64,000 nucleotides of DNA from Ornithinimicrobium sediminis. Its GTDB lineage: Bacteria; Actinomycetota; Actinomycetes; Actinomycetales; Dermatophilaceae. The stretch lies in contig NZ_JAJSDQ010000002.1 of assembly GCF_021272345.1 (NCBI RefSeq), positions 310,001-374,000 of the forward strand, in the 5' to 3' direction. The notes under the pieces are model-generated. The model did not search any database, had not been told where the DNA came from, and saw only the letters and a program-made list of their open reading frames with translations. The translations under genes and the position numbers were made by a program. Shown here piece after piece: positions 1 through 64,000 of this stretch. Within the stretch, counting starts at the first letter, position 1; each line of letters starts with the position of its first letter.

Positions 1-186
1 GAAGCGCTGCCGTGGTGCTGAGACGGGATCCTTGCGGGCGCTCCGCGCGGTAACTCTCCCTCGCGCCGAACCGCTCGCTGCGCTCGCTCCCGGACGCTCG
101 GTCGCTCTTTTTCGCGGCTCGGTGGTCGCTGCGCTCCCACCTCACGGGGATGCGTCACCGCGTCCCCGAAGGTTGGTGATTCCACA
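1..186. other. Left edge, non-coding, with short direct repeats
   Basis: No gene is supported here. The stretch is rich in CGCTC words and carries an 11-base direct repeat, TCGCTGCGCTC, at 75-85 and 126-136, with a run of five T at 108-112 between the copies. It ends at the GTG start of the winged-helix gene. Repeats beside a DNA-binding gene in a mobile region could be a control or origin site, but nothing in the sequence proves this. Confidence 0.3.
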
Positions 187-1284
187 GTGACCCCACCGCC
201 GGACAGGACGGAGACGCCACCCCCGGAGCAACCCTGGGACGTCCAACGGTTCCTTGAACAAGTTCACAGCGACGCCGCGCTCACGGCAGCCAAGCAGATC
301 GTGCTCATGGTCATGGCCGATGCTGCACGTGACGCCGGGCGCATCCAAGAGGGGGCCTTCGGTATCTCCCAGCGGTGTGCGTACTCGGAGTCGGTTGTGC
401 AGAAGGTGCTTGCGGGCCGTCCCATCACGGACGAAGCGGTTGGGACATACGTCACGAAGATCCGCGAGGGTGACCTCCTCACGATGACGTCGGCTGTCTA
501 CGACTTGCACTGCAGACCGTCCAATGGTCCGTTGAGTACGCATGCTGACGTCTCTTCTAGTAGTAGTAGTGGTAGTTATCCGTACTCGACGGACCTTCGC
601 GGTTGGTTGAGGCGGACGATGCCTGCGCACGATGGCTGGCGAGCGCGTCGCGCACGTGCTGCTTATCCGCTGGTCCTGCACCTGTCGTTGACCACCGGCC
701 CCTGGTCCACTGCGCGCCTGGAGTCCGTAGGCACCAGCAGTACTGCGTCTAAGAGGAGTCGCGCGTTCCTGGCCGAGTACGGACTCCTGGAGTCCAGTCG
801 GGGGTGGGTCGATGGGGTGCGATGGGAAAGGCTGCCGCAGGCTCTGAACCAAGTTGCGGTCGACCATGAGACCAACGGACTGGGACAACGACTGGCAGAC
901 GAGTACCGCCGGAAGGGTCACCGCGCACGGGCAGGGATGTTGAGGCGGGGGAAGATTGTGGAGCGCGAGAACCTGTGGGTGAAACTGTCCACCTACTCCG
1001 GGACCAAGGCGCTGGCCGACTTCGTGCTTGAACTCGAGGGAGACGGTGATGAGGTCCGCTCGCACACGGCTCCCGAGCGGCAGCGGATTGATGAGGTGCT
1101 CACCCAGATTCATCAGCACATGGAGACTGGGTCCACCTTGGGTGAAGCCATAGGCAAGGTGCAGCGGCACGGACTTCCTTTGGACTTCAGAGTCCTGTTG
1201 CAGCAGGCGCTAGGAGTCGAGGCGGAGATCCGTGGTCTGGATAGCGAGATCATGCTCGACGAGCAAGGAGAGGCAAACCAGTAG
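187..1284 (+). CDS. Double winged-helix DNA-binding protein (hypothetical)
   Basis: A 365-residue protein starting at GTG 187. Residues about 34-75 resemble the N-terminal winged helix of plasmid and phage replication or regulatory proteins (AKQIVLMVMADAA, then IS..CAYSESVVQKVL). Residues about 175-210 look like a second winged helix (PWSTARLESVGTSSTASK, then FLAEYGLLES). A Ser/Gly linker at residues 123-130 is encoded partly by an AGT triplet run at 559-576. The N-terminus is Pro-rich and the C-terminal third is charged and helical. It sits alone on the plus strand at the left of the accessory region. I infer a replication or control protein of the element; the exact role is unknown. No convincing ribosome binding site decides the start. 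Confidence 0.65.
   Translation: MTPPPDRTETPPPEQPWDVQRFLEQVHSDAALTAAKQIVLMVMADAARDAGRIQEGAFGISQRCAYSESVVQKVLAGRPITDEAVGTYVTKIREGDLLTMTSAVYDLHCRPSNGPLSTHADVSSSSSSGSYPYSTDLRGWLRRTMPAHDGWRARRARAAYPLVLHLSLTTGPWSTARLESVGTSSTASKRSRAFLAEYGLLESSRGWVDGVRWERLPQALNQVAVDHETNGLGQRLADEYRRKGHRARAGMLRRGKIVERENLWVKLSTYSGTKALADFVLELEGDGDEVRSHTAPERQRIDEVLTQIHQHMETGSTLGEAIGKVQRHGLPLDFRVLLQQALGVEAEIRGLDSEIMLDEQGEANQ
559..576 (+). repeat. AGT triplet run inside a coding region
   Basis: Six codons (four AGT, one GGT, one AGT) encode Ser/Gly within the linker of the double winged-helix protein, directly after two TCT serine codons. Such runs can slip in replication, so the linker length may vary between strains. Confidence 0.7.
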
Positions 1285-1777
1285 GAAGGTGTGCCGCGAG
1301 GAGACGCATAGCCTGACCCGGTCGCATGGTCATCTGTCGGCCCGCACTGCTCAGCCCCTTGCGCGACACCTGTCGGTTCGAGAGGACGTCACGGTGATCA
1401 CACCCCTCCGCACCCGAGCGGCAGCGTCGGGGCGACGCCGTGTGCACCCATGCCCCTTGGTCCCGAGCGCCCGCCCCGGTGGACGCCGTCAGGGAGAACC
1501 GGACGGCCAGGTCGTCATCGGTCCTCCGCGCGGTGCAGCCTCGTCGCCGTCCTGTCCGGCGGCGGCGAACGTGTCGATCCCCGAAGCATGAAGGTCGGCG
1601 TTCTCAACAGGGAGCAGGGCTGTCGATCGACGCTACGGCTTCGCCTCGTTCCTGGGTGGGAGTCCGGACCACCCCGCTACTCCTCGATCTCGCAGCACCG
1701 CGTCAAGTACAACCTCACCGTCGTGTCCGGGAGCGGGGGCCGCTCATCCCGGCAAGCGACCGGCAGGACTCAAGTGG
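1285..1777. other. About 490 bases without a recognisable gene
   Basis: Several short open frames exist on both strands, but their translations are Arg/Pro/Ser-rich, match no family I know and lack ribosome binding sites. The GGTTCGAG at about 1374 is not part of a tRNA-like fold. I see either intergenic DNA or a gene too decayed to name. Confidence 0.5.
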
Positions 1778-2257
1778 TCAACCGAGGTGACGCCGCGTCT
1801 GAGGTAGGGGCAGTTTCCTAATGGTCCAGCCGAGAGCGCTGAGGTCATAGAGACCATCGCAACGGGGCTCTAGCCGGTCCTGCGCGACTAGGCACTGGCT
1901 CGCCCACTCGTGAGGCTCTGCTGTCCACCCGAGGAGATCGGTCAGTGTGTCTCGATCAATCACGGGCGTATCCCAGCCCTTCCACTTCTCGGAGTAGTCC
2001 CATGCAAGCCACGTATGGGGGGACCAGCAGGGCAGACGGAAGGCCGGTAGGAGGTCGCACAGCGAGGCCAGCCTCCAGATGCCGTCGCTGAACTGCACCT
2101 CGTACAACGGTGCTACGCCCTTCGAACTCAGCACGTTGACTGCCATGTACGGTTCACCGTTTCGTTCCAGGTCGGCAGAGTCCCCACTCGACCGGGCTGT
2201 GTACCGGCCCAGTGGGTGAGAACAGCGGTCGCAGCCTGGCTGATGACGAGTGCTCAT
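1778..2257 (-). CDS. Hypothetical protein, Trp-rich, with N-terminal CxxC
   Basis: A 159-residue protein on the minus strand that I do not recognise. The N-terminus has one CDRC pair, the beginning of a possible zinc knuckle with no clear second half. The centre and C-terminus are rich in Trp and acidic residues, with no signal peptide or membrane segment. An internal Met at residue 38 (MAVNVLSS) is an alternative start. The gene stands alone, so no operon context helps. It is kept because the open frame is long and its composition is protein-like for this region. Confidence 0.45.
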   Translation of the reverse strand: MSTRHQPGCDRCSHPLGRYTARSSGDSADLERNGEPYMAVNVLSSKGVAPLYEVQFSDGIWRLASLCDLLPAFRLPCWSPHTWLAWDYSEKWKGWDTPVIDRDTLTDLLGWTAEPHEWASQCLVAQDRLEPRCDGLYDLSALGWTIRKLPLPQTRRHLG

Positions 2258-2270
2258 GAAGAGGCCCTAC

Positions 2271-2345
2271 GGGCGGCAACGCGTTGTGCGGAGTCGCTTG
2301 GCCGATGCCGAGGTCCCTGGCGATCTTCGCGCTGGGCAACCACTA
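2271..2345 (-). pseudogene. Possible remnant of a serine recombinase C-terminal HTH
   Basis: Read on the minus strand, this short stretch gives LPSAKIARDLGIGQATPHNAL, resembling the homeodomain-like helix-turn-helix at the end of resolvases and invertases (typical pattern: ...IAR.LG.....V.RAL). A stop codon (TAG, 2345-2343) lies two codons before it in frame, and no catalytic domain is visible nearby. It therefore looks like a broken fragment, and chance similarity cannot be excluded over about 21 residues. Confidence 0.3.
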
Positions 2346-2444
2346 GTCATGGTTCATGATGGCACGCCGGGCAGAGGTAATTACCGGCTGCTGCCCTTCG
2401 ACCAACTCGCGACCAACATCTCATGGGAGCCGTGACGTCGCCGC

Positions 2445-2450
2445 TAGAGT
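2445..2450 (+). promoter_or_regulatory. -10 box TAGAGT, leaderless style
   Basis: TAGAGT ends six bases before the ATG at 2457, and no ribosome binding site lies between. This matches the layout of many chromosomal genes in the window and suggests the lipoprotein mRNA starts at or just before its start codon. Confidence 0.45.
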
Positions 2451-2456
2451 GCCGGT

Positions 2457-3233
2457 ATGCGTTCACCTTGGGGCACACATGTAGGGCGGACAGCAGGGGG
2501 ACCATCGATGTTTGCTGTCGGGGTGGGTGCAGCACTGGTTCTGTTGAGTGCCTGTGCAGCCGACAGGAATGAACCGGATCCCGGAGCCCAGCCAGAGGCG
2601 TCGCGCGAGGACCCACCACCAGTCCCTCCCGCTGAAGCCGAGGAGACCGAGGCTGAGGAGGATGCCGAAGGTGAGAGGGAGATGCAGGGCACCTGGGAGG
2701 TCCGGATGGACGCTGACCGGACAGTGCGTCTGGAACTGGACGGCTCGTTCGATGTCAGGGAAGACAAGGCGGACGCTGACGCCGGTGAGACGGAAATCTT
2801 CATCGAGACCTTCGGGACAGTCAGGGTGACGAATGTCTCGGACGGACGTAACACGGAGGACATGGGCGCGAGCCTGGAGGTCTTTACCCCCATCGAGTTC
2901 TGCCCGGACTGGGTTAGGACCATAAGGGGTGTCTCCTTAGGTGACTACTGCTCGCGAGACCTAGTGTCCTTCAACATCCCCAATCTGGACGTCGGCGACT
3001 CGTCGGTCGTCTCGCTGGACCACAAGGCTAGGCTCAGGTCGGTCCTTGAGGAAGAGGCTCAGCCGGTCATTGAGGGCATGCTTGGCGACTCAGGGGTGAT
3101 CGTCTCCCCAGACCGCCTTTTCGTAAACGAGGACCTCTTGTCTTTGAACCCGACTTGCTCTGTCCCCTCTGGTGGAACCTGGATCACGTACTTCACTGAG
3201 AACGAGGCAGTCTCCGCCTGCTCAACTGGGTAG
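2457..3233 (+). CDS. Predicted lipoprotein of unknown function
   Basis: A 258-residue protein with a type II signal peptide: hydrophobic residues about 18-30, then lipobox LLSAC with the acylated Cys at residue 33. An acidic, Pro/Glu-rich linker (about 38-75) would hold the domain off the membrane. The rest (about 78-258) is mixed beta-like sequence with four scattered Cys, and I recognise no family. A signal-peptide Met at residue 18 is an alternative start, but ATG 2457 has a TAGAGT box six bases upstream. It is one of three lipoproteins in the accessory region; surface exclusion or adhesion are possible roles but unproven. Confidence 0.75.
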   Translation: MRSPWGTHVGRTAGGPSMFAVGVGAALVLLSACAADRNEPDPGAQPEASREDPPPVPPAEAEETEAEEDAEGEREMQGTWEVRMDADRTVRLELDGSFDVREDKADADAGETEIFIETFGTVRVTNVSDGRNTEDMGASLEVFTPIEFCPDWVRTIRGVSLGDYCSRDLVSFNIPNLDVGDSSVVSLDHKARLRSVLEEEAQPVIEGMLGDSGVIVSPDRLFVNEDLLSLNPTCSVPSGGTWITYFTENEAVSACSTG

Positions 3234-3377
3234 TGACCGCCGCGCTATCCCGGTTGCATTGGTCGATGCTGCAGGTGCAACCAGGGGATCTTTCTCCGCC
3301 ATGTTCCTGTATGCCCAGTTCCGGCTGCCTTCACGCACCCTGGGCGACGACGAGGCAGGCCCCGGGTAGCCGTTCCG

Positions 3378-4244
3378 CTACGGGGAGTCCTCGTCCTCAG
3401 GCACTTGTCTCGATTCCGGTGAGACCTCCTCGAGGTCGCCTCGACCAGGCGGTAGAGCGGCCTGGAGCGGGTAGGTGGGGAGTTCTGACGGCTCCGGCAC
3501 CTCGGTGGGCAGCGACATGACAGGCACCATGGCGGCCCAATCGTCCCAGGCGTCTTGTGCTTCAGGCACCCCGGTGAAGACGGCCCAAACCACACCGGCG
3601 ATGAGCATCAACCTCTTTAGCAGCGGGTTGCTGACAGACGAGGGATCCTTGTTGACATGAATGGCTACCTCCCCGGCAAGCCCGGCTACACCGTCCCTTA
3701 CACCCCCTGGGCCAACGATATCGACATGCTCAAGCGTCCAGAGAATGTCGGCGATGCGGCGGAGGAGCAGCGCCCGTAGGTCCTCGCCTAGGTCGCTCGC
3801 TTCCTGCACCAGTTGCTCCAGGTCGCGCAGACTTTGCGCCAAGTCGGCGGTCACCTCGGGATCGGGCAGAGGAGGGCCGTCGGGAGCAGCCACAGCGAGT
3901 GTGAACGAGAGTCCGTTAAGCGCTACCAGAGAACTGTTGTCCACCAGCGTTTCCGACGCGTTCTTCCAGAGCAAGCCAGGGGTGAACACAGGCGAGGCCC
4001 AAGCGCCCCAGTGCTGATCAAAAATGTCTCGAACCTCTTGAGAATTGGTGCTGTCCACCCTCCGCTCGAGATCGCGGAGCAGACTTGCCACGATCGCCAG
4101 ACCACGCATCACGGCTGCGGAATCGTCCTGCACACCGAGCACACTGGCCCACGCTGTTCGCACTGAGACCGATCCACTGGAGGCTTCACGTACTCTGGCG
4201 AGAACGGTGTGCAACCTCCCGGCTGGATTGTTGGGGTTCCCCAC
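3378..4244 (-). CDS. Hypothetical protein with one C-terminal membrane segment
   Basis: A 288-residue protein on the minus strand. The open frame runs 60 codons further upstream, but GTG 4244 (GNPNNPAGRLHTV) is preceded by GGAGGA with nine bases of spacing and the extra part has non-coding composition, so this start is preferred. The N-terminal two-thirds are mostly helical, with a Leu/Asp/Glu-rich stretch that could form a coiled coil (about 145-185). One membrane helix (RLMLIAGVVWAVFTGV) is followed by an acidic, Pro-rich tail. No enzyme motif is visible and I do not recognise the family. A single anchored helix near the end of a soluble helical body also occurs in toxins and abortive-infection effectors, but that is only an analogy. 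Confidence 0.6.
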   Translation of the reverse strand: MGNPNNPAGRLHTVLARVREASSGSVSVRTAWASVLGVQDDSAAVMRGLAIVASLLRDLERRVDSTNSQEVRDIFDQHWGAWASPVFTPGLLWKNASETLVDNSSLVALNGLSFTLAVAAPDGPPLPDPEVTADLAQSLRDLEQLVQEASDLGEDLRALLLRRIADILWTLEHVDIVGPGGVRDGVAGLAGEVAIHVNKDPSSVSNPLLKRLMLIAGVVWAVFTGVPEAQDAWDDWAAMVPVMSLPTEVPEPSELPTYPLQAALPPGRGDLEEVSPESRQVPEDEDSP

Positions 4245-4550
4245 GTCTTCCACTCCTCCGAGTCCGCCACTATGCCGGGTAACAGTGCACGTGGAGCACC
4301 CCCGGCCAGGTGCAACCCCCGTCGGGACCCCACCAGCGGGATCGACTGGGATCAGCCCGCGACGGCATCTCTCCAACCATGCATCTTGCCTTAGCCATAT
4401 TCGCCGAGACGAAGCCGAGATCACGGACGACCCGCCGCAGAGCCCGTGACGAGAGCATGGGCCCAGAAGATGCGGGACCAGTCAGGACCGAGTTGTCACA
4501 CCTTCGCTCGCCCCGCCCTGCACTTGGCTGCATCCCGCTGGGCTGTTCTC
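4245..4550. other. Intergenic, no supported gene
   Basis: This stretch lies between the start of the 288-residue protein and the stop of the first recombinase, both on the minus strand. It holds the GGAGGA ribosome binding site of the former near 4254-4259. I find no gene, tRNA or clear terminator in it. Confidence 0.5.
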
Positions 4551-5471
4551 TCAGCGGCGTGCCAGGGGGTCGTGAGTGGCGGTCAGGCGCGCCACGGCGT
4601 CCTGGGAGGGTCTGGCGTATCGCTGCAGGGTCGCCAGGGAGGTGTGGCGGGACTTGGCCATCAGCAGGGGTAGGGGGACTCCCTGCTCGGCGAGGTGGGT
4701 GATGGCTGAGTGGCGGAGTTGGTGCAGGGTCCTGCCTCGGCTCGCTTCCTTGAAGATGGCTTGGGCCTGGTCGTAGGACAGCCGGCCTCTGCCGGTGTCA
4801 GGGCAAGTGTCTGCGGCAGCCACGACGCGGGTGCCTCCGTAGGGGGTGTGCGTGCGAAAGAGGGGACCGTGGGCGCGCCCGTCGATGATCTTGGGCAGCA
4901 GCCGGGCGGTGCGGGTGGCGAAGTGGAGGGTATCGATGTCGCCGCCCTTGCGGATGGTGTGTGCCTGGCGCGCTGAGAGGTCGAGGTCCTCGACGTTGAG
5001 CAGGAGCACCTCCTTGGCTCGGGCGGCGCTCTCGTACAGCAACGTCCACAGTGCCCGGTCGCGGACGTGGGCGGTGCGCAGGCTCAGCAGCCGGTCCACC
5101 TCGTCGCGGGAGAGGGCCCGGTTGTGGTCCACGACGACGGTGCGCCGCTCCAGGCCGGAGGCCAGTCCTTCGGACGCCCATCCGTGGCGAGCGTTGAACG
5201 CCAGGAACGACCGCACGGTGGCCACCACGCGGTTCCAGGAGGCCGCTGAGGCCGCCGGGTAGGCCTTGGCCACCCCGAGGGCCACGTCGCCCACTGAGAG
5301 GCCGTGCAGGGAGGTTGATGGCAGGTGCGCTCCGACCCGCTTCAGGGTGAGCCGGTACACCCGGCGGGTGCCCGGGGCCAGGTCTCGACGGAGGAAGACC
5401 TCAGCGGCGGTGGCCCAGTCCGGGCTGTCGGCGGGGAAGGGCAAGGCAATGACGGGACGAGCAGCAGGCAC
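4551..5471 (-). CDS. Tyrosine recombinase (integrase), first copy
   Basis: A 306-residue site-specific recombinase that would cut and rejoin DNA through a 3'-phosphotyrosine. All six expected catalytic positions are visible: Arg 151 (ESAARAKEV), Lys 175 (TIRKGGDI), His 250 and Arg 253 (LHQLRHS), His 276 (KSRHTSL) and Tyr 285 (LQRYARP). The N-terminal core-binding, SAM-like domain spans about residues 15-110. The frame is open further upstream, but GTG 5471 has GGAG seven bases ahead and VVPAARPVIALP is a plausible N-terminus. It is only distantly similar to the second recombinase at 9289-10368. XerC-like length and the lack of an N-terminal arm domain fit a resolvase-like or transposon integrase as well as a phage-type one. 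Confidence 0.88.
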   Translation of the reverse strand: MPAARPVIALPFPADSPDWATAAEVFLRRDLAPGTRRVYRLTLKRVGAHLPSTSLHGLSVGDVALGVAKAYPAASAASWNRVVATVRSFLAFNARHGWASEGLASGLERRTVVVDHNRALSRDEVDRLLSLRTAHVRDRALWTLLYESAARAKEVLLLNVEDLDLSARQAHTIRKGGDIDTLHFATRTARLLPKIIDGRAHGPLFRTHTPYGGTRVVAAADTCPDTGRGRLSYDQAQAIFKEASRGRTLHQLRHSAITHLAEQGVPLPLLMAKSRHTSLATLQRYARPSQDAVARLTATHDPLARR

Positions 5472-5683
5472 GACATGGCTCCGTTGGCAGAGATGCAAGT
5501 AAATGTGCCTGTGTGACGTCGGGCGCCGTTCATCGGTTCCCGCACAGGCGCACCCAGATGGCCTGGGCTGACCCCAGTGAATGGGCTGTTTACTCGGGGT
5601 GCGTCCGCTGACCCACGTGCGCCCGGCCATCAGCCACTAGGGCGCCATCCGCATCCGAGTGTCGAGACCAGGTTTGGGACCGG

Positions 5684-6637
5684 TCAATCAGTGGCGTAGT
5701 AGTAGCGCTCCTGGTCTCCAAAGGACTCCTGGACGTACCAAGTCCCACCCTCGATCGCATCTGTCGCCACAATCATGCACACGTTGCCACTGGCAGAGGC
5801 ATCCTGGAACAGGTCGTCGATGTCGCCGACGTCCTCGGGTATCACGCCACAGTCCTCGGCGTACTCCCTGCCGTCGCTGCCGACGAAGGCAAAGTCCAGG
5901 GATAGCCAGGGAGAGTCGTACTCCTCACCGTCGGCCCGACCCGTGAAGGTGAGATCGACTTGGGTGCGCACCATAGAGTTGCCGGATCCCGCTGGGTCGT
6001 TGAACTGGTTCTCTGCCATCACCGCTGCCTCCCAGTCCCGAGTCGTAGGGCCAACGGTGACCTCCCAGTTCGGCAGGGTGCTCGGCTCACCAGGGGGGTA
6101 CGGATCGGCGCGGCTACCAGACTCGGTCGAGGTGCCAGCCCCAGACCCAGCATCCGTTTCCTCCTCGCCGTTCTCGGTCTCGACGTCGCCACAGCGCTCC
6201 GCGTAGAACTGCTCGATGACCTCCCGAGATGGCGTGCCGTCCATGTTGGGGTTCAGGGTCAGGGCATCTCTGGTCATGTCCAGGTACAGATCACCGTCAT
6301 CGTTGACGAGGTCACATCTGACGGCACGGTCGTCGTCGTCACCTTCCAACCACATCTGCAAGAGCACCGACTCGGCCAACGAGTCGATCGAATTGCCTTC
6401 GCTTGATGCTGCTGGAGTGGGCTCTGGCGAGGTGACCGTCACGGTCGCAGTGGCTGTCACGGTGACGGTTGCACGGTCTTCGTTGGCTGACGCCGGAGTG
6501 GGCCCGCTGGCCGTGTCAGCGTCGCTTCCGCCATCGCTGCACGCACTGACGAGGAGCACTGCCAGGAGTCCGCTGACGACAGCCCTACCAGATGGTGAAC
6601 GGGGGTGGCTGTCGAGCGTGACGGAGTCTTCACTCAT
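5684..6637 (-). CDS. Lipoprotein with W-x11-C repeat and DUF4352-like domain
   Basis: A 317-residue predicted lipoprotein. The signal peptide ends in lipobox LLVSAC (Cys 33). A Thr/Val run (ATVTVTATATVTVT, about 57-69) forms a linker. Residues about 87-149 hold one copy of a domain with Trp 96 and Cys 108 (W-x11-C), then Phe 144 and Cys 149 (F-x4-C), shared with the adjacent lipoprotein. After an acidic linker, residues about 188-317 look like an Ig-like DUF4352/MPT63-type domain (NWEVTV..., two Cys, C-terminal beta strands). It lies 18 bases downstream of the neighbouring lipoprotein and is probably co-transcribed. The ligand is unknown; a surface-exposed, cell-envelope role is inferred. Confidence 0.78.
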   Translation of the reverse strand: MSEDSVTLDSHPRSPSGRAVVSGLLAVLLVSACSDGGSDADTASGPTPASANEDRATVTVTATATVTVTSPEPTPAASSEGNSIDSLAESVLLQMWLEGDDDDRAVRCDLVNDDGDLYLDMTRDALTLNPNMDGTPSREVIEQFYAERCGDVETENGEEETDAGSGAGTSTESGSRADPYPPGEPSTLPNWEVTVGPTTRDWEAAVMAENQFNDPAGSGNSMVRTQVDLTFTGRADGEEYDSPWLSLDFAFVGSDGREYAEDCGVIPEDVGDIDDLFQDASASGNVCMIVATDAIEGGTWYVQESFGDQERYYYATD

Positions 6638-6655
6638 GCCGCGCCGCCTTACACA

Positions 6656-7375
6656 TCAGGAACCGCACTTGGACTCGAAGAAGGCACGCGACACTTCCCT
6701 ATCGAACAGCGGGTCGAGTTCCTCACCCGCGTCCAGGACGTAGTCCATCCCGAACAGATCGATGCTCTCGCACCAGTCCGACCGGTCTGCCGAGGACAAC
6801 TCGCTCCACGTCCGCTCCCATGCAGTCCACTCCAGCGTGTCTTCGAACTCCGAGGAGCCGCCCCCCGCATCGGTGCCCAACTCCTCGTCGCCAAACCAGC
6901 AGATGTCGTCCTCGGTCTCAGGCAGCGCATAGGGGTCGCAGAAGTCCTCGGAGGCGAAGAGTGCAGTGCAGGTGGTCCGCAGGAAGTCCGCAGCCAGTCC
7001 CGCGTCAGCGAGGCTGCCCTCCACGTCCGCCAAGAACTTGCCGACCTCGTCGTAACCCCGATCCTGTGCGTCCAGACACATGAACGTTTGCTCTTCCTCG
7101 CTGCTGTCGCTCCACACTCTTTCCATGGCCGCCTGCTGAAGGTCGTCAAGGTCAACAGGAGGCTCACTCGTGTCCGCTTCGGGCTCCGCCGTCTGGGTAA
7201 CGGTGGCGGTCGGCTCAGCGGTGACAGTGACCGTCACAGGCGCTGGGTCGGGAGTGGCCGTGGCCACAGGTGCCGCAACGCCTTGTGTTCCGGTCGTGCC
7301 CGACGTCTCCGAGTCCTGGGAGCACCCAGCCAAAAGGAAGGCGAGACAGACCACCATGGTCACGGTGTGTCGCAT
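6656..7375 (-). CDS. Lipoprotein with two W-x11-C / F-x4-C repeats
   Basis: A 239-residue predicted lipoprotein with lipobox LLAGC (Cys 18) and a Thr/Val-Pro linker (PVTVTVTAEPTATVTQ, about 46-61) like that of its neighbour. Two tandem copies of one domain follow. Copy 1 (about 79-136) has Trp 88, Cys 100, Phe 131, Cys 136; copy 2 (about 181-237) has Trp 190, Cys 202, Phe 232, Cys 237. The Trp-Cys and Phe-Cys spacings are identical in both, so each pair of Cys could form a disulphide outside the membrane. A Cys/acid-rich insert (about 138-180) separates the copies. I do not recognise the domain. It is the first gene of a two-gene unit, with GGGGA five bases before the ATG. Confidence 0.78.
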   Translation of the reverse strand: MRHTVTMVVCLAFLLAGCSQDSETSGTTGTQGVAAPVATATPDPAPVTVTVTAEPTATVTQTAEPEADTSEPPVDLDDLQQAAMERVWSDSSEEEQTFMCLDAQDRGYDEVGKFLADVEGSLADAGLAADFLRTTCTALFASEDFCDPYALPETEDDICWFGDEELGTDAGGGSSEFEDTLEWTAWERTWSELSSADRSDWCESIDLFGMDYVLDAGEELDPLFDREVSRAFFESKCGS

Positions 7376-7652
7376 TTAGTCCCCATCGTCCTGTTCATCG
7401 CTGGATGCCGTCTCTGTTCTGCAGTCGGGCCAAAGACTACAGCGCTGTTTCGGCCTAGGCCTTCTGTGGCGATGCACCAAGCGGTCCAGCGCTACCACTT
7501 AGTGCACCGCCACTTCAAGCGTCCTTGGTATGCCCCAGGATCCGCGACCCGCGCCGTGCGTGACTTATAGCGTCGTCCAAGGTATAGGTCCGAGCGAGGG
7601 CTACACCCACAACGCTGGGTGTGAAGGTGGGTGTGCCTCGTCCTTGTCCTCA
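7376..7652. other. Intergenic region with a small inverted repeat
   Basis: No gene is supported. ACACCCA (7603-7609) and TGGGTGT (7616-7622) form a seven-base-pair stem with a six-base loop, placed downstream of the Cys/His-rich gene as read on the minus strand. There is no T-tract, so it is at most a weak terminator. The promoter of the lipoprotein pair must also lie here, near 7376-7440. Confidence 0.4.
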
Positions 7653-8030
7653 TCAGGTGACGGTGATGTTGATGATGATCTCCGCCGTTCCAGCGATGCT
7701 CACGACTACTGACGCCGACGAGGAGCCGTGGCCGTCCCCTGCCCATGCTGCACACCTGCAATAGAGGGCCTTGCAGTGGCCGTCCGGGTTGCGCTCGGGC
7801 GAGCCGTGTAGTGACGCGCGGTGCCCGCAGGTCTTGCACACGGGCAGGGGAGTCCGGTTGTACACCGTGCAGGGGCAGCCATGGCGATGACACTTCCTGA
7901 GACCCTTGTAGGGATGCTCACTTGCGTAATGGCCGCATTCGCACAGATGGTGCAGTCGTCGGGTCGGTGGAGGCTGAGTTACTTCTACCTTGACCTGCCG
8001 CGAGTTGCCGTCGCCAGCGTGATCCTTCAT
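7653..8030 (-). CDS. Small protein with two tandem Cys/His zinc-type units
   Basis: A 125-residue protein. Two units repeat the pattern C-x(1-2)-C-G-H-x-A-S-x-H ... C-x4-C-x-C. Unit 1 uses Cys 30, 32, His 34, 39, Cys 47, 52, 54; unit 2 uses Cys 65, 68, His 70, 75, Cys 86, 91, 93. The ligands are ideal for binding one or two zinc ions per unit. Similar CGH...H...C.C motifs occur in small uncharacterised actinobacterial proteins. The C-terminal 20 residues are hydrophobic beta-like sequence (SVVVSIAGTAEIIIN). Its ATG overlaps the stop of the excisionase-like gene by four bases, so the two are translationally coupled and probably act together, for instance on DNA or as a partner of recombination. 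Function unknown. Confidence 0.7.
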   Translation of the reverse strand: MKDHAGDGNSRQVKVEVTQPPPTRRLHHLCECGHYASEHPYKGLRKCHRHGCPCTVYNRTPLPVCKTCGHRASLHGSPERNPDGHCKALYCRCAAWAGDGHGSSSASVVVSIAGTAEIIINITVT

Positions 8031-8278
8031 CGGTCGCTCCTTCCGCCAACGCGGCGACCGTCGCCCTCTGTCTTGAACTCGTCACGGGCCGGAACGCGGT
8101 GCTGCCCCACGTAACTGTCGAGGTCCTGTCGGCGCAGGCGAAGGCACCGTCCAACACGGACAGTTGCCAGACGCTCCCCTGCGATCTCGCGGCGCAGGGT
8201 GCGCTCGCTCAACGTGGTGTACTTCGCCGCCTGACGCAGGGTCATCAGCGTTGGCACGTGCTCTGGTTGATGGATCAT
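8027..8278 (-). CDS. Excisionase-like MerR/HTH_17 DNA-binding protein
   Basis: An 83-residue protein with the helix-turn-helix pattern of excisionases: TLRQAAKYTTLSERTLRREI, then a wing with VRVGRCLRLRRQDLDSYV, where the LRxRxxDLxxY end is characteristic. It would bind and bend DNA to direct recombinase-driven excision or act as a small regulator. An internal Met at residue 12 is a possible later start. It overlaps the Cys/His-rich gene by four bases and lies 129 bases downstream of the Rep gene, so replication, excision and the Zn-type protein form one minus-strand group. Confidence 0.8.
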   Translation of the reverse strand: MIHQPEHVPTLMTLRQAAKYTTLSERTLRREIAGERLATVRVGRCLRLRRQDLDSYVGQHRVPARDEFKTEGDGRRVGGRSDR

Positions 8279-8407
8279 CGTGGTCCTCGTGCTTTCCGGA
8301 CCCGTCCGGATGACAGGTCCTCCACCCTTTCGCCAGGAGTGGGGTCGTCTGAGACAGGGCCTGACCGTGCCAGGGTCAACGAGGTGCCCAGAGGCACGCC
8401 TCTCACC
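8279..8407. other. Inverted-repeat-rich gap between rep and xis
   Basis: This 129-base gap holds three potential stems. TCCGGA (8295-8300) pairs with TCCGGA (8305-8310). TGACC (8362-8366) pairs with GGTCA (8374-8378). GAGGTGCC (8381-8388) pairs with GGCACGCCTC (8393-8402), with one bulged base. The density of hairpins beside an HUH initiator makes it a candidate nicking or single-strand origin; a terminator for rep is the simpler alternative. Confidence 0.35.
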
Positions 8408-9121
8408 TCACCTGTTGGCAAGCCGGTATGACTGCCGCACGCGAGCGGTGGCTCCCGTCCTGCCGCCGAGGAGGGGACCGTCAACACCGTCCCGCCAGAA
8501 TGAACGCGAGGCCGACAGCAGCAGCCGGCCCCCGTTGTTGGCTAGGTATGCGGACCTCGTCGCCGGATCGAGTGACTCCTTCATCAGGTAGCCGCCTCCA
8601 CTGACCGTCTGCACCCTCATCGCGGAGACATGGCTCGCTCCCAGCCCTGCCCTGGTCGCGACCTCTTGGACTTCCGATCTGGGGAGCGGCCTGCCGTGCG
8701 TGAGCGCGTGGCAGTGCAGACGACCCGACCGGTGGCGCTCGATGGTGGCGCAGTGAGCGGTGCCATAGTGTCTTCGTAGGGTCCTGAAGACTCTGGTGAT
8801 GCATGGGCGCGCCTTATGAGCGGAGTCAGGCAGCAGGGTGAGCGTGACCATCTGCTCGGGCTCGGCCAGGATGATCGCAAGGCTGGTGTGGAAGACATGC
8901 GTGTGGACGCAGTGGTCGCAGGTCAGACGACGACAACGTTGGTCCTGGATGACCTCTCCGGTGCTGTGATCAAGCCAAGAAGGTCGATGCGGACACAGGC
9001 TCGGTCGTTCGCCGCATCGCCGGTGTCTGGATCCGTTTGGCAACATCAACGACTTGTCGAAAGTCCTACCTAGGTGATCAAGATGGAGAGAAGGACTAGT
9101 GGTTGCGTGTTCGGAGTTCAC
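8408..9121 (-). CDS. Minimal HUH-type replication initiator (Rep)
   Basis: A 237-residue protein with the signature of rolling-circle initiators. A Cys cluster (Cys 36, 43, 63, 68, 71; CRRLTCDHC) suggests a zinc-binding N-terminus. The two-His motif is GRLHCHALTHG (His 136 and 138), for metal binding. The nucleophile motif is GGGYLMKES (Tyr 178, Lys 181; Y-x2-K). SASRSFW follows, as in plasmid Rep proteins. It would nick the element at its origin and start strand-displacement copying. The open frame extends upstream, but GTG 9121 has GGGAG five bases ahead and the extra part looks non-coding. An ATG at 9046 is another option. It is shorter than most actinobacterial Rep proteins and has no helicase or primase domain. 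Confidence 0.72.
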   Translation of the reverse strand: MNSEHATTSPSLHLDHLGRTFDKSLMLPNGSRHRRCGERPSLCPHRPSWLDHSTGEVIQDQRCRRLTCDHCVHTHVFHTSLAIILAEPEQMVTLTLLPDSAHKARPCITRVFRTLRRHYGTAHCATIERHRSGRLHCHALTHGRPLPRSEVQEVATRAGLGASHVSAMRVQTVSGGGYLMKESLDPATRSAYLANNGGRLLLSASRSFWRDGVDGPLLGGRTGATARVRQSYRLANR

Positions 9122-9288
9122 GCTGGCTCCCGAGGGTCGGCACGCAGGGCCTTGTGGGGCCCTGAGCGGAGCGTGAGTGCCCCGTCCAGCCTTTAGTCGG
9201 TGCTTGCCGCAAAGGGACAGGGCCGGACGCACCCGGACCCCCGTGACCCCAGCCAGCCCCGCCCAGACCGAGTTGCCGCGCGACGGGC

Positions 9289-10368
9289 TCACTGGTGGGG
9301 GGAAGAGGCCCCCGCGCGATGAAGGGGCAGCACCGAGGCACTCGTCCCGGTCATAGCCGACAAGAAGGGTTGACCTCGCAAGACCTTGTCCCGGCGCTCC
9401 CGCTCGGCCTGCATGCCTAGGTACTTCTCCGTGGTGGCACTACTAGAGTGGTGCAGCATGGCGCTGACGTCTCGTAGAGCCCCGTCGTACCCCACGACCT
9501 GGCTGCGCATGTCGAAGTAGGCACGAGCAACCCCCCTGCGGATCGTATGCGTCCCTTCACCCCTCGTGGGCAAGCCCGCCTTCTTCAGTGCGCCTTGAAC
9601 GATGCGCTCGGTCTTGGTCACATGCCGGGTGGGTTCCCAGGATGACGGAGTGTGGCGACGTTCCTTGGTCCCGTCCTCCAGCGTGACCCAGGCATACCGG
9701 CTGGGGACACGCACGGGAAAGAGGTAGTCCGACTGCCTGAGCGGCCTGCCGATGGTGAGTGCGTACTCGTGCAACCAGCCCTCAAGTTCAGGCGACAGGT
9801 CGGCTGTGATCGGGAAGCGGTCGACCTCGTAGGTCTTAGTGATCTTCACGGTCAGCCAGCCGCCGTCCAGATCGACGTCCCCCACCGTGATCTGAGCCGC
9901 GCTGCCTGCCCGAAGGGCCGAGTTGATGATCAGAGTCAGGTACGCCCTGTCACGGGCATTGTCCGTCAGGGTGGGCAACTCGCTGAGGACGTAAGCGTCG
10001 GGGCGGAGCCGGGGACGCCTCGTGACCGGGAGCGGCCACACATCAGCCAACAGATCACTCTTGAGCCAACCCTGGCGGGTGCACCATGTGAAGAATATCG
10101 CCAGGCGTGTGCGGTAGTAGTTGTACGTCGTAGCGCCGATCGCTGGCCGGAGGCGTCTGTCCCTCGTCCGGTGCTGAGACCTCAGGCTGACGAACCACTC
10201 CTCTACACGTGCCGCTCGCAGGTGTCGGACTTGACACGGCCCGTACCAAGACGAGAAGCGACGCAGCACGTGGCCCTCGTTGCGGACCGTCGTAGCCGCG
10301 CACCGAGAGGACCGGTTGCGAAGGTACTGCTCGATCGCCGCTTCGAGCGAGATAGAAGTAACTCCCAT
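9289..10368 (-). CDS. Tyrosine recombinase (integrase), second copy
   Basis: A 359-residue integrase. An N-terminal SAM-like core-binding domain (about 5-105: EAAIEQYLRN...TTYNYYRTRLAIFFTWC) is followed by a catalytic domain with Arg 153 (INSALRAGS), Lys 178 (ITKTYEVD), His 274 and Arg 277 (THTIRRGV), His 307 (LHHSSSAT) and Tyr 316 (EKYLGM), the His-Tyr spacing being the usual nine. ATG 10368 has AAAGG nine bases upstream, so the 24 upstream codons are excluded. It lies at the right edge of the accessory region, directly before chromosomal-type genes, the usual place for the integrase of an integrative element. No tRNA gene is adjacent, so the attachment site is not identifiable here. Confidence 0.9.
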   Translation of the reverse strand: MGVTSISLEAAIEQYLRNRSSRCAATTVRNEGHVLRRFSSWYGPCQVRHLRAARVEEWFVSLRSQHRTRDRRLRPAIGATTYNYYRTRLAIFFTWCTRQGWLKSDLLADVWPLPVTRRPRLRPDAYVLSELPTLTDNARDRAYLTLIINSALRAGSAAQITVGDVDLDGGWLTVKITKTYEVDRFPITADLSPELEGWLHEYALTIGRPLRQSDYLFPVRVPSRYAWVTLEDGTKERRHTPSSWEPTRHVTKTERIVQGALKKAGLPTRGEGTHTIRRGVARAYFDMRSQVVGYDGALRDVSAMLHHSSSATTEKYLGMQAERERRDKVLRGQPFLSAMTGTSASVLPLHRAGASSPHQ

Positions 10369-10528
10369 CGCCAAAACCTTTCTGCCCGTGCATATGCGCG
10401 GGCTGTTCGTCCTGGCGGGAGATCTCAAAGTGTACTCCAAGCACTGTTGTTAGAACTTGCGAGTGGGAGTGACTGCGACACAACGGATCGGGCGGGGCAG
10501 TGCGAGTGCGGTACCGCCGAGGTGTGAG

Positions 10529-10660
10529 TAAGGTCACTTGTGTCGGACGAGGCTCGTCGGGGGCTCGGGGGTGTGGGGTCTCGTGCGCGCACCGGGACGG
10601 GCCACACGGGGCCCCTCCCACACCGTGGCCGGTGAGTGACACCGGCGAGGAGGCAACTGC
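10529..10660 (+). promoter_or_regulatory. Structured leader before the small secreted protein
   Basis: A possible -10 box TAAGGT (10529-10534) is followed by about 125 bases that can fold strongly. GGTGTGGG (10570-10577) pairs with CCCACACC (10617-10624). A perfect palindrome, GTGCGCGCAC (10583-10592), and a GGGCC/GGGGCCC pair lie between them. GAGGAGG lies nine bases before the ATG. It could be a regulatory leader, a terminator for transcription from the left, or the junction of the element with the chromosome. Confidence 0.35.
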
Positions 10661-10661
10661 C

Positions 10662-11072
10662 ATGAAGCGCATTCTCGGAGCACTCGCAGCACCCTTGATG
10701 GTCCTCGGGCTGGCGGCCGCACCCGCCGCGGCGGATGACCACGAGCCCGGCGCGAACCTGGCCGCCAACGAGGCGGCGTGCCTGGCAGCAGGCGGCACCT
10801 ACGACGACTCGGGTCCCGGCGGTGACCGGGTCCGGACCTGCACCGTCGGGACCGAGGGCTGGACGGACTACGGTGTGCCCGCGTCGCACCCGCAGCAGGA
10901 GTGGACGGTGGACGTCTACTACCCCGGCGAGCAGACCGTCTACCGTCTTGCGGCCGGCGAGGGCTTCTCCATGGAGACCACCGGTGGTGGAGACCCCTAC
11001 GTCGTGGCGTGCTACAACCACCAGGGCAAGCCTGTCGACCTCGACACCACCCACTGCGTGCCCAGCGCGTAG
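10662..11072 (+). CDS. Small secreted protein of unknown function
   Basis: A 136-residue protein with a clear Sec signal peptide: MKRIL, a hydrophobic Ala/Leu core, then an APAAADD cleavage region near residue 24. The mature part (about 110 residues) has four Cys, able to form two disulphides, and ends CVPSA. I do not recognise the family. The start is fixed by GAGGAGG nine bases ahead of ATG 10662. Codon use is like the chromosome to its right rather than the accessory region, so it is probably the first resident gene after the element. A strong hairpin follows the stop. Confidence 0.75.
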   Translation: MKRILGALAAPLMVLGLAAAPAAADDHEPGANLAANEAACLAAGGTYDDSGPGGDRVRTCTVGTEGWTDYGVPASHPQQEWTVDVYYPGEQTVYRLAAGEGFSMETTGGGDPYVVACYNHQGKPVDLDTTHCVPSA

Positions 11073-11087
11073 TCGACCGGCCCTGAC

Positions 11088-11129
11088 GGGCGTGGCTCCC
11101 ACCGTCGACGGACAGGTGGAGCCACGCCC
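11088..11129 (+). terminator. Hairpin terminator
   Basis: GGGCGTGGCTCC (11088-11099) pairs perfectly with GGAGCCACGCCC (11118-11129) in a 12-base-pair stem starting 16 bases after the stop of the secreted-protein gene. There is no U-tract, as is common for actinobacterial terminators. Confidence 0.65.
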
Positions 11130-11183
11130 GCTCGTCCTGCGCCGACCAGCGTGCCTCGGTGCCGGGGCCGCGGCGGCGGACGG

Positions 11184-11189
11184 TAGCGT
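11184..11189 (+). promoter_or_regulatory. -10 box TAGCGT before the murT leader frame
   Basis: TAGCGT ends seven bases before the ATG at 11197, the start of a 14-codon frame that runs into murT. The layout is the same as for the leaderless genes of this window. Confidence 0.45.
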
Positions 11190-11196
11190 GTCGCCC

Positions 11197-11241
11197 ATGC
11201 GGATCGGTCCCGGAACGAGAGCGGCGAGCACGTGGGGGTGA
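11197..11241 (+). CDS. Leader peptide frame overlapping murT
   Basis: A 14-residue frame (MRIGPGTRAASTWG) begins seven bases after a TAGCGT box. Its TGA (11239-11241) overlaps the GTG at 11238, which is in the murT frame, giving the GTGA junction typical of translational coupling. If real, ribosomes loading on the leaderless message would read this peptide and restart at murT. There is no homology evidence for such a short peptide. Confidence 0.4.
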   Translation: MRIGPGTRAASTWG

Positions 11242-12554
11242 TCGCCGGACTGCGCACCAGTGGAGCGATCGCCGCCGGCAAGGCCGCTCGCGTGGCGTCC
11301 CGGATGCGAGGTGGCGGCTCCGCGCTGCCCGGCCTGGTCGCCGAGCGCGTCGACCCGGCGATCCTGCAGCACACCCTGGGCTCCTTGCCGCGTGGCGTCG
11401 TCGTGGTGAGCGGCACCAACGGCAAGACCACCACCACGAAGATGGTCGTGGCGCTGCTGCGCGCGCACGGGCTGCGCGTCTTCACCAACCCGACCGGCAG
11501 CAACTTCACCCGCGGGGTGATCTCGGCGCTGCTGGGCGAGGTCGGCATCAGCGGCCGGGTGGACGCCGACGTGGCGGTCCTGGAGCTCGACGAGGCGCAT
11601 GCCCTCAAGTTCGCCGAGGTCGTGGCGCCCACCCACGCCTTGCTGCTCAACGTCGCCCGCGACCAGCTGGACCGGTTCGCCGAGATCGACCACACCGCCC
11701 GGCTGCTCACCACGCTCGCGGAGCAGACCACCCAGGCCGTGGTGCTCAACGCCGACGACGCCTTCGTCTCACGGATCGCGGGACAGCTGGCTCCTGGCGT
11801 CGGCGTCCAGTGGTTCGCCGTCGACCCCGCGGTCGCCGACCGCCTGCCCGAGATCCAGGAGGCCGACGTCCGCTTCGACGACCCTGCGGACGCGCCCACC
11901 CTGGGCGACCAGGACGGGCTGCTGCTGCCGCACGACGAGCGCTCCTTCACCATCCGCTTCCCGGGGGGCGTCGACGTCGGGCCGCTCACCCTACGGCAGC
12001 GGGGGCTGGCGGCGATGATCAACGCCACGGCGGCCACGACCATGGCGCGGGTGCTGCTCGGGCCAGACTGGGACGCCGCGACGGCCTCGTCGGCCCTCGA
12101 GGCGGTGCACCCGCCCTTCGGCCGGGGTGAGGTCATCGACGTCGACGGCGCCCCGCTCGAGCTGGTCCTGGTCAAGAACCCCGCCGGGTTCACGGTGGCG
12201 CTCGGCACGTACGGCAACGAGCCCGTGGCGACGATGATCGCCATCAACGACAACTACGCCGACGGTCGTGACGTGTCGTGGCTCTACGACGTGTCGTTCG
12301 AGTCCCTGCGGGACAGGGGCGTCTCCGTGACGTCCGGTGTGCGGGCCTGGGACATGGCGCTACGGCTGCGCTACGACGCGGTGGAGGTCGACCGGGTCGA
12401 GGCGGACCTGGACACCGCGCTGGATGCCTTCCTCGGCCTGCACCGGGGCGAGCCGACCCGCATCTTCTGCACGTACACGGCCATGATGCACCTGCGTCGG
12501 CGCCTGGCGACGCGCTACGACCTGGCCCGTTTCGGAGAGGACCCGGACGCATGA
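11238..12554 (+). CDS. murT: Lipid II isoglutaminyl synthase subunit MurT
   Basis: A Mur-ligase-fold protein of about 438 residues that, with GatD, amidates the D-Glu of lipid II to D-isoglutamine. The ATP-binding loop GTNGKTTTTK is at about 59-68, the NPTGSN region follows, and the DUF1727 C-terminal domain carries DDNYADGRDVSWLYD, where the family's catalytic-triad Asp is expected. Only one Cys is present (FCTYTAMM), so the Cys4 zinc ribbon described for firmicute MurT is absent. GTG 11238 is chosen because it overlaps the stop of a leader frame; GTG 11232 is equally in frame. Its stop overlaps gatD by four bases, as expected for a two-subunit enzyme. Confidence 0.95.
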   Translation: MIAGLRTSGAIAAGKAARVASRMRGGGSALPGLVAERVDPAILQHTLGSLPRGVVVVSGTNGKTTTTKMVVALLRAHGLRVFTNPTGSNFTRGVISALLGEVGISGRVDADVAVLELDEAHALKFAEVVAPTHALLLNVARDQLDRFAEIDHTARLLTTLAEQTTQAVVLNADDAFVSRIAGQLAPGVGVQWFAVDPAVADRLPEIQEADVRFDDPADAPTLGDQDGLLLPHDERSFTIRFPGGVDVGPLTLRQRGLAAMINATAATTMARVLLGPDWDAATASSALEAVHPPFGRGEVIDVDGAPLELVLVKNPAGFTVALGTYGNEPVATMIAINDNYADGRDVSWLYDVSFESLRDRGVSVTSGVRAWDMALRLRYDAVEVDRVEADLDTALDAFLGLHRGEPTRIFCTYTAMMHLRRRLATRYDLARFGEDPDA

Positions 12555-13291
12555 GCGCAGCCCACAAGGGCGAGGTCCACCTGGTCCACCTGTACCCCCG
12601 GGAGATGAGCATCTACGGCGACCTGGGCAACACCCGGTGCCTCGCGGCGCGGCTGCGCTGGCACGGCTACGAGCCGGTCGTGCATGGCCACCACCCGGGG
12701 GAGCGGTGGCCCGCCCAGGCCCACCTGGTGCTCGGCGGAGGTGGCCAGGACTCCGGACAGGTGCGGGTCCAGGACGACCTGGACCGTCAGGCCGACCGGC
12801 TGCGCGAGCTCGCTGCGGACGGCGTGCCCATGCTGATGATCTGCGGGATGTACCAGCTGTTCGGGGAGGCCTTCATCACCGTGGAGGGACGGCGCCTGCC
12901 CGGCCTGGGTGTCCTGGACGTCACGACGACGGGCAACAGGACCCGGATGATCGGGCCGGTCGTGCTCGACACCGACTTCGGCACCGTGGTGGGCTACGAG
13001 AACCACTCCGGGTCGACGGTGCTGGGGCCTGGCCAGCAGCCCTTCGGCTCGGTGCTGCACGGCGAGGGCAACAACGGCCAGGACCGGACCGAGGGCGCCC
13101 GCACCCACAACGTGGTCGGCAGCTACCTGCACGGGCCCATCCTGCCGGCCAACCCTCGCCTGGCGGACGGCCTGCTGGAGATCGCGGCGCGGCGGGTGAC
13201 GGGCGAGTTCGTGCCCGGGGAGCTCGACGACCGCATCGCCGACGAGGCTCACCAGCGTCAGGTGGTGCGGCTCACCGGTCGTCGTCGATGA
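12551..13291 (+). CDS. gatD: Lipid II isoglutaminyl synthase glutaminase subunit GatD
   Basis: A 246-residue class I glutamine amidotransferase that releases ammonia from glutamine for MurT. The nucleophile is Cys 98 in MLMICGMYQLFG and the catalytic His is His 194 in GSYLHGPILP. The start ATG overlaps the murT stop (ATGA). Its 3' end overlaps the convergent membrane-protein gene by 20 bases, so the pair is a closed two-gene operon apart from the leader frame. Confidence 0.95.
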   Translation: MSAAHKGEVHLVHLYPREMSIYGDLGNTRCLAARLRWHGYEPVVHGHHPGERWPAQAHLVLGGGGQDSGQVRVQDDLDRQADRLRELAADGVPMLMICGMYQLFGEAFITVEGRRLPGLGVLDVTTTGNRTRMIGPVVLDTDFGTVVGYENHSGSTVLGPGQQPFGSVLHGEGNNGQDRTEGARTHNVVGSYLHGPILPANPRLADGLLEIAARRVTGEFVPGELDDRIADEAHQRQVVRLTGRRR

Positions 13292-14366
13292 CCCGGGAGC
13301 GGTCGTCCTCGGCCTCCTCGACGTCGTCCAGGAGCTCGTAGGCGATCTGGCCCTGCGCCTGCCGGTCCCGCGGACCGAACCACCAGGCGCCCCAGGCCGT
13401 CAGCCCGATCGGGACCTGCAGCAGGTGGGTGTAGATGGCGTAGAGGAGGGCGGTCGCCGCCGCTGCCGACGGGTCCCCGCCGAACGCCACGAGCACACCG
13501 GCCGTGCCCACCTCCGTCACCCCGAGCCCACCGGGGGTGACCGCGACCGTGGTGAGGAACTGCCGGATGGCGTAGGCCGCGAACAGCTGCGGCAGCGCGA
13601 GGTCCAGCCCCATCGTGCGCGCCGAGACGACGTAGAGCACGAAGAAGCAGGCGAACATCCCGACGAGCCCGAAGGTCATGCCCGCCCACCCCGTGCGCAC
13701 CACGATGCCGGTGCGGGCACGCTGGTCGGCCAGCAGCCGCTCGAAGTGAGCCGCCCTCGGCCACCGCCGTGCCAGGGGCCGGGTCAGGCTCCCGACGAGC
13801 CGGTGGGCGACGCCGGCGACGGTGTCGTTGAAGAGCACGGCCACGAACAGCGCGATGATGACGGTGCCGACCACCCCTGCGACGACGGCCACCGACACCA
13901 GGGCATCCGGCGCGTCCGCGGTCCACCAGACGATGACCACCGCCGCGAGCACCGGGAGCGCCAGACGCGACAGGATGTTCCAGATCGAGGTCACCACGAT
14001 CGAGGTCGAGATGTTGCGCCGGCTGAAGCCCCAGGACCGGTACATCATGTAGGTGAGCGCGACCCCGACGGCCCCGCCCCCGGGCAGGATGGTGCTCACC
14101 ATCGTCCCGGCGGCGTTGACGATCAGGGCCCGCAGGTTGGTCAGCCCCGGCAGCGAGGCGATCAGGGTGAACGTGTAGCAGAGCAGGCCCACCATGAGCA
14201 GGACGAACATCAGCACGGCCGGCCCGGTGCCGACGCGACGCAGCTGCGTGCCGATCTGCGGCCAGGTGGTGCCGGTCACCGCAGGGAGGGCGTAGGTGAC
14301 CAGCACGATCGCGATCGCGAAGCCGACGACCGACTGCAGCAGCTCCTTCCAGCCGGGCCTTCTCAC
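13272..14366 (-). CDS. Flippase-like membrane protein (UPF0104 / LPG synthase TM domain)
   Basis: A 364-residue integral membrane protein with about eight hydrophobic helices. It has the UPF0104 hallmarks: an early LPGGGAVGVALTYMMY segment and a late TPGGLGVTEVG segment. It resembles the membrane half of lysyl-phosphatidylglycerol synthase without the soluble catalytic domain, a family thought to move or scan lipids. GTG 14366 has GGGAGG upstream. The C-terminal tail is highly acidic. It converges on gatD with a 20-base overlap. A cell-envelope role fits the murT-gatD context, but the substrate is unknown. Confidence 0.9.
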   Translation of the reverse strand: MRRPGWKELLQSVVGFAIAIVLVTYALPAVTGTTWPQIGTQLRRVGTGPAVLMFVLLMVGLLCYTFTLIASLPGLTNLRALIVNAAGTMVSTILPGGGAVGVALTYMMYRSWGFSRRNISTSIVVTSIWNILSRLALPVLAAVVIVWWTADAPDALVSVAVVAGVVGTVIIALFVAVLFNDTVAGVAHRLVGSLTRPLARRWPRAAHFERLLADQRARTGIVVRTGWAGMTFGLVGMFACFFVLYVVSARTMGLDLALPQLFAAYAIRQFLTTVAVTPGGLGVTEVGTAGVLVAFGGDPSAAAATALLYAIYTHLLQVPIGLTAWGAWWFGPRDRQAQGQIAYELLDDVEEAEDDRSRVIDDDR

Positions 14367-14456
14367 CCGTCCCCCCTCCCGATGCGACGGTGTCCGTCCC
14401 GCGGCCGGGTCGGCGCAGCAGGCGTACGGAGCACTCAGGCACCTTACCCGTCGTGG

Positions 14457-14462
14457 CAGGCT
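14457..14462 (+). promoter_or_regulatory. Weak -10 box CAGGCT before the Nudix leader frame
   Basis: CAGGCT, one base from TAGGCT, ends six bases before a GTG (14469) that opens a ten-codon frame running into the Nudix gene. The first-base mismatch makes it a weaker candidate than the other boxes. Confidence 0.3.
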
Positions 14463-14468
14463 GTCGGG

Positions 14469-14501
14469 GTGAGGATCGAGGACGGGCGGACCGCGAGGTG
14501 A
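14469..14501 (+). CDS. Leader peptide frame overlapping the Nudix gene
   Basis: A ten-residue frame (MRIEDGRTAR) whose TGA (14499-14501) overlaps the GTG at 14498 of the Nudix gene. The layout copies that upstream of murT. It is supported only by position and overlap. Confidence 0.35.
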   Translation: MRIEDGRTAR

Positions 14502-15115
14502 GCAGGGTGCGCATCCGTGCCGTCGACGGCAGTGGTGAGGTCGTCCACGAGGTCGACCTCCCGCATGGCGCCGACCCGGAGACGGTGCTCAGCGGCGCGG
14601 GCTGGCAGGGGCGCTGGACCGGGGCCCACCACGAGCACGGGCGCACCGTGATCCGGTATGCCGTACTGCCGGCTCCGCGGCCGCACCCCTTCCAGCGCGT
14701 CGCGGCATACGCAGTCGTCGTGGCCCGGCACCGTGGGACGCCCAGCCTGCTGCTGACGAGCTTCACGGGGGCACCGGAGCTCTGGGGCCTCCCGGGAGGC
14801 GGGATCGACGACGGCGAGGACCCGGGGGCGGCAGTGCTGCGGGAGGTCTGGGAGGAGACGGGGCAGTGGGTGCACCTCAGGGAGGAGCTGGCCGTCGACT
14901 CGGCCCACTGGACCGGGCGCTCGCCCGGTGGCCGGTGGGAGGACTTCCACGCGGTGCGCCTGGTCTACGTCGCCGACTGCCCGCAGCCCGGCCCCACGGT
15001 GGTGCACGACGTCGGCGGGTCGACCGACAGCGCAGACTGGGTGCCCGTGGATGTGCTCGCCTCCAGGAGGCTGCAGCCGTGGGCGGTCCCGCTGGTCCAG
15101 CGGGTCCTGGGGTGA
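14498..15115 (+). CDS. Nudix hydrolase
   Basis: A Nudix-family pyrophosphohydrolase of 205 residues. The Nudix box is complete at about 100-123: GGGIDDGEDPGAAVLREVWEETGQ, matching G-x5-E-x7-R-E-U-x-E-E-x-G. It would use Mg2+ to cleave an X-diphosphate substrate that cannot be told from sequence. An N-terminal beta-rich part of about 60 residues precedes it. GTG 14498 overlaps the stop of a short leader frame; GTG 14507, with GAGGTGA five bases ahead, is a strong alternative start. The gene is divergent from the flippase-like gene. Confidence 0.9.
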   Translation: MSRVRIRAVDGSGEVVHEVDLPHGADPETVLSGAGWQGRWTGAHHEHGRTVIRYAVLPAPRPHPFQRVAAYAVVVARHRGTPSLLLTSFTGAPELWGLPGGGIDDGEDPGAAVLREVWEETGQWVHLREELAVDSAHWTGRSPGGRWEDFHAVRLVYVADCPQPGPTVVHDVGGSTDSADWVPVDVLASRRLQPWAVPLVQRVLG

Positions 15116-15117
15116 CC

Positions 15118-15123
15118 TACCCT
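15118..15123 (+). promoter_or_regulatory. -10 box TACCCT, leaderless style
   Basis: TACCCT ends seven bases before ATG 15131, with no ribosome binding site between. The box lies just after the Nudix stop codon, so the membrane-protein gene can be transcribed on its own. Confidence 0.5.
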
Positions 15124-15130
15124 GTCCGGC

Positions 15131-15499
15131 ATGGACCTCATCTACTCCCTGGTCGTGGCACTGCACCTCTTCGGTATGGCGGCGCTGGTGGGCGGCTACC
15201 TGGTCGTGGCGGGCACCGGTGGCGACCGCTCCGGGGGGCCGGGACCGGTGATGCTGTGGGGGGCCCGCGTGCAGCTGCTCACCGGGCTGGTCATCGTCGG
15301 TCTGGGTGAGGCCGTGCTCGACTACGACTACGACCACGCGAAGGTGGGCGTCAAGCTGGCGGTGTCGCTGGTGGTCGTGGCCGTGGCCGAGATCGCCGCG
15401 GCGCGCGCTCGCAAGCGCGGGTCCGCTGCCCCCGGCCTGGTGCACGCCGCCGGGGCCCTCGCCGCCCTCAACGTGCTGGTGGCCGTCCTCTGGGGCTGA
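15131..15499 (+). CDS. Small integral membrane protein
   Basis: A 122-residue protein with four predicted membrane helices (about 5-25, 40-60, 68-88, 100-120) and short loops, including an Asp/Tyr-rich loop (LDYDYDHAKVG). It resembles small actinobacterial membrane proteins with no assigned function. It is transcribed from its own TACCCT box. Its last 32 bases overlap the 3' end of the convergent membrane gene. Confidence 0.85.
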   Translation: MDLIYSLVVALHLFGMAALVGGYLVVAGTGGDRSGGPGPVMLWGARVQLLTGLVIVGLGEAVLDYDYDHAKVGVKLAVSLVVVAVAEIAAARARKRGSAAPGLVHAAGALAALNVLVAVLWG

Positions 15500-15875
15500 G
15501 GAGCCACCAGAGCCCGATCACGGGCAGCACGAGCGGGATGTAGAGGTAGCCCTGGCCGAACCGGGACCATACCGTGGCGTCGGGGAACGCCGCGGGGTCC
15601 AGCACGCTCCACAGCCCCACGATCAGCACCCCTGCCAGCTCGATGCTGATCGTCGTGACGCTGAGCCACCATGCGCGGTCCCCGGGCAGGGCCAGCGAGA
15701 CGGTGGCCACGACGTAGACCGCCGCCGCGAACGCGGACAGCCCGTAGGCCAGGGGTGCCTCCTCCCAGCGGGTCAGGATCTGGTAGCCGGCGCGCGAGAC
15801 CGAGCCGATGACGAAGACGACGTAGAGGACGAGGATGACCTTGCCCGGGCCGTGCCGGCGGTGGTCCGGGTTCAC
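15468..15875 (-). CDS. Membrane protein, last gene of a three-gene unit
   Basis: A 135-residue membrane protein with four predicted helices (from VILVLYVVFVIGSVS to YLYIPLVLPVIGLWW). GTG 15875 overlaps the stop of the gene before it by four bases (GTGA), which fixes the start although the frame is open further. I do not recognise the family. It and the next gene have similar size and topology, suggesting a heteromeric pair or ancient duplication; identity is too low to see by eye. Confidence 0.82.
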   Translation of the reverse strand: MNPDHRRHGPGKVILVLYVVFVIGSVSRAGYQILTRWEEAPLAYGLSAFAAAVYVVATVSLALPGDRAWWLSVTTISIELAGVLIVGLWSVLDPAAFPDATVWSRFGQGYLYIPLVLPVIGLWWLLSPRGRPPAR

Positions 15876-16267
15876 GAGAAGCCGACCCCGGCCCAGATCT
15901 GTGCGACCCGCCCGCACATCACGGCGGCGATGAACGCGGCTGCAGCCAGCACGAGGGTCCCCCAGCGGGTGTGCTCGTCCCTGGCCCATAGCAGCCCGAC
16001 GGCGGGGAGGAGCACGACCGTGACGAGGTAGGCCCACAGCTCCCAGACCGGACCGACGGGCGACTGGCCCTGGAGCGAGACGACGAGGTAGCGCACGGTG
16101 TAGGCCAGCAGGACGGCCTGCAGCACCAGGGTCGCCCCGACGGTGACCCGGCCCGGCGGCCGTCCGCGGAGGGCCGCGACGCCGCAGATGCCGGCGACGA
16201 CCAGCCCGAGCGCCAGCGAGATCCCGGTCCAGACGTCGAGGTAGCCGGTGCCGGCGGGCTCGTTCAC
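15872..16267 (-). CDS. Membrane protein, middle gene of a three-gene unit
   Basis: A 131-residue membrane protein with four predicted helices (ISLALGLVVAGICG; TLVLQAVLLAYTVRYLVV; WAYLVTVVLLPAVGLLW; LVLAAAAFIAAVMCG). GTG 16267 overlaps the stop of the acetyltransferase gene by four bases, and its own stop overlaps the next gene in the same way. Unknown function; coupling implies co-production with both neighbours. Confidence 0.82.
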   Translation of the reverse strand: MNEPAGTGYLDVWTGISLALGLVVAGICGVAALRGRPPGRVTVGATLVLQAVLLAYTVRYLVVSLQGQSPVGPVWELWAYLVTVVLLPAVGLLWARDEHTRWGTLVLAAAAFIAAVMCGRVAQIWAGVGFS

Positions 16268-16743
16268 GCTCGGCCGCCCAGGGTGCGCAGCGCGTCTCCG
16301 GTCAGCCGCTGGGTGGTCCACTCGTGCATCGGGACGGCGCCCAGGTAACGGTAGACCTCCAGCGCCGGCTCGTTCCAGTCCAGCACCGTCCACTCCATGC
16401 GCGGGTAGCCGCGCTCGACACAGATCTTGGCCAGGGCCGCCATCAGGGCCGCACCCAGCCCCTCCCCGCGGTGCGCGGGGGAGACGTAGAGGTCCTCCAG
16501 CCACACGCCGTTGCGGCCGGTCCAGGTGGAGAAGGTCAGGAACCACACGGCGATGCCGACCACCCGCCCCTCGACCTCGGCCACGTGAGCCCACGCCGTC
16601 GGGGAGCCGCCGTCGGGGAAGAGGCACGAGCCGTAGCTCTCGACCGTGCCGGTCACCGCCTCCGGCTCGCGCTCGTAGGCCGCGAGCTCGCGGACCAGGT
16701 CGAGGATCTGGGGCAGGTCGGCTGGTTCAGCGGCGCGGATCAC
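16264..16743 (-). CDS. GNAT-family N-acetyltransferase
   Basis: A 159-residue GNAT acetyltransferase that would move an acetyl group from acetyl-CoA to an amine. Motif A is visible as LEDLYVSPAHRGEGLGAALMAALA, with the R-G-x-G-L-G pyrophosphate loop. A late WTVLDWNEPALEVYRYLGA segment resembles the diamine/spermidine acetyltransferase subgroup, which fits a polyamine-like substrate (inference). GTG 16743 follows a TACCCT box by seven bases, so it is probably leaderless and heads the three-gene minus-strand unit. Confidence 0.9.
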   Translation of the reverse strand: MIRAAEPADLPQILDLVRELAAYEREPEAVTGTVESYGSCLFPDGGSPTAWAHVAEVEGRVVGIAVWFLTFSTWTGRNGVWLEDLYVSPAHRGEGLGAALMAALAKICVERGYPRMEWTVLDWNEPALEVYRYLGAVPMHEWTTQRLTGDALRTLGGRA

Positions 16744-16750
16744 GAGGTCC

Positions 16751-16756
16751 AGGGTA
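16751..16756 (-). promoter_or_regulatory. -10 box TACCCT, leaderless style
   Basis: On the minus strand TACCCT ends seven bases before GTG 16743 of the acetyltransferase gene. Confidence 0.5.
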
Positions 16757-16792
16757 TGCCGCGGCTCGCGGGCTCCTGTCGGGACCCGACCG

Positions 16793-16798
16793 TAGAAT
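16793..16798 (+). promoter_or_regulatory. -10 box TAGAAT upstream of pcrA
   Basis: TAGAAT ends nine bases before ATG 16808. The leader would be at most two or three bases, with no ribosome binding site. It is back to back with the acetyltransferase box. Confidence 0.5.
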
Positions 16799-16807
16799 GG
16801 GACGGAC

Positions 16808-19210
16808 ATGAGCAGCCTCTTCGACGACGTCCCCCTGCCCGTCTCCAGCACCTCCCGGACCGAGGTGGACGACAGCGGCCTGCCTGCGTGGGCACGCGCG
16901 GGCGACTCCCCGGCGCCGGGCTTCGCCGACGTCCCCTCCCGCAGCAGGGCGGCGACCTCGACGGAGGACCTGCTCGCCGGGCTCAACCCCCCGCAGCGCG
17001 AGGCCGTGGTCCACGCAGGCAGCCCGCTGCTGATCGTCGCCGGGGCGGGGTCGGGCAAGACGCGGGTGCTCACCCACCGCATCGCCCACCTGCTGGGGGA
17101 GCGTGGCGCCCAGCCCGGGCAGATCCTGGCCATCACCTTCACCAACAAGGCGGCCGCCGAGATGCGAGAGCGGGTGGAGGCCCTGGTGGGCCCCCGGGCG
17201 CGCGCCATGTGGGTCTCGACCTTCCACTCCGCATGCGTGCGCATCCTCCGCAAGGAGGCCGCCACCGTCGGCCTGCGGTCCTCGTTCTCCATCTACGACG
17301 CGGCGGACAGCCAGCGGCTCATGTCGATGGTGATCCGTGACCTGGACCTCGACCCCAAGCGCTACCCCGCACGCGCGTTCACGGCCAAGGTGTCGGCCGC
17401 CAAGAACGAGCTGCTGGACCCCGAGGACTTCGCTGCCCAGGTGGGCAGCAACCACTACGAGCGCACCGTGGCCGACGCCTACCGGCTCTACCAGCAGCGG
17501 CTGAGGCAGGCCAACGCCCTCGACTTCGACGACATCATCATGATGACGGTGACCATGCTGCAGGCCTTCCCCCTCGTGCGGGAGCACTACCGCCGACGCT
17601 TCCGCCACGTGCTGGTCGACGAGTACCAGGACACCAACCACGCGCAGTACGTCCTGATCAAGGAGCTCGTCGGGCACGAGGGCGACGACACCGGGACGGC
17701 CCCGGCAGAGCTCGCCGTGGTCGGCGACGCCGACCAGTCCATCTACGCCTTCCGTGGTGCGACGATCCGCAACATCATCGAGTTCGAGCAGGACTACCCG
17801 CAGGCGCGCACGATCCTGCTGGAGCAGAACTACCGCTCCACGTCCACCATCCTGCGGGCGGCCAACGCGGTCATCGCACGCAACACCACCCGCCGGGACA
17901 AGAGGCTGTGGACCGAGGAGGGTGACGGGGACGCGATCGTCGGCTACGTGGCCGACGACGAGCGGGACGAGGCCTCCTTCGTCGCGGGCCGCATCGACGC
18001 GCTCGGCGACGCGCACGGCGTCCGACCGGGGGACGTGGCGGTCTTCTACCGGACCAACGCCCAGTCCCGCGCACTGGAGGAGGTCCTCGTGCGCACCGGA
18101 CTTCCCTACAAGGTGGTCGGGGGGACGCGGTTCTACGAGCGGCGAGAGATCAAGGACGCGCTGGCCTACCTGAGGGTGGTCGCGAACCCCACCGACGACG
18201 TCAACCTGCGACGGGTCCTGAACGTCCCCAAGCGGGGGATCGGGGACCGCGCCGAAGGCAGCATCGCCTCGCTCGCCGAGCGCGAACGGATCCCCTTCGT
18301 CGCGGCCCTGGGACGTCCCGAGGACGCTCCGGGCATCGTGTCCCGGTCGGTCACGGCGATCCGGGGCTTCACCGCGCTGCTCGAGGGCCTCCAGGAGCTG
18401 GCAGCCGACCCGGGCACCGGGGTCGCCGACCTGGTGGAGGCCGTGCTGCACCGCTCGGGCTACCTGGACCAGCTGCGGGCCAGCACCGACCCCCAGGACG
18501 AGTCCCGCGTCGAGAACCTCGCCGAGCTCGTCGCCGTCGCCAAGGAGTTCGACGACTCCTACCCCGACGGCACCCTCGTGGAGTTCCTCGAGCAGGTGTC
18601 CCTCGTCGCCGACGCCGACGAGATCCCCGACGGCGAGCCCGGTGCCGGCGCCGGTGTGGTGACGCTGATGACCCTGCACACGGCCAAGGGGCTGGAGTTC
18701 CCCGTCGTCTTCCTGACCGGGCTCGAGGACGGCACCTTCCCGCACGTCCGGTCCCTCAACGAGCCGTCGGAGCTGGAGGAGGAGCGGCGTCTGGCCTACG
18801 TCGGGATCACCCGGGCGCGGCAGCGGCTGTTCCTGAGCCGGGCGGGCAGCCGGGCCGCCTTCGGCTCGCCGCAGTGGAACCCTGCGTCGAGGTTCCTGGA
18901 CGAGATCCCCCACGAGCTGGTCACGTGGGAGCGCTCGGACGCCGACCGTGCGAGCGTGCGGGGCAGGCCGAGTGCCTCGAGCAGCCCCGGCGTGGTCCGT
19001 CTGGACCCGCGGGGCTCGCGGCCCCGGGGTCCTCGTCCCGAGGCGCTGGTGTCCGTGGCATCCGGTGACCGGGTCACACACGACAGCTTCGGGCTGGGCA
19101 CCGTGGTGCGGGTGGAAGGAGCGGGCGACAACACCATGGCGCATGTCGACTTCGGCAGCACGGGCGTCAAGCGGCTGCTGCTGCGCTACGCGCCGCTGGA
19201 GAAGCTCTGA
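16808..19210 (+). CDS. pcrA: ATP-dependent DNA helicase PcrA/UvrD
   Basis: An 800-residue superfamily 1A 3'-5' helicase for repair and replication. The Q motif (LNPPQREAV, about 59-67), Walker A (AGAGSGKT, about 79-85), motif Ib region TFHSACVRILR, Walker B (LVDEYQDTN), motif III GDADQSIYAFRGA and motifs IV-VI (QNYRST; TLHTAKGLEF; AYVGITRARQRL) are all present. The C-terminal Tudor-like domain, which binds RNA polymerase in relatives, is at about 750-800 (VTHDSFGLGTVVRVEG...HVDFG). A disordered 50-residue N-terminus starting MSSLFDD precedes the helicase, as in mycobacterial UvrD1. The stop abuts the convergent M23 gene with no gap. Confidence 0.97.
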   Translation: MSSLFDDVPLPVSSTSRTEVDDSGLPAWARAGDSPAPGFADVPSRSRAATSTEDLLAGLNPPQREAVVHAGSPLLIVAGAGSGKTRVLTHRIAHLLGERGAQPGQILAITFTNKAAAEMRERVEALVGPRARAMWVSTFHSACVRILRKEAATVGLRSSFSIYDAADSQRLMSMVIRDLDLDPKRYPARAFTAKVSAAKNELLDPEDFAAQVGSNHYERTVADAYRLYQQRLRQANALDFDDIIMMTVTMLQAFPLVREHYRRRFRHVLVDEYQDTNHAQYVLIKELVGHEGDDTGTAPAELAVVGDADQSIYAFRGATIRNIIEFEQDYPQARTILLEQNYRSTSTILRAANAVIARNTTRRDKRLWTEEGDGDAIVGYVADDERDEASFVAGRIDALGDAHGVRPGDVAVFYRTNAQSRALEEVLVRTGLPYKVVGGTRFYERREIKDALAYLRVVANPTDDVNLRRVLNVPKRGIGDRAEGSIASLAERERIPFVAALGRPEDAPGIVSRSVTAIRGFTALLEGLQELAADPGTGVADLVEAVLHRSGYLDQLRASTDPQDESRVENLAELVAVAKEFDDSYPDGTLVEFLEQVSLVADADEIPDGEPGAGAGVVTLMTLHTAKGLEFPVVFLTGLEDGTFPHVRSLNEPSELEEERRLAYVGITRARQRLFLSRAGSRAAFGSPQWNPASRFLDEIPHELVTWERSDADRASVRGRPSASSSPGVVRLDPRGSRPRGPRPEALVSVASGDRVTHDSFGLGTVVRVEGAGDNTMAHVDFGSTGVKRLLLRYAPLEKL

Positions 19211-20155
19211 TCAGAGCAGGCCGCGCTCGACGAGCCACGGTCGTGGGTCGACAGGCTCCCCGTCCTGCCACACCTCGAGGTGCAGGTGGGCCCCGGTGCT
19301 CAGTCCCGAGCTGCCCACCCGGCCCACGATGTCACCGGCGTCGACCCGCTGACCGCGCTCGACGAGGACGCGGGAGAGGTGGCCGTAGGACACCACGGTC
19401 CCGTCGGTGAGGGTGAGCCGGACGTGGTAGCCGAGCCCGCTGTTGTAGCCGGCCGTCGTGACCACGGCGTCGGCGACGGCGTGCAAGGGGTGGCCCGTCT
19501 GAGCGCCGAAGTCGATCCCCTGGTGCATGCGACCCCAGCGTGGGCCGTAGTCGGAGGTCACCGAGGCGTCGGTGATCGGAGGGTGGAACGACTCCCGCCA
19601 CCGCGCCCCGTCGAGCGTCTCGCTCGTCGCGGCTGCTGTCGACGCGGTGGTGGCGGCCACGGCCGCGTGCGCGCGGACGCCGGCGTGCAGCTCGGAGCGG
19701 GCCGCGGTGACGTCGGCGGCGACAGCGGCGACGACGGCCAGCGCGGGGCGGGCCTGGGAGCGCGACGCACCCTGGGCGCGGGGGTCCGGTGCCGCGACGG
19801 CAACCCGGGCGGGCTGCCCGCCACTGCCGGAGGAGACCACCTGGGCGGACGGCAGGGCCGCCTCCGCGGAGCCGGCGGCCAGGCCGGTCTGCTGCGAGGC
19901 GACCACCGTGCCGGTGCCGAGGACGAGCGCGGCCGTGGCGAGGGTGGGCGCCACCCGGCCGAGGAGATGCTGCCGGCGTCGCCGCCTCAGGTGCTCCCGA
20001 CGGCGGCGCCGGGGCGAGGTGCGGTGCTCCGGGACGTGACCGGGCCTCTGCTGGACGAGCGCGCGGTACTCCCGCCGGGTGAGGTCGTCCTTGGCCAGGG
20101 CGTCGTCCGGGGTCACGGCGACGCAGCGGTGACGTCCGGTTCGACGCGAGGACAC
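19211..20155 (-). CDS. Membrane-anchored M23 (LytM-type) peptidase
   Basis: A 314-residue protein. A basic, Arg-rich cytoplasmic N-terminus (about 1-64) leads into one membrane helix (about 66-87), an Ala-rich outer segment, and a C-terminal M23 domain (about 205-312). Zinc-ligand motifs are [10 protein letters not shown] (H-x3-D) and AHLHLEVW (H-x-H), so the domain can be an active peptidoglycan endopeptidase. GTG 20155 has GGAG seven bases upstream, favoured over an ATG at 20188 and GTGs at 20122 and 20116. It converges on pcrA without a gap. Confidence 0.9.
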
Positions 20156-20335
20156 AGGGGGACTCCAGGGTCGGGTCAGCACGGGCATCCGTCGACCACG
20201 GCAGGGTGCGGTCGTCGGGCCACCGAGGCTAGCGCAACCGCGCGTCTCACCCAAGGCCCGGACCGAGCATGTGGACGGCCCCGGCGGGCCGGGTGAGCCG
20301 CCGGTGCGAGCGGTCGCGGCTCGTCGTGAGTGCGC

Positions 20336-20341
20336 TAACCT
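20336..20341 (+). promoter_or_regulatory. -10 box TAACCT, leaderless style
   Basis: TAACCT ends exactly seven bases before ATG 20349 of the B12-binding subunit gene; no ribosome binding site lies between. Confidence 0.55.
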
Positions 20342-20348
20342 GCGCTGC

Positions 20349-20756
20349 ATGACCAACTCACCGTTGCGCGTGGTCGTCGCCAAGCCCGGTCTCGACGGGC
20401 ACGACCGGGGCGCCAAGGTGGTGGCCCGGGCTCTGCGTGACGCGGGGGTCGAGGTCATCTACACCGGGCTGCACCAGACCCCCGAGCAGATCGTCGAGGC
20501 CGCCATCCAGGAGGACGCCGACGCGGTCGGCCTGTCCGTCCTCTCCGGCGCCCACATGACCCTCTTCCGCAAGGTCATCGACCTGCTCGCCGCACGGGAC
20601 GCCTCCGACATCGTCGTCTTCGGCGGCGGGATCATCCCGGAGGCCGACATCCCGCTCCTGCAGGAGATGGGGGTCGCCCAGATCTTCACGCCCGGGGCGA
20701 CGACCGGGGAGATCACGGGGTGGGTGCACGAGCACCTGGCCCGGGCCCGCGCGTGA
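20349..20756 (+). CDS. B12-binding small subunit of a split acyl-CoA mutase
   Basis: A 135-residue stand-alone cobalamin-binding domain. It has the base-off B12 signature DGHDRG (D-x-H-x2-G, about residues 17-22), then SVLSGAH and GGGIIP loops around the corrin. It would pair with the catalytic subunit at 39561-41144 to form an active mutase converting methylmalonyl-CoA and succinyl-CoA. It lies immediately before sucC-sucD, which act on succinyl-CoA. Single-chain mutases carry this domain at their C-terminus; here it is a separate gene 18.8 kb away from the catalytic one. Confidence 0.93.
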
Positions 20757-20760
20757 TCCG

Positions 20761-20787
20761 GTCCGCAGCGCCCTGTGCGCTCGGGAC
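20761..20787 (+). terminator. Weak hairpin between mutase subunit and sucC
   Basis: AGCGC (20767-20771) and GCGCT (20777-20781) form a five-base-pair stem, extended with mismatches by flanking GTCC/GGGAC. There is no T-tract. It may separate the mutase subunit transcript from sucCD. Confidence 0.3.
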
Positions 20788-20821
20788 CACCTCCACCGAC
20801 ATAACGATGGGAAGCTGACAC

Positions 20822-22018
20822 GTGGATCTGTTCGAGTACCAAGCACGCGACATGTTCGAGGCGCACGGTGTGCCCGTCCTGCCGGCTGAGGTCGTCACCG
20901 ACCCGGCCGAGGCAGCGGCGGTCGCCGAGCGGGTCGGGGCCGCCAGCGGCGGCGTGGTCGTCGTCAAGGCACAGGTCAAGACCGGCGGGCGGGGCAAGGC
21001 CGGCGGCGTCAAGCTGGCCCGCTCCCCGCAGGAGGCCACCGAGGCCGCAGAGCAGATCCTGGGCATGGACATCAAGGGCCACACCGTGGGCACCGTGATG
21101 ATCGCCCAGGGGGCCCGGATCGCGGAGGAGTACTACGTCTCGCTGCTGCTGGACCGGGCCAACCGCACCCTGCTGGCGATGTGCAGCAAGGAGGGTGGCG
21201 TGGAGATCGAGCAGCTCGCGGTCGAGCGGCCCGAGGCGCTGGCCCGGGTGCCGGTCGACCCGCTGGTCGGCATCGACGCCGCGACAGCAGCCGAGATCGT
21301 GCAGCAGGCGGGCTTCACCACCGACCAGGACGCCATCGCCGACGTCCTGCAGCAGCTCTGGAAGGTCTACGAGGCCGAGGACGCGACGCTCGTCGAGGTC
21401 AACCCGCTGGTCAAGACCGAGGACGGCGCGATCCTGGCGCTGGACGGCAAGGTCAGCCTGGACGACAACGCCGACTTCCGCCACCCGGACCGCGCCGAGC
21501 TCGTGGACGCCGCGTCGGCGGACCCGCTCGAGGCGAAGGCCAAGGAGAAGGGGCTCAACTACGTCAAGCTCGACGGCAACGTCGGCATCATCGGCAACGG
21601 CGCGGGGCTGGTCATGTCCACCCTCGACGTCGTGGCCTACGCCGGCGAGGACCTCGGCGAGGTCGACGGGGTGCTGGCGCGCCCGGCCAACTTCCTCGAC
21701 ATCGGCGGAGGTGCCTCGGCGGAGGTGATGGCCGACGGCCTCGACGTCATCCTGGGTGACGAGCAGGTGCGGTCGGTGTTCGTCAACGTCTTCGGTGGCA
21801 TCACCTCCTGCGACGCGGTGGCCAACGGCATCGTCCAGGCTCTGGAGATGCTGGGCGACAAGGAGACCAAGCCGCTGGTCGTCCGTCTCGACGGCAACAA
21901 CGTCGAGGAGGGGCGACGCATCCTGACCGAGGCCGGTCACCCGCTGGTGACCCTGGCCGACACGATGGACGGTGCGGCGCGCAAGGCCGCCGAGCTCGCC
22001 GTCACCACGAACAGCTGA
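20822..22018 (+). CDS. sucC: Succinate-CoA ligase (ADP/GDP-forming) beta subunit
   Basis: A 398-residue ATP-grasp subunit that binds nucleotide and succinate in the TCA cycle reaction making succinate, CoA and ATP or GTP. Typical start [21 protein letters not shown], lysine-containing [18 protein letters not shown] loop, VEVNPLV, and the C-terminal CoA-ligase domain with [10 protein letters not shown] and [11 protein letters not shown] 20822 has GGAAG upstream. It is followed after 18 bases by sucD. Confidence 0.97.
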
Positions 22019-22036
22019 GGACGAAGGACTACACAC

Positions 22037-22930
22037 ATGGCGATCTTTCTCGACTCCGACTCCAAGGTCATCGTCCAGGGCATGACCGGCTCCGAGGGGC
22101 GCAAGCACACCCAGCGCATGCTGCGCTCCGGCACCAGCATCGTGGGCGGTGTGACCCCCGGCAAGGGCGGCCAGACCGTCGACTTCGAGGACGGCGTGCA
22201 GGTGCCTGTCTTCGGCTCCGTGGCCGAGGCCGTGGAGGCCACCGGTGCCGACGTGACGGTGATCTTCGTCCCGGCCAAGTTCACGAAGGGTGCCGTCGTG
22301 GAGGCCGTGGACGCGGGCATCCCGCTCGCGGTGGTCATCACCGAGGGGGTGCCGGTCAAGGACACCGCGGAGCTCTACACCTACGCAGCACAGGCGGGCA
22401 CCACCCGCCTGGTCGGCCCCAACTGTCCGGGCCTCATCAGCCCCGGACAGTCCAACGCCGGCATCATCCCGGCCGACATCACCAAGGCGGGGCCGATCGG
22501 TCTGGTGTCCAAGTCGGGCACGCTCACCTACCAGATGATGTTCGAGCTGCGCGACGTCGGGTTCACCAGCTGCGTCGGCATCGGGGGAGACCCGGTCATC
22601 GGCACCACGCACATCGACTGTCTGAAGGCGTTCGAGGAGGACCCGGACACCCTGGCCATCGTGATGATCGGTGAGATCGGCGGGGACGCCGAGGAGCGTG
22701 CCGCCGACTACATCCGCGAGCACGTGACCAAGCCGGTCGTCGGCTACGTCGCAGGGTTCACCGCACCCGAGGGGAAGACGATGGGCCACGCGGGTGCCAT
22801 CGTCTCGGGGTCCTCCGGCACGGCAGAGGCCAAGAAGGAGGCGCTCGAGGCCGCCGGCGTGCGGGTCGGCAAGACGCCGTCGCAGACCGCGGAGCTGCTC
22901 CACGAGATCGTGCGGGGGCTGCAGGGCTGA
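22037..22930 (+). CDS. sucD: Succinate-CoA ligase alpha subunit
   Basis: A 297-residue subunit that binds CoA and carries the phosphorylated His. The CoA-binding domain begins [11 protein letters not shown], and the active-site His is about residue 251 in [19 protein letters not shown] precedes the ATG. It is co-transcribed with sucC. A short GCCGGC/GCCGGC hairpin (22937-22951) follows the stop. Confidence 0.97.
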
Positions 22931-23043
22931 GCCCGGGCCGGCTCCGCCGGCACCCACGACCCGCAGGGCCGGACGGAAATTTTGTTTGGCCCTCGGTGCG
23001 CCTCCCCGCCACCTTCGGCAGGGAAGGTGACCATGGTCCCGTC

Positions 23044-24315
23044 ATGACTGTCCAGGAACGCATCGCCGCCGTCCGCGACCGGACCAGCCCCGGCGCGCCG
23101 AGACCCTCGCTGGCCGCACGGGCCCGTGCCGTCGCGCTGGCGCTGGCCGCCGGTGCGATGGCCGGCCTCGTCGGGTGGCTGCTCGTCGCCGTGCCGGTGC
23201 TGCTCGCCTGGCTGGCCGACCCGATGAGCACGGTCCCGATGTGGCCGGCGATGGGGATCGCCGGGGATGTCTGGGCTCTGGCCCACCACGGTGTGGTCAC
23301 CACTCCTGAGGTCTCCGTGCGGCTGGCCCCGCTGGTGCTGACCGGAGCCGCGGTGCTGCTCACCAGGTATGCCGTGCGCCAGGTGCTCGCCGACCCGCCC
23401 TCCGCCTCGGGACCGACGCGCATCGGCGGGCTCGCCGGTGCGTGGCAGGCGCTGCGCGCCACCGAGCTCGTCATCTTCGTGCTCGGCTACGTCGGGTTCG
23501 GCGTGGTCCTGGCCCTCCTCACCGGGCTGGGGCAGGCGCCCGTCCCGGTCGTCCCCCTGCTTCCCGGGCTGGTGCTGGTGGCCACGACAGGCATCGTCCT
23601 GGCCCTGGTGCGTGAGCACCGTCGTCAGGAGCACCCCACCGTCGACCGCGCCCTGCGCTGGGTCGCCGCGCGCATCCCTGTGCTGGTCCGTCGAGGGCTG
23701 GCGCCCGCGGGCGAGGCCCTGGCCGGGCTCATGGTGGCCTCGCTGCTCGTGGTCGTCGTGCTGCTCGTGGTGCGGGTCGACCGGGTGCTGACGCTCACGA
23801 CGGCGCTGGACGCCGGTGGTGTGGGCGTGGCCGTCATGACCCTGGGGCAGCTGCTGCTGCTGCCCAACGTGATGCTGTGGGCTCTGGCCTGGCTGGTCGG
23901 CTCCGGGGTGAGCGTCGGCACGGTGCATGTCAGCTGGGCCGGTGTCACCGGAGGGGACCTCCCGCTGATCCCTGTCCTGGCGACGCTGCCCGAGCCGGGT
24001 CCGATGCCGGCAGCCATGTGGGCCTTCGGCGCGGTCCCGGTCCTGGCGGGCGTGTGGCTGGGGTTCCGTGGTGCCCGGTCGGCACCACGCCTGGCCTCGT
24101 GGTGGACAAAGGCCCAGGTGGCCCTCGCGGCCTCGGCGTGGGTCGCCGTCGCCGTGCTCGTGCTGAGCTGGCTGTCCAGCGGTGGGCTGACCCCTGGTCT
24201 GCTCGGCACCGTGGGGGTCGACCCGGTGGGCGTGACGGCGGCACTCCTGGGCCAGCTGCTCGTCGGAGCCGTGGTGGCCGTCACCGTCCTTCATCTCGCC
24301 CGGCGTCGCCTCTGA
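23044..24315 (+). CDS. perM: DUF6350 membrane protein, PerM-like
   Basis: A 423-residue integral membrane protein with about nine hydrophobic helices. Position between sucCD and purN-purH, size and topology match PerM (Rv0955), the mycobacterial protein linked to cell division and divisome stability. ATG 23044 overlaps the TGA of a four-codon frame (ATG 23033, stop 23045-23047) that has a ribosome binding site, AAGGTGA, just ahead, so translation may be coupled. Function in this organism is inferred only from synteny. Confidence 0.85.
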   Translation: MTVQERIAAVRDRTSPGAPRPSLAARARAVALALAAGAMAGLVGWLLVAVPVLLAWLADPMSTVPMWPAMGIAGDVWALAHHGVVTTPEVSVRLAPLVLTGAAVLLTRYAVRQVLADPPSASGPTRIGGLAGAWQALRATELVIFVLGYVGFGVVLALLTGLGQAPVPVVPLLPGLVLVATTGIVLALVREHRRQEHPTVDRALRWVAARIPVLVRRGLAPAGEALAGLMVASLLVVVVLLVVRVDRVLTLTTALDAGGVGVAVMTLGQLLLLPNVMLWALAWLVGSGVSVGTVHVSWAGVTGGDLPLIPVLATLPEPGPMPAAMWAFGAVPVLAGVWLGFRGARSAPRLASWWTKAQVALAASAWVAVAVLVLSWLSSGGLTPGLLGTVGVDPVGVTAALLGQLLVGAVVAVTVLHLARRRL

Positions 24316-24326
24316 GCACGGGGGGA

Positions 24327-24332
24327 TAGGCT
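24327..24332 (+). promoter_or_regulatory. -10 box TAGGCT, leaderless style
   Basis: TAGGCT ends six bases before GTG 24339 of purN and would start a purN-purH transcript separate from sucCD. Confidence 0.5.
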
Positions 24333-24338
24333 CACCCC

Positions 24339-24956
24339 GTGAGTGCAGCCCGGCCGGTCGTCGTCCTCGTCTCCGGCAGCGGCACCACCCTCCAGGCGCT
24401 CGTCGACGCCGCAGCCGACCCGTCCTACGGTGTGCGGATCGCCGCCGTCGGAGCCGACCGGCCGGCGGTCACCGGCCTCGCGCGCGCCGAGCGAGCCGGC
24501 ATCCCCACCTTCGTCTGCCGTGTCGGGGACCACCCCGACCGACGCGCCTGGGACAGGGCCATGGCGGGCCTGCTCGTCGAGCACCTGCCCGACGTCGACC
24601 CGCGATGGGTGGTGAGCGCCGGCTTCATGAAGGTCCTCGGGCCGGCCGTGCTCGGCTGCAGCACCGTCCTCAACACCCACCCCGCGCTGCTGCCGGCCTT
24701 CCCCGGCGCCCACGCCGTGCGCGACGCGCTGGCGCACGGTGTGGCTGTCACCGGCTGCACGGTCCACCTGGTCGACGCCGGCGTCGACACCGGCCCGATC
24801 GTGGCACAGCGGGCGGTGCCGGTGCGCGCCGGTGACACCGAGGAGTCCCTGCACGAACGCATCAAGGTCGTCGAGCGTGACCTCCTGGTGCGCACGGTCG
24901 GTCGCATCGTCACCCACGGCTACACCCTCACCGACAGAAAGGTCACGCTCCTGTGA
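24339..24956 (+). CDS. purN: Phosphoribosylglycinamide formyltransferase
   Basis: A 205-residue enzyme of purine synthesis that moves a formyl group from 10-formyl-tetrahydrofolate to GAR. The N-terminal [12 protein letters not shown] phosphate loop is present. [16 protein letters not shown] carries the catalytic Asn and His, and [10 protein letters not shown] carries the Asp. Its TGA overlaps the GTG of purH by four bases. The folate cofactor is supplied by FolD, encoded 2.5 kb downstream. Confidence 0.97.
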
Positions 24957-26539
24957 ACTCCACCGACCAGCGCCGTCCGGTGCGCCGGGCCCTGATCTCG
25001 GTCTACGACAAGTCCGGTCTCGAGGAGCTCGCCGGTGGCCTGCACGAGGCCGGGGTCGCCCTGGTCTCGACGGGCTCCACCGCCGCACGCATCGAGGACG
25101 CCGGGGTGCCCGTCACCCGGGTCGAGGAGCTCACCGGCTTCCCCGAGTGCCTCGACGGGAGGGTCAAGACCCTGCACCCTCGTGTGCACGCAGGCCTGCT
25201 CGCGGACATGGGTGACCCCGAGCACGTCACCCAGCTGCGCGACCTCGAGATCGAGCCGTTCGACCTCGTGGTCGTCAACCTCTACCCGTTCGCCCGGACC
25301 GTCGCCGCGGGGGCCGACCCGCAGGCCTGTGTGGAGCAGATCGACATCGGCGGCCCGTCCATGGTGCGGGCCGCGGCGAAGAACCACCGCAGCGTCGCCG
25401 TGGTCGTCGACGCGACGGCATACGGCACCGTCGTGGACACCGTCCGGGCGGGCGGTTTCACGCTCGCCGCGCGACAGCAGCTGGCCGCGCAGGCCTTCGT
25501 CCACACGGCCACCTACGACGTGCAGGTGGCCTCCTGGATGGGCAACGTCGTCTCCGACACCTCCGACGGCACCGGCTTCCCGCGCTGGGTCGGCGCGACC
25601 TGGGAGCGCGTCGGGGTGCTCCGCTACGGGGAGAACCCGCACCAGCCGGCCGCCCTCTACGCCGACGGACACCCCGACGGCCCCGGGCTGGCGCAGGCCG
25701 AGCAGCTGCAGGGCAAGGAGATGTCCTACAACAACTGGGTCGACGCCGACGCTGCCCGCCGGGCCGCCCACGACCAGGGGGAGCAGCCGACCGTCGCCGT
25801 CATCAAGCACGCCAACCCCTGCGGCATCGCGGTCGGGTCGGACATCGCCGAGGCCCATCGCAAGGCACATGCCTGCGACCCGGTCTCGGCCTACGGCGGC
25901 ATCGTCGCCACCAACCGCCCCGTGTCCGGCCGGATGGCCGAACAGCTCGCCGAGATCTTCACCGAGGTCGTGGTGGCCCCTGGCTTCGAGGCCGACGCCC
26001 TGGCCGTGCTGCAGCGCAAGAAGAACCTGCGGCTGATCCGCGCCGCGTCCCCGGCCCGCGGCGGGGTGGAGATCCGGCCGGTGTCGGGGGGCCTGCTCAT
26101 GCAGCACCGCGACGCCATCGACGCGGAGGTCGAGGGGGGAGGGGACGCGCCGCAGCGCTGGCGCCTGGTCGCCGGCCATGCGGCCGACGAGGCCACCATG
26201 GCCGACCTGTCGTTCGCGTGGCGGGCGGTGCGGGCGGTGAAGTCCAACGCGGTCCTGCTGGCCGACTCCGGCGCCAGCGTGGGCATCGGCATGGGTCAGG
26301 TCAACCGGGTGGACAGCTGCCATCTGGCGGTGAACCGTGCCGGTGCGAGGGCTCGAGGCTCCGTGGCGGCCTCCGACGCGTTCTTCCCGTTCGCGGACGG
26401 GCTCCAGGTGCTGCTCGACGCGGGTGTCCGTGCGGTGGTCGCTCCTGGCGGCTCGATCCGGGACGAGGAGGTCGTCGCGGCTGCCGAGCGCGCCGGCGTG
26501 AGCCTCTACTTCACCGGCACCCGCCACTTTGCCCACTGA
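24953..26539 (+). CDS. purH: Bifunctional AICAR transformylase / IMP cyclohydrolase
   Basis: A 528-residue two-domain enzyme for the last two steps of IMP synthesis. The N-terminal MGS-like cyclohydrolase domain (about 10-200) includes [24 protein letters not shown] and [14 protein letters not shown]. The C-terminal transformylase domain (about 210-528) includes [12 protein letters not shown] and the late [10 protein letters not shown] and [10 protein letters not shown] segments. GTG 24953 overlaps the purN stop. The 3' end overlaps the TTG start of the next gene. Confidence 0.97.
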
Positions 26540-27509
26540 GCCGCGGCTGGCTGAGCCGCGGCTCGCAGGACCCCTGGCGCTGCTGGCGGCGTTCGGCTGC
26601 GGTGCGCTCATCGCCGTCCAGTCGCGCATGAACGGTCGGCTGTCCGAGTCGGTGGGCAGCTTCCCGGCGGCGTGGGTGAGCTTCGGCTCCGGTCTGCTGG
26701 TGCTGTCGCTGCTGCTCGTGCTGCCGAGACAGCGTGCCCGTGTCGCGCGGGTGGGCTCGGCCCTGCGCGACGGCCGGCTGGCCCCGTGGCAGGTCCTCGG
26801 CGGAGTGGGTGGCGGTCTGCTGGTCGGCACGCAGACGTATGCCGTGCCGATCGTCGGCGTGGCCGCGTTCCTCATCGCCACGATCGGCGGGCAGACCGTC
26901 AGCGCCCTGCTGGTCGACCGGTTCGGGCTGGGGCCGGCAGCAGCCCAGGCGCTGTCGCCTGCCCGGGTGGTGGCGGCGGCACTGGCCGTGGTGGGGGTGG
27001 CCGTGGCGGCCACGTCGGCCGACGACGGCTCGGCGGTGGTGCTGCTGCCGGTGCTGCTCGCCTTCCTCGTCGGGATGGCGGTCGCCGTGCAGCAGGCCTT
27101 CAACGGGCGCGTGACGACGGTGACCCGCGACGCGACCGCGACCGCCTGGGTCAACTTCGTCGCGGGCACGAGCACCCTGCTGCTCATCGGGGCCGTCCCG
27201 GTGTGGCGGGCGGGGCTGCCGACCGACTGGTCCGCACCGGGCTGGGCGTGGTGGGGCGGGATGTGCGGCGTCGTCTTCATCGCCCTCGCCGCGTGGGCCG
27301 TCCAGCACACCGGGGTGCTGCTGTTCGGGCTGGTCACCGTCACCAGCCAGCTGGCGACCGCGCTGGTGCTCGACCTCGCGAACCCGGCCACCCGGGACCA
27401 GGTCGGCCTCCAGATGCTCGTCGGGGTGGGGATCACCGTGGTGGCTGCGGCGGGGGCCGGACTGGCCTCCCGCCGGGCACGCCTGCGGTCGTTACAGTGG
27501 GCGCCATGA
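26529..27509 (+). CDS. DMT-family transporter (two DUF606 repeats)
   Basis: A 326-residue membrane protein with about ten helices, made of two YdcZ/DUF606-like halves ([12 protein letters not shown] in the first, [12 protein letters not shown] in the second). This internal duplication is characteristic of the drug/metabolite transporter family. The start is TTG 26529, inside the end of purH, and the stop overlaps folD by four bases, so the gene is coupled on both sides. A small metabolite is the likely cargo; whether it is purine or folate related is a guess from context. Confidence 0.88.
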
Positions 27510-28363
27510 CCGCGCGCACGCTCGACGGCAGGGCCGTCCTGGCCACCCTGAAGGACGAGCTCCGGGAGCGTGTGGCTGCGCTCGCGGCTCGAGGCGTCAC
27601 CCCGGGCCTCGGCACCGTGCTGGTGGGCGAGGACCCGGCGAGCACGTGGTATGTCGGGGCGAAGCACCGTGACTGCGCCGAGATCGGCATCTCCTCGATC
27701 CGGCGTGACCTACCCGCCGGTGCCTCGCAGGCCGACGTGGAGGCCGTCGTCGACGAGCTGAACGCCGACCCGGCCTGCACGGCCTTCCTCGTGCAGCAGC
27801 CCACCGGCCTCGACGAGTTCGCCATCCTCTCCCGGGTCGACCCGGTCAAGGACGTCGACGGTCTGCACCCGGTCAACCTCGGCTCGCTCGTCCTCGGGGA
27901 GCCGGCACCGCTCCCGTGCACGCCCGTCGCCGTGGTCGAGCTGCTGCGGCGGCACGGGGTGGCCCTCGACGGGGCCGAGGTCGTCGTGGTCGGCCGGGGC
28001 ACCACGGTGGGACGCCCGCTCGGTCTGATCCTCACCCGGCGCTCGGAGAACGCGACCGTCACCCTGTGCCACACCGGCACCCGGGACCTGTCCGCCCACA
28101 CGCGGCGCGCAGACATCGTCGTGTCGGCGGCCGGAGTGCCCGACCTCGTCACGGCCGACATGGTCAAGCCCGGTGCGGCCGTCCTCGACGTGGGCGTCGC
28201 CCGCCGTGACGGCAAGATCGCCGGTGACGTCGCCACCGGCGTGCGGGAGGTCGCCGGATGGCTCTCGCCCAACCCTGGTGGGGTGGGGCCGATGACCCGC
28301 GGGATGCTGCTGAGCAACGTCGTGGCGGCAGCGGAGCGCGCCGCCGACGAGGCCGGCGCGTGA
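27506..28363 (+). CDS. folD: Bifunctional methylene-THF dehydrogenase / cyclohydrolase
   Basis: A 285-residue enzyme that interconverts 5,10-methylene- and 10-formyl-tetrahydrofolate using NADP. Family landmarks include [18 protein letters not shown] with the catalytic Lys, [20 protein letters not shown], the dinucleotide loop [14 protein letters not shown], and the closing [15 protein letters not shown] 27506 overlaps the stop of the transporter gene. It supplies formyl groups for PurN and PurH. Confidence 0.97.
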
Positions 28364-28373
28364 GCCCCCGTCG

Positions 28374-28685
28374 ATGAGCGACCCTGCCGTCGGCGGCACC
28401 GCCGGCAGCGGCACCTCCCGTGGGCACACCTACCAGCCTCTCGGCGCATGGTGGCTCCTGCCGGCCGGACTGGCGGTCTCCGTGTGGCTGATCCTGGGTG
28501 GCGGCATCCGGGCCTACGGGTACGCGATGGCCGCCACTTTGCTGGTGGCGGCCATCGTGCGTGGGCTGCTCCCCAAGGAGCGCACCGGCGGGCTGGTCGT
28601 GCGCTCGCGCCTCTGGGACGTCGGGCTCCTGCTCGCGCTGGCCGCGGCGGCCGCCGTGCTGAGCTCGAGCCTGGTGATCCGCTAA
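28374..28685 (+). CDS. DUF3017 membrane protein
   Basis: A 103-residue protein with three predicted membrane helices (about 25-45, 48-65, 80-100), matching DUF3017, a short actinobacterial family usually found directly after folD as here. It begins ten bases after the folD stop. Its end overlaps the convergent mdh gene by four bases. Function unknown. Confidence 0.9.
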
Positions 28686-29671
28686 GAGACCAGCCCCAGC
28701 TCGGTGACGGCGGTGCGCTCCTCGGAGAGCTCGGCGACCGAGGCGTCGATGCGTCCTCGGGAGAAGTCGTCGACCTCCAGCCCCTGCACGACCGACCAGT
28801 CCCCTCCGCTGGTGGTCACCGGGAACGAGGAGATGAGACCCTCCGGCACACCGTAGGACCCGTCCGAACGCACCGCCATCGACACCCAGTCGCCCTCAGC
28901 CGTGCCCCGCAGCCAGTCGCGGGTGTGGTCGATCGTGGCCGAGGCGGCCGAGGCCGCCGAGGAGGACCCACGCGCCTCGATGATCGCGGCGCCGCGCTTG
29001 GCGACCGTGGGGATGAAGGTGTCCTCCAGCCAGCCCTGGTCGTCGACGGTCTCGGCGGCGTTGCGACCGCGCACCTCGCAGTGGAACAGGTCAGGGTACT
29101 GCGTCGCCGAGTGGTTGCCCCAGATCGTCATCCGGCGGATGTCGGTGACGGAGGCGCCGGTGCGGTGGGCCAGCTGGGCGACGGCACGGTTGTGGTCCAG
29201 CCGGGTGAGCGCCGAGAACCGCTCCGTGGGGATGTCCGGGGCGTTGTGCATCGCGATGAGGGCGTTGGTGTTGGCCGGGTTGCCGGTCACCGTGATCCGC
29301 ACGTCGTCTGCGGCGTGCTCGTTGAGGGCCCGACCCTGCCCGGTGAAGATGCCGCCGTTGGCCTCCAGCAGGTCGCCCCGCTCCATACCCTTGGTGCGGG
29401 GCCGGGCGCCCACGAGCAGGGCGATGTTCGCCCCGTCGAAGACGACGTCCGGGTCGTCGCCGATCTCCACCGAGGACAGCAGCGGGAACGCGCAGTCGTC
29501 GAGCTCCATCACGACGCCCTCGAGGGCCTTGAGCGCCGGGGTGATCTCCAGCAGGCGCAGCTCGACCGGGGTGTCCTTGCCCAGCATGTCGCCCGCCGCG
29601 ATGCGGAAGAGGAGGTTGTAGCAGATCTGTCCGGCGGCGCCGGTCACGGCGACCTTGACGGGAGTGTTCAC
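28682..29671 (-). CDS. mdh: Malate dehydrogenase
   Basis: A 329-residue NAD-dependent malate dehydrogenase of the TCA cycle. NAD-binding [13 protein letters not shown] at the N-terminus; catalytic loop [16 protein letters not shown]; catalytic Asp and His in TRLDHNRA and [14 protein letters not shown] 29671 is preceded by AAGGG eight bases upstream. A TAGCGT -10 box (complement of 29712-29717) lies about 40 bases before it. It is divergent from icd, so two neighbouring TCA enzymes share one 136-base promoter region. Confidence 0.97.
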
Positions 29672-29807
29672 GAATGGACCCTTCGGTGCGGCTCGGATAT
29701 GCGTCAGCGCGACGCTAGCACTGGCGCTCGCTGCGAGCGTGCGCACGATAGCCTGAGTCGAAGTCAGAGCACGCCACCCGCATCGATCCGAGGAGACGTC
29801 GCGCCCC
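29672..29807. promoter_or_regulatory. Divergent mdh / icd promoter region
   Basis: Minus-strand TAGCGT (complement of 29712-29717) serves mdh, and plus-strand TAGCCT (29749-29754) serves icd. Both give leaders of 30-50 bases with ribosome binding sites (AAGGG for mdh, GAGGAG for icd). No clear operator palindrome is seen. Confidence 0.45.
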
Positions 29808-32033
<2,226 letters not shown>

Positions 32034-32131
32034 CGGTGCCGCGGAGGACGCCCGGTGTCGTCCACGGTTGCAGCGCGCCAGGTCCTCGTTAGTGTCGACG
32101 TCGCACGTCAACCTCGAGCTATGGAGGCACC

Positions 32132-32323
32132 ATGCAGATCGACAAGGCGCAGATCATCGAGTTCCTCAAGTCACGCGGTGAGCAGGACAAGGCCTCGCAG
32201 GCCGACTCCGAGCTGCCGCAGCAGGTGGACACCGAGCGCGACTCGGGGTTGCTGGAGAAGTACGGCATCGACCCGAAGGAGCTGATGGGCAAGCTCGGCG
32301 GGCTGGGCGGCGCCCTCGGCTGA
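32132..32323 (+). CDS. Small conserved protein of 63 residues
   Basis: A 63-residue acidic protein. The first half is helical (MQIDKAQIIEFLKSRGEQDK), and the end is Gly/Leu-rich (KELMGKLGGLGGALG). GGAGG six bases before the ATG is one of the best ribosome binding sites in the window, supporting translation. Similar short proteins are common in actinobacteria but have no known function. It follows icd by about 100 bases. Confidence 0.8.
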   Translation: MQIDKAQIIEFLKSRGEQDKASQADSELPQQVDTERDSGLLEKYGIDPKELMGKLGGLGGALG

Positions 32324-32350
32324 GACACCACGACCTGTGGTCGGCGTGCC

Positions 32351-33841
32351 TCAGCCCCGCACGGCACGGCGGACGAAGTCGGCCAGGTCGGCGCTCTGCT
32401 TGACTCGGCTGGGCTCGTGGACGTACATCATGTGGCCGGCCGGGTAGTAGTGGTGCTCGATGCGCTCCAGGTCGTCGACCGGGACCGCCAGGGCGGCCAG
32501 CGTCTCCTCTGCACCACGGAAGGGGGTCGCCACGTCGAACCACCCGTAGGCGACGTGCACCCTTAGGTGGGGGTTGGCTCGCATCGCCCGCGCCAGGCGG
32601 GGGCTGACGTCCACGGAGCGCCCCTCGAAGTCGGCGTAGGACCACGGGTGCACCCGCGGTGAGATCTGCTCGTAGTGCAGGTCCGAGGCGTAGCCGAGGT
32701 CGACCCGCACGAGGTGGTTGAACGCTGCGGCGTAGGGGCCTGCGATGGCGTCGTGCGAGGGGTCGGCGTCGAACGTCTCCGCGTTGCCCGCCGCGGCCGG
32801 TCCGGTGAACCGCGCGTCGAGGCGCCCGACGACGCGCCGCTCGTCGCGCAGCAGCTCGGTGCAGAAGCGGATGTGCTCGACGCGCAGGTCGGCCCGGTCG
32901 ACCCAGGCGGGCGACAGGCCGGTCAGCCGGGCGACCTTGCGCACGTGCTCGGCGCGCTCCTCACCCACCAGCCGACGTCCCTGCGACAGGGCCCACGGGT
33001 AGTCCCGCTCGCAGTAGTCGCGCGCCTCCTGGACGACCTCCTCCAGGGTGGCGTCACCGTGCCTGCCGTGTCGGTGGGCCACCGCGGCATACGTCGGCAG
33101 GAAGCTGACGAAGGCCCGGTCGGTGTCCGGCTCGTGCAGCCCGATGGAGCCCAGGTCGAGGACGGCCGAGATGAGCATGACGCCGTTGAGCGACAGGCTG
33201 TACCGGCTCTGCAGGTGGTCGGCCAGGGCCGCGGCGCGCAGCGTGCCGTAGGACTCGCCCGCCAGGAACTTGGGCGACATCCAGCGCTCGTTGCGTGCGG
33301 TCCACAGCCGGATCACCTCGCCGATCGACTCGATGTCCCCGCTGACGCCGTGGTAGCCCCCGGGCTTGCCGCCCTCGACCGCGCGGGAGTAGCCCGTGGA
33401 GACCGGGTCGATGAAGACGAGGTCAGAGACGGCCAGGAGCGACTCGGGGTTGTCGACCAGGTGGTAGGGCGGCGGCACCAGGTCACCGACGTCCCCCATA
33501 CGCACCCGACGGGGCCCCATCAGCCCGACGTGCAGCCAGACCGAGGAGGAGCCCGGACCTCCGTTGAACGCGAAGGTCACCGGTCGGTCGCGCTCGCCGT
33601 CGGTCGCGACGTAGGAGGTCAGGAAGACCTCCGCACGCGGCACCACGCCGGTGAAGACGCCGTCGTCGTAGACCTCCTCGCGGAGCACGATGCGGCCTGT
33701 GGTGGCCGTGTAGTGCACGGTGCGGTCCTCGACCTGCAGGGTGTGCTCGGTCGTCACCAGGTCGTCGGTCGGGTCGGCCGGCGCCGTGGAGGACGTGTGA
33801 CCCGGCGGCGTGGGCTCGGTCGGCTCCTGCTTCTCGCTCAT
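32351..33841 (-). CDS. S10 family serine carboxypeptidase-like protein
   Basis: A 496-residue alpha/beta hydrolase of peptidase family S10. FAFNGGPGSSSVWLHVG is the S10 oxyanion region; catalytic Ser in LAGESYGTLRA; Asp in GWFDVATPF; His in YPAGHMMYVHEPSR. There is no signal peptide, so it appears cytoplasmic, unlike the eukaryotic enzymes. ATG 33841 follows a TACAGT box by six bases (leaderless). The natural substrate is unknown; carboxypeptidase activity is family knowledge. Confidence 0.92.
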   Translation of the reverse strand: MSEKQEPTEPTPPGHTSSTAPADPTDDLVTTEHTLQVEDRTVHYTATTGRIVLREEVYDDGVFTGVVPRAEVFLTSYVATDGERDRPVTFAFNGGPGSSSVWLHVGLMGPRRVRMGDVGDLVPPPYHLVDNPESLLAVSDLVFIDPVSTGYSRAVEGGKPGGYHGVSGDIESIGEVIRLWTARNERWMSPKFLAGESYGTLRAAALADHLQSRYSLSLNGVMLISAVLDLGSIGLHEPDTDRAFVSFLPTYAAVAHRHGRHGDATLEEVVQEARDYCERDYPWALSQGRRLVGEERAEHVRKVARLTGLSPAWVDRADLRVEHIRFCTELLRDERRVVGRLDARFTGPAAAGNAETFDADPSHDAIAGPYAAAFNHLVRVDLGYASDLHYEQISPRVHPWSYADFEGRSVDVSPRLARAMRANPHLRVHVAYGWFDVATPFRGAEETLAALAVPVDDLERIEHHYYPAGHMMYVHEPSRVKQSADLADFVRRAVRG

Positions 33842-33847
33842 GACCCG

Positions 33848-33853
33848 ACTGTA
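33848..33853 (-). promoter_or_regulatory. -10 box TACAGT, leaderless style
   Basis: On the minus strand TACAGT ends six bases before ATG 33841 of the S10 peptidase gene. Confidence 0.5.
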
Positions 33854-33891
33854 TGTCGGACCGGCCCGCCACCGTCCTCGGTCGCCGGTTG

Positions 33892-33897
33892 TAGGGT
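33892..33897 (+). promoter_or_regulatory. -10 box TAGGGT, leaderless style
   Basis: TAGGGT ends eight bases before GTG 33906. It is divergent from the S10 box about 40 bases away. Confidence 0.45.
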
Positions 33898-33905
33898 CGG
33901 CTCTT

Positions 33906-34439
33906 GTGGACAGCCAGCCCGAGGAGACCACCACCGTGGGTGTGGCCCTGCCGGTGCCGGACCCCTGGGGCAGTGACCTGCAGCAGGCCCGCATCCGGCT
34001 GGGTGACGTGCAGGCGCGCCACATCCCCACCCACATCACCCTGCTGCCACCCACGGCGGTGCCGGTGCCCGTGGTGACCCGGCTGCGCGCGCACCTCGAC
34101 GGCGTGGCCTCCGGTCACCAGGCCTTCCCGGTCGTGCTCCGTGGCACCGGCACCTTCCGGCCGGTGTCCGACGTGGTGTTCATCCAGGTGGCCCGCGGTG
34201 TGGCCTCCTGCGAGGTGCTGGAGCGGCGCGTGCGCAGCGGCCCGGTGGAGCGCACGGTGCAGTTCCCCTACCACCCGCACGTCACGGTCGCGCACGACCT
34301 GGAGGAGTCCGCACTCGACCGTGCCTTCGAGCAGCTGGCCGACTTCACCTGCCGGTTCCTGGCCGACCGGATCCGGCTCTACGCACACAACGGCGACGGA
34401 GTCTGGCGGCACGACACCGAGTTCGTCCTGGGGCGCTAG
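33906..34439 (+). CDS. 2'-5' RNA ligase-like 2H phosphoesterase
   Basis: A 177-residue member of the 2H phosphoesterase superfamily, with both H-x-T/S motifs: PTHITLLP (about 41-48) and HPHVTVAHD (about 123-131). Members cleave or form 2',5' or cyclic phosphodiester bonds in RNA or nucleotides; the substrate here is unknown. GTG 33906 follows TAGGGT by eight bases. Its stop overlaps the end of the convergent glycosyltransferase gene by four bases. Confidence 0.9.
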   Translation: MDSQPEETTTVGVALPVPDPWGSDLQQARIRLGDVQARHIPTHITLLPPTAVPVPVVTRLRAHLDGVASGHQAFPVVLRGTGTFRPVSDVVFIQVARGVASCEVLERRVRSGPVERTVQFPYHPHVTVAHDLEESALDRAFEQLADFTCRFLADRIRLYAHNGDGVWRHDTEFVLGR

Positions 34440-35602
34440 GCGACGGACCGGCTGGTGTGGGCGACGGCCCGTGAGTAGTGGCGCACCAGCTCGCGGGTGA
34501 GGCGTCGCCAGGAGCGGTCCTCCACACGTCGCCTCCCTTCCGACCCCATGACCCGTCGGGTGGCCGCGGCGTCCGGCCCGACCAGGAGCGAGCTCACCGC
34601 GGCACGCAGTGCGCCGGCGCGGTCAGGGTCGAAGAGCAGCCCCGTGCGACCGTGCTCGATGAGGTCCACCGGGCCCCCGCGGGCGGGAGCCACGACCGGC
34701 AGGCCCGTGGCGGCGGCCTCCTGCAGGGTCTGGCCGAAGGTCTCGCGGGTGCCGCCGTGTACGAACAGGTCGAAGGCGGCGTAGCAGCGTGCGAGGTCGA
34801 GCCGCTCACGCCGTCCGAGGAACACCGCCCCGGGCAGCTGGCGGGCGAGGTCCTCCCGGCTCGGTCCCTCGCCGACCAGCACCAGCCGCGTGCCCGGCAC
34901 GGTGTTGAGCTCGGCCAGCCGGTGGAGCTCCTTCTCCGGGGCCAGTCGGCCGACGTAGCCGAGAAGCGCCTCGCCGTGCGGCGCGAGCCGCTGCCGCAGG
35001 GCCAGGGTCTCGGCGTCCAGTGCCCGGTCGGGGTGGAAGAGCTCGGCATCCACCCCGCGGCCCCACAGTGCGGTGCGTGGTATGCCGTGGGCCTGCAGGT
35101 CCTCCAGCGCGGACGTCGAAGGGGCCAGGGTGAGGTCCGCGTGGGCGTGGATGCGACGGATCCACGCCCACGCGGCGCGCGCGGTCAGGTCGCCGGCCGG
35201 TCCGGAGTGCTGGCGGATGTAGCTCGGCATGTCGGTCTGGTAGACGGCCACCGTCGGCAGGCCCAGGGCCCGAGCGGCGATGAGACCTCGGACTCCCAGC
35301 ACGAACGGCGAGGCGACGTGGACGACGTCGGGGCCGAACCGGTGCAGCACGGTCTCCAGCTCGTAGGAGGGCAGGCCGACCCGGAACTGCCGCACGGGGA
35401 CGCTGGTGACGGGGTGGACGGGGAAGCCGGCATAGCGCTCGGGGGTGGCGACGGGGCTCCACGGGCTGGTGCCCGGAGCGATGACGACGGCGTCGTGGCC
35501 GTCGTCGCGCAGGCACTCCAGCACCTTGCAGACGCTCGTGGTGACCCCGTTGAGGGCAGGAAGGAACGACTCGGTCACGATGGCGACGCGCACGTGCTCC
35601 AT
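34436..35602 (-). CDS. GT4 glycosyltransferase, mannosyltransferase-like
   Basis: A 388-residue GT-B fold, family GT4 enzyme. The N-terminus VRVAIVTESFLPALNGVTTSV is typical of actinobacterial alpha-mannosyltransferases such as MgtA and PimB. Donor-binding features are YVGRLAPEKELH, LVLVGEGPSRED and the E-x7-E motif (GTRETFGQTLQEA). The gene lies just downstream of a mannose-1-phosphate guanylyltransferase that makes GDP-mannose, which supports GDP-mannose as donor. No good ribosome binding site is seen at ATG 35602; GTG 35593 is an alternative. Confidence 0.92.
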   Translation of the reverse strand: MEHVRVAIVTESFLPALNGVTTSVCKVLECLRDDGHDAVVIAPGTSPWSPVATPERYAGFPVHPVTSVPVRQFRVGLPSYELETVLHRFGPDVVHVASPFVLGVRGLIAARALGLPTVAVYQTDMPSYIRQHSGPAGDLTARAAWAWIRRIHAHADLTLAPSTSALEDLQAHGIPRTALWGRGVDAELFHPDRALDAETLALRQRLAPHGEALLGYVGRLAPEKELHRLAELNTVPGTRLVLVGEGPSREDLARQLPGAVFLGRRERLDLARCYAAFDLFVHGGTRETFGQTLQEAAATGLPVVAPARGGPVDLIEHGRTGLLFDPDRAGALRAAVSSLLVGPDAAATRRVMGSEGRRRVEDRSWRRLTRELVRHYSRAVAHTSRSVA

Positions 35603-35727
35603 CGTGGGAGCGTCGGGTGCCCGGTCGGCGACGTCGTCGGGTGCGGCGGATGTGCGGCGGGTGACCAGTGGGTGACCGACACCGTCCCGCCGCCGGGTCG
35701 GCGCGGGTTCCTGGGTCAGGTCCGTAG

Positions 35728-36831
35728 TCAGGTGAGGTCCTCCCGTCCACCGTGCTGGAGCATCTCGACGATTCCCTTGACATCCTGCACCCGCTCGCGG
35801 GTCGTGACCAGGATGACGTCCGGGGTGTCGATGACCACCACGTCGGGCACGCCGAGGGTCACGACGGTGCGGCCCCCGTGGGCCGCCACGACGCCGGTGC
35901 TGTCGCGGCTGAGCACCAGCTCCTGGGCTCCCAGGACCCGCAGCCCCGGGTGGGTCGTGGACTCCTCCAGCACGGAGGCCAGGGAGGCGAAGTCGCCGAC
36001 GTCGTCCCACGGGAAGCGGGCAGGCACGACGGCCACCCTGCCCTGGGCGGCGGCGGGCTCGGCCACGGCATGGTCGATGGCGATGCGGGGGAGGTCGTCC
36101 CAGACCTCGTCCATGGCTGCGGGGTCGTCCGCGATGCGGCGCAGCCCCGCGACCAGCTCGGGATGCCACTGGGCCAGGAGCTCCAGCAGGGTGCCGGCGC
36201 GGACGACGAAGATGCCGGCGTTCCACAGGTGGTGGCCGTCGGCGACGTAGGACCGGGCGACGTCCACGGCAGGCTTCTCCACGAACCGGACCACACGGTG
36301 GGCGTCCGGTGCGCCGGTGACGGCATAGGTCTCGCCCACCTCGACGTAGCCGTAGCCGGTGGCGGGGTAGGTGGGGGTGATGCCCAGGGTCACCAGGGCA
36401 CCCTCGCGGGCCATGGCGACCGCCTGGGTCACGCAGTCGCGGAAGACGGACGTGTCGCCGATGACGTGGTCGGCGGCGAACGAGCCGAGCACGGCGTCGG
36501 GGTCACGGCGCTCCAGCACGGCTGCCGCGAGGCCGATGGCCGGCATCGAGTCACGGGGGCTGGGCTCGACCAGCACCGAGTCCGTGCCGAGGTCGGGCAG
36601 GCTCTGCCGCACCGCCTCGACGTGCCGGGCGCCGGTGACCACGAGGAGCCGGTCGTCGCAGAGGGGGGTCAGCCGCTGCACGGTGGCCTGGAGCAGGCTG
36701 TGCCCGCTGCCGGTGAGGTCCTGGAGGAACTTGGGGGAGGCCCGGCGTGACAACGGCCAGAGGCGGGTGCCCGAGCCGCCGGCCGGGATCACACCGTAGA
36801 AGCCGGGGATCTCGGAAGGAGGGCTGGTCAT
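35728..36831 (-). CDS. manC: Mannose-1-phosphate guanylyltransferase
   Basis: A 367-residue nucleotidyltransferase making GDP-mannose from mannose-1-phosphate and GTP. The signature VIPAGGSGTRLWPLSRRASPKF is at about 14-35. Other conserved parts are VEPSPRDSMPAIGLAA, FAADHVI, TGYGYVEVG and VEKP. It lacks the isomerase domain of the long bifunctional enzymes. ATG 36831 follows TAGACT by six bases. With the downstream glycosyltransferase it serves mannosylation of lipids or glycans. Confidence 0.95.
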   Translation of the reverse strand: MTSPPSEIPGFYGVIPAGGSGTRLWPLSRRASPKFLQDLTGSGHSLLQATVQRLTPLCDDRLLVVTGARHVEAVRQSLPDLGTDSVLVEPSPRDSMPAIGLAAAVLERRDPDAVLGSFAADHVIGDTSVFRDCVTQAVAMAREGALVTLGITPTYPATGYGYVEVGETYAVTGAPDAHRVVRFVEKPAVDVARSYVADGHHLWNAGIFVVRAGTLLELLAQWHPELVAGLRRIADDPAAMDEVWDDLPRIAIDHAVAEPAAAQGRVAVVPARFPWDDVGDFASLASVLEESTTHPGLRVLGAQELVLSRDSTGVVAAHGGRTVVTLGVPDVVVIDTPDVILVTTRERVQDVKGIVEMLQHGGREDLT

Positions 36832-36837
36832 CGGGTC

Positions 36838-36843
36838 AGTCTA
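36838..36843 (-). promoter_or_regulatory. -10 box TAGACT, leaderless style
   Basis: On the minus strand TAGACT ends six bases before ATG 36831 of the guanylyltransferase gene, back to back with the pyrD box. Confidence 0.5.
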
Positions 36844-36858
36844 GGGCGAGGGCCTCGG

Positions 36859-36864
36859 TAGGCT
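36859..36864 (+). promoter_or_regulatory. -10 box TAGGCT, leaderless style
   Basis: TAGGCT ends eight bases before GTG 36873 of pyrD. Confidence 0.5.
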
Positions 36865-36872
36865 TGCGTGCC

Positions 36873-37919
36873 GTGCCCGCTCCTCACACCCGCCTGCTCA
36901 CCGCCGGCTACTCCTCGGTCCTGCGTCCGGTGCTCTTCGGGCTGGACCCCGAGCGGGCCCACCACGCGACCCTGCGAGCCGCCCAGGTGCTGGGTGCGAC
37001 CGGGCCGGGCCGGAGCCTGGCCCGCACGCTCTCGGGGGACTGCACGGCTGCCGACGCTCCCGTGGAGGTGCTCGGCCTGCGCTTCCGCAACCGGGTGGGG
37101 CTGGCCGCGGGCATGGACAAGGACGGGCGGGCCCTGGCCGCCTGGGGGGCGCTCGGCTTCGGCCACGTCGAGCTCGGCACCGTGACCGCCGTGCCCCAGC
37201 CGGGCAACCCCCGCCCGCGCATGGCCCGTCTGCCCCGCAGCCGGGCCGTCATCAACCGGATGGGCTTCAACAACGCAGGTGTGCACGCCCTCGCGGAGCG
37301 GCTGCGGCGGGCGCGGGAGGCGGGCCTGGTCGACGTGCCGGTCGGGGTGTCCGTCGGCAAGAGCAAGGTGACCCCTGTGGAGCACGCGGTCGACGACTAC
37401 CTGGTCTCGGTGCGCGCGGTGACGGGTCTGGCCGACTACCTGGCCGTCAACGTCTCCAGCCCGAACACCCCGGGGCTGAGGTCGCTGCAGGACGCCGGCC
37501 CGCTGCGGGAGCTGCTCGCGGCCGTCGTGACCCAGGCGGGCGACGTGCCGGTGCTCGTGAAGCTCGCTCCGGACCTCACGGACCAGGCGGTCGACGAGGC
37601 CCTCCAGGTCGCCGGGGACACGGGGGTGTCCGGCGTCATCGCGACCAACACGACACTGTCGCGGGACGGCGTCCATCCGCAGGAGCGACATACCGCCGAG
37701 CAGCCCGGCGGGCTCAGCGGTGCCCCGCTCACCGAGCGCAGCAGGGCGGTCGTGGCCCGCATCACCGCGACGACGGACTTCCCCGTCATCGGGGTCGGTG
37801 GCCTCATGACGGCCGACGACGCAGCGCGCATGCTGGACGCAGGTGCAAGCCTGGTGCAGCTCTACACCGGTCTGGTCTACGCCGGGCCGGCCCTTGTGGG
37901 CGAGGTGGCTTGCCTCTAG
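36873..37919 (+). CDS. pyrD: Dihydroorotate dehydrogenase (quinone), class 2
   Basis: A 348-residue FMN enzyme of pyrimidine synthesis. The N-terminal hydrophobic helical part (about 1-40, LLTAGYSSVLRPVLFGLDPERAHH) is the membrane-associated quinone tunnel of class 2. NRVGLAAGMDKDG, INRMGFNN, VNVSSPNTPGLR with the catalytic Ser, and IGVGGLMTADDAARML with the FMN phosphate site are present. The C-terminus (GPALVGEVACL) is slightly shorter than usual. GTG 36873 is leaderless behind TAGGCT. Confidence 0.96.
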   Translation: MPAPHTRLLTAGYSSVLRPVLFGLDPERAHHATLRAAQVLGATGPGRSLARTLSGDCTAADAPVEVLGLRFRNRVGLAAGMDKDGRALAAWGALGFGHVELGTVTAVPQPGNPRPRMARLPRSRAVINRMGFNNAGVHALAERLRRAREAGLVDVPVGVSVGKSKVTPVEHAVDDYLVSVRAVTGLADYLAVNVSSPNTPGLRSLQDAGPLRELLAAVVTQAGDVPVLVKLAPDLTDQAVDEALQVAGDTGVSGVIATNTTLSRDGVHPQERHTAEQPGGLSGAPLTERSRAVVARITATTDFPVIGVGGLMTADDAARMLDAGASLVQLYTGLVYAGPALVGEVACL

Positions 37920-37951
37920 CCTGACCGGAAACCGACCGAGGGGACGTGGCC

Positions 37952-39556
37952 ATGGGCGACGGCGCAGCATCCTGGATCAGCATCATCCCGCCCGTGCTGG
38001 CGATCGTCCTGGTTATCAGCACCAAGAAAGTGCTGGTCAGCCTGGGGGCGGGGGTGCTCAGCGCGGCCTTCATCGTGGCGGGCTACAACCCCCTGGAGAC
38101 CCTCTCGCTGGTGTGGGAGGCCTTCTCCGGCATCTTCTGGGAGGAAGGCGCGGTCAACACCTACTACGTCTACATCCTGGTCTTCACGCTGATGCTCGGC
38201 ATGATCGCCGCCCTGATCCTGATGGCGGGGGGCAGTGCCGCCTTCTCGGAGTGGGCCGTCCAGCGCATCACCTCGCGACGTGGGGCACAGGCGCTGGCCG
38301 CGATCCTCGGCGTCGTCATCTTCATCGACGACTACTTCAACGCCCTGGCGGTGGGGCAGGTCGCCCGCCCGGTGACCGACCGGCACCGTGTCGCCCGGGC
38401 CAAGCTCGCCTACCTCATCGACTCCACGTCGGCGCCCGTGGCCGTGCTGGCACCGTTCTCGAGCTGGGGTGCCAGCATCATCGGCATCATGGCGCCGATC
38501 GTGGCGGCCTCCACGCTGGCCGTCAGCGACGTGCAGGCCTTCGTGATCGCCGCCGGGATGAACTACTACGCCAGCGGTGCCCTGATCCTGGTCGCGATCG
38601 TCGTGGTCTTCCAGCTCGACGTCGGCCCCATGCGCAAGGAGGAGCACCGGGCCCTCGTCCACGGTGAGACCTACGACGACTCGCTCGACATCCCCGGTGA
38701 GCTCGCCGAGGACCTCCCGGTCCACGAGCCCGGTGCGATGCGGGCCCTTATCGTGCCCTTCCTCGCGCTCGTCCTCGGTGTCCTGGGAGGGATCGTCTAC
38801 ACGGGGTACACCGGGGCCGAGGAGCCGAGCTGGTCGCCGCTGGACATCCTGGCCAGCACCGACGTCACGGCTGCCCTGATCTTCGGTGGCGTGCTCGGCA
38901 TGGCGTTCGCCCTCTACTACTACTGGCGCTACACCTCGGCCAACCCGCGGTTCGGCGCCTCGACCCTCGGCCGCGGCCTGCTCGAGGGCATCAAGTCGAT
39001 GGCGCCCGCGGTCTACATCCTGCTGCTCGCCTGGATGCTCGGGGCGCTGATCTCCGAGCTCGGCACGGGGGAGTACCTCGGCGGACTGGTCGAGGACGCG
39101 AACATCGCGCCTGAGTGGCTCATCCCCGTGATGTTCGTCCTGGCCGGTGCGATGGCCTTCTCGACCGGCACCTCCTGGGGCTCCTTCGGCATCCTGCTGC
39201 CGATCGCGGGGGACATCATGAACTCCGTCGGCGAGGCCGAGCTCCTGCTCCCGGCGCTGGGGGCCGTGCTGGCCGGCGCGGTCTTCGGCGACCACTGCTC
39301 ACCGATCTCGGACACGACGATCCTGTCCTCGACGGGCGCCAGCTGCAACGTGATCACCCACGTCACGACGCAGCTGCCGTACGCCGTTACCGGTGCCGTA
39401 GGCGCCCTGAGCGGGTACGTCGTGTTCTCCCTGACGCTGAACGGATGGCTGGGCTTCGGTGCGATGGTCGTCGTGCTCCTGGGGCTCGGCCTGGCCGCCA
39501 GCAGGGCGGTGTCCAGGCTCGAGGACGAGGTGGCGGAGGACCGGTCGGTAGCCTGA
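37952..39556 (+). CDS. NhaC-family Na+/H+ antiporter-like transporter
   Basis: A 534-residue membrane protein with about 11-13 helices. The family hallmarks [20 protein letters not shown] (Asp pair in a membrane helix) and [19 protein letters not shown] match the NhaC / Na+:H+ antiporter group. Substrate may be Na+/H+ or an organic acid. GAGGGG eight bases before ATG 37952 favours it over GTG 37946. A -10 box TAGCCT (37917-37922) overlaps the pyrD stop. Confidence 0.92.
39549..39554 (+). promoter_or_regulatory. -10 box TAGCCT, leaderless style
   Basis: TAGCCT lies in the last codons of the antiporter gene and ends six bases before ATG 39561 of the mutase gene. Confidence 0.45.
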
Positions 39557-39560
39557 GCGC

Positions 39561-41144
39561 ATGACGGACGAGCGCACCGAGTCAGGACTGCCGCTGAAGG
39601 CGGTCTACGGGCCGCAGGACCTCGAGGGCTTCGACCCCGGCGCCGTGCTCGGGGAGCCCGGCGAGTATCCCTACACCCGGGGTGTCTACCCCTCGATGTA
39701 CACGGGTCGACCCTGGACGATGCGGCAGTATGCCGGGTTCGGCACCGCCACCGAGTCGAACGCCCGCTACCACGAGCTGGTCGCCAACGGCACCGGTGGG
39801 CTCTCGGTCGCCTTCGACCTGCCCACCCAGATGGGCTACGACAGCGACCATGACCTGGCCCACGGCGAGGTCGGCAAGGTCGGCGTGGCGGTCGACTCGC
39901 TCGACGACATGCGCCGGCTCTTCGACGGGCTGCCGCTCGACAGCGTGTCCACGTCGATGACCATCAACGCCACCGCGGCGAGCCTGCTGCTGATGTACCA
40001 GCTCGTGGCCGAGGACCAGGGCATCGCCGCGGACCGCCTCACCGGCACGGTCCAGAACGACGTGCTGAAGGAGTACATCGCGCGGGGCACCTACATCTAC
40101 CCGCCGGCCCAGTCGCTGCGCCTCATCAGCGACACCTTCGCGTACTGCCACCGGGAGCTGCCCCGCTGGAACACGATCTCCATCTCGGGCTACCACATGG
40201 CCGAGGCCGGGGCGACGCCGGCGCAGGAGATCGCCTTCACCCTGGCCAACGCCAAGGAGTACGTGCGGGCAGCGCTGGCTGCGGGTCTGGACGTCGACGA
40301 CTTCGCGCCGCGGCTGTCCTTCTTCTTCGTCGCGCGGACCACCCTGCTGGAGGAGGTCGCCAAGTTCCGTGCCGCGCGCCGGATCTGGGCCCGCATCATG
40401 AAGGAGGAGTTCGGCGCCACCAACCCCAGGTCCCTGATGCTCCGCTTCCACACGCAGACGGCGGGCGTGCAGCTGACCGCGCAGCAGCCCGAGGTCAACC
40501 TGGTGCGGGTCGCGCTGCAGGGCCTGGGGGCCGTGCTGGGGGGAACACAGTCGCTGCACACCAACGCCTTCGACGAGGCGATCGCGCTGCCGACGGCGAA
40601 GTCCGCACGGCTGGCGCTGCGGACGCAGCAGGTGATCGCCTACGAGACCGATGTCACCAAGACCGTCGACCCCTTCGCCGGGTCGTACGTGATGGAGTCG
40701 CTCACCGACGACATGGAGGAGGCGGTCCTGGCCCTGATCCAGGCCGTCGAGGACCGCGGGGGTGCGGTCCGCGCCATCGAGGAGGGCTTCCAGAAGAGCG
40801 AGATCGAGCGCACCGCATACCGCACCGCCCAGGAGATCGACTCCGGGGAGCGGGTGGTCGTCGGGCTCAACCGCTACGCGATCGCCGAGTCCGAGCCCTA
40901 CCAGCCACTGCGCGTGGACCCGGCCATCGAGGCGGCCCAGTGCGCACGCCTCACACGACTGAGGCAGGAGCGGGACGGCGCGTCCGTCACCGAGGCCCTC
41001 GGCCGGGTCCGGGCGGCCGCACGGGGCACGGACAACGTCCTGGTGCCGATGAAGGACGCGCTGCGCGCCGGCGCGACCGGGGGCGAGGTGGCCGACGCGC
41101 TGCGGGAGGAGTGGGGGCAGTACGTCCCACGGGAGACCTTCTGA
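39561..41144 (+). CDS. Methylmalonyl-CoA mutase large subunit, without B12 domain
   Basis: A 527-residue TIM-barrel catalytic subunit of an adenosylcobalamin acyl-CoA mutase. Residues equivalent to the active-site Tyr 89, Arg 207 and His 244 of Propionibacterium MCM are Tyr 57 (RQYAGF), Arg 175 (EYIARGTY) and His 212 (SGYHMAEAG), with the same spacings of 118 and 37. Isobutyryl-CoA mutase has Phe and Gln at the first two places, so methylmalonyl-CoA specificity is expected. The C-terminal B12-binding domain is missing and must come from the separate protein at 20349-20756. No chaperone GTPase gene is seen in the window. Confidence 0.94.
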
Positions 41145-41220
41145 GACGGGCGATAGCGGTTTCCCGGCGGGCTGGCGGTATGGTCCGTTGTGACCTGCTC
41201 CCCACCGCGAAGCCCTTGAC

Positions 41221-42429
41221 GTGACTGCCGAGACCCTCCCCAGGACGATGCCCCCCAGCGAACTTGCCGCACAGGTGTCCGCAGCCGTCGAGGAGCTGCG
41301 ACCCTCGCTGTTGCGCTGGCGCCGGGAGCTGCACCGTCACCCCGAGGTGTCCTGGCAGGAGCACCGCACCACGGCCGTGGTCATCGAGCACCTCACCGAC
41401 GCCGGCGTCCGGGTGAGCCCGCTGCCGGGCTCGGGTGCGGTCGCCGACCTCGGTGCCCCCGAGCCGTCCCGGCGGATCGCGCTGCGCGCCGACCTCGACG
41501 CGCTGCCGTTGGACGAGGCGACCGGGCTGGAGTTCGCCTCACGCAACCCGGGCGTGTGCCACGCCTGCGGTCACGACGTCCACACCGTGGGGGTGCTCGG
41601 GGCGGGGCTGGCCCTGGCGCGCGTCCAGGACGACCTGGTCAGGCTCGGCATCGGGGTGCGGCTGATCTTCCAGCCCGCGGAGGAGACCATCCCCGGTGGG
41701 GCCCACAAGGTCATGTCGACAGGCGCGCTAGACGGGGTCGACCGGCTCTTCGCGGTGCACTGCGACCCCTCCATCGACGTCGGCACGGTCGGGCTGCGCG
41801 TCGGCGCGATCACCGCGGCCTCCGACTCGGTGCACGTGATGCTGACGGGGCGCGGCGGACACACCTCGCGGCCGCATCTCACCCAGGACCTGGTGTACGC
41901 GCTCGGCAAGGTGATCACCGACGTGCCGGCCGTGCTGTCACGGCGCCTGGACCCCCGTTCCGGGACGGCGCTGGTCTGGGGGGCCGTGCGGGCGGGCACC
42001 GTGTCCAACGTGATCCCGGCCTCGGGTGAGTGCGTGGGCACGCTGCGGATGCTGGACGCACAGACCTGGGACACCACGGGGCGGCTCATCGAGGAGATCG
42101 TGCACAGCGTGGTCAGCCCCTACGGTGTCCGCGCGACGGTGCGGCACGTCAAGGGCGTGCCGCCGGTCGTCAACGACGCAGCTGCCGTGGCCGCCTTCGA
42201 GGCCGCCGCCCGTCGCGTGGTCGGCGAGGACTCGGTCGTCCCGACCCCCCAGTCTCTCGGCGGTGAGGACCTGGGGTGGTACCTCACCGAGGTGCCCGGC
42301 GCCATGGCCCGGCTGGGCACGCGCTCACCGGGTGGCCCCACCTTCGAGCTGCACCAGGGTGACCTGGTGGTCGACGAGGAGTCGGTCATGCACGCGGCCC
42401 AGCTCATGGCCGCCGTCGCGCTGCGCTGA
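41221..42429 (+). CDS. M20 family amidohydrolase
   Basis: A 402-residue metallo-amidohydrolase of the HipO/AbgA type, which cleaves N-acyl or amide bonds of amino-acid conjugates. Metal ligands are in CHACGHDVHTVG, the catalytic Glu pair in FQPAEETIPGGA, and the dimerisation domain GRGGHTSRPHLTQDLV follows. GTG 41221 is preceded by a possible TATGGT box (41179-41184) with a leader of about 30 bases. Substrate not predictable. Confidence 0.93.
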   Translation: MTAETLPRTMPPSELAAQVSAAVEELRPSLLRWRRELHRHPEVSWQEHRTTAVVIEHLTDAGVRVSPLPGSGAVADLGAPEPSRRIALRADLDALPLDEATGLEFASRNPGVCHACGHDVHTVGVLGAGLALARVQDDLVRLGIGVRLIFQPAEETIPGGAHKVMSTGALDGVDRLFAVHCDPSIDVGTVGLRVGAITAASDSVHVMLTGRGGHTSRPHLTQDLVYALGKVITDVPAVLSRRLDPRSGTALVWGAVRAGTVSNVIPASGECVGTLRMLDAQTWDTTGRLIEEIVHSVVSPYGVRATVRHVKGVPPVVNDAAAVAAFEAAARRVVGEDSVVPTPQSLGGEDLGWYLTEVPGAMARLGTRSPGGPTFELHQGDLVVDEESVMHAAQLMAAVALR

Positions 42430-42501
42430 CCCCCGGCGGGAGATTGGTCACACTTGGGTCACGCCCATGGGTGGCGGCCTCACGCACCCTCTACTCAGGG
42501 G

Positions 42502-42507
42502 TAGTAT
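42502..42507 (+). promoter_or_regulatory. Candidate -10 box TAGTAT of the BMP operon
   Basis: TAGTAT lies 66 bases before the GTG of the substrate-binding protein, which has AAGGAG as its ribosome binding site. An inverted repeat, CTAC...GTAG, overlaps the box and could be an operator. No clear -35 box is seen. Confidence 0.35.
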
Positions 42508-42573
42508 GCGCCCGGTGAGCCGTCTTCCCTGGTCGGCCCACGCTCTGCCTTTACCATCACGAAGGAGATCCCC

Positions 42574-43725
42574 GTGCGACGGGTTCTGAAGCTCGCAGCC
42601 GTGACAGCAGCTGCCACCCTGACGCTCGCCGCGTGCGGCGACGCCCCCGAGGACGACACCGCGGACGCCGGCAACGGCGCCGACAGCGGCTCGGCCACCA
42701 GCGACGACACCGGCGCCGCCCCCGGTGACGGTGCCGCCACCGGTGACGGTGCCGACTTCCAGGCCTGCATGGTCTCCGACTCCGGCGGTTTCGACGACCA
42801 GTCGTTCAACCAGTCGGGCCGTGAGGGCATGGAGGCGGCCGAGGAGGCGCTGGGCATCCAGACCACCCTGGTCGAGTCCCAGTCCGACGCCGACTACGCG
42901 ACCAACGTCAACACCTTGGTCTCGCAGGGCTGCAACATCACCATCGGCGTCGGCTTCCTCCTCGAGGACGCCATCCAGGCCGGTGCCGAGGACAACCCGG
43001 ACACCAACTTCGCGCTGATCGACTCCGCCTTCTCGGACACCGACTTCAACGCGGTCGAGCTGGACAACGCCAAGCCGATCCTGTTCAACACCGCAGAGGC
43101 GAGCTTCCTGGCGGGCTACCTGGCTGCCGGCATGTCCGAGACCGGCACCGTCGCCACCTTCGGCGGCCTGCAGATCCCGTCGGTGGCAATCTTCATGGAC
43201 GGCTTCGCCGACGGTGTGGACCTCTACAACGAGGACAACGACGCCGACGTCCAGCTCCTGGGCTGGGACAAGGAGGCCCAGAACGGCTCCTTCTCCGGTG
43301 ACTTCGAGAACCAGAGCCAGGGCCAGACCCTGACCGAGCAGTTCATCGCCCAGGGTGCCGACATCATCATGCCGGTCGCCGGCCCGGTCGGCCTGGGGGC
43401 TGCCGCGGCCGCCGAGGGCGAGGAGGGCACGAAGATCATCTGGGTCGACTCCGACGGCTACAACTCCACGGAGTACGGCGACCTCATGCTCACCTCCGTG
43501 CTGAAGCAGATCGGCCCGGCGGTGGAGGACACCATCACCGAGTCCTACGAGGACGGCTTCACCAACGAGCCCTACGTCGGCACGCTGGAGAACGACGGTG
43601 TCGGCCTGGCCGAGTTCCACGACTTCGACGGTGACGTGCCGCAGGAGCTGAAGGACCGTCTGACCGAGCTCGAGCAGCAGATCGTCGACGGCGAGCTCAC
43701 CGTCGAGTCCCCGAACTCCCCCTGA
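42574..43725 (+). CDS. BMP-family nucleoside-binding lipoprotein
   Basis: A 383-residue ABC importer substrate-binding protein of the BMP / PnrA type. Signal peptide and lipobox LAAC with acylated Cys 21; acidic Gly/Asp/Ala linker (about 24-58); then the two-lobed binding domain starting FQACMVSDSGGFDDQSFNQSG, the typical D-x-G-x-x-D-x-S-F-N site for nucleosides. AAGGAG precedes GTG 42574. It is followed by a strong hairpin, then the ATPase and two permease genes, and by nucleoside enzymes, so nucleosides are the likely cargo. Confidence 0.95.
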   Translation: MRRVLKLAAVTAAATLTLAACGDAPEDDTADAGNGADSGSATSDDTGAAPGDGAATGDGADFQACMVSDSGGFDDQSFNQSGREGMEAAEEALGIQTTLVESQSDADYATNVNTLVSQGCNITIGVGFLLEDAIQAGAEDNPDTNFALIDSAFSDTDFNAVELDNAKPILFNTAEASFLAGYLAAGMSETGTVATFGGLQIPSVAIFMDGFADGVDLYNEDNDADVQLLGWDKEAQNGSFSGDFENQSQGQTLTEQFIAQGADIIMPVAGPVGLGAAAAAEGEEGTKIIWVDSDGYNSTEYGDLMLTSVLKQIGPAVEDTITESYEDGFTNEPYVGTLENDGVGLAEFHDFDGDVPQELKDRLTELEQQIVDGELTVESPNSP

Positions 43726-43749
43726 CCCGGGACCGGTAGGACCCACTGC

Positions 43750-43785
43750 GACAGCGGCCCGGCCCCAGGGGGTCGGGCCGCTGTC
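43750..43785 (+). terminator. Strong hairpin between binding protein and ATPase genes
   Basis: GACAGCGGCCCG (43750-43761) pairs perfectly with CGGGCCGCTGTC (43774-43785) with a 12-base loop, and no T-tract follows. It may partly terminate transcription or protect the upstream mRNA, making more binding protein than ATPase and permeases. Confidence 0.6.
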
Positions 43786-43820
43786 GTCCACTCCCCCTGT
43801 GACGAAGGAGCGGTCGGGCG

Positions 43821-45416
43821 ATGAAGCTCGAGCTACGCGGCATCACCAAGGTCTTCGGGTCTCTGGTGGCCAACGACCACATCGACCTGGTGGTCGAGCC
43901 CGGCGAGATCCACGCACTCCTGGGCGAGAACGGCGCCGGCAAGAGCACCCTCATGAACGTGCTCTACGGCCTCTACGACCCGGACGACGGCGAGATCCTG
44001 CTCGACGACCGGCCGGTGACCTTCACCGGGCCCGGTGACGCCGTGGCGGCCGGCATCGGCATGGTGCACCAGCACTTCATGCTCGTGCCGGTCTTCACGG
44101 TCGCCGAGTCCGTGGCACTGGGCTACGAGCCCACAGGGCGCGCAGGGGTGCTCGACCTGGACCGGGCGCGCCGGCGTGTCGCGGAGATCAGCGAGCGCTT
44201 CGGCTTCCACGTCGACCCCGACGCCCTGGTGGAGGACCTGCCGGTCGGGGTCCAGCAGCGCGTGGAGATCATCAAGGCCCTGTCGCGGGACGCGCAGGTG
44301 CTCATCCTGGACGAGCCCACGGCGGTCCTGACCCCCCAGGAGACCGACGAGCTGATCAGCATCATGGGGGAGCTCAAGGAGGTCGGCACCTCCATCGTCT
44401 TCATCACCCACAAGCTGCGCGAGGTGCGCGCGATCGCCGACCGGATCACGGTCATCCGGCGCGGTAAGGTCGTCGGTGAGGCCAGGCCGACCTCCTCGGA
44501 GACCGAGCTGGCCAGCATGATGGTCGGCCGCTCCGTCTCCCTGTCCGTGGTCAAGACCCCGGCCGACCCGGGAGCCTCCGCCTTCCAGGTGAAGGACCTC
44601 ACGGTGCTCAGCCCGACCGGGACCCCGGTGGTCGACCGGGTGAACCTCGACGTACGGGCAGGCGAGATCCTGTGTGTCGCAGGGGTCCAGGGCAACGGGC
44701 AGACCGAGCTGGCCGAGGCCATCCTGGGGCTGCACGAGGCGGCCGCCGGCTCCATCGTGCTCGACGGGCAGGACCTACGGGGCAAGGGCGTGCGGGAGCG
44801 GCTGCGCGCCGGCATCGGCTTCGTCCCGGAGGACCGGTCGACCGACGGCGCGATCGCCTCCTTCACGATCGCCGAGAACCTGGTGCTCGACCTCTACGAC
44901 ACCCCCGAGTTCGCCCGCGGTGTCACCATGAGCCCGGCCAAGGTGCAGGCGAACGCCGAGCAGCTCACCCAGGAGTTCGACGTCCGGCTCACCGACGTCC
45001 GGGACCCCATCTCCACCCTGTCCGGCGGCAACGCCCAGAAGGTCGTGCTCGCCCGCGAGCTCTCCCGCCCCCTGAGCCTCCTCGTGGCCTCCCAGCCGAC
45101 GCGCGGGCTCGACGTCGGGTCCATCGAGTTCGTGCACCAGCGCGTGGTCGCCGAACGCGACAAGGGCACCCCGGTCATCATCGTCTCGACCGAGCTCGAC
45201 GAGGTCATCGCCTTGGCCGACCGCGTCGCGGTCATGTACCGGGGGCGGGTCGTGGGGGTCGTCGACGCGGCCCAGGCCGGCGGCGTCGACCGGGACGTCC
45301 TGGGCCTGATGATGGCCGGTGTCCCGTACGAGGAGGCCACGGCCCAGGCGGCCGAGCACCAGTCCACCCTGGCCATGGCCGACCAGGGACACCTTCCCCA
45401 TGAGGAGCAGCCGTGA
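43821..45416 (+). CDS. Nucleoside ABC transporter ATPase with two nucleotide-binding domains
   Basis: A 531-residue double ATPase of the BMP/ribose importer type. Domain 1: Walker A GENGAGKST (35-43), Walker B LILDEPTAVL, D-loop and signature LPVGVQQRVEI. Domain 2 has the usual altered Walker A (GVQGNGQTELAE), signature LSGGNAQKVVLA, and ASQPTRGLD in place of the Walker B DEP. AAGGAG precedes the ATG. Its stop overlaps the first permease start (GTGA). Confidence 0.96.
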   Translation: MKLELRGITKVFGSLVANDHIDLVVEPGEIHALLGENGAGKSTLMNVLYGLYDPDDGEILLDDRPVTFTGPGDAVAAGIGMVHQHFMLVPVFTVAESVALGYEPTGRAGVLDLDRARRRVAEISERFGFHVDPDALVEDLPVGVQQRVEIIKALSRDAQVLILDEPTAVLTPQETDELISIMGELKEVGTSIVFITHKLREVRAIADRITVIRRGKVVGEARPTSSETELASMMVGRSVSLSVVKTPADPGASAFQVKDLTVLSPTGTPVVDRVNLDVRAGEILCVAGVQGNGQTELAEAILGLHEAAAGSIVLDGQDLRGKGVRERLRAGIGFVPEDRSTDGAIASFTIAENLVLDLYDTPEFARGVTMSPAKVQANAEQLTQEFDVRLTDVRDPISTLSGGNAQKVVLARELSRPLSLLVASQPTRGLDVGSIEFVHQRVVAERDKGTPVIIVSTELDEVIALADRVAVMYRGRVVGVVDAAQAGGVDRDVLGLMMAGVPYEEATAQAAEHQSTLAMADQGHLPHEEQP

Positions 45417-46690
45417 GCGACCCCTCGGTCACCCCGCCCGTCACCTCACCCTCCGCCGAGGACGGCCCCCGGCGGTCGCAGCTGAGTGACGACCTGATGC
45501 GCCGTGTCCTCGGTGGCAACGTCATGATCTCCGTCCTGGCCGTCGTGCTGGCCCTGGTCATCGGCGGTTTCCTCATCGCCTTCGCCGACGAGGAGGTGCG
45601 GGAGGCCGCCACCTACTTCTTCTCCCGGCCCGCTGACTTGCTCAGCGCGGCCTGGCAGGCGGTGAGCGAGGCCTACGTCGCGCTCTTCCGCGGTGCGATC
45701 TTCGACTGGCAGGCAGCCACCTTCGTCGGGCAGGTCAGACCGCTGACCGAGTCGGTCGTCTTCGCCGTGCCTCTCGTGCTGGCCGGCCTGGGCATCGCCG
45801 TCGGCTTCCGTGCGGGCCTGTTCAACATCGGCGCGCAGGGCCAGATCATCCTGGGCGCCATCTTCGCGTCCTACATCGGCTTCGCCTGGGACCTCCCGGT
45901 GGGCCTGCACCTGCTGCTCGCCGTCCTGGGCGGCGCGGTCGGCGGGGCGGTGTGGGGGGCCATCCCGGGCGGGCTCAAGGCACGCTTCGGCGCCAACGAG
46001 GTGATCGTCACGATCATGCTCAACTACATCGCGGTGTACCTGATCAGCTACATCCTGAAACAGCCGGTGTTCAACCCCGGCCGCTCCGGGCAGCGCAGCC
46101 CGAACGTCGCCGACTCCGCGACCTACCCGCTGCTCATCCCCGACTGGCTGGTGCCGGGCAACAACTTCCGCCTGCACTGGGGCGTCGTCGTGGCTCTGCT
46201 CGCCACGGTCTTCGTGTGGTGGCTGCTGGAGCGCTCGACCATCGGCTTCGAGCTGCGCGCTGCGGGCGCCAACCCACATGCGGCCCGGACCGCGGGCATG
46301 TCGGTCGGTCGCACCATCTTCATCACCATGGTCATCGCCGGTGGTCTCGCGGGTCTCGCCGGCACCGCCCAGGTGCTCGGCACCGAGGGAGCACTGACAG
46401 CAGGTGTCGCGGCCTCCTACGGGTTCGACGCGATCACCGTCGCGCTCCTGGGCCGGTCCCGACCCCTGGGCACCCTGGTCGCGGGGCTGCTCTTCGGCGC
46501 GCTGAAGGCCGGTGGGTTCCTCATGCAGTCGCTGACGCAGACGCCGATCGACATCGTGCTCGTCGTCCAGTCGGTCATCGTGCTGCTCATCGCGGCCCCG
46601 CCCCTGGTCCGTGCCGTGTTCAGGGTGCCTGACCCGACCAAGCCCCGTCGCCGGTCCGGTGCGACGCGCACGAAGGAGGTCGCCGCATGA
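45413..46690 (+). CDS. Nucleoside ABC transporter permease 1
   Basis: A 425-residue membrane permease (BPD_transp_2 family) with about nine helices. FNIGAQGQIILGAIFASYIG and GANEVIVTIMLNYIAVYL are characteristic. The long N-terminal part before the first conserved helix suits the larger permease of YufP/YufQ-type importers. It overlaps both neighbours by four bases, so ATPase and permeases are made together. Confidence 0.95.
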   Translation: MSDPSVTPPVTSPSAEDGPRRSQLSDDLMRRVLGGNVMISVLAVVLALVIGGFLIAFADEEVREAATYFFSRPADLLSAAWQAVSEAYVALFRGAIFDWQAATFVGQVRPLTESVVFAVPLVLAGLGIAVGFRAGLFNIGAQGQIILGAIFASYIGFAWDLPVGLHLLLAVLGGAVGGAVWGAIPGGLKARFGANEVIVTIMLNYIAVYLISYILKQPVFNPGRSGQRSPNVADSATYPLLIPDWLVPGNNFRLHWGVVVALLATVFVWWLLERSTIGFELRAAGANPHAARTAGMSVGRTIFITMVIAGGLAGLAGTAQVLGTEGALTAGVAASYGFDAITVALLGRSRPLGTLVAGLLFGALKAGGFLMQSLTQTPIDIVLVVQSVIVLLIAAPPLVRAVFRVPDPTKPRRRSGATRTKEVAA

Positions 46691-47985
46691 GCACCGTCAC
46701 CGCCCCCGAGCGGGCCGACGCGGCCCCCGCCGAGGAGCAGGTGCTGGCCAGGATCAGCTACCGCACCCCGGTCATGTATGCCCTGGCCGGTCTGGTGACC
46801 CTGTTCGTCTTCGCCGTCGGCACCGACCCCGACGCGAGCACCACGTTCCAGCTGGCCTCCGGGTCGAGCTGGTTCACCATCCCGAACTTCGGCGTCCCCT
46901 CCCTGGTCGGGGCGCTCCTGCTCGCGGCCGCACAGCTGGCCGCAGCCGGCTGGGCCTACGTCCTGCTGCGGTCGCGACGGGGCGTCCCGGTCTGGCTGCA
47001 CCTGCTCGTGGGCGTCGCCTTCGTCGTCTCGTTCCTGGTCTGGGCCGGCGCGGGGCGCACCTCGGTCATCCCGGTCACCTCGCTCCTCGCCGGCGCGCTC
47101 GCGCTGTCGGTGCCGCTCATCTTCGGAGCGATGTCGGGCGTCATCTGTGAGCGCAGTGGTGTCATCAACATCGCGATCGAGGGCCAGCTGCTCTTCGGTG
47201 CGTTCGTGGCCGCTGCCATCGCCTCGCAGTTCGCCAGTGGGTATGCCGGGCTGGCGGCGGCGCCGTTCGCCGGTGCGGCGGTGGGAGCGCTTCTCGCCTG
47301 GTTCGCGGTGAGCTTCCGGGTCAACCAGATCATCGTCGGCGTGGTGCTCAACACCCTGGTGATCGGTCTGACCGGGTTCCTCTTCTCCACCCTGATGGCC
47401 GACGACCCGGGGTCGTGGAACGCCCGACAGCCGCTCGGCGTCATCCGCATCCCGGTGCTCTCGGAGATCCCGGTGCTGGGACCGGTGCTGTTCCAGCAGA
47501 CGATCCTGGTCTACATCATGTACGTCCTGGTGGCCGTGCTGCAGTTCATGCTGTTCCGCAGCCGCTGGGGTCTGCGCACCCGGGCCGTGGGTGAGCACCC
47601 GAAGGCCGCCGACACCGTCGGGATCAAGGTGAACACCCGCCGCGTGTGGAACGTCGTGCTCGGCGGTGCCGTCGCCGGGCTGGGTGGGGCCTTCTTCACG
47701 GTGGGCTCGGGTCTGGCCTTCGGCCGGGAGATGTCGGCAGGCCAGGGCTACATCGCGCTGGCGGCCATGATCCTGGGCAAGTGGAACCCCAGGCTCGCCG
47801 TGCTGGCCGCGCTGCTGTTCGGCTTCTCCAAGAACCTCGGCAACGTCCTGTCCACCATCGGCAGCGGCGTGCCCTCGGAGCTGCTGCTGATGCTGCCGTA
47901 CATCATTACCATCTTTGCCGTGGCCGGCTTCGTCGGCCGCGTCCGACCCCCCGCCGCGAACGGCACCGCCTACACGAAGGACTGA
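46687..47985 (+). CDS. Nucleoside ABC transporter permease 2
   Basis: A 432-residue permease of the same family with about ten helices: NIAIEGQLLFGAFVAAAI, VNQIIVGVVLNTLVIGL and FTVGSGLAFGREMSAGQGYIALAAMILG. It carries extra N-terminal helices compared with the YufQ type. ATG 46687 overlaps the permease 1 stop. The gene ends two bases before the cytidine deaminase start, tying uptake to deamination. Confidence 0.95.
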   Translation: MSTVTAPERADAAPAEEQVLARISYRTPVMYALAGLVTLFVFAVGTDPDASTTFQLASGSSWFTIPNFGVPSLVGALLLAAAQLAAAGWAYVLLRSRRGVPVWLHLLVGVAFVVSFLVWAGAGRTSVIPVTSLLAGALALSVPLIFGAMSGVICERSGVINIAIEGQLLFGAFVAAAIASQFASGYAGLAAAPFAGAAVGALLAWFAVSFRVNQIIVGVVLNTLVIGLTGFLFSTLMADDPGSWNARQPLGVIRIPVLSEIPVLGPVLFQQTILVYIMYVLVAVLQFMLFRSRWGLRTRAVGEHPKAADTVGIKVNTRRVWNVVLGGAVAGLGGAFFTVGSGLAFGREMSAGQGYIALAAMILGKWNPRLAVLAALLFGFSKNLGNVLSTIGSGVPSELLLMLPYIITIFAVAGFVGRVRPPAANGTAYTKD

Positions 47986-47987
47986 CC

Positions 47988-48383
47988 ATGTCGACCATCG
48001 ACTGGAGCCACCTGCAGGAGCGAGCTGCCGCGGTGATGCAGCAGGCCTACGCGCCCTACTCGCACTTCCCGGTGGGTGCGGCAGGGCTCGTGGACGACGG
48101 CCGGGTCGTGACGGGCTGCAACGTCGAGAACGCCGGCTACGGCGTCACGCTGTGTGCCGAGTGTGGGATGGTCAGCGAGCTGGTGGCCGGTGGGCGCGGC
48201 CGGCTCGTTGCCGTGGTGGTCGTGGATGCCCGTGGCGAGGCGATCATGCCGTGCGGCCGCTGCCGACAGCTCATCTGGGAGCACGGGGGAGCGGACTGCG
48301 TGCTGCTGACACCCGAGGGCCCGCTGCCGATGCGCGAGGTGCTGCCCCAGGCGTTCGGTCCGGAGGCTCTCGGGAAGGTCTGA
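47988..48383 (+). CDS. cdd: Cytidine deaminase
   Basis: A 131-residue zinc enzyme turning cytidine and deoxycytidine into uridine and deoxyuridine. Zinc ligands Cys 56 in CAECG (C-A-E with the catalytic Glu 58) and Cys 89 and 92 in PCGRCRQ. The NVENAGYG substrate loop is at about 46-53. It is the last gene of the transporter operon and starts two bases after the permease stop. Confidence 0.96.
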   Translation: MSTIDWSHLQERAAAVMQQAYAPYSHFPVGAAGLVDDGRVVTGCNVENAGYGVTLCAECGMVSELVAGGRGRLVAVVVVDARGEAIMPCGRCRQLIWEHGGADCVLLTPEGPLPMREVLPQAFGPEALGKV

Positions 48384-48407
48384 CCGGATGCGGGTCCCAC
48401 CACCTGC

Positions 48408-49028
48408 TCAGCGGAGCAGGACCTCCTTGGGCATGCCGTGTGCCAGCAGGCGGGTGGCATGCTCGCCGTCCCGCGCGAGGTAGAGGGTGGTGCCCTGCAC
48501 GCCGGCGACCTTGCTCTGCAGCGAGGCGCAGGTGCCGGAGTCGAGCGCCATCCGGCCCTCGTCCTCCGGCAGGAACGAGGGGTTGGCGGCGCTGTCCGCG
48601 CCGTCCTTGCGGCTCACCCGGGTGGCGTCCAGGGGCGCGTGCGACATCGCTCGGGCCAGCTCGTCCATGAGCCCCCGGTCGTGCGGCGTGCCCTTCTCGG
48701 GCGTCCCGAAGAGCAGCGAGCCCTCGCGCACGGCATACGGCTGGACGGCGAAACCTGCGCTGCGCTCCCGTGACATGACCGTGTAGGAGATCGCCTCGCC
48801 CCCGTCGTCCAGCTGCACCTTCGCAGCGAGCGCCAGGGCCTGGGGGGCGAGCCCCACGGCGAGAGTGTGGGCGCACGCCAGGGTGACCGCCGTCCGCGGT
48901 GACGTCACGACGCACAGCACCCGGTCGTCACGCAGGGCGACGACGGTGGGGAACATCGTGTGCTCCCCGTCGGAGCGGGTGAGGGCGCGCTGTTTGAGGT
49001 TGGTGACGGGTGGCACGATGAGGGCCAT
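48408..49028 (-). CDS. Hypothetical protein between cdd and deoA
   Basis: A 206-residue soluble protein that I do not recognise, lying antisense to the flow of the nucleoside genes. The N-terminus is TNLKQRALTRSDGEHTMFPTVVALRDDR. The sequence is mixed alpha/beta with four Cys and no membrane segment. ATG 49028 lacks a good ribosome binding site, and a Met at residue 25 is an alternative start. It is divergent from deoA with 52 bases between. It might regulate the cluster, but no DNA-binding motif is seen. Confidence 0.65.
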   Translation of the reverse strand: MALIVPPVTNLKQRALTRSDGEHTMFPTVVALRDDRVLCVVTSPRTAVTLACAHTLAVGLAPQALALAAKVQLDDGGEAISYTVMSRERSAGFAVQPYAVREGSLLFGTPEKGTPHDRGLMDELARAMSHAPLDATRVSRKDGADSAANPSFLPEDEGRMALDSGTCASLQSKVAGVQGTTLYLARDGEHATRLLAHGMPKEVLLR

Positions 49029-49080
49029 AGCCTGCGCGAGATTCACGCGGGCCAGGATGTCACACAGGAGGACGCAACAC

Positions 49081-50376
49081 ATGAGCGAGGACTTCGATGC
49101 CGTGGATGTCATCCGGGCCAAGCGGGACCGTCACCCCCTGACCACCGCCCAGATCGACTGGGTGGTCGACGCCTATACGCGCGAGGTCGTCGCGGACGAG
49201 CAGATGTCCGCGCTGGCGATGGCCGTCCTGCTCAACGGCATGGACCGTCGCGAGATCGCCGACTGGACGGCCGCCATGATCGCCTCCGGCGAGCGGATGG
49301 ACTTCTCCGGACTCTCCCGCCCGACGGCCGACAAGCACTCGACAGGCGGGGTGGGCGACAAGATCACGCTGCCCCTCGCACCCCTGGTCGCTGCCTGCGG
49401 GGTGGCCGTGCCCCAGCTGTCCGGTCGGGGGCTGGGGCACACCGGTGGCACCCTCGACAAGCTGGAGTCCGTCCCAGGGTGGCGGGCAGCACTGTCCAAC
49501 GAGGAGATGTTCGCCCAGCTCGAGGACGTAGGTGCGGTCATCTGTGCCGCGGGCTCCGGGCTCGCTCCCGCGGACAAGCGGCTCTACGCCCTGCGCGACG
49601 TCACGGGCACGGTCGAGGCCATCCCGCTCATCGCCTCCTCGATCATGTCCAAGAAGATCGCGGAGGGCACCGGCACGCTGGTGCTCGACGTCAAGGTCGG
49701 CAGCGGCGCCTTCATGAAGGACCTGGACGACGCCCGCGAGCTCGCTCGCACGATGGTGGCGCTCGGCACGGATGCCGGGGTCCACACCGTGGCGCTGCTC
49801 ACCGACATGGAGACACCCCTGGGGCTCACCGCCGGCAACGCCCTCGAGGTGCGTGAGAGCGTCGAGGTGCTGGCCGGTGGCGGTCCCTCCGACGTCGTCG
49901 ACCTCACCGTCGCCCTGGCACGCGAGATGCTCGCAGGGGCCGGGCGCACCGACGAGGACCCCGCCGAGGCGCTGCGTGACGGGCGGGCCATGGACACCTG
50001 GCGGCGCATGATCGCGGCCCAAGGGGGTGACCCGGACGCCGAGCTGCCGGTGGCCCAGGAGAGGCACGAGGTCACCGCAGAGCGCGACGGGGTGCTGGGC
50101 CGTCTCGACGCCCTCGCCGTCGGGGTCGCCGCGTGGCGGCTCGGCGCCGGGCGGGCCCGCAAGGAGGACCCGGTGCAGGCCGGGGCAGGGGTCGAGATGC
50201 ACGCCAAGCCCGGGGACCGCGTGCGCGCCGGCCAGCCCTTGCTCACCCTGCACACCGACACCCCGGAGCGGTTCGCGCGCGCCGAGGAGATCCTCCAGGA
50301 CAGCTACGACATCGTCGACGACGTCGCCGATGCGTCGACGCACGACCTCGTGCTCGACCGGGTCTCCGCCCGCTAG
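49081..50376 (+). CDS. deoA: Thymidine phosphorylase
   Basis: A 431-residue enzyme that splits thymidine or deoxyuridine into base and deoxyribose-1-phosphate. Phosphate- and substrate-site motifs KHSTGGVGDKITLPLAP, SGRGLGHTGGTLDKLES and SSIMSKKIAEGTG are complete. AGGAGG lies about nine bases before ATG 49081. It converges on the aldehyde dehydrogenase genes with only 21 bases between stops. Confidence 0.96.
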   Translation: MSEDFDAVDVIRAKRDRHPLTTAQIDWVVDAYTREVVADEQMSALAMAVLLNGMDRREIADWTAAMIASGERMDFSGLSRPTADKHSTGGVGDKITLPLAPLVAACGVAVPQLSGRGLGHTGGTLDKLESVPGWRAALSNEEMFAQLEDVGAVICAAGSGLAPADKRLYALRDVTGTVEAIPLIASSIMSKKIAEGTGTLVLDVKVGSGAFMKDLDDARELARTMVALGTDAGVHTVALLTDMETPLGLTAGNALEVRESVEVLAGGGPSDVVDLTVALAREMLAGAGRTDEDPAEALRDGRAMDTWRRMIAAQGGDPDAELPVAQERHEVTAERDGVLGRLDALAVGVAAWRLGAGRARKEDPVQAGAGVEMHAKPGDRVRAGQPLLTLHTDTPERFARAEEILQDSYDIVDDVADASTHDLVLDRVSAR

Positions 50377-50397
50377 CCGGGCGACCCGGCAGCCAGG

Positions 50398-51342
50398 TCA
50401 GAGGCCCTTGGGGTGCCAGACGGTCTTCGTCTCCACGAACGCCTGCATCCGGGCGGTCCCCGGCTCGGCTGTGAAGTCCTCCTCCACCGCAGCGGGGCCG
50501 CGCCCCGCCGGTCGGAGCACGCGGGTGACGCTCTCTGCCGCCGCCAGCTCCAGCTCACCCCAGGCCAGGTCCTCGACCCCGGCCGTGCCGGTCAGGTCGA
50601 TCGCGTTGACGTCGCGGTGCGAGGCCAGCCACGGGGCCACCTCGGCGGTGTGGCAGGTCACGATGTTCACGACGCCGCCCGGCACGTCGGAGGTCGCCAG
50701 CGCCTCGGCCAGGTCGACCGCCGGCAGGGGCCGCTGCCGGCTGGGGAGCACCACGCACGTGTTCCCGGTCACGATCGCAGGCGCGACGACCGAGACCAGG
50801 CCGAGCAGCGAGGACTCCTGCGGGGCGAGCAGCGCCACCACGCCGGTCGGCTCAGGGGCGGAGATGTTGAAGAACGGTCCGGCGACCGGGTTGACGGTGC
50901 TGGTGACCTGCGCGAACTTGTCGGCCCACCCGGCATACCAGACCCACCTGTCGATGGCCGCGGAGACGACGGCCTCGGCGCGAGCGGGGGTCAGGCCCTC
51001 CCCGATGCGCACGTCCTCCACGAACGTCGAGCGCCGGGACTCCATCACCTCCGCGATGCGGTAGAGCACCTGCCCACGGTTGTAGGCCGTGGCCCCGGAC
51101 CACCCGCCGACCGCCTTGCGCGCAGCGGCGACGGCGTTGCGGGCGTCCTTGCGGGAGCCCTTCGCGACGTTCGCCAGGAAGACGGGCGTCGACCCGCGGG
51201 AGCCGCGCGGCGCGGCGTACACCTCGTAGGAGCGCCCCGACTCGCTGCGGGGGAACGCCCCGCCGATGTAGAGCTTGTAGGTCTTGCGGACGTCGACCCG
51301 TCCGGCCGCGGGGGCTCGGCGGGCGCTGGTGGACGTGCTCAC
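50398..51342 (-). CDS. Aldehyde dehydrogenase-family protein lacking the catalytic residues
   Basis: A 314-residue truncated ALDH-fold protein. The N-terminal and Rossmann parts are recognisable (KTYKLYIGGAF; APEPTGVVALLAPQESSLLGLVSVVAPAIVTGNTCVV), but after VTCHTAEVAPWLASH the chain ends within about 85 residues. The catalytic Glu (ELGG motif) and Cys (QGHVCC motif) are absent; DLTGTAGVEDLAWGELELAAAES stands in the Glu region. GTG 51342 overlaps the stop of the active ALDH by four bases, so both are made together. It is probably a structural or regulatory partner, or binds a nucleotide or product. Confidence 0.88.
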   Translation of the reverse strand: MSTSTSARRAPAAGRVDVRKTYKLYIGGAFPRSESGRSYEVYAAPRGSRGSTPVFLANVAKGSRKDARNAVAAARKAVGGWSGATAYNRGQVLYRIAEVMESRRSTFVEDVRIGEGLTPARAEAVVSAAIDRWVWYAGWADKFAQVTSTVNPVAGPFFNISAPEPTGVVALLAPQESSLLGLVSVVAPAIVTGNTCVVLPSRQRPLPAVDLAEALATSDVPGGVVNIVTCHTAEVAPWLASHRDVNAIDLTGTAGVEDLAWGELELAAAESVTRVLRPAGRGPAAVEEDFTAEPGTARMQAFVETKTVWHPKGL

Positions 51343-52787
51343 GTGGCGTCTCCCGTCGTGACGTAGGCAGCCAGCCCGTGGCGGCCGCCCTCGCGGCCGT
51401 AGCCGCTCTCCTTGTACCCGCCGAAGGGACTGGTCGGGTCGAACTTGTTGAAGGTGTTGGCCCACACCACGCCGGCCCGCAGCTGGTCGGCCATCCACAG
51501 GATGCGCGACCCCTTCTCCGTCCAGATGCCCGCGGAGAGCCCGTAGGGGGTGTTGTTGGCCTTGGCCACCGCCTCGCCGGGGGTGCGGAAGGTCAGCACC
51601 GACAGGACCGGGCCGAAGATCTCCTCCTGGGCGATCCGGTGGGTCTGGCTGACCCCGGTGAACACGGTCGGACGGAACCAGAAGCCCTTGCTCGGCAGCT
51701 CGCACTCCGGGCTCCACCGGGTCGCGCCCTCGGCCTCGCCGGCCTCGCTGAGCTCGGTGATCCGGTCGAGCTGTGCCCGGGAGTTGATGGCGCCGACGTC
51801 GGTGTTCTTGTCCAGCGGGTCACCGACGCGCAGTGTCTCCAGGCGGCGCTTGAGCCGGGCCTCGACCTGGTCGGCGATCGACTCCTGCACCAGCAGCCGC
51901 GACCCGGCGCAGCAGACGTGGCCCTGGTTGAAGAAGATGCCGTTGACGATGCCCTCGACCGCCTGGTCGAGCGGCGCGTCGTCGAAGACGATGTTGGCGG
52001 CCTTGCCGCCGAGCTCCAGCGTGGCCTTCTTGCGCGTGCCCGCGATGGTGCGGGCGATCGCCTTGCCGACACCCGTGGACCCCGTGAAGGCCACCTTGTC
52101 CACGTCCTCGTGCCCGACCAGCGCCTGCCCCGTGGGACCGGCGCCGGTGATGATGTTGACGACGCCCGCCGGCAGGTCGGCCTGCTGGCACACCTGCGCG
52201 AACAGCAGCGCGGTCAGCGGCGTGGTCTCGGCCGGCTTGAGCACGACCGTGTTGCCGGTGGCCAGTGCCGGGGCGATCTTCCAGGCCAGCATCAGCAGCG
52301 GGAAGTTCCAGGGGATGACCTGGCCGACCACGCCGTGGGGGCGCGGGTCCGGACCGAGGCCGGCGTAGTCGAGCTTGTCCGCCCACCCCGCGTGGTAGAA
52401 GAAGTGTGCCGCTGCCGTCGGGACGTCGACGTCGCGGCTCTCCTTGATCGGCTTGCCGTTGTCCAGGCTCTCCAGCACCGCGAACTCGCGGGCCCGCTCC
52501 TGCAGGATGCGCGCGATGCGGAAGAGGTACTTGCCCCGGTCGGCGCCGCTCATCCGTGACCAGACGCGGGTGTAGGCGGTGCGGGCTGCGGCGACCGCCC
52601 GGTCGACGTCCTCGGCACTCGCCTCGGTGACCTCGGCCAGCACCTCCTCCGTCGCGGGGCTGATGGTCTTGAACGTGCCGCCACCCTGGCTGTCGGTGAA
52701 CTCACCGTTGATGAACAACCCGTAGGAGGAGGCGATGTCCACGACGGCGCGGGACTCCGGCGCGGGGGCGTACTCGAAGGTCGGCAT
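51339..52787 (-). CDS. Aldehyde dehydrogenase
   Basis: A 482-residue NAD(P)-dependent dehydrogenase with all catalytic parts: IPWNFPLLMLAWK cofactor site, FTGSTGVGKAIA, the Glu in LELGGKAANIV, and the Cys in QGHVCCAGSR. AAAGGA precedes ATG 52787. It follows deoC by 30 bases on the same strand, which suggests it oxidises the acetaldehyde released by the aldolase to acetate (inference from context). Confidence 0.95.
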   Translation of the reverse strand: MPTFEYAPAPESRAVVDIASSYGLFINGEFTDSQGGGTFKTISPATEEVLAEVTEASAEDVDRAVAAARTAYTRVWSRMSGADRGKYLFRIARILQERAREFAVLESLDNGKPIKESRDVDVPTAAAHFFYHAGWADKLDYAGLGPDPRPHGVVGQVIPWNFPLLMLAWKIAPALATGNTVVLKPAETTPLTALLFAQVCQQADLPAGVVNIITGAGPTGQALVGHEDVDKVAFTGSTGVGKAIARTIAGTRKKATLELGGKAANIVFDDAPLDQAVEGIVNGIFFNQGHVCCAGSRLLVQESIADQVEARLKRRLETLRVGDPLDKNTDVGAINSRAQLDRITELSEAGEAEGATRWSPECELPSKGFWFRPTVFTGVSQTHRIAQEEIFGPVLSVLTFRTPGEAVAKANNTPYGLSAGIWTEKGSRILWMADQLRAGVVWANTFNKFDPTSPFGGYKESGYGREGGRHGLAAYVTTGDAT

Positions 52788-52817
52788 GGTTGCTGTCCTT
52801 TGTGGGGTGTCCGGCGG

Positions 52818-53810
52818 TCAGTACAGGCTGGGGGAGTCGTCGGCGACGTAGTCGGCGCCCGAGTAGGCGCCGGTGCGCATCCGCTGACGCTGCAGCAACA
52901 AGTCGTTGAGCAGGCTGGAGGCGCCGAAGCGGAACCAGAAGGGGTCGAGCCAGTCCTCGCCGGCGATCTCGTTGACCGTCACCAGGAAGGTGATCGCGTC
53001 CTTGCTGGTGCGGATGCCGCCGGCCGGCTTCACACCGACCTGCACCCCCGTGAGCTCGCGCCAGTCTCGGACCGCCTCCAGCATGACGAGCGTGACCGGC
53101 AGGGTGGCCGCGGGCTGCACCTTGCCCGTCGAGGTCTTGACGAAGTCACCTCCGGCGAGCATGGCCAGGTAGGAGGCGCGCCGCACGTTGTCGTAGGTCA
53201 CGAGCTCGCCGGTCTCCAGGATGACCTTGAGCCGGGCGCCACCGCAGACGCGCTTGACCTCGACGATCTGCTCGAAGACCGTCCGGTAGTCGCCGGAGAG
53301 GAAGGCGCCGCGGTCGATGACCATGTCGATCTCGTCGGCGCCGGCGCTCACGGCGTCCGCGGTGTCGGCGAGCTTGACCGCCAGGCTGGCCCGGCCGCTC
53401 GGGAAGGCCGTCGCCACGGCAGCGACCTTGACACCGCTGCCGTCGCCGAGGGTCTGTCTGGCCACCGGCACCATGTCGCCGTAGACGCACACGGCTGCCG
53501 GACGGGGGGTGCTCAGGTCGGTGGGGTCAGGGGACAGCGCCTTGGTGCACAGACCACTCACCCGGCCGGGGGTGTCGGCCCCTTCGAGCGTGGTGAGGTC
53601 GATCATCCCGATCGCGGTGTCGATCGCCCACTCCTTGGAGGTGGTCTTGACCGACCGCGTGCCCAAGGAGGCCGCGCGCGCCTCGCAGCCCACCTGGTCC
53701 ACCCCCGGAAGGCCCTGCAGCCAGGACGAGAGGGCCGGGTTGGTCAGCCGCGAGACGCCGAGGATGTCCCGGGCACGGCTTTCGGCATCGGTCTCGGTAG
53801 GGGTGCTCAC
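52818..53810 (-). CDS. deoC: Deoxyribose-phosphate aldolase
   Basis: A 330-residue class I aldolase that splits deoxyribose-5-phosphate into glyceraldehyde-3-phosphate and acetaldehyde. The Schiff-base Lys is in FVKTSTGK and a second active-site Lys in VGVKPAGGIR. DEIDMVIDRGAFL and LKVILETGEL complete the barrel. The N-terminus is about 80 residues longer than in the short E. coli-type enzymes, close to the length of animal DERA. GTG 53810 follows TAAACT by six bases (leaderless). Confidence 0.95.
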   Translation of the reverse strand: MSTPTETDAESRARDILGVSRLTNPALSSWLQGLPGVDQVGCEARAASLGTRSVKTTSKEWAIDTAIGMIDLTTLEGADTPGRVSGLCTKALSPDPTDLSTPRPAAVCVYGDMVPVARQTLGDGSGVKVAAVATAFPSGRASLAVKLADTADAVSAGADEIDMVIDRGAFLSGDYRTVFEQIVEVKRVCGGARLKVILETGELVTYDNVRRASYLAMLAGGDFVKTSTGKVQPAATLPVTLVMLEAVRDWRELTGVQVGVKPAGGIRTSKDAITFLVTVNEIAGEDWLDPFWFRFGASSLLNDLLLQRQRMRTGAYSGADYVADDSPSLY

Positions 53811-53816
53811 CGGGTG

Positions 53817-53822
53817 AGTTTA
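53817..53822 (-). promoter_or_regulatory. -10 box TAAACT, leaderless style
   Basis: On the minus strand TAAACT ends six bases before GTG 53810 of deoC. Confidence 0.5.
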
Positions 53823-53854
53823 ACGCCGTCGCACGGGTGCTGCCCGACCGTGCC

Positions 53855-53860
53855 TAGACT
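53855..53860 (+). promoter_or_regulatory. -10 box TAGACT, leaderless style
   Basis: TAGACT ends seven bases before ATG 53868 of the cupin gene; it is about 35 bases from the divergent deoC box. Confidence 0.5.
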
Positions 53861-53867
53861 GCCGGGC

Positions 53868-54218
53868 ATGGCCGAGATCCTGCGAGCGACCCCTTTCCCC
53901 GTGCCTGGCGGCAAGCACATCGACGAGTTCGTCGGCCGCATCAGCACCGGCCACACGAACGTGTCGGTGGCGCACATGACAGCCCCTGCAGGGTGGTCCG
54001 AGCCGGCGCAGGTCCCGGAGTTCGACGAGGTCACCTATGTCGTCTCCGGGTCCCTGGAGGTGGAGCACCGGGACGGCACGCAGACGGTGAAGACGGGAGA
54101 GGTGGTCCTGTCCCGTGCGGGCGCGTGGGTGCGCTACGCCGCCGGCCCGGACGGCGCCGACTACCTGGCCGTGTGCGTGCCTGCCTTCGACGTGGAGGCG
54201 GCCCACCGTGAGGACTGA
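53868..54218 (+). CDS. Cupin-fold protein (EutQ-like)
   Basis: A 116-residue small cupin. Beta-barrel pattern [39 protein letters not shown], then [18 protein letters not shown]. The usual metal-binding His of motif 1 are not seen, only acidic residues, so metal binding is uncertain. The 3' end overlaps the adenosine deaminase start by 11 bases, suggesting coupled translation and a link with adenosine breakdown. Role unknown; a sugar- or base-binding sensor is possible. Confidence 0.85.
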
Positions 54219-55371
54219 CCAGGTCCGCGCGCTGCCCAAGGTGCTGCTGCACGACCACCTGGACGGGGGCCTGCGCGCCGCCACCGTGCTCGAGCTCGCC
54301 CGCGAGCAGGGGTACGCGGACCTGCCGGCCGACACGGTGGAGGGACTGCAGCGGTGGTTCCGTGACAGCGCCGACTCCGGCTCGCTGGAGCGCTACCTCG
54401 AGACGTTCGCCCACACGGTGGGGGTGATGCAGACCGAGCCCGCCCTGCGGAGGGTCGCGCGCGAGTGCGTGCTCGACCTGGCCGACGACGGCGTGGTCTA
54501 CGCCGAGGTGCGCTACGCGCCCGAGCAGCACCTCACCCAGGGGCTGACCCTGGACGAGGTGGTGCAGGCCGTCACCGCAGGCTTCGCCGAGGGGATGTCG
54601 CAGGCGCGGGCCGGCGGGTCGACGATCGTGGTCACCACCATCCTCACCGCCATGCGCCATGCTGCACGGTCCCGGGAGATCGCCGAGCTCGCGGTGCGCC
54701 ACCGTGACGCCGGGGTGGTCGGCTTCGACATCGCCGGCGCCGAGGCAGGCTTCCCGCCCTCCCGTCACCTGGACGCCTTCGAGTACCTGCGGCGGGAGTG
54801 CTTCCGGTTCACGATCCACGCGGGAGAAGGCTTCGGTCTGCCCAGCATCTGGGAGGCCCTGCAGTGGTGCGGCGCCGAGCGGCTCGGCCACGGCGTGCGC
54901 ATCGTCGACGACATGACGTTGGACGGGGTGCCCGTCACCGAGGTCGGCACCCCGTTCGCGGCGTGGACCGACGAGCAGGTGGCCTCGGTCCGGCTGGGCC
55001 GCCTGGCGTCATACGTGCGCGACCGACGGATCCCCCTGGAGATGTGTCCGTCGAGCAACCTGCAGACCGGCGCGGCGGCCGGTGTCGCGGAGCATCCCGT
55101 CACCCTGCTCGAGCGCCTGCGCTTCCGGGTCACCCTGAACACCGACAACCGCCTCATGAGCGGCACGTCGATGACCAGGGAGATGGAGCTGCTGGTGCGG
55201 GAGGCCGGGTGGGAGCTCCCGGACCTGCGACGGGTGACGGTCGACGCTATCAAGTCGGCGTTCCTGCCCTACCCGCGACGCCGCGCCGTCATCGACGAGG
55301 TGATCCTCCCCGGCTACGCCCGGGTGGCCGGCGACGTCCCGGCCTCATCCAGGGGGTCGGGGCCGAGGTAG
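54208..55371 (+). CDS. add: Adenosine deaminase
   Basis: A 387-residue zinc enzyme turning adenosine and deoxyadenosine into inosine. Zinc ligands in [11 protein letters not shown] (His 15, His 17). Substrate and catalytic motifs TIHAGEGFG and RLGHGVRI are complete, as is [10 protein letters not shown] with the Asp. GTG 54208 lies inside the end of the cupin gene. The 3' 58 bases overlap the convergent RDD gene, an unusually long tail-to-tail overlap for this window. Confidence 0.96.
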
Positions 55372-56156
55372 CGCGCTCGCAGCGCATCGGCGCGCTCGAG
55401 CCGCAGGACGTCCCGGCGTCTGCGCTCGGCCAGGACGGTGGCCAGCACCTGCTCCGGCGGGGCGCCCGCCGGTGGCGGCGGGGCGACGTAGCCCAGGACG
55501 TCGCTGAACAGCTGAGCGCCGGTGGCGGCCCGCGCGGACGGAGCGAGTGAGCCGGTGCGGGCGAGGAACTGCCGCACGGCGACCGTCAGTGCGTCCGGCA
55601 GGGCGGCGATGTCGGCCGAGCGAGCCCAGGGTTCCAGCAAGGGGTCCGCCCGGGGAGGGGTGGGCACCTGCAGCCGCGAGCGCTGGCGGACGACGTAGGT
55701 GCCGGCGAGGAAGTCGCCGAGGCGCTTGGCACGGGCGTTGGACGCGGCCGCGATGAGGGCGACCGAGCCCGCCGTCAGCCAGACCTCCACGACGCCTGCC
55801 AAGGCCCGGATGACGGCGTGCCGGAAGCTGATCGGCCCGGCGTCGTCACGCACGGTGCGCAGCCCGAGCGCCAGCTTGCCGAGGGTGCGGCCCCGGAGCA
55901 GGGTCTCCTGCGTCACCGGGACGGCCACCAGGGCGAGCACGGTGACGGCGATGACCGCGGCCTGGAGCAGGGCGACGTCGGCCAGGCCTCCGAGCCGGGA
56001 GACGACGAAGGCGCCGAGCAGGAGCACGACGACCACGACCAGCACGTCGACCAGCCCGGAGAGCATGCGCAGCGGCAGGCCGGCTGCCGGCAGGTCCAGC
56101 TCCACGGCCTCGGACGTGACGAAGCCCTCGGTGTCGAAGATGCCCTGGTTCGCCAT
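55314..56156 (-). CDS. RDD family membrane protein
   Basis: A 280-residue protein with an RDD domain: Arg/Asp pair region [20 protein letters not shown] (about 26-45), a second helix, [14 protein letters not shown] and the third helix after [16 protein letters not shown] proteins are thought to transport small ions or solutes. The cytoplasmic C-terminal 100 residues are charged and helical. ATG 56156 has a TAGTCT box ten bases before it. It is part of a membrane-protein block with SpoIIM, DUF58, MoxR, DUF4350 and DUF4129 proteins. Confidence 0.9.
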
Positions 56157-56190
56157 GGTGGCGCCCAGACTAGCCCTGGCGGCCGACGGC

Positions 56191-56196
56191 TAGGCT
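56191..56196 (+). promoter_or_regulatory. -10 box TAGGCT, leaderless style
   Basis: TAGGCT ends six bases before GTG 56203 of the SpoIIM-like gene. Confidence 0.5.
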
Positions 56197-56202
56197 GACC
56201 CG

Positions 56203-57198
56203 GTGGACCTGGACGCACTCGTGGCACGCCGGCAGCGGGCGTGGGAGCGCCTCGGCGCCCTCAGCCGCCGCCGGCGACTGGACGGAGCGGAGGCGGACGA
56301 GCTGCTCGACGGGTATGCCCGCACGGCGACGGACCTGTCCATCGTGCGCTCCAGCGCGCCCGACGCCTCGGTGGTGCACCACCTGTCGCTGCTGCTCACC
56401 GGGGCACGGCTGCGCGCGACGAGCCCGGCTCGCGCGGGCTGGGCCGGGGTGGGCCGCTTCTTCGTCGAGGACTTCCCCGCCGCGCTCTACCGGATGCGGC
56501 GGTGGTGGGTCGTGACGGCGCTGGCCAACGTCGCGGTCGGGGTCGCCCTGGGCACCTGGCTGTTCTACAACCCGGTGGTGGAGAACACCCTGCTGACACC
56601 CGCGGAGATCCAGCAGCTGGTGGACTCCGACTTCGAGACCTACTACACCGAGAACCCGGCGGGCAGCTTCGCCACTCTCGTCTGGATCAACAACGCCTGG
56701 GTCGCGGCCCAGTGCATCGCGTTCGGCGTGCTCGGGCTTCCGGTCCTGTGGGTGCTCTGGCAGAACATCTCCAACGTCGCCGTGATCGGTGCGCTCATGC
56801 ACGCCGAGGGCCGGGCCGGGGTCTTCTGGGGCCTGCTGACCCCGCACGGCCTGCTGGAGCTGATGGCCATCTTCGTCGCCGCGGGGGTCGGGCTGCGGCT
56901 GTTCTGGGCGTGGGTGGACCCCGGGCCCCGCACCCGGCTGGCCTCACTGGCCGCGGAGGGCAGGTCGGCGGCGACCGTCAGCCTCGGGCTCGTGGTGGTG
57001 CTCCTCGTGTCAGGCGTCATCGAGGGCTTCGTGACGCCCTCGCCGCTGCCGACCTGGGCCCGGGTGGGCATCGGGGTCCTGGCGCTGGCGGCCTTCCTGA
57101 CCTACGTGTGGACGCTCGGGCGCAGCGCGGTGCGGCGTGGCCTGACGGGCGACGTGGCCGACTCCCAGCCGGCCGACCAGGCGCCGATGGCCTTCTGA
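56203..57198 (+). CDS. Stage II sporulation protein M-like (DUF95) membrane protein
   Basis: A 331-residue membrane protein of the SpoIIM/DUF95 family. A helical cytoplasmic N-terminus (about 1-95) is followed by about five to six membrane helices. The conserved LLTPHGLLELMAIFVAAGVG segment defines the family. In non-sporulating actinobacteria it occurs beside RDD, DUF58 and MoxR genes, as here, and its role is unknown. GTG 56203 is leaderless behind TAGGCT. The stop faces the DUF58 stop across a palindrome. Confidence 0.92.
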   Translation: MDLDALVARRQRAWERLGALSRRRRLDGAEADELLDGYARTATDLSIVRSSAPDASVVHHLSLLLTGARLRATSPARAGWAGVGRFFVEDFPAALYRMRRWWVVTALANVAVGVALGTWLFYNPVVENTLLTPAEIQQLVDSDFETYYTENPAGSFATLVWINNAWVAAQCIAFGVLGLPVLWVLWQNISNVAVIGALMHAEGRAGVFWGLLTPHGLLELMAIFVAAGVGLRLFWAWVDPGPRTRLASLAAEGRSAATVSLGLVVVLLVSGVIEGFVTPSPLPTWARVGIGVLALAAFLTYVWTLGRSAVRRGLTGDVADSQPADQAPMAF

Positions 57199-57207
57199 GG
57201 CCTCAGA
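57194..57207. terminator. Palindrome containing two convergent stop codons
   Basis: TCTGAGGCCTCAGA is a perfect 14-base palindrome. It holds the TGA of the SpoIIM-like gene (57196-57198) and the complement of the TGA of the DUF58 gene (57203-57205). It may act as a short two-way terminator, but a stem this small with almost no loop is weak. Confidence 0.3.
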
Positions 57208-58510
57208 GCAGACCCCGGGCCTTGAGCGCGAGGTAGTGGTCCGCCAGGCGCGGCGCCAGCGCCTCCGGGCCTGCCTCGATCACGTGCACCCCCATGCGTT
57301 CCAGCGCCTCTGCGGTCCTGCGGCGCAGGGCCAGGGTCCGCTCGGCTGCTGCCGCCCCGTAGACCGCGTCCACGTCGCTCAGGTCGCCGGCCATGGCCAG
57401 CACGACGGGGTCCGCCACCGATGCCAGGACCACCTGGTGGTGGGCGGTGAGCGCCGGCAGCACGGGCAGCAGCCCCTCCTCGACCGCAGCGGGGTCCAGA
57501 GCCGTGAGCAGCACGACCAGGGAGCGCCGCCGGGTGGTCGCCGTCACCGCGCCGGCGAGGAGCGACCAGTCCGCCTCGACGAGGACCGGCTCGACCGTGG
57601 CCATGGCGGTGACCATCGTGTTCAGCAGGGACGTGCGGGAGGTGTCGGGACGCACCCGGGCGCGCAGGGCCCGGTCACCGGCGATCAGGTCGACCCGGTC
57701 GCCCGCGCGGGAGGCCAGGGCCGCCAGCAGCAGCGCGGCGTCCATCGCCGCGTCGAGCCGAGGCTCGTCACCCACCCGGGCGGCGCTCGTGCGTGAGGAG
57801 TCGAGCACGAGGACGAGCCGGCGGTCCCGCTCCGGCTGCCAGGTCCGCACCACCACATGCTGCCGTCGAGCGGTGGCGCGCCAGTCGATGCTGCGCACGT
57901 CGTCGCCCTCGACGTAGTCCCGGAGGGAGTCGAACTCCGTGCCCTGGCCGCGGGTCCGCACTGCGGAACGGCCGTCGAGCTGACGAAGCCGGGCGAGCCG
58001 GCTCGGCAGGTGGCGACGCGAGCGGAACGGCGGCAGGGCACGGACCGTGCCGGGCACGACGTAGGACACCTGCCGGGCCGCCAGCCCCAGTGGGCCGTGG
58101 ACCCGCAGCGTCACCCGGTCGGTCCGCCGGTCCCCGCGCCGCGTGGGGCGTAGCGCGGTCACGTACCGGCGTCGCTCCCCGGGTGGGACGTCCAGGGGGT
58201 GGCGGGCCTCGTCCGCGCCGGCAGAGGGCACCCATGCGTCCCGCAGGACGCCTCGGGCCCGTCGCCGCCCGAGGTTGTGCACCTGCACCGTGGTGGTGGT
58301 CTGCTCGCCGGTGCGGACCTGCGGCGTCCCGTCCCGGCCGTGCGTGCGCGACAGCCGCAGCGAGCTCGGTGAGGGGGCCGCCACCACGTCGACGGCCACG
58401 AGGAGCACACCCAGCAGCCCCCACAGCCACACGGTGCTGGTCGAGGGCCACAGGGCCACGGGCAGGAGCCCGGCCAGGACGAGGGCCAGGACGGGAGGTC
58501 GCAGTGCCAT
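57203..58510 (-). CDS. DUF58 protein, von Willebrand A-like
   Basis: A 435-residue protein with two N-terminal membrane helices (about 5-50), a beta-rich part, the DUF58 motif EGDDVRSIDWRATARRQHVVVRTW and a vWA-like domain starting LVLVLDSSRTS (D-x-S-x-S metal site). DUF58 proteins work with MoxR ATPases in assembly or activation of enzyme complexes. It begins 13 bases after the MoxR stop. Confidence 0.93.
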   Translation of the reverse strand: MALRPPVLALVLAGLLPVALWPSTSTVWLWGLLGVLLVAVDVVAAPSPSSLRLSRTHGRDGTPQVRTGEQTTTTVQVHNLGRRRARGVLRDAWVPSAGADEARHPLDVPPGERRRYVTALRPTRRGDRRTDRVTLRVHGPLGLAARQVSYVVPGTVRALPPFRSRRHLPSRLARLRQLDGRSAVRTRGQGTEFDSLRDYVEGDDVRSIDWRATARRQHVVVRTWQPERDRRLVLVLDSSRTSAARVGDEPRLDAAMDAALLLAALASRAGDRVDLIAGDRALRARVRPDTSRTSLLNTMVTAMATVEPVLVEADWSLLAGAVTATTRRRSLVVLLTALDPAAVEEGLLPVLPALTAHHQVVLASVADPVVLAMAGDLSDVDAVYGAAAAERTLALRRRTAEALERMGVHVIEAGPEALAPRLADHYLALKARGLL

Positions 58511-58523
58511 GGGCAGCCGCCGG

Positions 58524-59510
58524 TCAGCGCGGGACGGGCACGGAGTGCAGGGCCGACTCGAGCACCGAGGAGACCGAGACCCCCTCCAGCTCCGCCTCGG
58601 GCCGCAGCGACAGGCGGTGGGTGAGGGTCCCCGGGGCCAGGGCCTTCACGTCGTCGGGGGTGACGAACGAGCGCCCCGAGAGCCACGCCCACGCCCGTGC
58701 CGTGCTGAGCAGGGCCGTGGCACCACGCGGGCTCACCCCGAGCTGCAGCGAGGGCGAGCTCCGGGTCGCCCGTGCGATGTCGACGATGTAGCCGATCACC
58801 TCCGGTGTGACCTGCACGGTGCGCACGGCGCGCGAGGCAGCCGCGACGTCGGGCACCCCGGCCACCGGGTGCACGCCTGCGGCAGCCAGGTCGCGCGGGT
58901 CGAAGCCACCGGCGTGGCGCTCCAGGACGTCCACCTCCTCGTGACGCGGCGGCAGCGGCAGCACCACCTTGAGGAGGAACCGGTCGAGCTGCGCCTCAGG
59001 AAGGGGGTAGGTGCCTTCGTACTCGACGGGGTTCTGGGTGGCGGCCACGAGGAAGGGGTCGGGAAGCGCCCGCGCCCGTCCGTCGACGGTGACCTGCCGC
59101 TCCTCCATCGCCTCCAGGAGCGAGGACTGGGTCTTGGGGGGTGTGCGGTTGATCTCGTCGGCGAGCAGCAGGTTGGTGAAGACCGGGCCGGGACGGAACT
59201 CGAAGTCACTGCTGCGGGTGTCGTAGACGAGCGAGCCCGTCACGTCCCCGGGCATGAGGTCCGGCGTGAACTGCACGCGGGAGGTCGAGACGTCCAGGGC
59301 TGTCGCCAGTGCTCTCACGAGCAGCGTCTTGGCGACACCCGGCACCCCCTCGAGCAGGACGTGGCCGCGCGAGAGCAGGGCCACGATGAGACCGGTCACT
59401 GCGGCGTCCTGACCGACGACGGCCTTGCCGACCTCCGCGCGCACCCTGGTCAGGGCCTCGCGGGCCTGGTCGGGGTCGCGGTCGTGGTGGTCCGCGGGTG
59501 GAGTGGTCAT
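58524..59510 (-). CDS. MoxR-family AAA+ ATPase
   Basis: A 328-residue chaperone-like ATPase. Walker A GVPGVAKT (about 55-62), Walker B LLLADEINRTPPKTQ, sensor ATQNPVEYEGTYPLPEAQLDRF and a C-terminal lid with LQLGVSPRGATALL and FVTPDDVKALA. It pairs with the DUF58 (vWA) gene downstream and the membrane genes upstream. ATG 59510 overlaps the stop of the DUF4350 gene by four bases. Confidence 0.95.
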   Translation of the reverse strand: MTTPPADHHDRDPDQAREALTRVRAEVGKAVVGQDAAVTGLIVALLSRGHVLLEGVPGVAKTLLVRALATALDVSTSRVQFTPDLMPGDVTGSLVYDTRSSDFEFRPGPVFTNLLLADEINRTPPKTQSSLLEAMEERQVTVDGRARALPDPFLVAATQNPVEYEGTYPLPEAQLDRFLLKVVLPLPPRHEEVDVLERHAGGFDPRDLAAAGVHPVAGVPDVAAASRAVRTVQVTPEVIGYIVDIARATRSSPSLQLGVSPRGATALLSTARAWAWLSGRSFVTPDDVKALAPGTLTHRLSLRPEAELEGVSVSSVLESALHSVPVPR

Positions 59511-60730
59511 CGTGGCAGGTTCCCTTCCTCGAGGGACCGCGCTGCGCGCGCGGTCCGCACCAGTGTCTCGTCGTCGTCCGCGTCGGCGTCGGCCAGCACG
59601 CGGGTGAGCTCCCGCTGGTCGACACCCGTGGCGGCGGCCACGGCATCGAGCAGGTCGGGCACGGCCGTCGTCGCAGGGAGACCCAGGCGCTCGGCCCACC
59701 GTCGGCGTGCGGCCAGCTGCAGGCTGGCGAGGGCCCGTCGGCGGTCGGCCGCGTCCTGGTAGAGCCGCGCGCGGCTCTGCGTCGTCTCCACCGAGCGGAT
59801 GACGACCGGCAGGGGCTCCGGCACCACCCGCCCCAGGCGGCGTGCGCGGACCAGGCTCCAGGCCACGGCGGCGAGGAGCAGCACACCGACCGAGGGGACG
59901 AAGGCCTCCGGCAGCACATCGGTGAGGGTCCGTGCGGGGGCCTCCCCGGCGTCGAGCGGCTGTGCGACATACCAGACCAGCCTGCTCTCCCCGCCCAGTG
60001 CTCGCAGGCCCACGGCCGCGTTCGCGTCCTCCGTGATCCGACCGTTGGTGAGCGCCTCGCCGATGCCGAGCAGGAGGGTCCGTGGCCGTTCCTGTGTGGC
60101 CGGGAGCTCGACCCAGTGGCCCGCCTGCCGGCCCCCGGCCCCGAATCCGGCCGACGGCGGCAGGCAGACCCGGGCCTGCGCCGATCGGTCGGTGACCTCG
60201 ACCAGCGTGCTGCCCCCGTCGACGCGGTCCCCCTCCCGCCACGGGGCTCCCTGGCAGCCCGCGTCCATCGGCGTGCCCAGGGTGAACGCGCGGGCCTCGA
60301 CCGGGGCGTCCAGGAGCTCGCCGACGCCGGGCCCGGGGTCCAGCAGCACGAGCGACGCGGCTCCGGAGGCGTGGTCGCGCAGGACCTGCCCCGCGTCGGC
60401 CGAGAGCAGCTCACTACGGGCCGCGACCAGCGTGACGCCGTCGAGGTCGGTGTCCAGCAGCGCGTCGAGGCCTCGCACGACCTCCACCTCCACCCCGCGC
60501 TCGGAGAGCACCCGGGCGAGAGCCTGGGCACCGTTGGCATCGGGGTTCTCGGGGTCCAGGGGCTCGCCGTTGCGTGCGGCCAGGCCACCCAGCACGGCGG
60601 ACAGCAGCGCGAGCGCGAGGACGAGGGCGGCCCACAGGAGCCAGCGCCGGTAGCGGGGGCCCGCGACGGGCCTCGACCCCTGGTCGGCACGCGCGTGGTC
60701 GGCACGCGCGCTCTCGGCCGATGTGGTCAC
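59507..60730 (-). CDS. DUF4350 membrane protein
   Basis: A 407-residue protein with one N-terminal helix (about 29-52), an extracellular alpha/beta domain resembling a GATase-like fold (ALARVLSERGVEVEVV; LVLLDPGPGVGE), a second helix at about 285-305 (VGVLLLAAVAWSLV) and a cytoplasmic helical tail. Starts at GTG 60730, overlapping the DUF4129 stop; ends overlapping moxR. Function unknown; the arrangement DUF4129-DUF4350-MoxR-DUF58 is conserved in actinobacteria. Confidence 0.92.
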   Translation of the reverse strand: MTTSAESARADHARADQGSRPVAGPRYRRWLLWAALVLALALLSAVLGGLAARNGEPLDPENPDANGAQALARVLSERGVEVEVVRGLDALLDTDLDGVTLVAARSELLSADAGQVLRDHASGAASLVLLDPGPGVGELLDAPVEARAFTLGTPMDAGCQGAPWREGDRVDGGSTLVEVTDRSAQARVCLPPSAGFGAGGRQAGHWVELPATQERPRTLLLGIGEALTNGRITEDANAAVGLRALGGESRLVWYVAQPLDAGEAPARTLTDVLPEAFVPSVGVLLLAAVAWSLVRARRLGRVVPEPLPVVIRSVETTQSRARLYQDAADRRRALASLQLAARRRWAERLGLPATTAVPDLLDAVAAATGVDQRELTRVLADADADDDETLVRTARAARSLEEGNLPR

Positions 60731-61371
60731 CGGACCTGCTCCAGGGCCGGCCGTGCCCGGCTCAGGCTGCGGTCCAGGTCGCGCGCCGCCTCGGCGGACC
60801 CGCGGTCGGCGTGGCGCCCGCCGTAGCGCACCGCGTCGAACTCCCGTGCGACCCGGTCCAGCGACGCCGCGTGGCCCGGGAACGGGGCAGCCAGCAGCGC
60901 GCCCACCTCGTGTGCGGTGAGTGCCGGGACGTCGTCGAGCAGGGTGCGCCGGGCAGCGTCCGCGGTGAGCGCGCGGAAGGAGTCCAGCAGGACGGTGTCC
61001 CAGTCCTGGCGACCGGCCGCCTCGGCTGCACGGGCCCGGTAGTCCTCCGGGGTGAGGTGATCCTCCTCCAGGACTCCACCGGAAGGGGCGGCGCGCAGCG
61101 TGCTGCCGCGCCGGCGCCCGAGGACACCGAAGGTCACCGCGACCGCTGCTGCGGCAAGCACGCCGAGGACGACCAGCCATCCCAGGGACTGCGATGCCGG
61201 CACGACCTGCAGCAGGTCCGTCAGCAGGCCCACGAACCAGTCGTAGATCCGGGTGAGGAAGGGCTCTGCGCGGTTGTAGTCGGGCTGGGACAGCTCGGCG
61301 ACGAGCCAGTCCCGGGCCTCGTCCCGGTCCGGGTCCAGGGCCTGCAGGGTCACGGCGTGGGTGCGGAGCAC
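60727..61371 (-). CDS. DUF4129 membrane protein
   Basis: A 214-residue protein. A cytoplasmic or periplasmic helical N-terminus (RDWLVAELSQPDYNRAEPFLTRIYDWF) precedes one membrane helix (LGWLVVLGVLAAAAVAVTFGV, about 63-83). A C-terminal DUF4129 domain follows (LTPEDYRARAAEAAGRQDWDTVLLDSFRAL). The C-terminal domain is typically cytoplasmic and found next to MoxR systems. GTG 61371 lies nine bases after the upstream gene; its stop overlaps the DUF4350 gene. Confidence 0.92.
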   Translation of the reverse strand: MLRTHAVTLQALDPDRDEARDWLVAELSQPDYNRAEPFLTRIYDWFVGLLTDLLQVVPASQSLGWLVVLGVLAAAAVAVTFGVLGRRRGSTLRAAPSGGVLEEDHLTPEDYRARAAEAAGRQDWDTVLLDSFRALTADAARRTLLDDVPALTAHEVGALLAAPFPGHAASLDRVAREFDAVRYGGRHADRGSAEAARDLDRSLSRARPALEQVR

Positions 61372-61380
61372 GGCGTGCCG

Positions 61381-62556
61381 CTACCGAGGCGTCCGCGTGC
61401 CGGCCCGCTGCAGCGCGGCCTGCTGCATGCGCAGGTCGAGGCCTTCCCTGCGGATACGCTGGTCCAGGTAGAGCAGGGCCGTCACCCCGGCCGTGAAGGG
61501 GGTCACGATGACCGAGGTGACGAACTGCACTAGGTGCTGGACCACGACGAGCCCGGTCGACATCACCGCCAGGTCGTCGGTCGCCGTCGCGGTGAGCCCC
61601 GTGAAGAGGAGCTGGACCGGGGTGGCCACGACGGAGGCGAAGATCGAGGCGAGCAGCTGGGAGAGCAGCAGGATCCCGAGCACGCGCCAGAACTGTCCCC
61701 CGGAGGTGAGTGACCAGGAGCGCCCGATGCCGCGCAGTGGCCCGGTGCGCTCGAGGACGACAGGTGCCGACGCCAGGGCCAGACGCACCCCGACCCAGAC
61801 CATGAGCACCACCAGTGCGACCATCCCGAGCACGACCAGGAGGACCCCGGCCACCTCCCCCACGGCGGCGGCGAGGACCAGGGTGGGCGCGAGGACCACA
61901 CCGGCGATTACCAGCAGCGCCAGGGTGGCCAGCAGGGTGACGCCCACGAGCGCGGGGATCCGACCGCGGACCGCCGCCCAGGTCTGGCCCAGCCCGACCT
62001 TGTCACCGAGCGCGGCCTCGCTCACGACGTAGATGATGAAGCCGCTCAGCGCGAGGGTGGCGAAGATCGACAGCAGCGAGGGCAGGAAGATGCCGACGAG
62101 CGAGATGTCCTCGGGGCTGAGCCGGGTGAGCGCCCCGAGCCCCAGGCTGATGAGCAGGGAGGGAAGCAGCACCACCCCCATGACCACGACGGACATGCCG
62201 AGGGTGGCCTCGGGGTTGCGGCGCATGGTCGACAGGGCCCCGCCGAAGATGTCGCCGAGGGTGAGCGGACGCAGTGGGATGACGCCCGGGCGGTGCATGC
62301 GGGCCACCTGCTCGGGGCTCAGCCCCTGCCACCCGGCGGGCGCGGGCGTGCCCCACCCTGGTCCCGGAGGCGGGCCCCCTCCGGGGCCAGGGGGGCCGTA
62401 GCCCGGTGGCGGTGGTGGCGGTGGGCCGACGCCCGGTGGCGGTGGAGGCGGTGGGCCGTACCCGGCGGGCGGGGTCGTGTCGGCGGGCGGGGTCCGCGTG
62501 GGCTCGGCCGGACCGCCCGGGGCAGCCCAGCCCCCACCGGGCGGCTCCTGGCTCAT
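61381..62556 (-). CDS. Membrane protein with Pro/Gly-rich N-terminus
   Basis: A 391-residue protein. Residues 1-75 are a low-complexity Pro/Gly run (PPPPPPPG repeats). About six membrane helices follow, including the pattern LRPLTLGDIFGGALSTMRRNPEATLG seen in glycerophosphoryl-diester-phosphodiesterase membrane-domain proteins. No catalytic domain is present, so it is probably a structural or transport component. It heads the minus-strand membrane block. Similar Pro-rich fronts occur in actinobacterial membrane proteins that bind cytoskeleton or division partners. Confidence 0.88.
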   Translation of the reverse strand: MSQEPPGGGWAAPGGPAEPTRTPPADTTPPAGYGPPPPPPPGVGPPPPPPPGYGPPGPGGGPPPGPGWGTPAPAGWQGLSPEQVARMHRPGVIPLRPLTLGDIFGGALSTMRRNPEATLGMSVVVMGVVLLPSLLISLGLGALTRLSPEDISLVGIFLPSLLSIFATLALSGFIIYVVSEAALGDKVGLGQTWAAVRGRIPALVGVTLLATLALLVIAGVVLAPTLVLAAAVGEVAGVLLVVLGMVALVVLMVWVGVRLALASAPVVLERTGPLRGIGRSWSLTSGGQFWRVLGILLLSQLLASIFASVVATPVQLLFTGLTATATDDLAVMSTGLVVVQHLVQFVTSVIVTPFTAGVTALLYLDQRIRREGLDLRMQQAALQRAGTRTPR

Positions 62557-62578
62557 CGGTGTGCTCCCCTCGGTCCGG

Positions 62579-63199
62579 TCACGGCGCAGGGTCCCCCAGG
62601 AGGTCCCGGGCTCGTGCCTCGGCCACCGCGCTGGTCATCGGGAGTGCTCCCAGAGCCTGCTGCGCCCTGACGATACCTTCCTCACTGCGGCGCAGGTGGT
62701 GGCCCCTTCGCCAGAGGGTGGACAGCGACTTGCGTCGCTCGGACACGTCGCGGACGAAGCGTCGTCCGAAGGTGACCCACGGGCGACCGCTGATGCACCA
62801 GGCACCTGCGAGCAGGTCCTGCTCGGCGAGAGGCGCCACGATGTGTGCCGCGAAGATCCCCTCGACGACGACGACGGGTGCCGACCCCACCCGGACGCGC
62901 CGGCTGCCCACGCGTGCCGAGGCGCTGATGTCGTAGACGGGGACCTCGACCTCGCCCTCCCTGCAGAGGGCACGGATCGCGGCCAGCGCTGCCTCCTGGT
63001 CCCACGACCCTACGTCGTCCCAGTCGGGCAGACCGAGCGGCGACATGGGCAGCGACGGGTCTCCGGCCTCGCGGTAGAAGTCGTCGAGCTCCACCACCGG
63101 CCACCCGTGCTCGGCCTGCAGCCGGCGGGCCAGGCGTGACTTGCCGGAGCCACTGGGACCGGCGAGGACGAGGACCCTGGCGGTGGGGGCGGTCATCAC
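62579..63199 (-). CDS. Uridine kinase-like P-loop protein
   Basis: A 206-residue kinase-fold protein with P-loop AGPSGSGKSRLARRL (about 13-27), substrate region VVELDDFYREAGDPSLP and VVVVEGIFAAHIV. These match actinobacterial uridine kinase-like proteins, which phosphorylate a nucleoside. The exact substrate is uncertain. GTG 63199 follows TAGACT by eight bases; the next ATG (63196) is 11 bases away. It lies 44 bases from the divergent PH-like gene. Confidence 0.88.
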   Translation of the reverse strand: MMTAPTARVLVLAGPSGSGKSRLARRLQAEHGWPVVELDDFYREAGDPSLPMSPLGLPDWDDVGSWDQEAALAAIRALCREGEVEVPVYDISASARVGSRRVRVGSAPVVVVEGIFAAHIVAPLAEQDLLAGAWCISGRPWVTFGRRFVRDVSERRKSLSTLWRRGHHLRRSEEGIVRAQQALGALPMTSAVAEARARDLLGDPAP

Positions 63200-63207
63200 G
63201 GACCGGC

Positions 63208-63213
63208 AGTCTA
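63208..63213 (-). promoter_or_regulatory. -10 box TAGACT, leaderless style
   Basis: On the minus strand TAGACT ends eight bases before GTG 63199 of the uridine kinase-like gene. Confidence 0.45.
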
Positions 63214-63228
63214 GCCGTCCGGCCTGCC

Positions 63229-63234
63229 TACACT
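63229..63234 (+). promoter_or_regulatory. -10 box TACACT, leaderless style
   Basis: TACACT ends nine bases before ATG 63244 of the PH-like gene. Confidence 0.4.
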
Positions 63235-63243
63235 GGCCCGATC

Positions 63244-63849
63244 ATGAGGAGCACACCGCAGGGGAGCGACCGGAGCATCGCCGTCTACCGCACGCTGCCG
63301 GCCCGCATCATCGGGTGGGGGATGGCGCTGGGCGTGATCGGCATCGGCTTCGTCGTCGTGCGGACCGAGGCCCAGCTCGGCCGGCCGGTCCTGCCGCCGG
63401 TCGCCATCGCCCTGACGATCCTGGCCGTCGTCTGGGTGGTGCTGCTGCGCCCCCACGTCGAGCTGCGCCGTGACGGCGTGACCCACCGGAACCTGCTCAC
63501 CGACACCGACGTCCCGTTCAGCAGGCTTCAGGAGGTCGGTCACCAGTGGGCCCTGGAGCTCACGGACACCGCGGGCCGGCGGCACAGTGCCTGGGCGGTG
63601 CCCAAGCAGCGTGAGTTCTCGGCCCGCCGGCGTTTCGACGACTTCGCCGAGACCACCTCACGGCGCCGCGGGCGGCCGGGGACCACGGCGATCGTGGTGG
63701 CCGACGACGTGCAGCGGGAGTGGCAGCGATGGAGGCTCGAGGGGGGAGTGGTGGAGCCGGACGCGCCCGCCCGCAGGCAGTGGGCCTGGAGCGCCCTCGG
63801 GCCCCTCGGCGGGGCTGCCGTGCTGCTGCTGCTCGCGCTCCTGCTCTGA
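63244..63849 (+). CDS. Membrane protein with bacterial PH-like domain
   Basis: A 201-residue protein. Two N-terminal membrane helices (about 18-38 and 45-63) lead to a PH_6-type domain (RPHVELRRDGVTHRNLLTDTDVPFSRLQEV, then AVPKQREFSARRR). A charged region and a third helix (GPLGGAAVLLLLALLL) end the chain. This layout is common in actinobacterial PH-domain membrane proteins of unknown function. It is divergent from the uridine kinase-like gene. Confidence 0.87.
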   Translation: MRSTPQGSDRSIAVYRTLPARIIGWGMALGVIGIGFVVVRTEAQLGRPVLPPVAIALTILAVVWVVLLRPHVELRRDGVTHRNLLTDTDVPFSRLQEVGHQWALELTDTAGRRHSAWAVPKQREFSARRRFDDFAETTSRRRGRPGTTAIVVADDVQREWQRWRLEGGVVEPDAPARRQWAWSALGPLGGAAVLLLLALLL

Positions 63850-63862
63850 CGGACCCCGGAGG

Positions 63863-64000
63863 TCACCCCTCGGTGCGCGTCAGCTCCTCCATCGCCTCCC
63901 GCACCGCCTGCAGCCGACCTGAGGCCCGCGCGCGGGCCTGGGCCAGGGGCTCGCTCAGCGTCACAGGCACGACGGCCTCGAGGTAGACCTTGAGCTTGGG
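63863..64000 (-). CDS. 3' end of an unidentified gene
   Basis: The window ends inside a minus-strand gene; only its last 45 residues and stop are present. They read KVYLEAVVPVTLSEP, then a helical Ala/Arg-rich end finishing EAMEELTRTEG. The codon pattern is typical of the local coding DNA. The fragment is too short to name. Confidence 0.7.
   Translation of the reverse strand, partial: PKLKVYLEAVVPVTLSEPLAQARARASGRLQAVREAMEELTRTEG

What the first reader, a model, noticed from the sequence alone, without database searches (positions are those of the whole stretch)
7653..9121. Compact rep-xis-Zn protein unit of an unusual small integrative element
An HUH initiator of only about 237 residues (GRLHCHALTHG and GYLMK), an excisionase-like HTH and a Cys/His-rich protein lie in order on one strand, the last two overlapping by four bases. 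Actinobacterial integrative elements of the AICE type combine Rep, Xis and Int, but here there is no TraB-like translocase in view and the third gene is a zinc-type protein. This may be a reduced, mobilisable element class.
Basis: partly seen in the sequence, partly recalled or inferred. Interest (0 to 1): 0.5.

Follow-up and report, generated by a model that had tools for sequence, protein, structure and literature searches.

The report
Mobile element carrying restriction systems
The three genes are the copying-and-excision end of a 20.6-kb piece of foreign DNA inserted beside a purine gene; it carries DNA-cutting defence genes but no recognised transfer genes, and similar small elements with other restriction genes occur elsewhere in this genome and in two related bacteria.

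Summary
They lie beside a tyrosine integrase at the right end of a 20,637-bp element inserted at the 3' end of guaA. A 13-bp repeat flanks it; guaA and murT are neighbours in 25 of 25 same-genus loci examined. About half of the element, with GmrSD and a type I restriction set, lies left of the window. No FtsK/TraB domain lies inside it. The conserved unit is Int-Xis-Rep, not Rep-Xis-Zn: no convincing relative of the zinc protein was found. Eight Reps are known here. All four elements with two defined ends (7.5-20.6 kb; guaA, tRNA-Lys, tRNA-Gly twice) carry restriction genes of different types; a restriction methylase lies near 4 of 6 Rep integrases against 2 of 28 others in five genomes (p=0.004). 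One distant Rep sits among capsid, portal and terminase genes. Best reading: a helper-dependent integrative element with a rolling-circle Rep and defence cargo, resembling in layout Tra-less AICEs and PICMI satellites. CTTGAT near the start of rep in 4 of 8 loci is a candidate nick site. Excision, replication and transfer are inferred, not shown.

The parts
8408..9121 (-). Rep: HUH-type rolling-circle initiator, 237 aa (frame open to GTG 9292)
   Evidence: PF23343 7.1e-5, below cut-off; 8 Reps: Cx4CxxC, HxH; YxxK in 7
8027..8278 (-). Xis: excisionase-family HTH protein, 83 aa
   Evidence: HTH_17, TIGR01764 above cut-off; PHROG excisionases
7653..8030 (-). Cys/His-rich (zinc-type) protein, 125 aa, two repeats; ATGA overlap with xis; not found in the other elements
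9289..10440 (-). Int: tyrosine recombinase, 383 aa; R177, H298, R301, H331, Y340 invariant in the 7 integrases aligned
10460..10472 (+). attR: 13-bp CGAGTGGGAGTGA, a direct repeat of the guaA 3' end (other copy outside the window at G000:C9:299836-299848)
9077..9082 (-). candidate nick site CTTGAT in the 5' part of rep (a second copy at 8969-8974)
   Evidence: nick consensus of the pC194 family recalled, not from a call
4551..5630 (-). second tyrosine recombinase inside the element, 359 aa
   Evidence: PF00589 5.4e-18, SAM_1 6.5e-8
5684..6637 (-). putative lipoprotein, 317 aa, no Pfam family
   Evidence: signal read by eye
6656..7375 (-). putative lipoprotein, 239 aa, no Pfam family above cut-off
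   Evidence: signal read by eye
187..1284 (+). unknown cargo protein, 365 aa
2457..3233 (+). putative lipoprotein, 258 aa (signal by eye; not scanned against families)
3378..4424 (-). unknown cargo protein, 348 aa
1..10472 (.). the part (10,472 bp) of the 20,637-bp element (G000:C9:299836-320472) inside the window; the other 10,165 bp lie to the left and hold GmrSD, HsdM, HsdS, HsdR and a weakly PD-(D/E)XK-like protein

Best explanation
The trio is the replication and excision end of a non-self-transmissible integrative element that sits at the guaA 3' end and carries restriction genes. Shown by sequence: element ends, unoccupied site in relatives, gene content, Rep/Xis/Int homologies, absence of an FtsK/TraB domain. 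Inferred: Int with Xis excises the circle; Rep, probably a single-tyrosine HUH enzyme, nicks one strand (candidate site CTTGAT inside the start of rep) and copies it by rolling circle; a helper supplies transfer. Of the helper routes I think packaging by a phage (a satellite life cycle) somewhat more likely than mobilisation by a conjugative element. The cargo defends the host and perhaps keeps competitors out.
For: 13-bp direct repeat at both ends and nowhere else inside, with up to 2 mismatches allowed; guaA-murT neighbours in 25 of 25 same-genus loci and 26 of 29 non-self loci (the best 30 loci of 58 genomes). Three sister elements with 43-47-bp tRNA repeats: 9,021 bp at tRNA-Lys in the same genome, 17,295 bp (G056) and 7,479 bp (G313) at tRNA-Gly. 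All four hold restriction genes: GmrSD + HsdMSR; MmeI-type IIG + DUF4357 protein; HsdMSR + Mrr; type ISP. FtsK_SpoIIIE domains occur in all 6 Rep-bearing genomes but none inside an element. N6_Mtase within 20 kb of 4 of 6 Rep integrases against 2 of 28 others, Fisher p 0.004. CTTGAT in the first 249 bases of rep in 4 of 8 loci, P 5e-4 under synonymous resampling (4 of 5 loci, 2e-4). A distant Rep lies in a 12.2-kb contig with int, an HTH gene, HNH, terminase, portal, head and capsid genes.
Against: No direct evidence of excision, circularisation, replication or transfer. The Rep model is weak (mean pLDDT 58; 52-57 around the tyrosine) and PDB matches are led by ferredoxin-like folds and others. 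The hsdS frame in this element appears disrupted, so the type I system may be inactive. G743 has Int-Xis-Rep with no restriction methylase on its 85-kb contig and no ends found; G233 is cut by its contig end; the G1068 contig (6.2 kb) shows neither Int nor a restriction gene. A second recombinase inside the element allows a composite of two insertions. Capsid genes accompany only 1 of 8 Reps. CTTGAT is absent near rep in G313, G743, G1068 and the viral contig.
Confidence: 0.62

Rival explanations
1. Phage satellite: helper phage infection turns on Xis/Int and Rep, and the copied circle or concatemer is packaged in phage particles; restriction cargo defends the host. (A more specific form of the best explanation.)
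For: Layout int / HTH_17 regulator / replication protein resembles PICMI (int, alpA, prim; passages of PMC10803314); a distant Rep lies in a cf-PICI-like contig with capsid, portal, terminase and HNH genes and no tail family among the ten proteins scanned; elements of 7.5-20.6 kb.
Against: No terminase, capsid or packaging gene recognised in the scanned proteins of the four bounded elements; no cos/pac site or helper known; the capsid-bearing contig's Rep is only 25-31% identical to the other seven.
Confidence: 0.35
2. Integrative mobilisable element: Rep doubles as relaxase and a conjugative element supplies the pore. (A more specific form of the best explanation.)
For: Rolling-circle initiators are putative relaxases in many streptococcal IMEs, and plasmids with pC194-type HUH Reps are mobilised by ICEBs1 (passages of PMC5704250 and PMC5714925); ATE-1, an actinobacterial IME, uses the guaA 3' end.
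Against: No canonical relaxase or coupling protein was recognised among the element proteins scanned; many streptococcal Rep-type IMEs bring a TcpA coupling protein; no oriT search was done.
Confidence: 0.25
3. Remnant AICEs that lost TraB and are now fixed defence islands.
For: [quoted passage not shown]
Against: The same Tra-less plan recurs in four bounded elements at three kinds of site; att repeats and recombinase residues are kept; Rep is smaller than RepSA (RepSA size recalled) and matched no NCBIfam model. The survey's RepSA profile itself could not be tried.
Confidence: 0.15
4. Composite island: two or more independent insertions between guaA and murT, with the Hsd/GmrSD block unrelated to the Rep module.
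For: Second tyrosine recombinase at 4551-5630; mixed gene orientations.
Against: No internal copy of the 13-bp repeat with up to 2 mismatches; Rep and restriction genes share bounded elements in three other places.
Confidence: 0.15

Closest known systems
AICEs (pSAM2 type, actinomycete integrative and conjugative elements)
   Same: Rep, Xis and Int genes, tyrosine integrase, integration at gene 3' ends, rolling-circle-type Rep
   Different: No FtsK/TraB domain; Rep is small, matched no NCBIfam model and PF23343 only below cut-off; restriction genes as cargo in all four bounded elements
PICMI (Vibrionaceae minimalist phage satellites)
   Same: Core of integrase, HTH_17/AlpA-type protein and replication protein; few other backbone genes; fixed chromosomal site
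   Different: HUH Rep in place of a primase; actinobacterial; restriction cargo; no helper known
cf-PICI and the Streptomyces satellites MulchRoom/MiniFlayer
   Same: One distant Rep (IMGVR_UViG_2918376121_000002) lies with int, an HTH gene, HNH, terminase, portal, scaffold and capsid genes
   Different: No packaging gene was recognised in the window element or its three bounded sisters; the Streptomyces satellites show no obvious replicase (passages of PMC10690885)
IMEs, incl. guaA-integrated ATE-1 of Trueperella pyogenes
   Same: Integrase, guaA 3' end as site, dependence on a helper
   Different: ATE-1 has a MobV relaxase (passages of PMC5704250); here only a Rep
HUH initiators of microviruses / REP_ORF2-G2P (PF23343)
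   Same: HxH and tyrosine motif; structural matches to microvirus initiators
   Different: C-x4-C-x2-C in front of the HUH core, small size, integrated host context

Membership tests
HUH rolling-circle initiators | HxH motif and catalytic Tyr motif in homologues | tested here: met
   HxH 8 of 8, Y-x-x-K 7 of 8 (the viral-contig Rep lacks a clear YxxK)
HUH rolling-circle initiators | HUH fold | tested here: inconclusive
   strand/helix order fits and 19 viral matches at E<=0.001 incl. microvirus initiators, but mean pLDDT 58 and no PDB match at E<=0.001
HUH rolling-circle initiators | curated family match | tested here: inconclusive
   PF23343 below its cut-off for the window Rep; 3 of 6 Reps match it at E<=0.1
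AICE | integrase, excisionase and Rep between att repeats | tested here: met
AICE | FtsK/SpoIIIE-domain Tra protein | tested here: not met
   none inside the element or its sisters
AICE | RepSA, RepAM or Prim-Pol type replication protein | tested here: inconclusive
   no RepAM/Prim-Pol Pfam match to Rep; the RepSA profile of the survey is not in the tools
IME | relaxase or oriT used by a conjugative helper | not testable with these tools
   no canonical relaxase among the proteins scanned; Rep could serve
Phage satellite (PICI/cf-PICI/PICMI) | integrase, AlpA-like regulator, replication gene in a small island | tested here: met
   with an HUH Rep instead of primase
Phage satellite (PICI/cf-PICI/PICMI) | packaging in helper particles | not testable with these tools
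   needs lysates
cf-PICI | own capsid and terminase genes | tested here: not met
   none recognised in the element's scanned proteins (small frames not all scanned); met only in the distant viral contig
   Zn protein not found in the other Rep loci

The most novel reading that the evidence does not exclude
A lineage of actinobacterial phage satellites defined by integrase, HTH excisionase and a small zinc-knuckle HUH Rep, in part of the lineage with its nick site inside rep, whose standing cargo is an exchangeable restriction system; a distant branch has captured a capsid set, so the family links PICMI-like and cf-PICI-like satellites.
Probability: 0.25. Interest if true: 0.65.

Novelty: new variant of a known kind. 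Interest (0 to 1): 0.45.

Why it matters
If right, restriction systems in these actinobacteria travel on elements as small as 7.5 kb with three backbone genes, with an HUH Rep that is not among the Pfam profiles named in the passages seen of the AICE survey PMC3218068. It gives a testable set (four bounded elements, two in one genome) for asking how Tra-less, capsid-less islands move and whether helper phages carry restriction genes between species.

Tried and rejected
Rejected: Rep-Xis-Zn as the conserved trio. Rejected: AICE membership, since no FtsK/TraB domain is in the element. Led nowhere: Rep in phage and plasmid records (no match); Zn protein in phages (none); PDB by sequence (two chance-level matches); viral scans with the window Rep, A1 and three other Reps (none confirmed); the window integrase in 137 relatives, where 15 genomes besides its own gave weak matches only (best E about 1e-6, at most 42% identity), so no close copy; repeat search around rep (nothing common to the four loci searched; searches show one hairpin shared by G056 and G233 only). 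The nick-site test was begun with CTTGATA/TCTTGAT and then relaxed to CTTGAT, so its P values are somewhat optimistic; one search left out three loci that lack the motif, includes them. The stretches aligned were cut around the motif by hand. Rows dropped: in the integrase control I left out the two best-scoring matches per genome as presumed XerC/XerD (10 rows, presumption not tested) and the second recombinase inside the window element (1 row); G1068 was not.

Full report
WHAT IS THERE. Upstream lies a tyrosine integrase gene (9289-10440). The rep frame is open to a GTG at 9292 that overlaps the int stop (GTGA), so Rep may be 237 or 294 aa.

THE ELEMENT. The window is G000:C9:310001-374000. 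GC is 0.625-0.672 per kb up to window 11,000 and 0.668-0.771 in the rest, and the low stretch has no left border in the window. Reading 20 kb upstream gave guaA ending at L003 9848. The last 13 bases of guaA, CGAGTGGGAGTGA, recur at window 10460-10472, just outside int, with no other copy inside at up to 2 mismatches. In one search all 58 genomes gave a match to GuaA, two of them (G019, G023) only a weak one. I took the best 30 loci; one is the window's own. murT follows guaA within 1.2 kb in 26 of the other 29, including all 25 of the same genus. The three without it are from other genera, and their loci reach only 1.5 kb beyond guaA. In the window genome murT (11232-12554) is some 21 kb away. 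The element is therefore 20,637 bp with both repeats, 10,472 bp of it in the window.

CARGO. Left of the window: GmrSD_N protein (L003 10398-12500), HsdM (12719-14323), HsdS (14526-15482), HsdR (15485-18649) and a protein with weak HSDR_N/PDDEXK_4 matches below their cut-offs (18884-19993). HsdS lacks its N-terminal part in one frame and what looks like the missing part reads in another frame, so the type I system may be inactive, or the assembly may hold an error. In the window: unknown proteins, three putative lipoproteins (by eye) and a second tyrosine recombinase at 4551-5630.

RELATIVES OF REP. Rep searches hit 2 of 146 relatives (single protein), 3 of 186 in the family, 3 of 396 in the order, 2 of 394 in the class and 2 of 396 in the phylum; each count includes G000 itself and the samples overlap. 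GTDB contigs gave one locus, Intrasporangiaceae bacterium URHB0013, a contig of the same length and content as that of G233, and IMG/VR one contig. Only 6 or 14 candidates per genome were scored in the profile searches, so these are lower bounds. Eight Reps in all: window, G000:C11, G056, G233, G313, G743, G1068 and the viral contig. C-x4-C-x2-C and HxH are kept in 8 of 8, YxxK in 7 of 8.

SISTER ELEMENTS. G000:C11: 43-bp tRNA-Lys repeat, 9,021 bp, with int, HTH, xis (HTH_17 below cut-off), rep, HTH protein, MmeI-type IIG enzyme and a DUF4357 protein (GIY-YIG below cut-off). G056: 43-bp tRNA-Gly repeat, 17,295 bp, with int, xis, rep, HsdM, HsdS, Mrr, DUF932, HsdR, a DUF4145-like protein (below cut-off) and a TPR protein with a weak NB-ARC match. 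G313: 47-bp tRNA-Gly repeat, 7,479 bp, with int, xis, rep and a type ISP enzyme. G233 has int-xis-rep beside tRNA-Gly but runs off its contig. G743 has int-xis-rep and a Schlafen AlbA_2 protein, no ends found. G1068 is a 6.2-kb contig without a recognised Int. So restriction genes occur in 4 of 4 bounded elements, and were not seen in the other four Rep loci, of which two or three are incomplete.

IS THE CARGO LINK MORE THAN CHANCE? In five genomes (G000, G056, G233, G313, G743) I took all PF00589 matches (45 rows), set aside 10 presumed Xer and one recombinase inside the window element, and asked whether a PF02384 methylase lies within 20 kb: 4 of 6 Rep integrases, 2 of 28 others, Fisher p 0.004; within 10 kb 3 of 6 against 0 of 28, p 0.003. 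The idea arose from the same elements, so this is a check, not an independent test.

NO TRANSFER GENES FOUND. FtsK_SpoIIIE domains are found in all six genomes, none inside an element. No phage head or packaging gene was recognised among the element proteins scanned; not every small frame was scanned.

THE VIRAL CONTIG. IMGVR_UViG_2918376121_000002 (12,191 bp) holds int and an HTH gene at one end (read by eye; both align with the others), then HNH, terminase large subunit, portal, head and scaffold genes, Rep, and major head protein (PHROG matches; ORFs). Its terminase's best-ranked matches in 50,697 phage records are Streptomyces phages of the phiC31/phiBT1 kind at about 33-35% identity; all 1309 matching records are under 60%. 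That is close to the gene set of a capsid-forming satellite as described in PMC10690885 (passages), but the contig may be incomplete and its host was not looked up.

CANDIDATE ORIGIN. CTTGAT lies on the rep sense strand within 250 bases of the start of rep in the window (two copies), C11, G056 and G233, not in G313, G743, G1068 or the viral contig. Background is 0.17 per kb and strand. Resampling synonymous codons from each locus gives P about 2e-4 for at least 4 of the 5 closer loci and 5e-4 for at least 4 of all 8. In an alignment of hand-cut stretches the copies of the window, G056 and G233 coincide; in C11 the aligned site reads CTTGCT and its CTTGAT lies 18 bases upstream. That pC194-type replicons are nicked at CTTGATA is recalled; the review searched does not print it.

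FOLD. AlphaFold on three sequences gave mean pLDDT 58; residues 71-170 about 64-74, around the tyrosine 52-57; order strand-helix-strand-strand(HxH)-helix-strand-helix(Tyr). Viral models: 19 at E<=0.001, among the named ones two microvirus replication initiators and a genomovirus Rep. PDB: none at E<=0.001; mostly ferredoxin-like folds first, the REP-associated tyrosine transposase 4er8 at rank 19. Compatible with HUH, not proof.

LITERATURE. Seen as found passages only: PMC3218068 (AICE Rep types; tra-less Frankia elements), PMC5704250 (IMEs, guaA, RCR relaxases, RM), PMC10803314 (PICMI), PMC10690885 (Streptomyces satellites), PMC11389934 (hitchers), PMC5714925 (RCR), PMC10023795 (actinobacterial prophages), PMC8190616. 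The listings of searches showed no paper whose title or abstract start describes an HUH Rep-Xis-Int element with restriction cargo in Actinobacteria; in 67, 97 and 115 only part of the matching papers was listed, and most subscription papers are not held.

VERDICT. A helper-dependent integrative element with a rolling-circle Rep and restriction cargo; a new variant of known kinds (Tra-less AICE-like element, satellite-like layout).

Noticed in passing
L003 14311-15482 (left of the window, G000:C9:304311-305482): hsdS of the window element appears to change frame near its start, so the S subunit may be broken or the assembly may hold an error.
   Followed up: partly
L040 7071-8435 and L048 8219-9619: Two integrases contain an internal stretch that matches Lsr2-like nucleoid protein families (PHROG 1223).
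   Followed up: no
window 4551-5630, 5684-7375: A second tyrosine recombinase followed by two putative lipoproteins with Val-Thr-rich stretches sits inside the element.
   Followed up: no
L059 1-12191 (IMGVR_UViG_2918376121_000002): A cf-PICI-like contig with an HUH Rep between scaffold and major capsid genes.
   Followed up: partly
L054 3209-3883 (G1068): A gene near this Rep encodes a different protein with two Cys/His knuckles (by eye); zinc-type neighbours may recur without homology.
   Followed up: no
L055 863-4031 (G056 element): A 949-aa TPR protein with a weak NB-ARC match and a small gene before it, inside the restriction-carrying element; no PADLOC match for the large protein.
   Followed up: partly
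L040 8860-8892 and L041 about 1750-1800: G056 and G233 share a GC-rich hairpin between xis and rep, terminator-like; the window element has no such hairpin there.
   Followed up: no
L008, L012, L016, L017, L019, L034: In these six relatives guaA and murT are 0.9-1.2 kb apart rather than nearly touching, another variable stretch at the same site.
   Followed up: no
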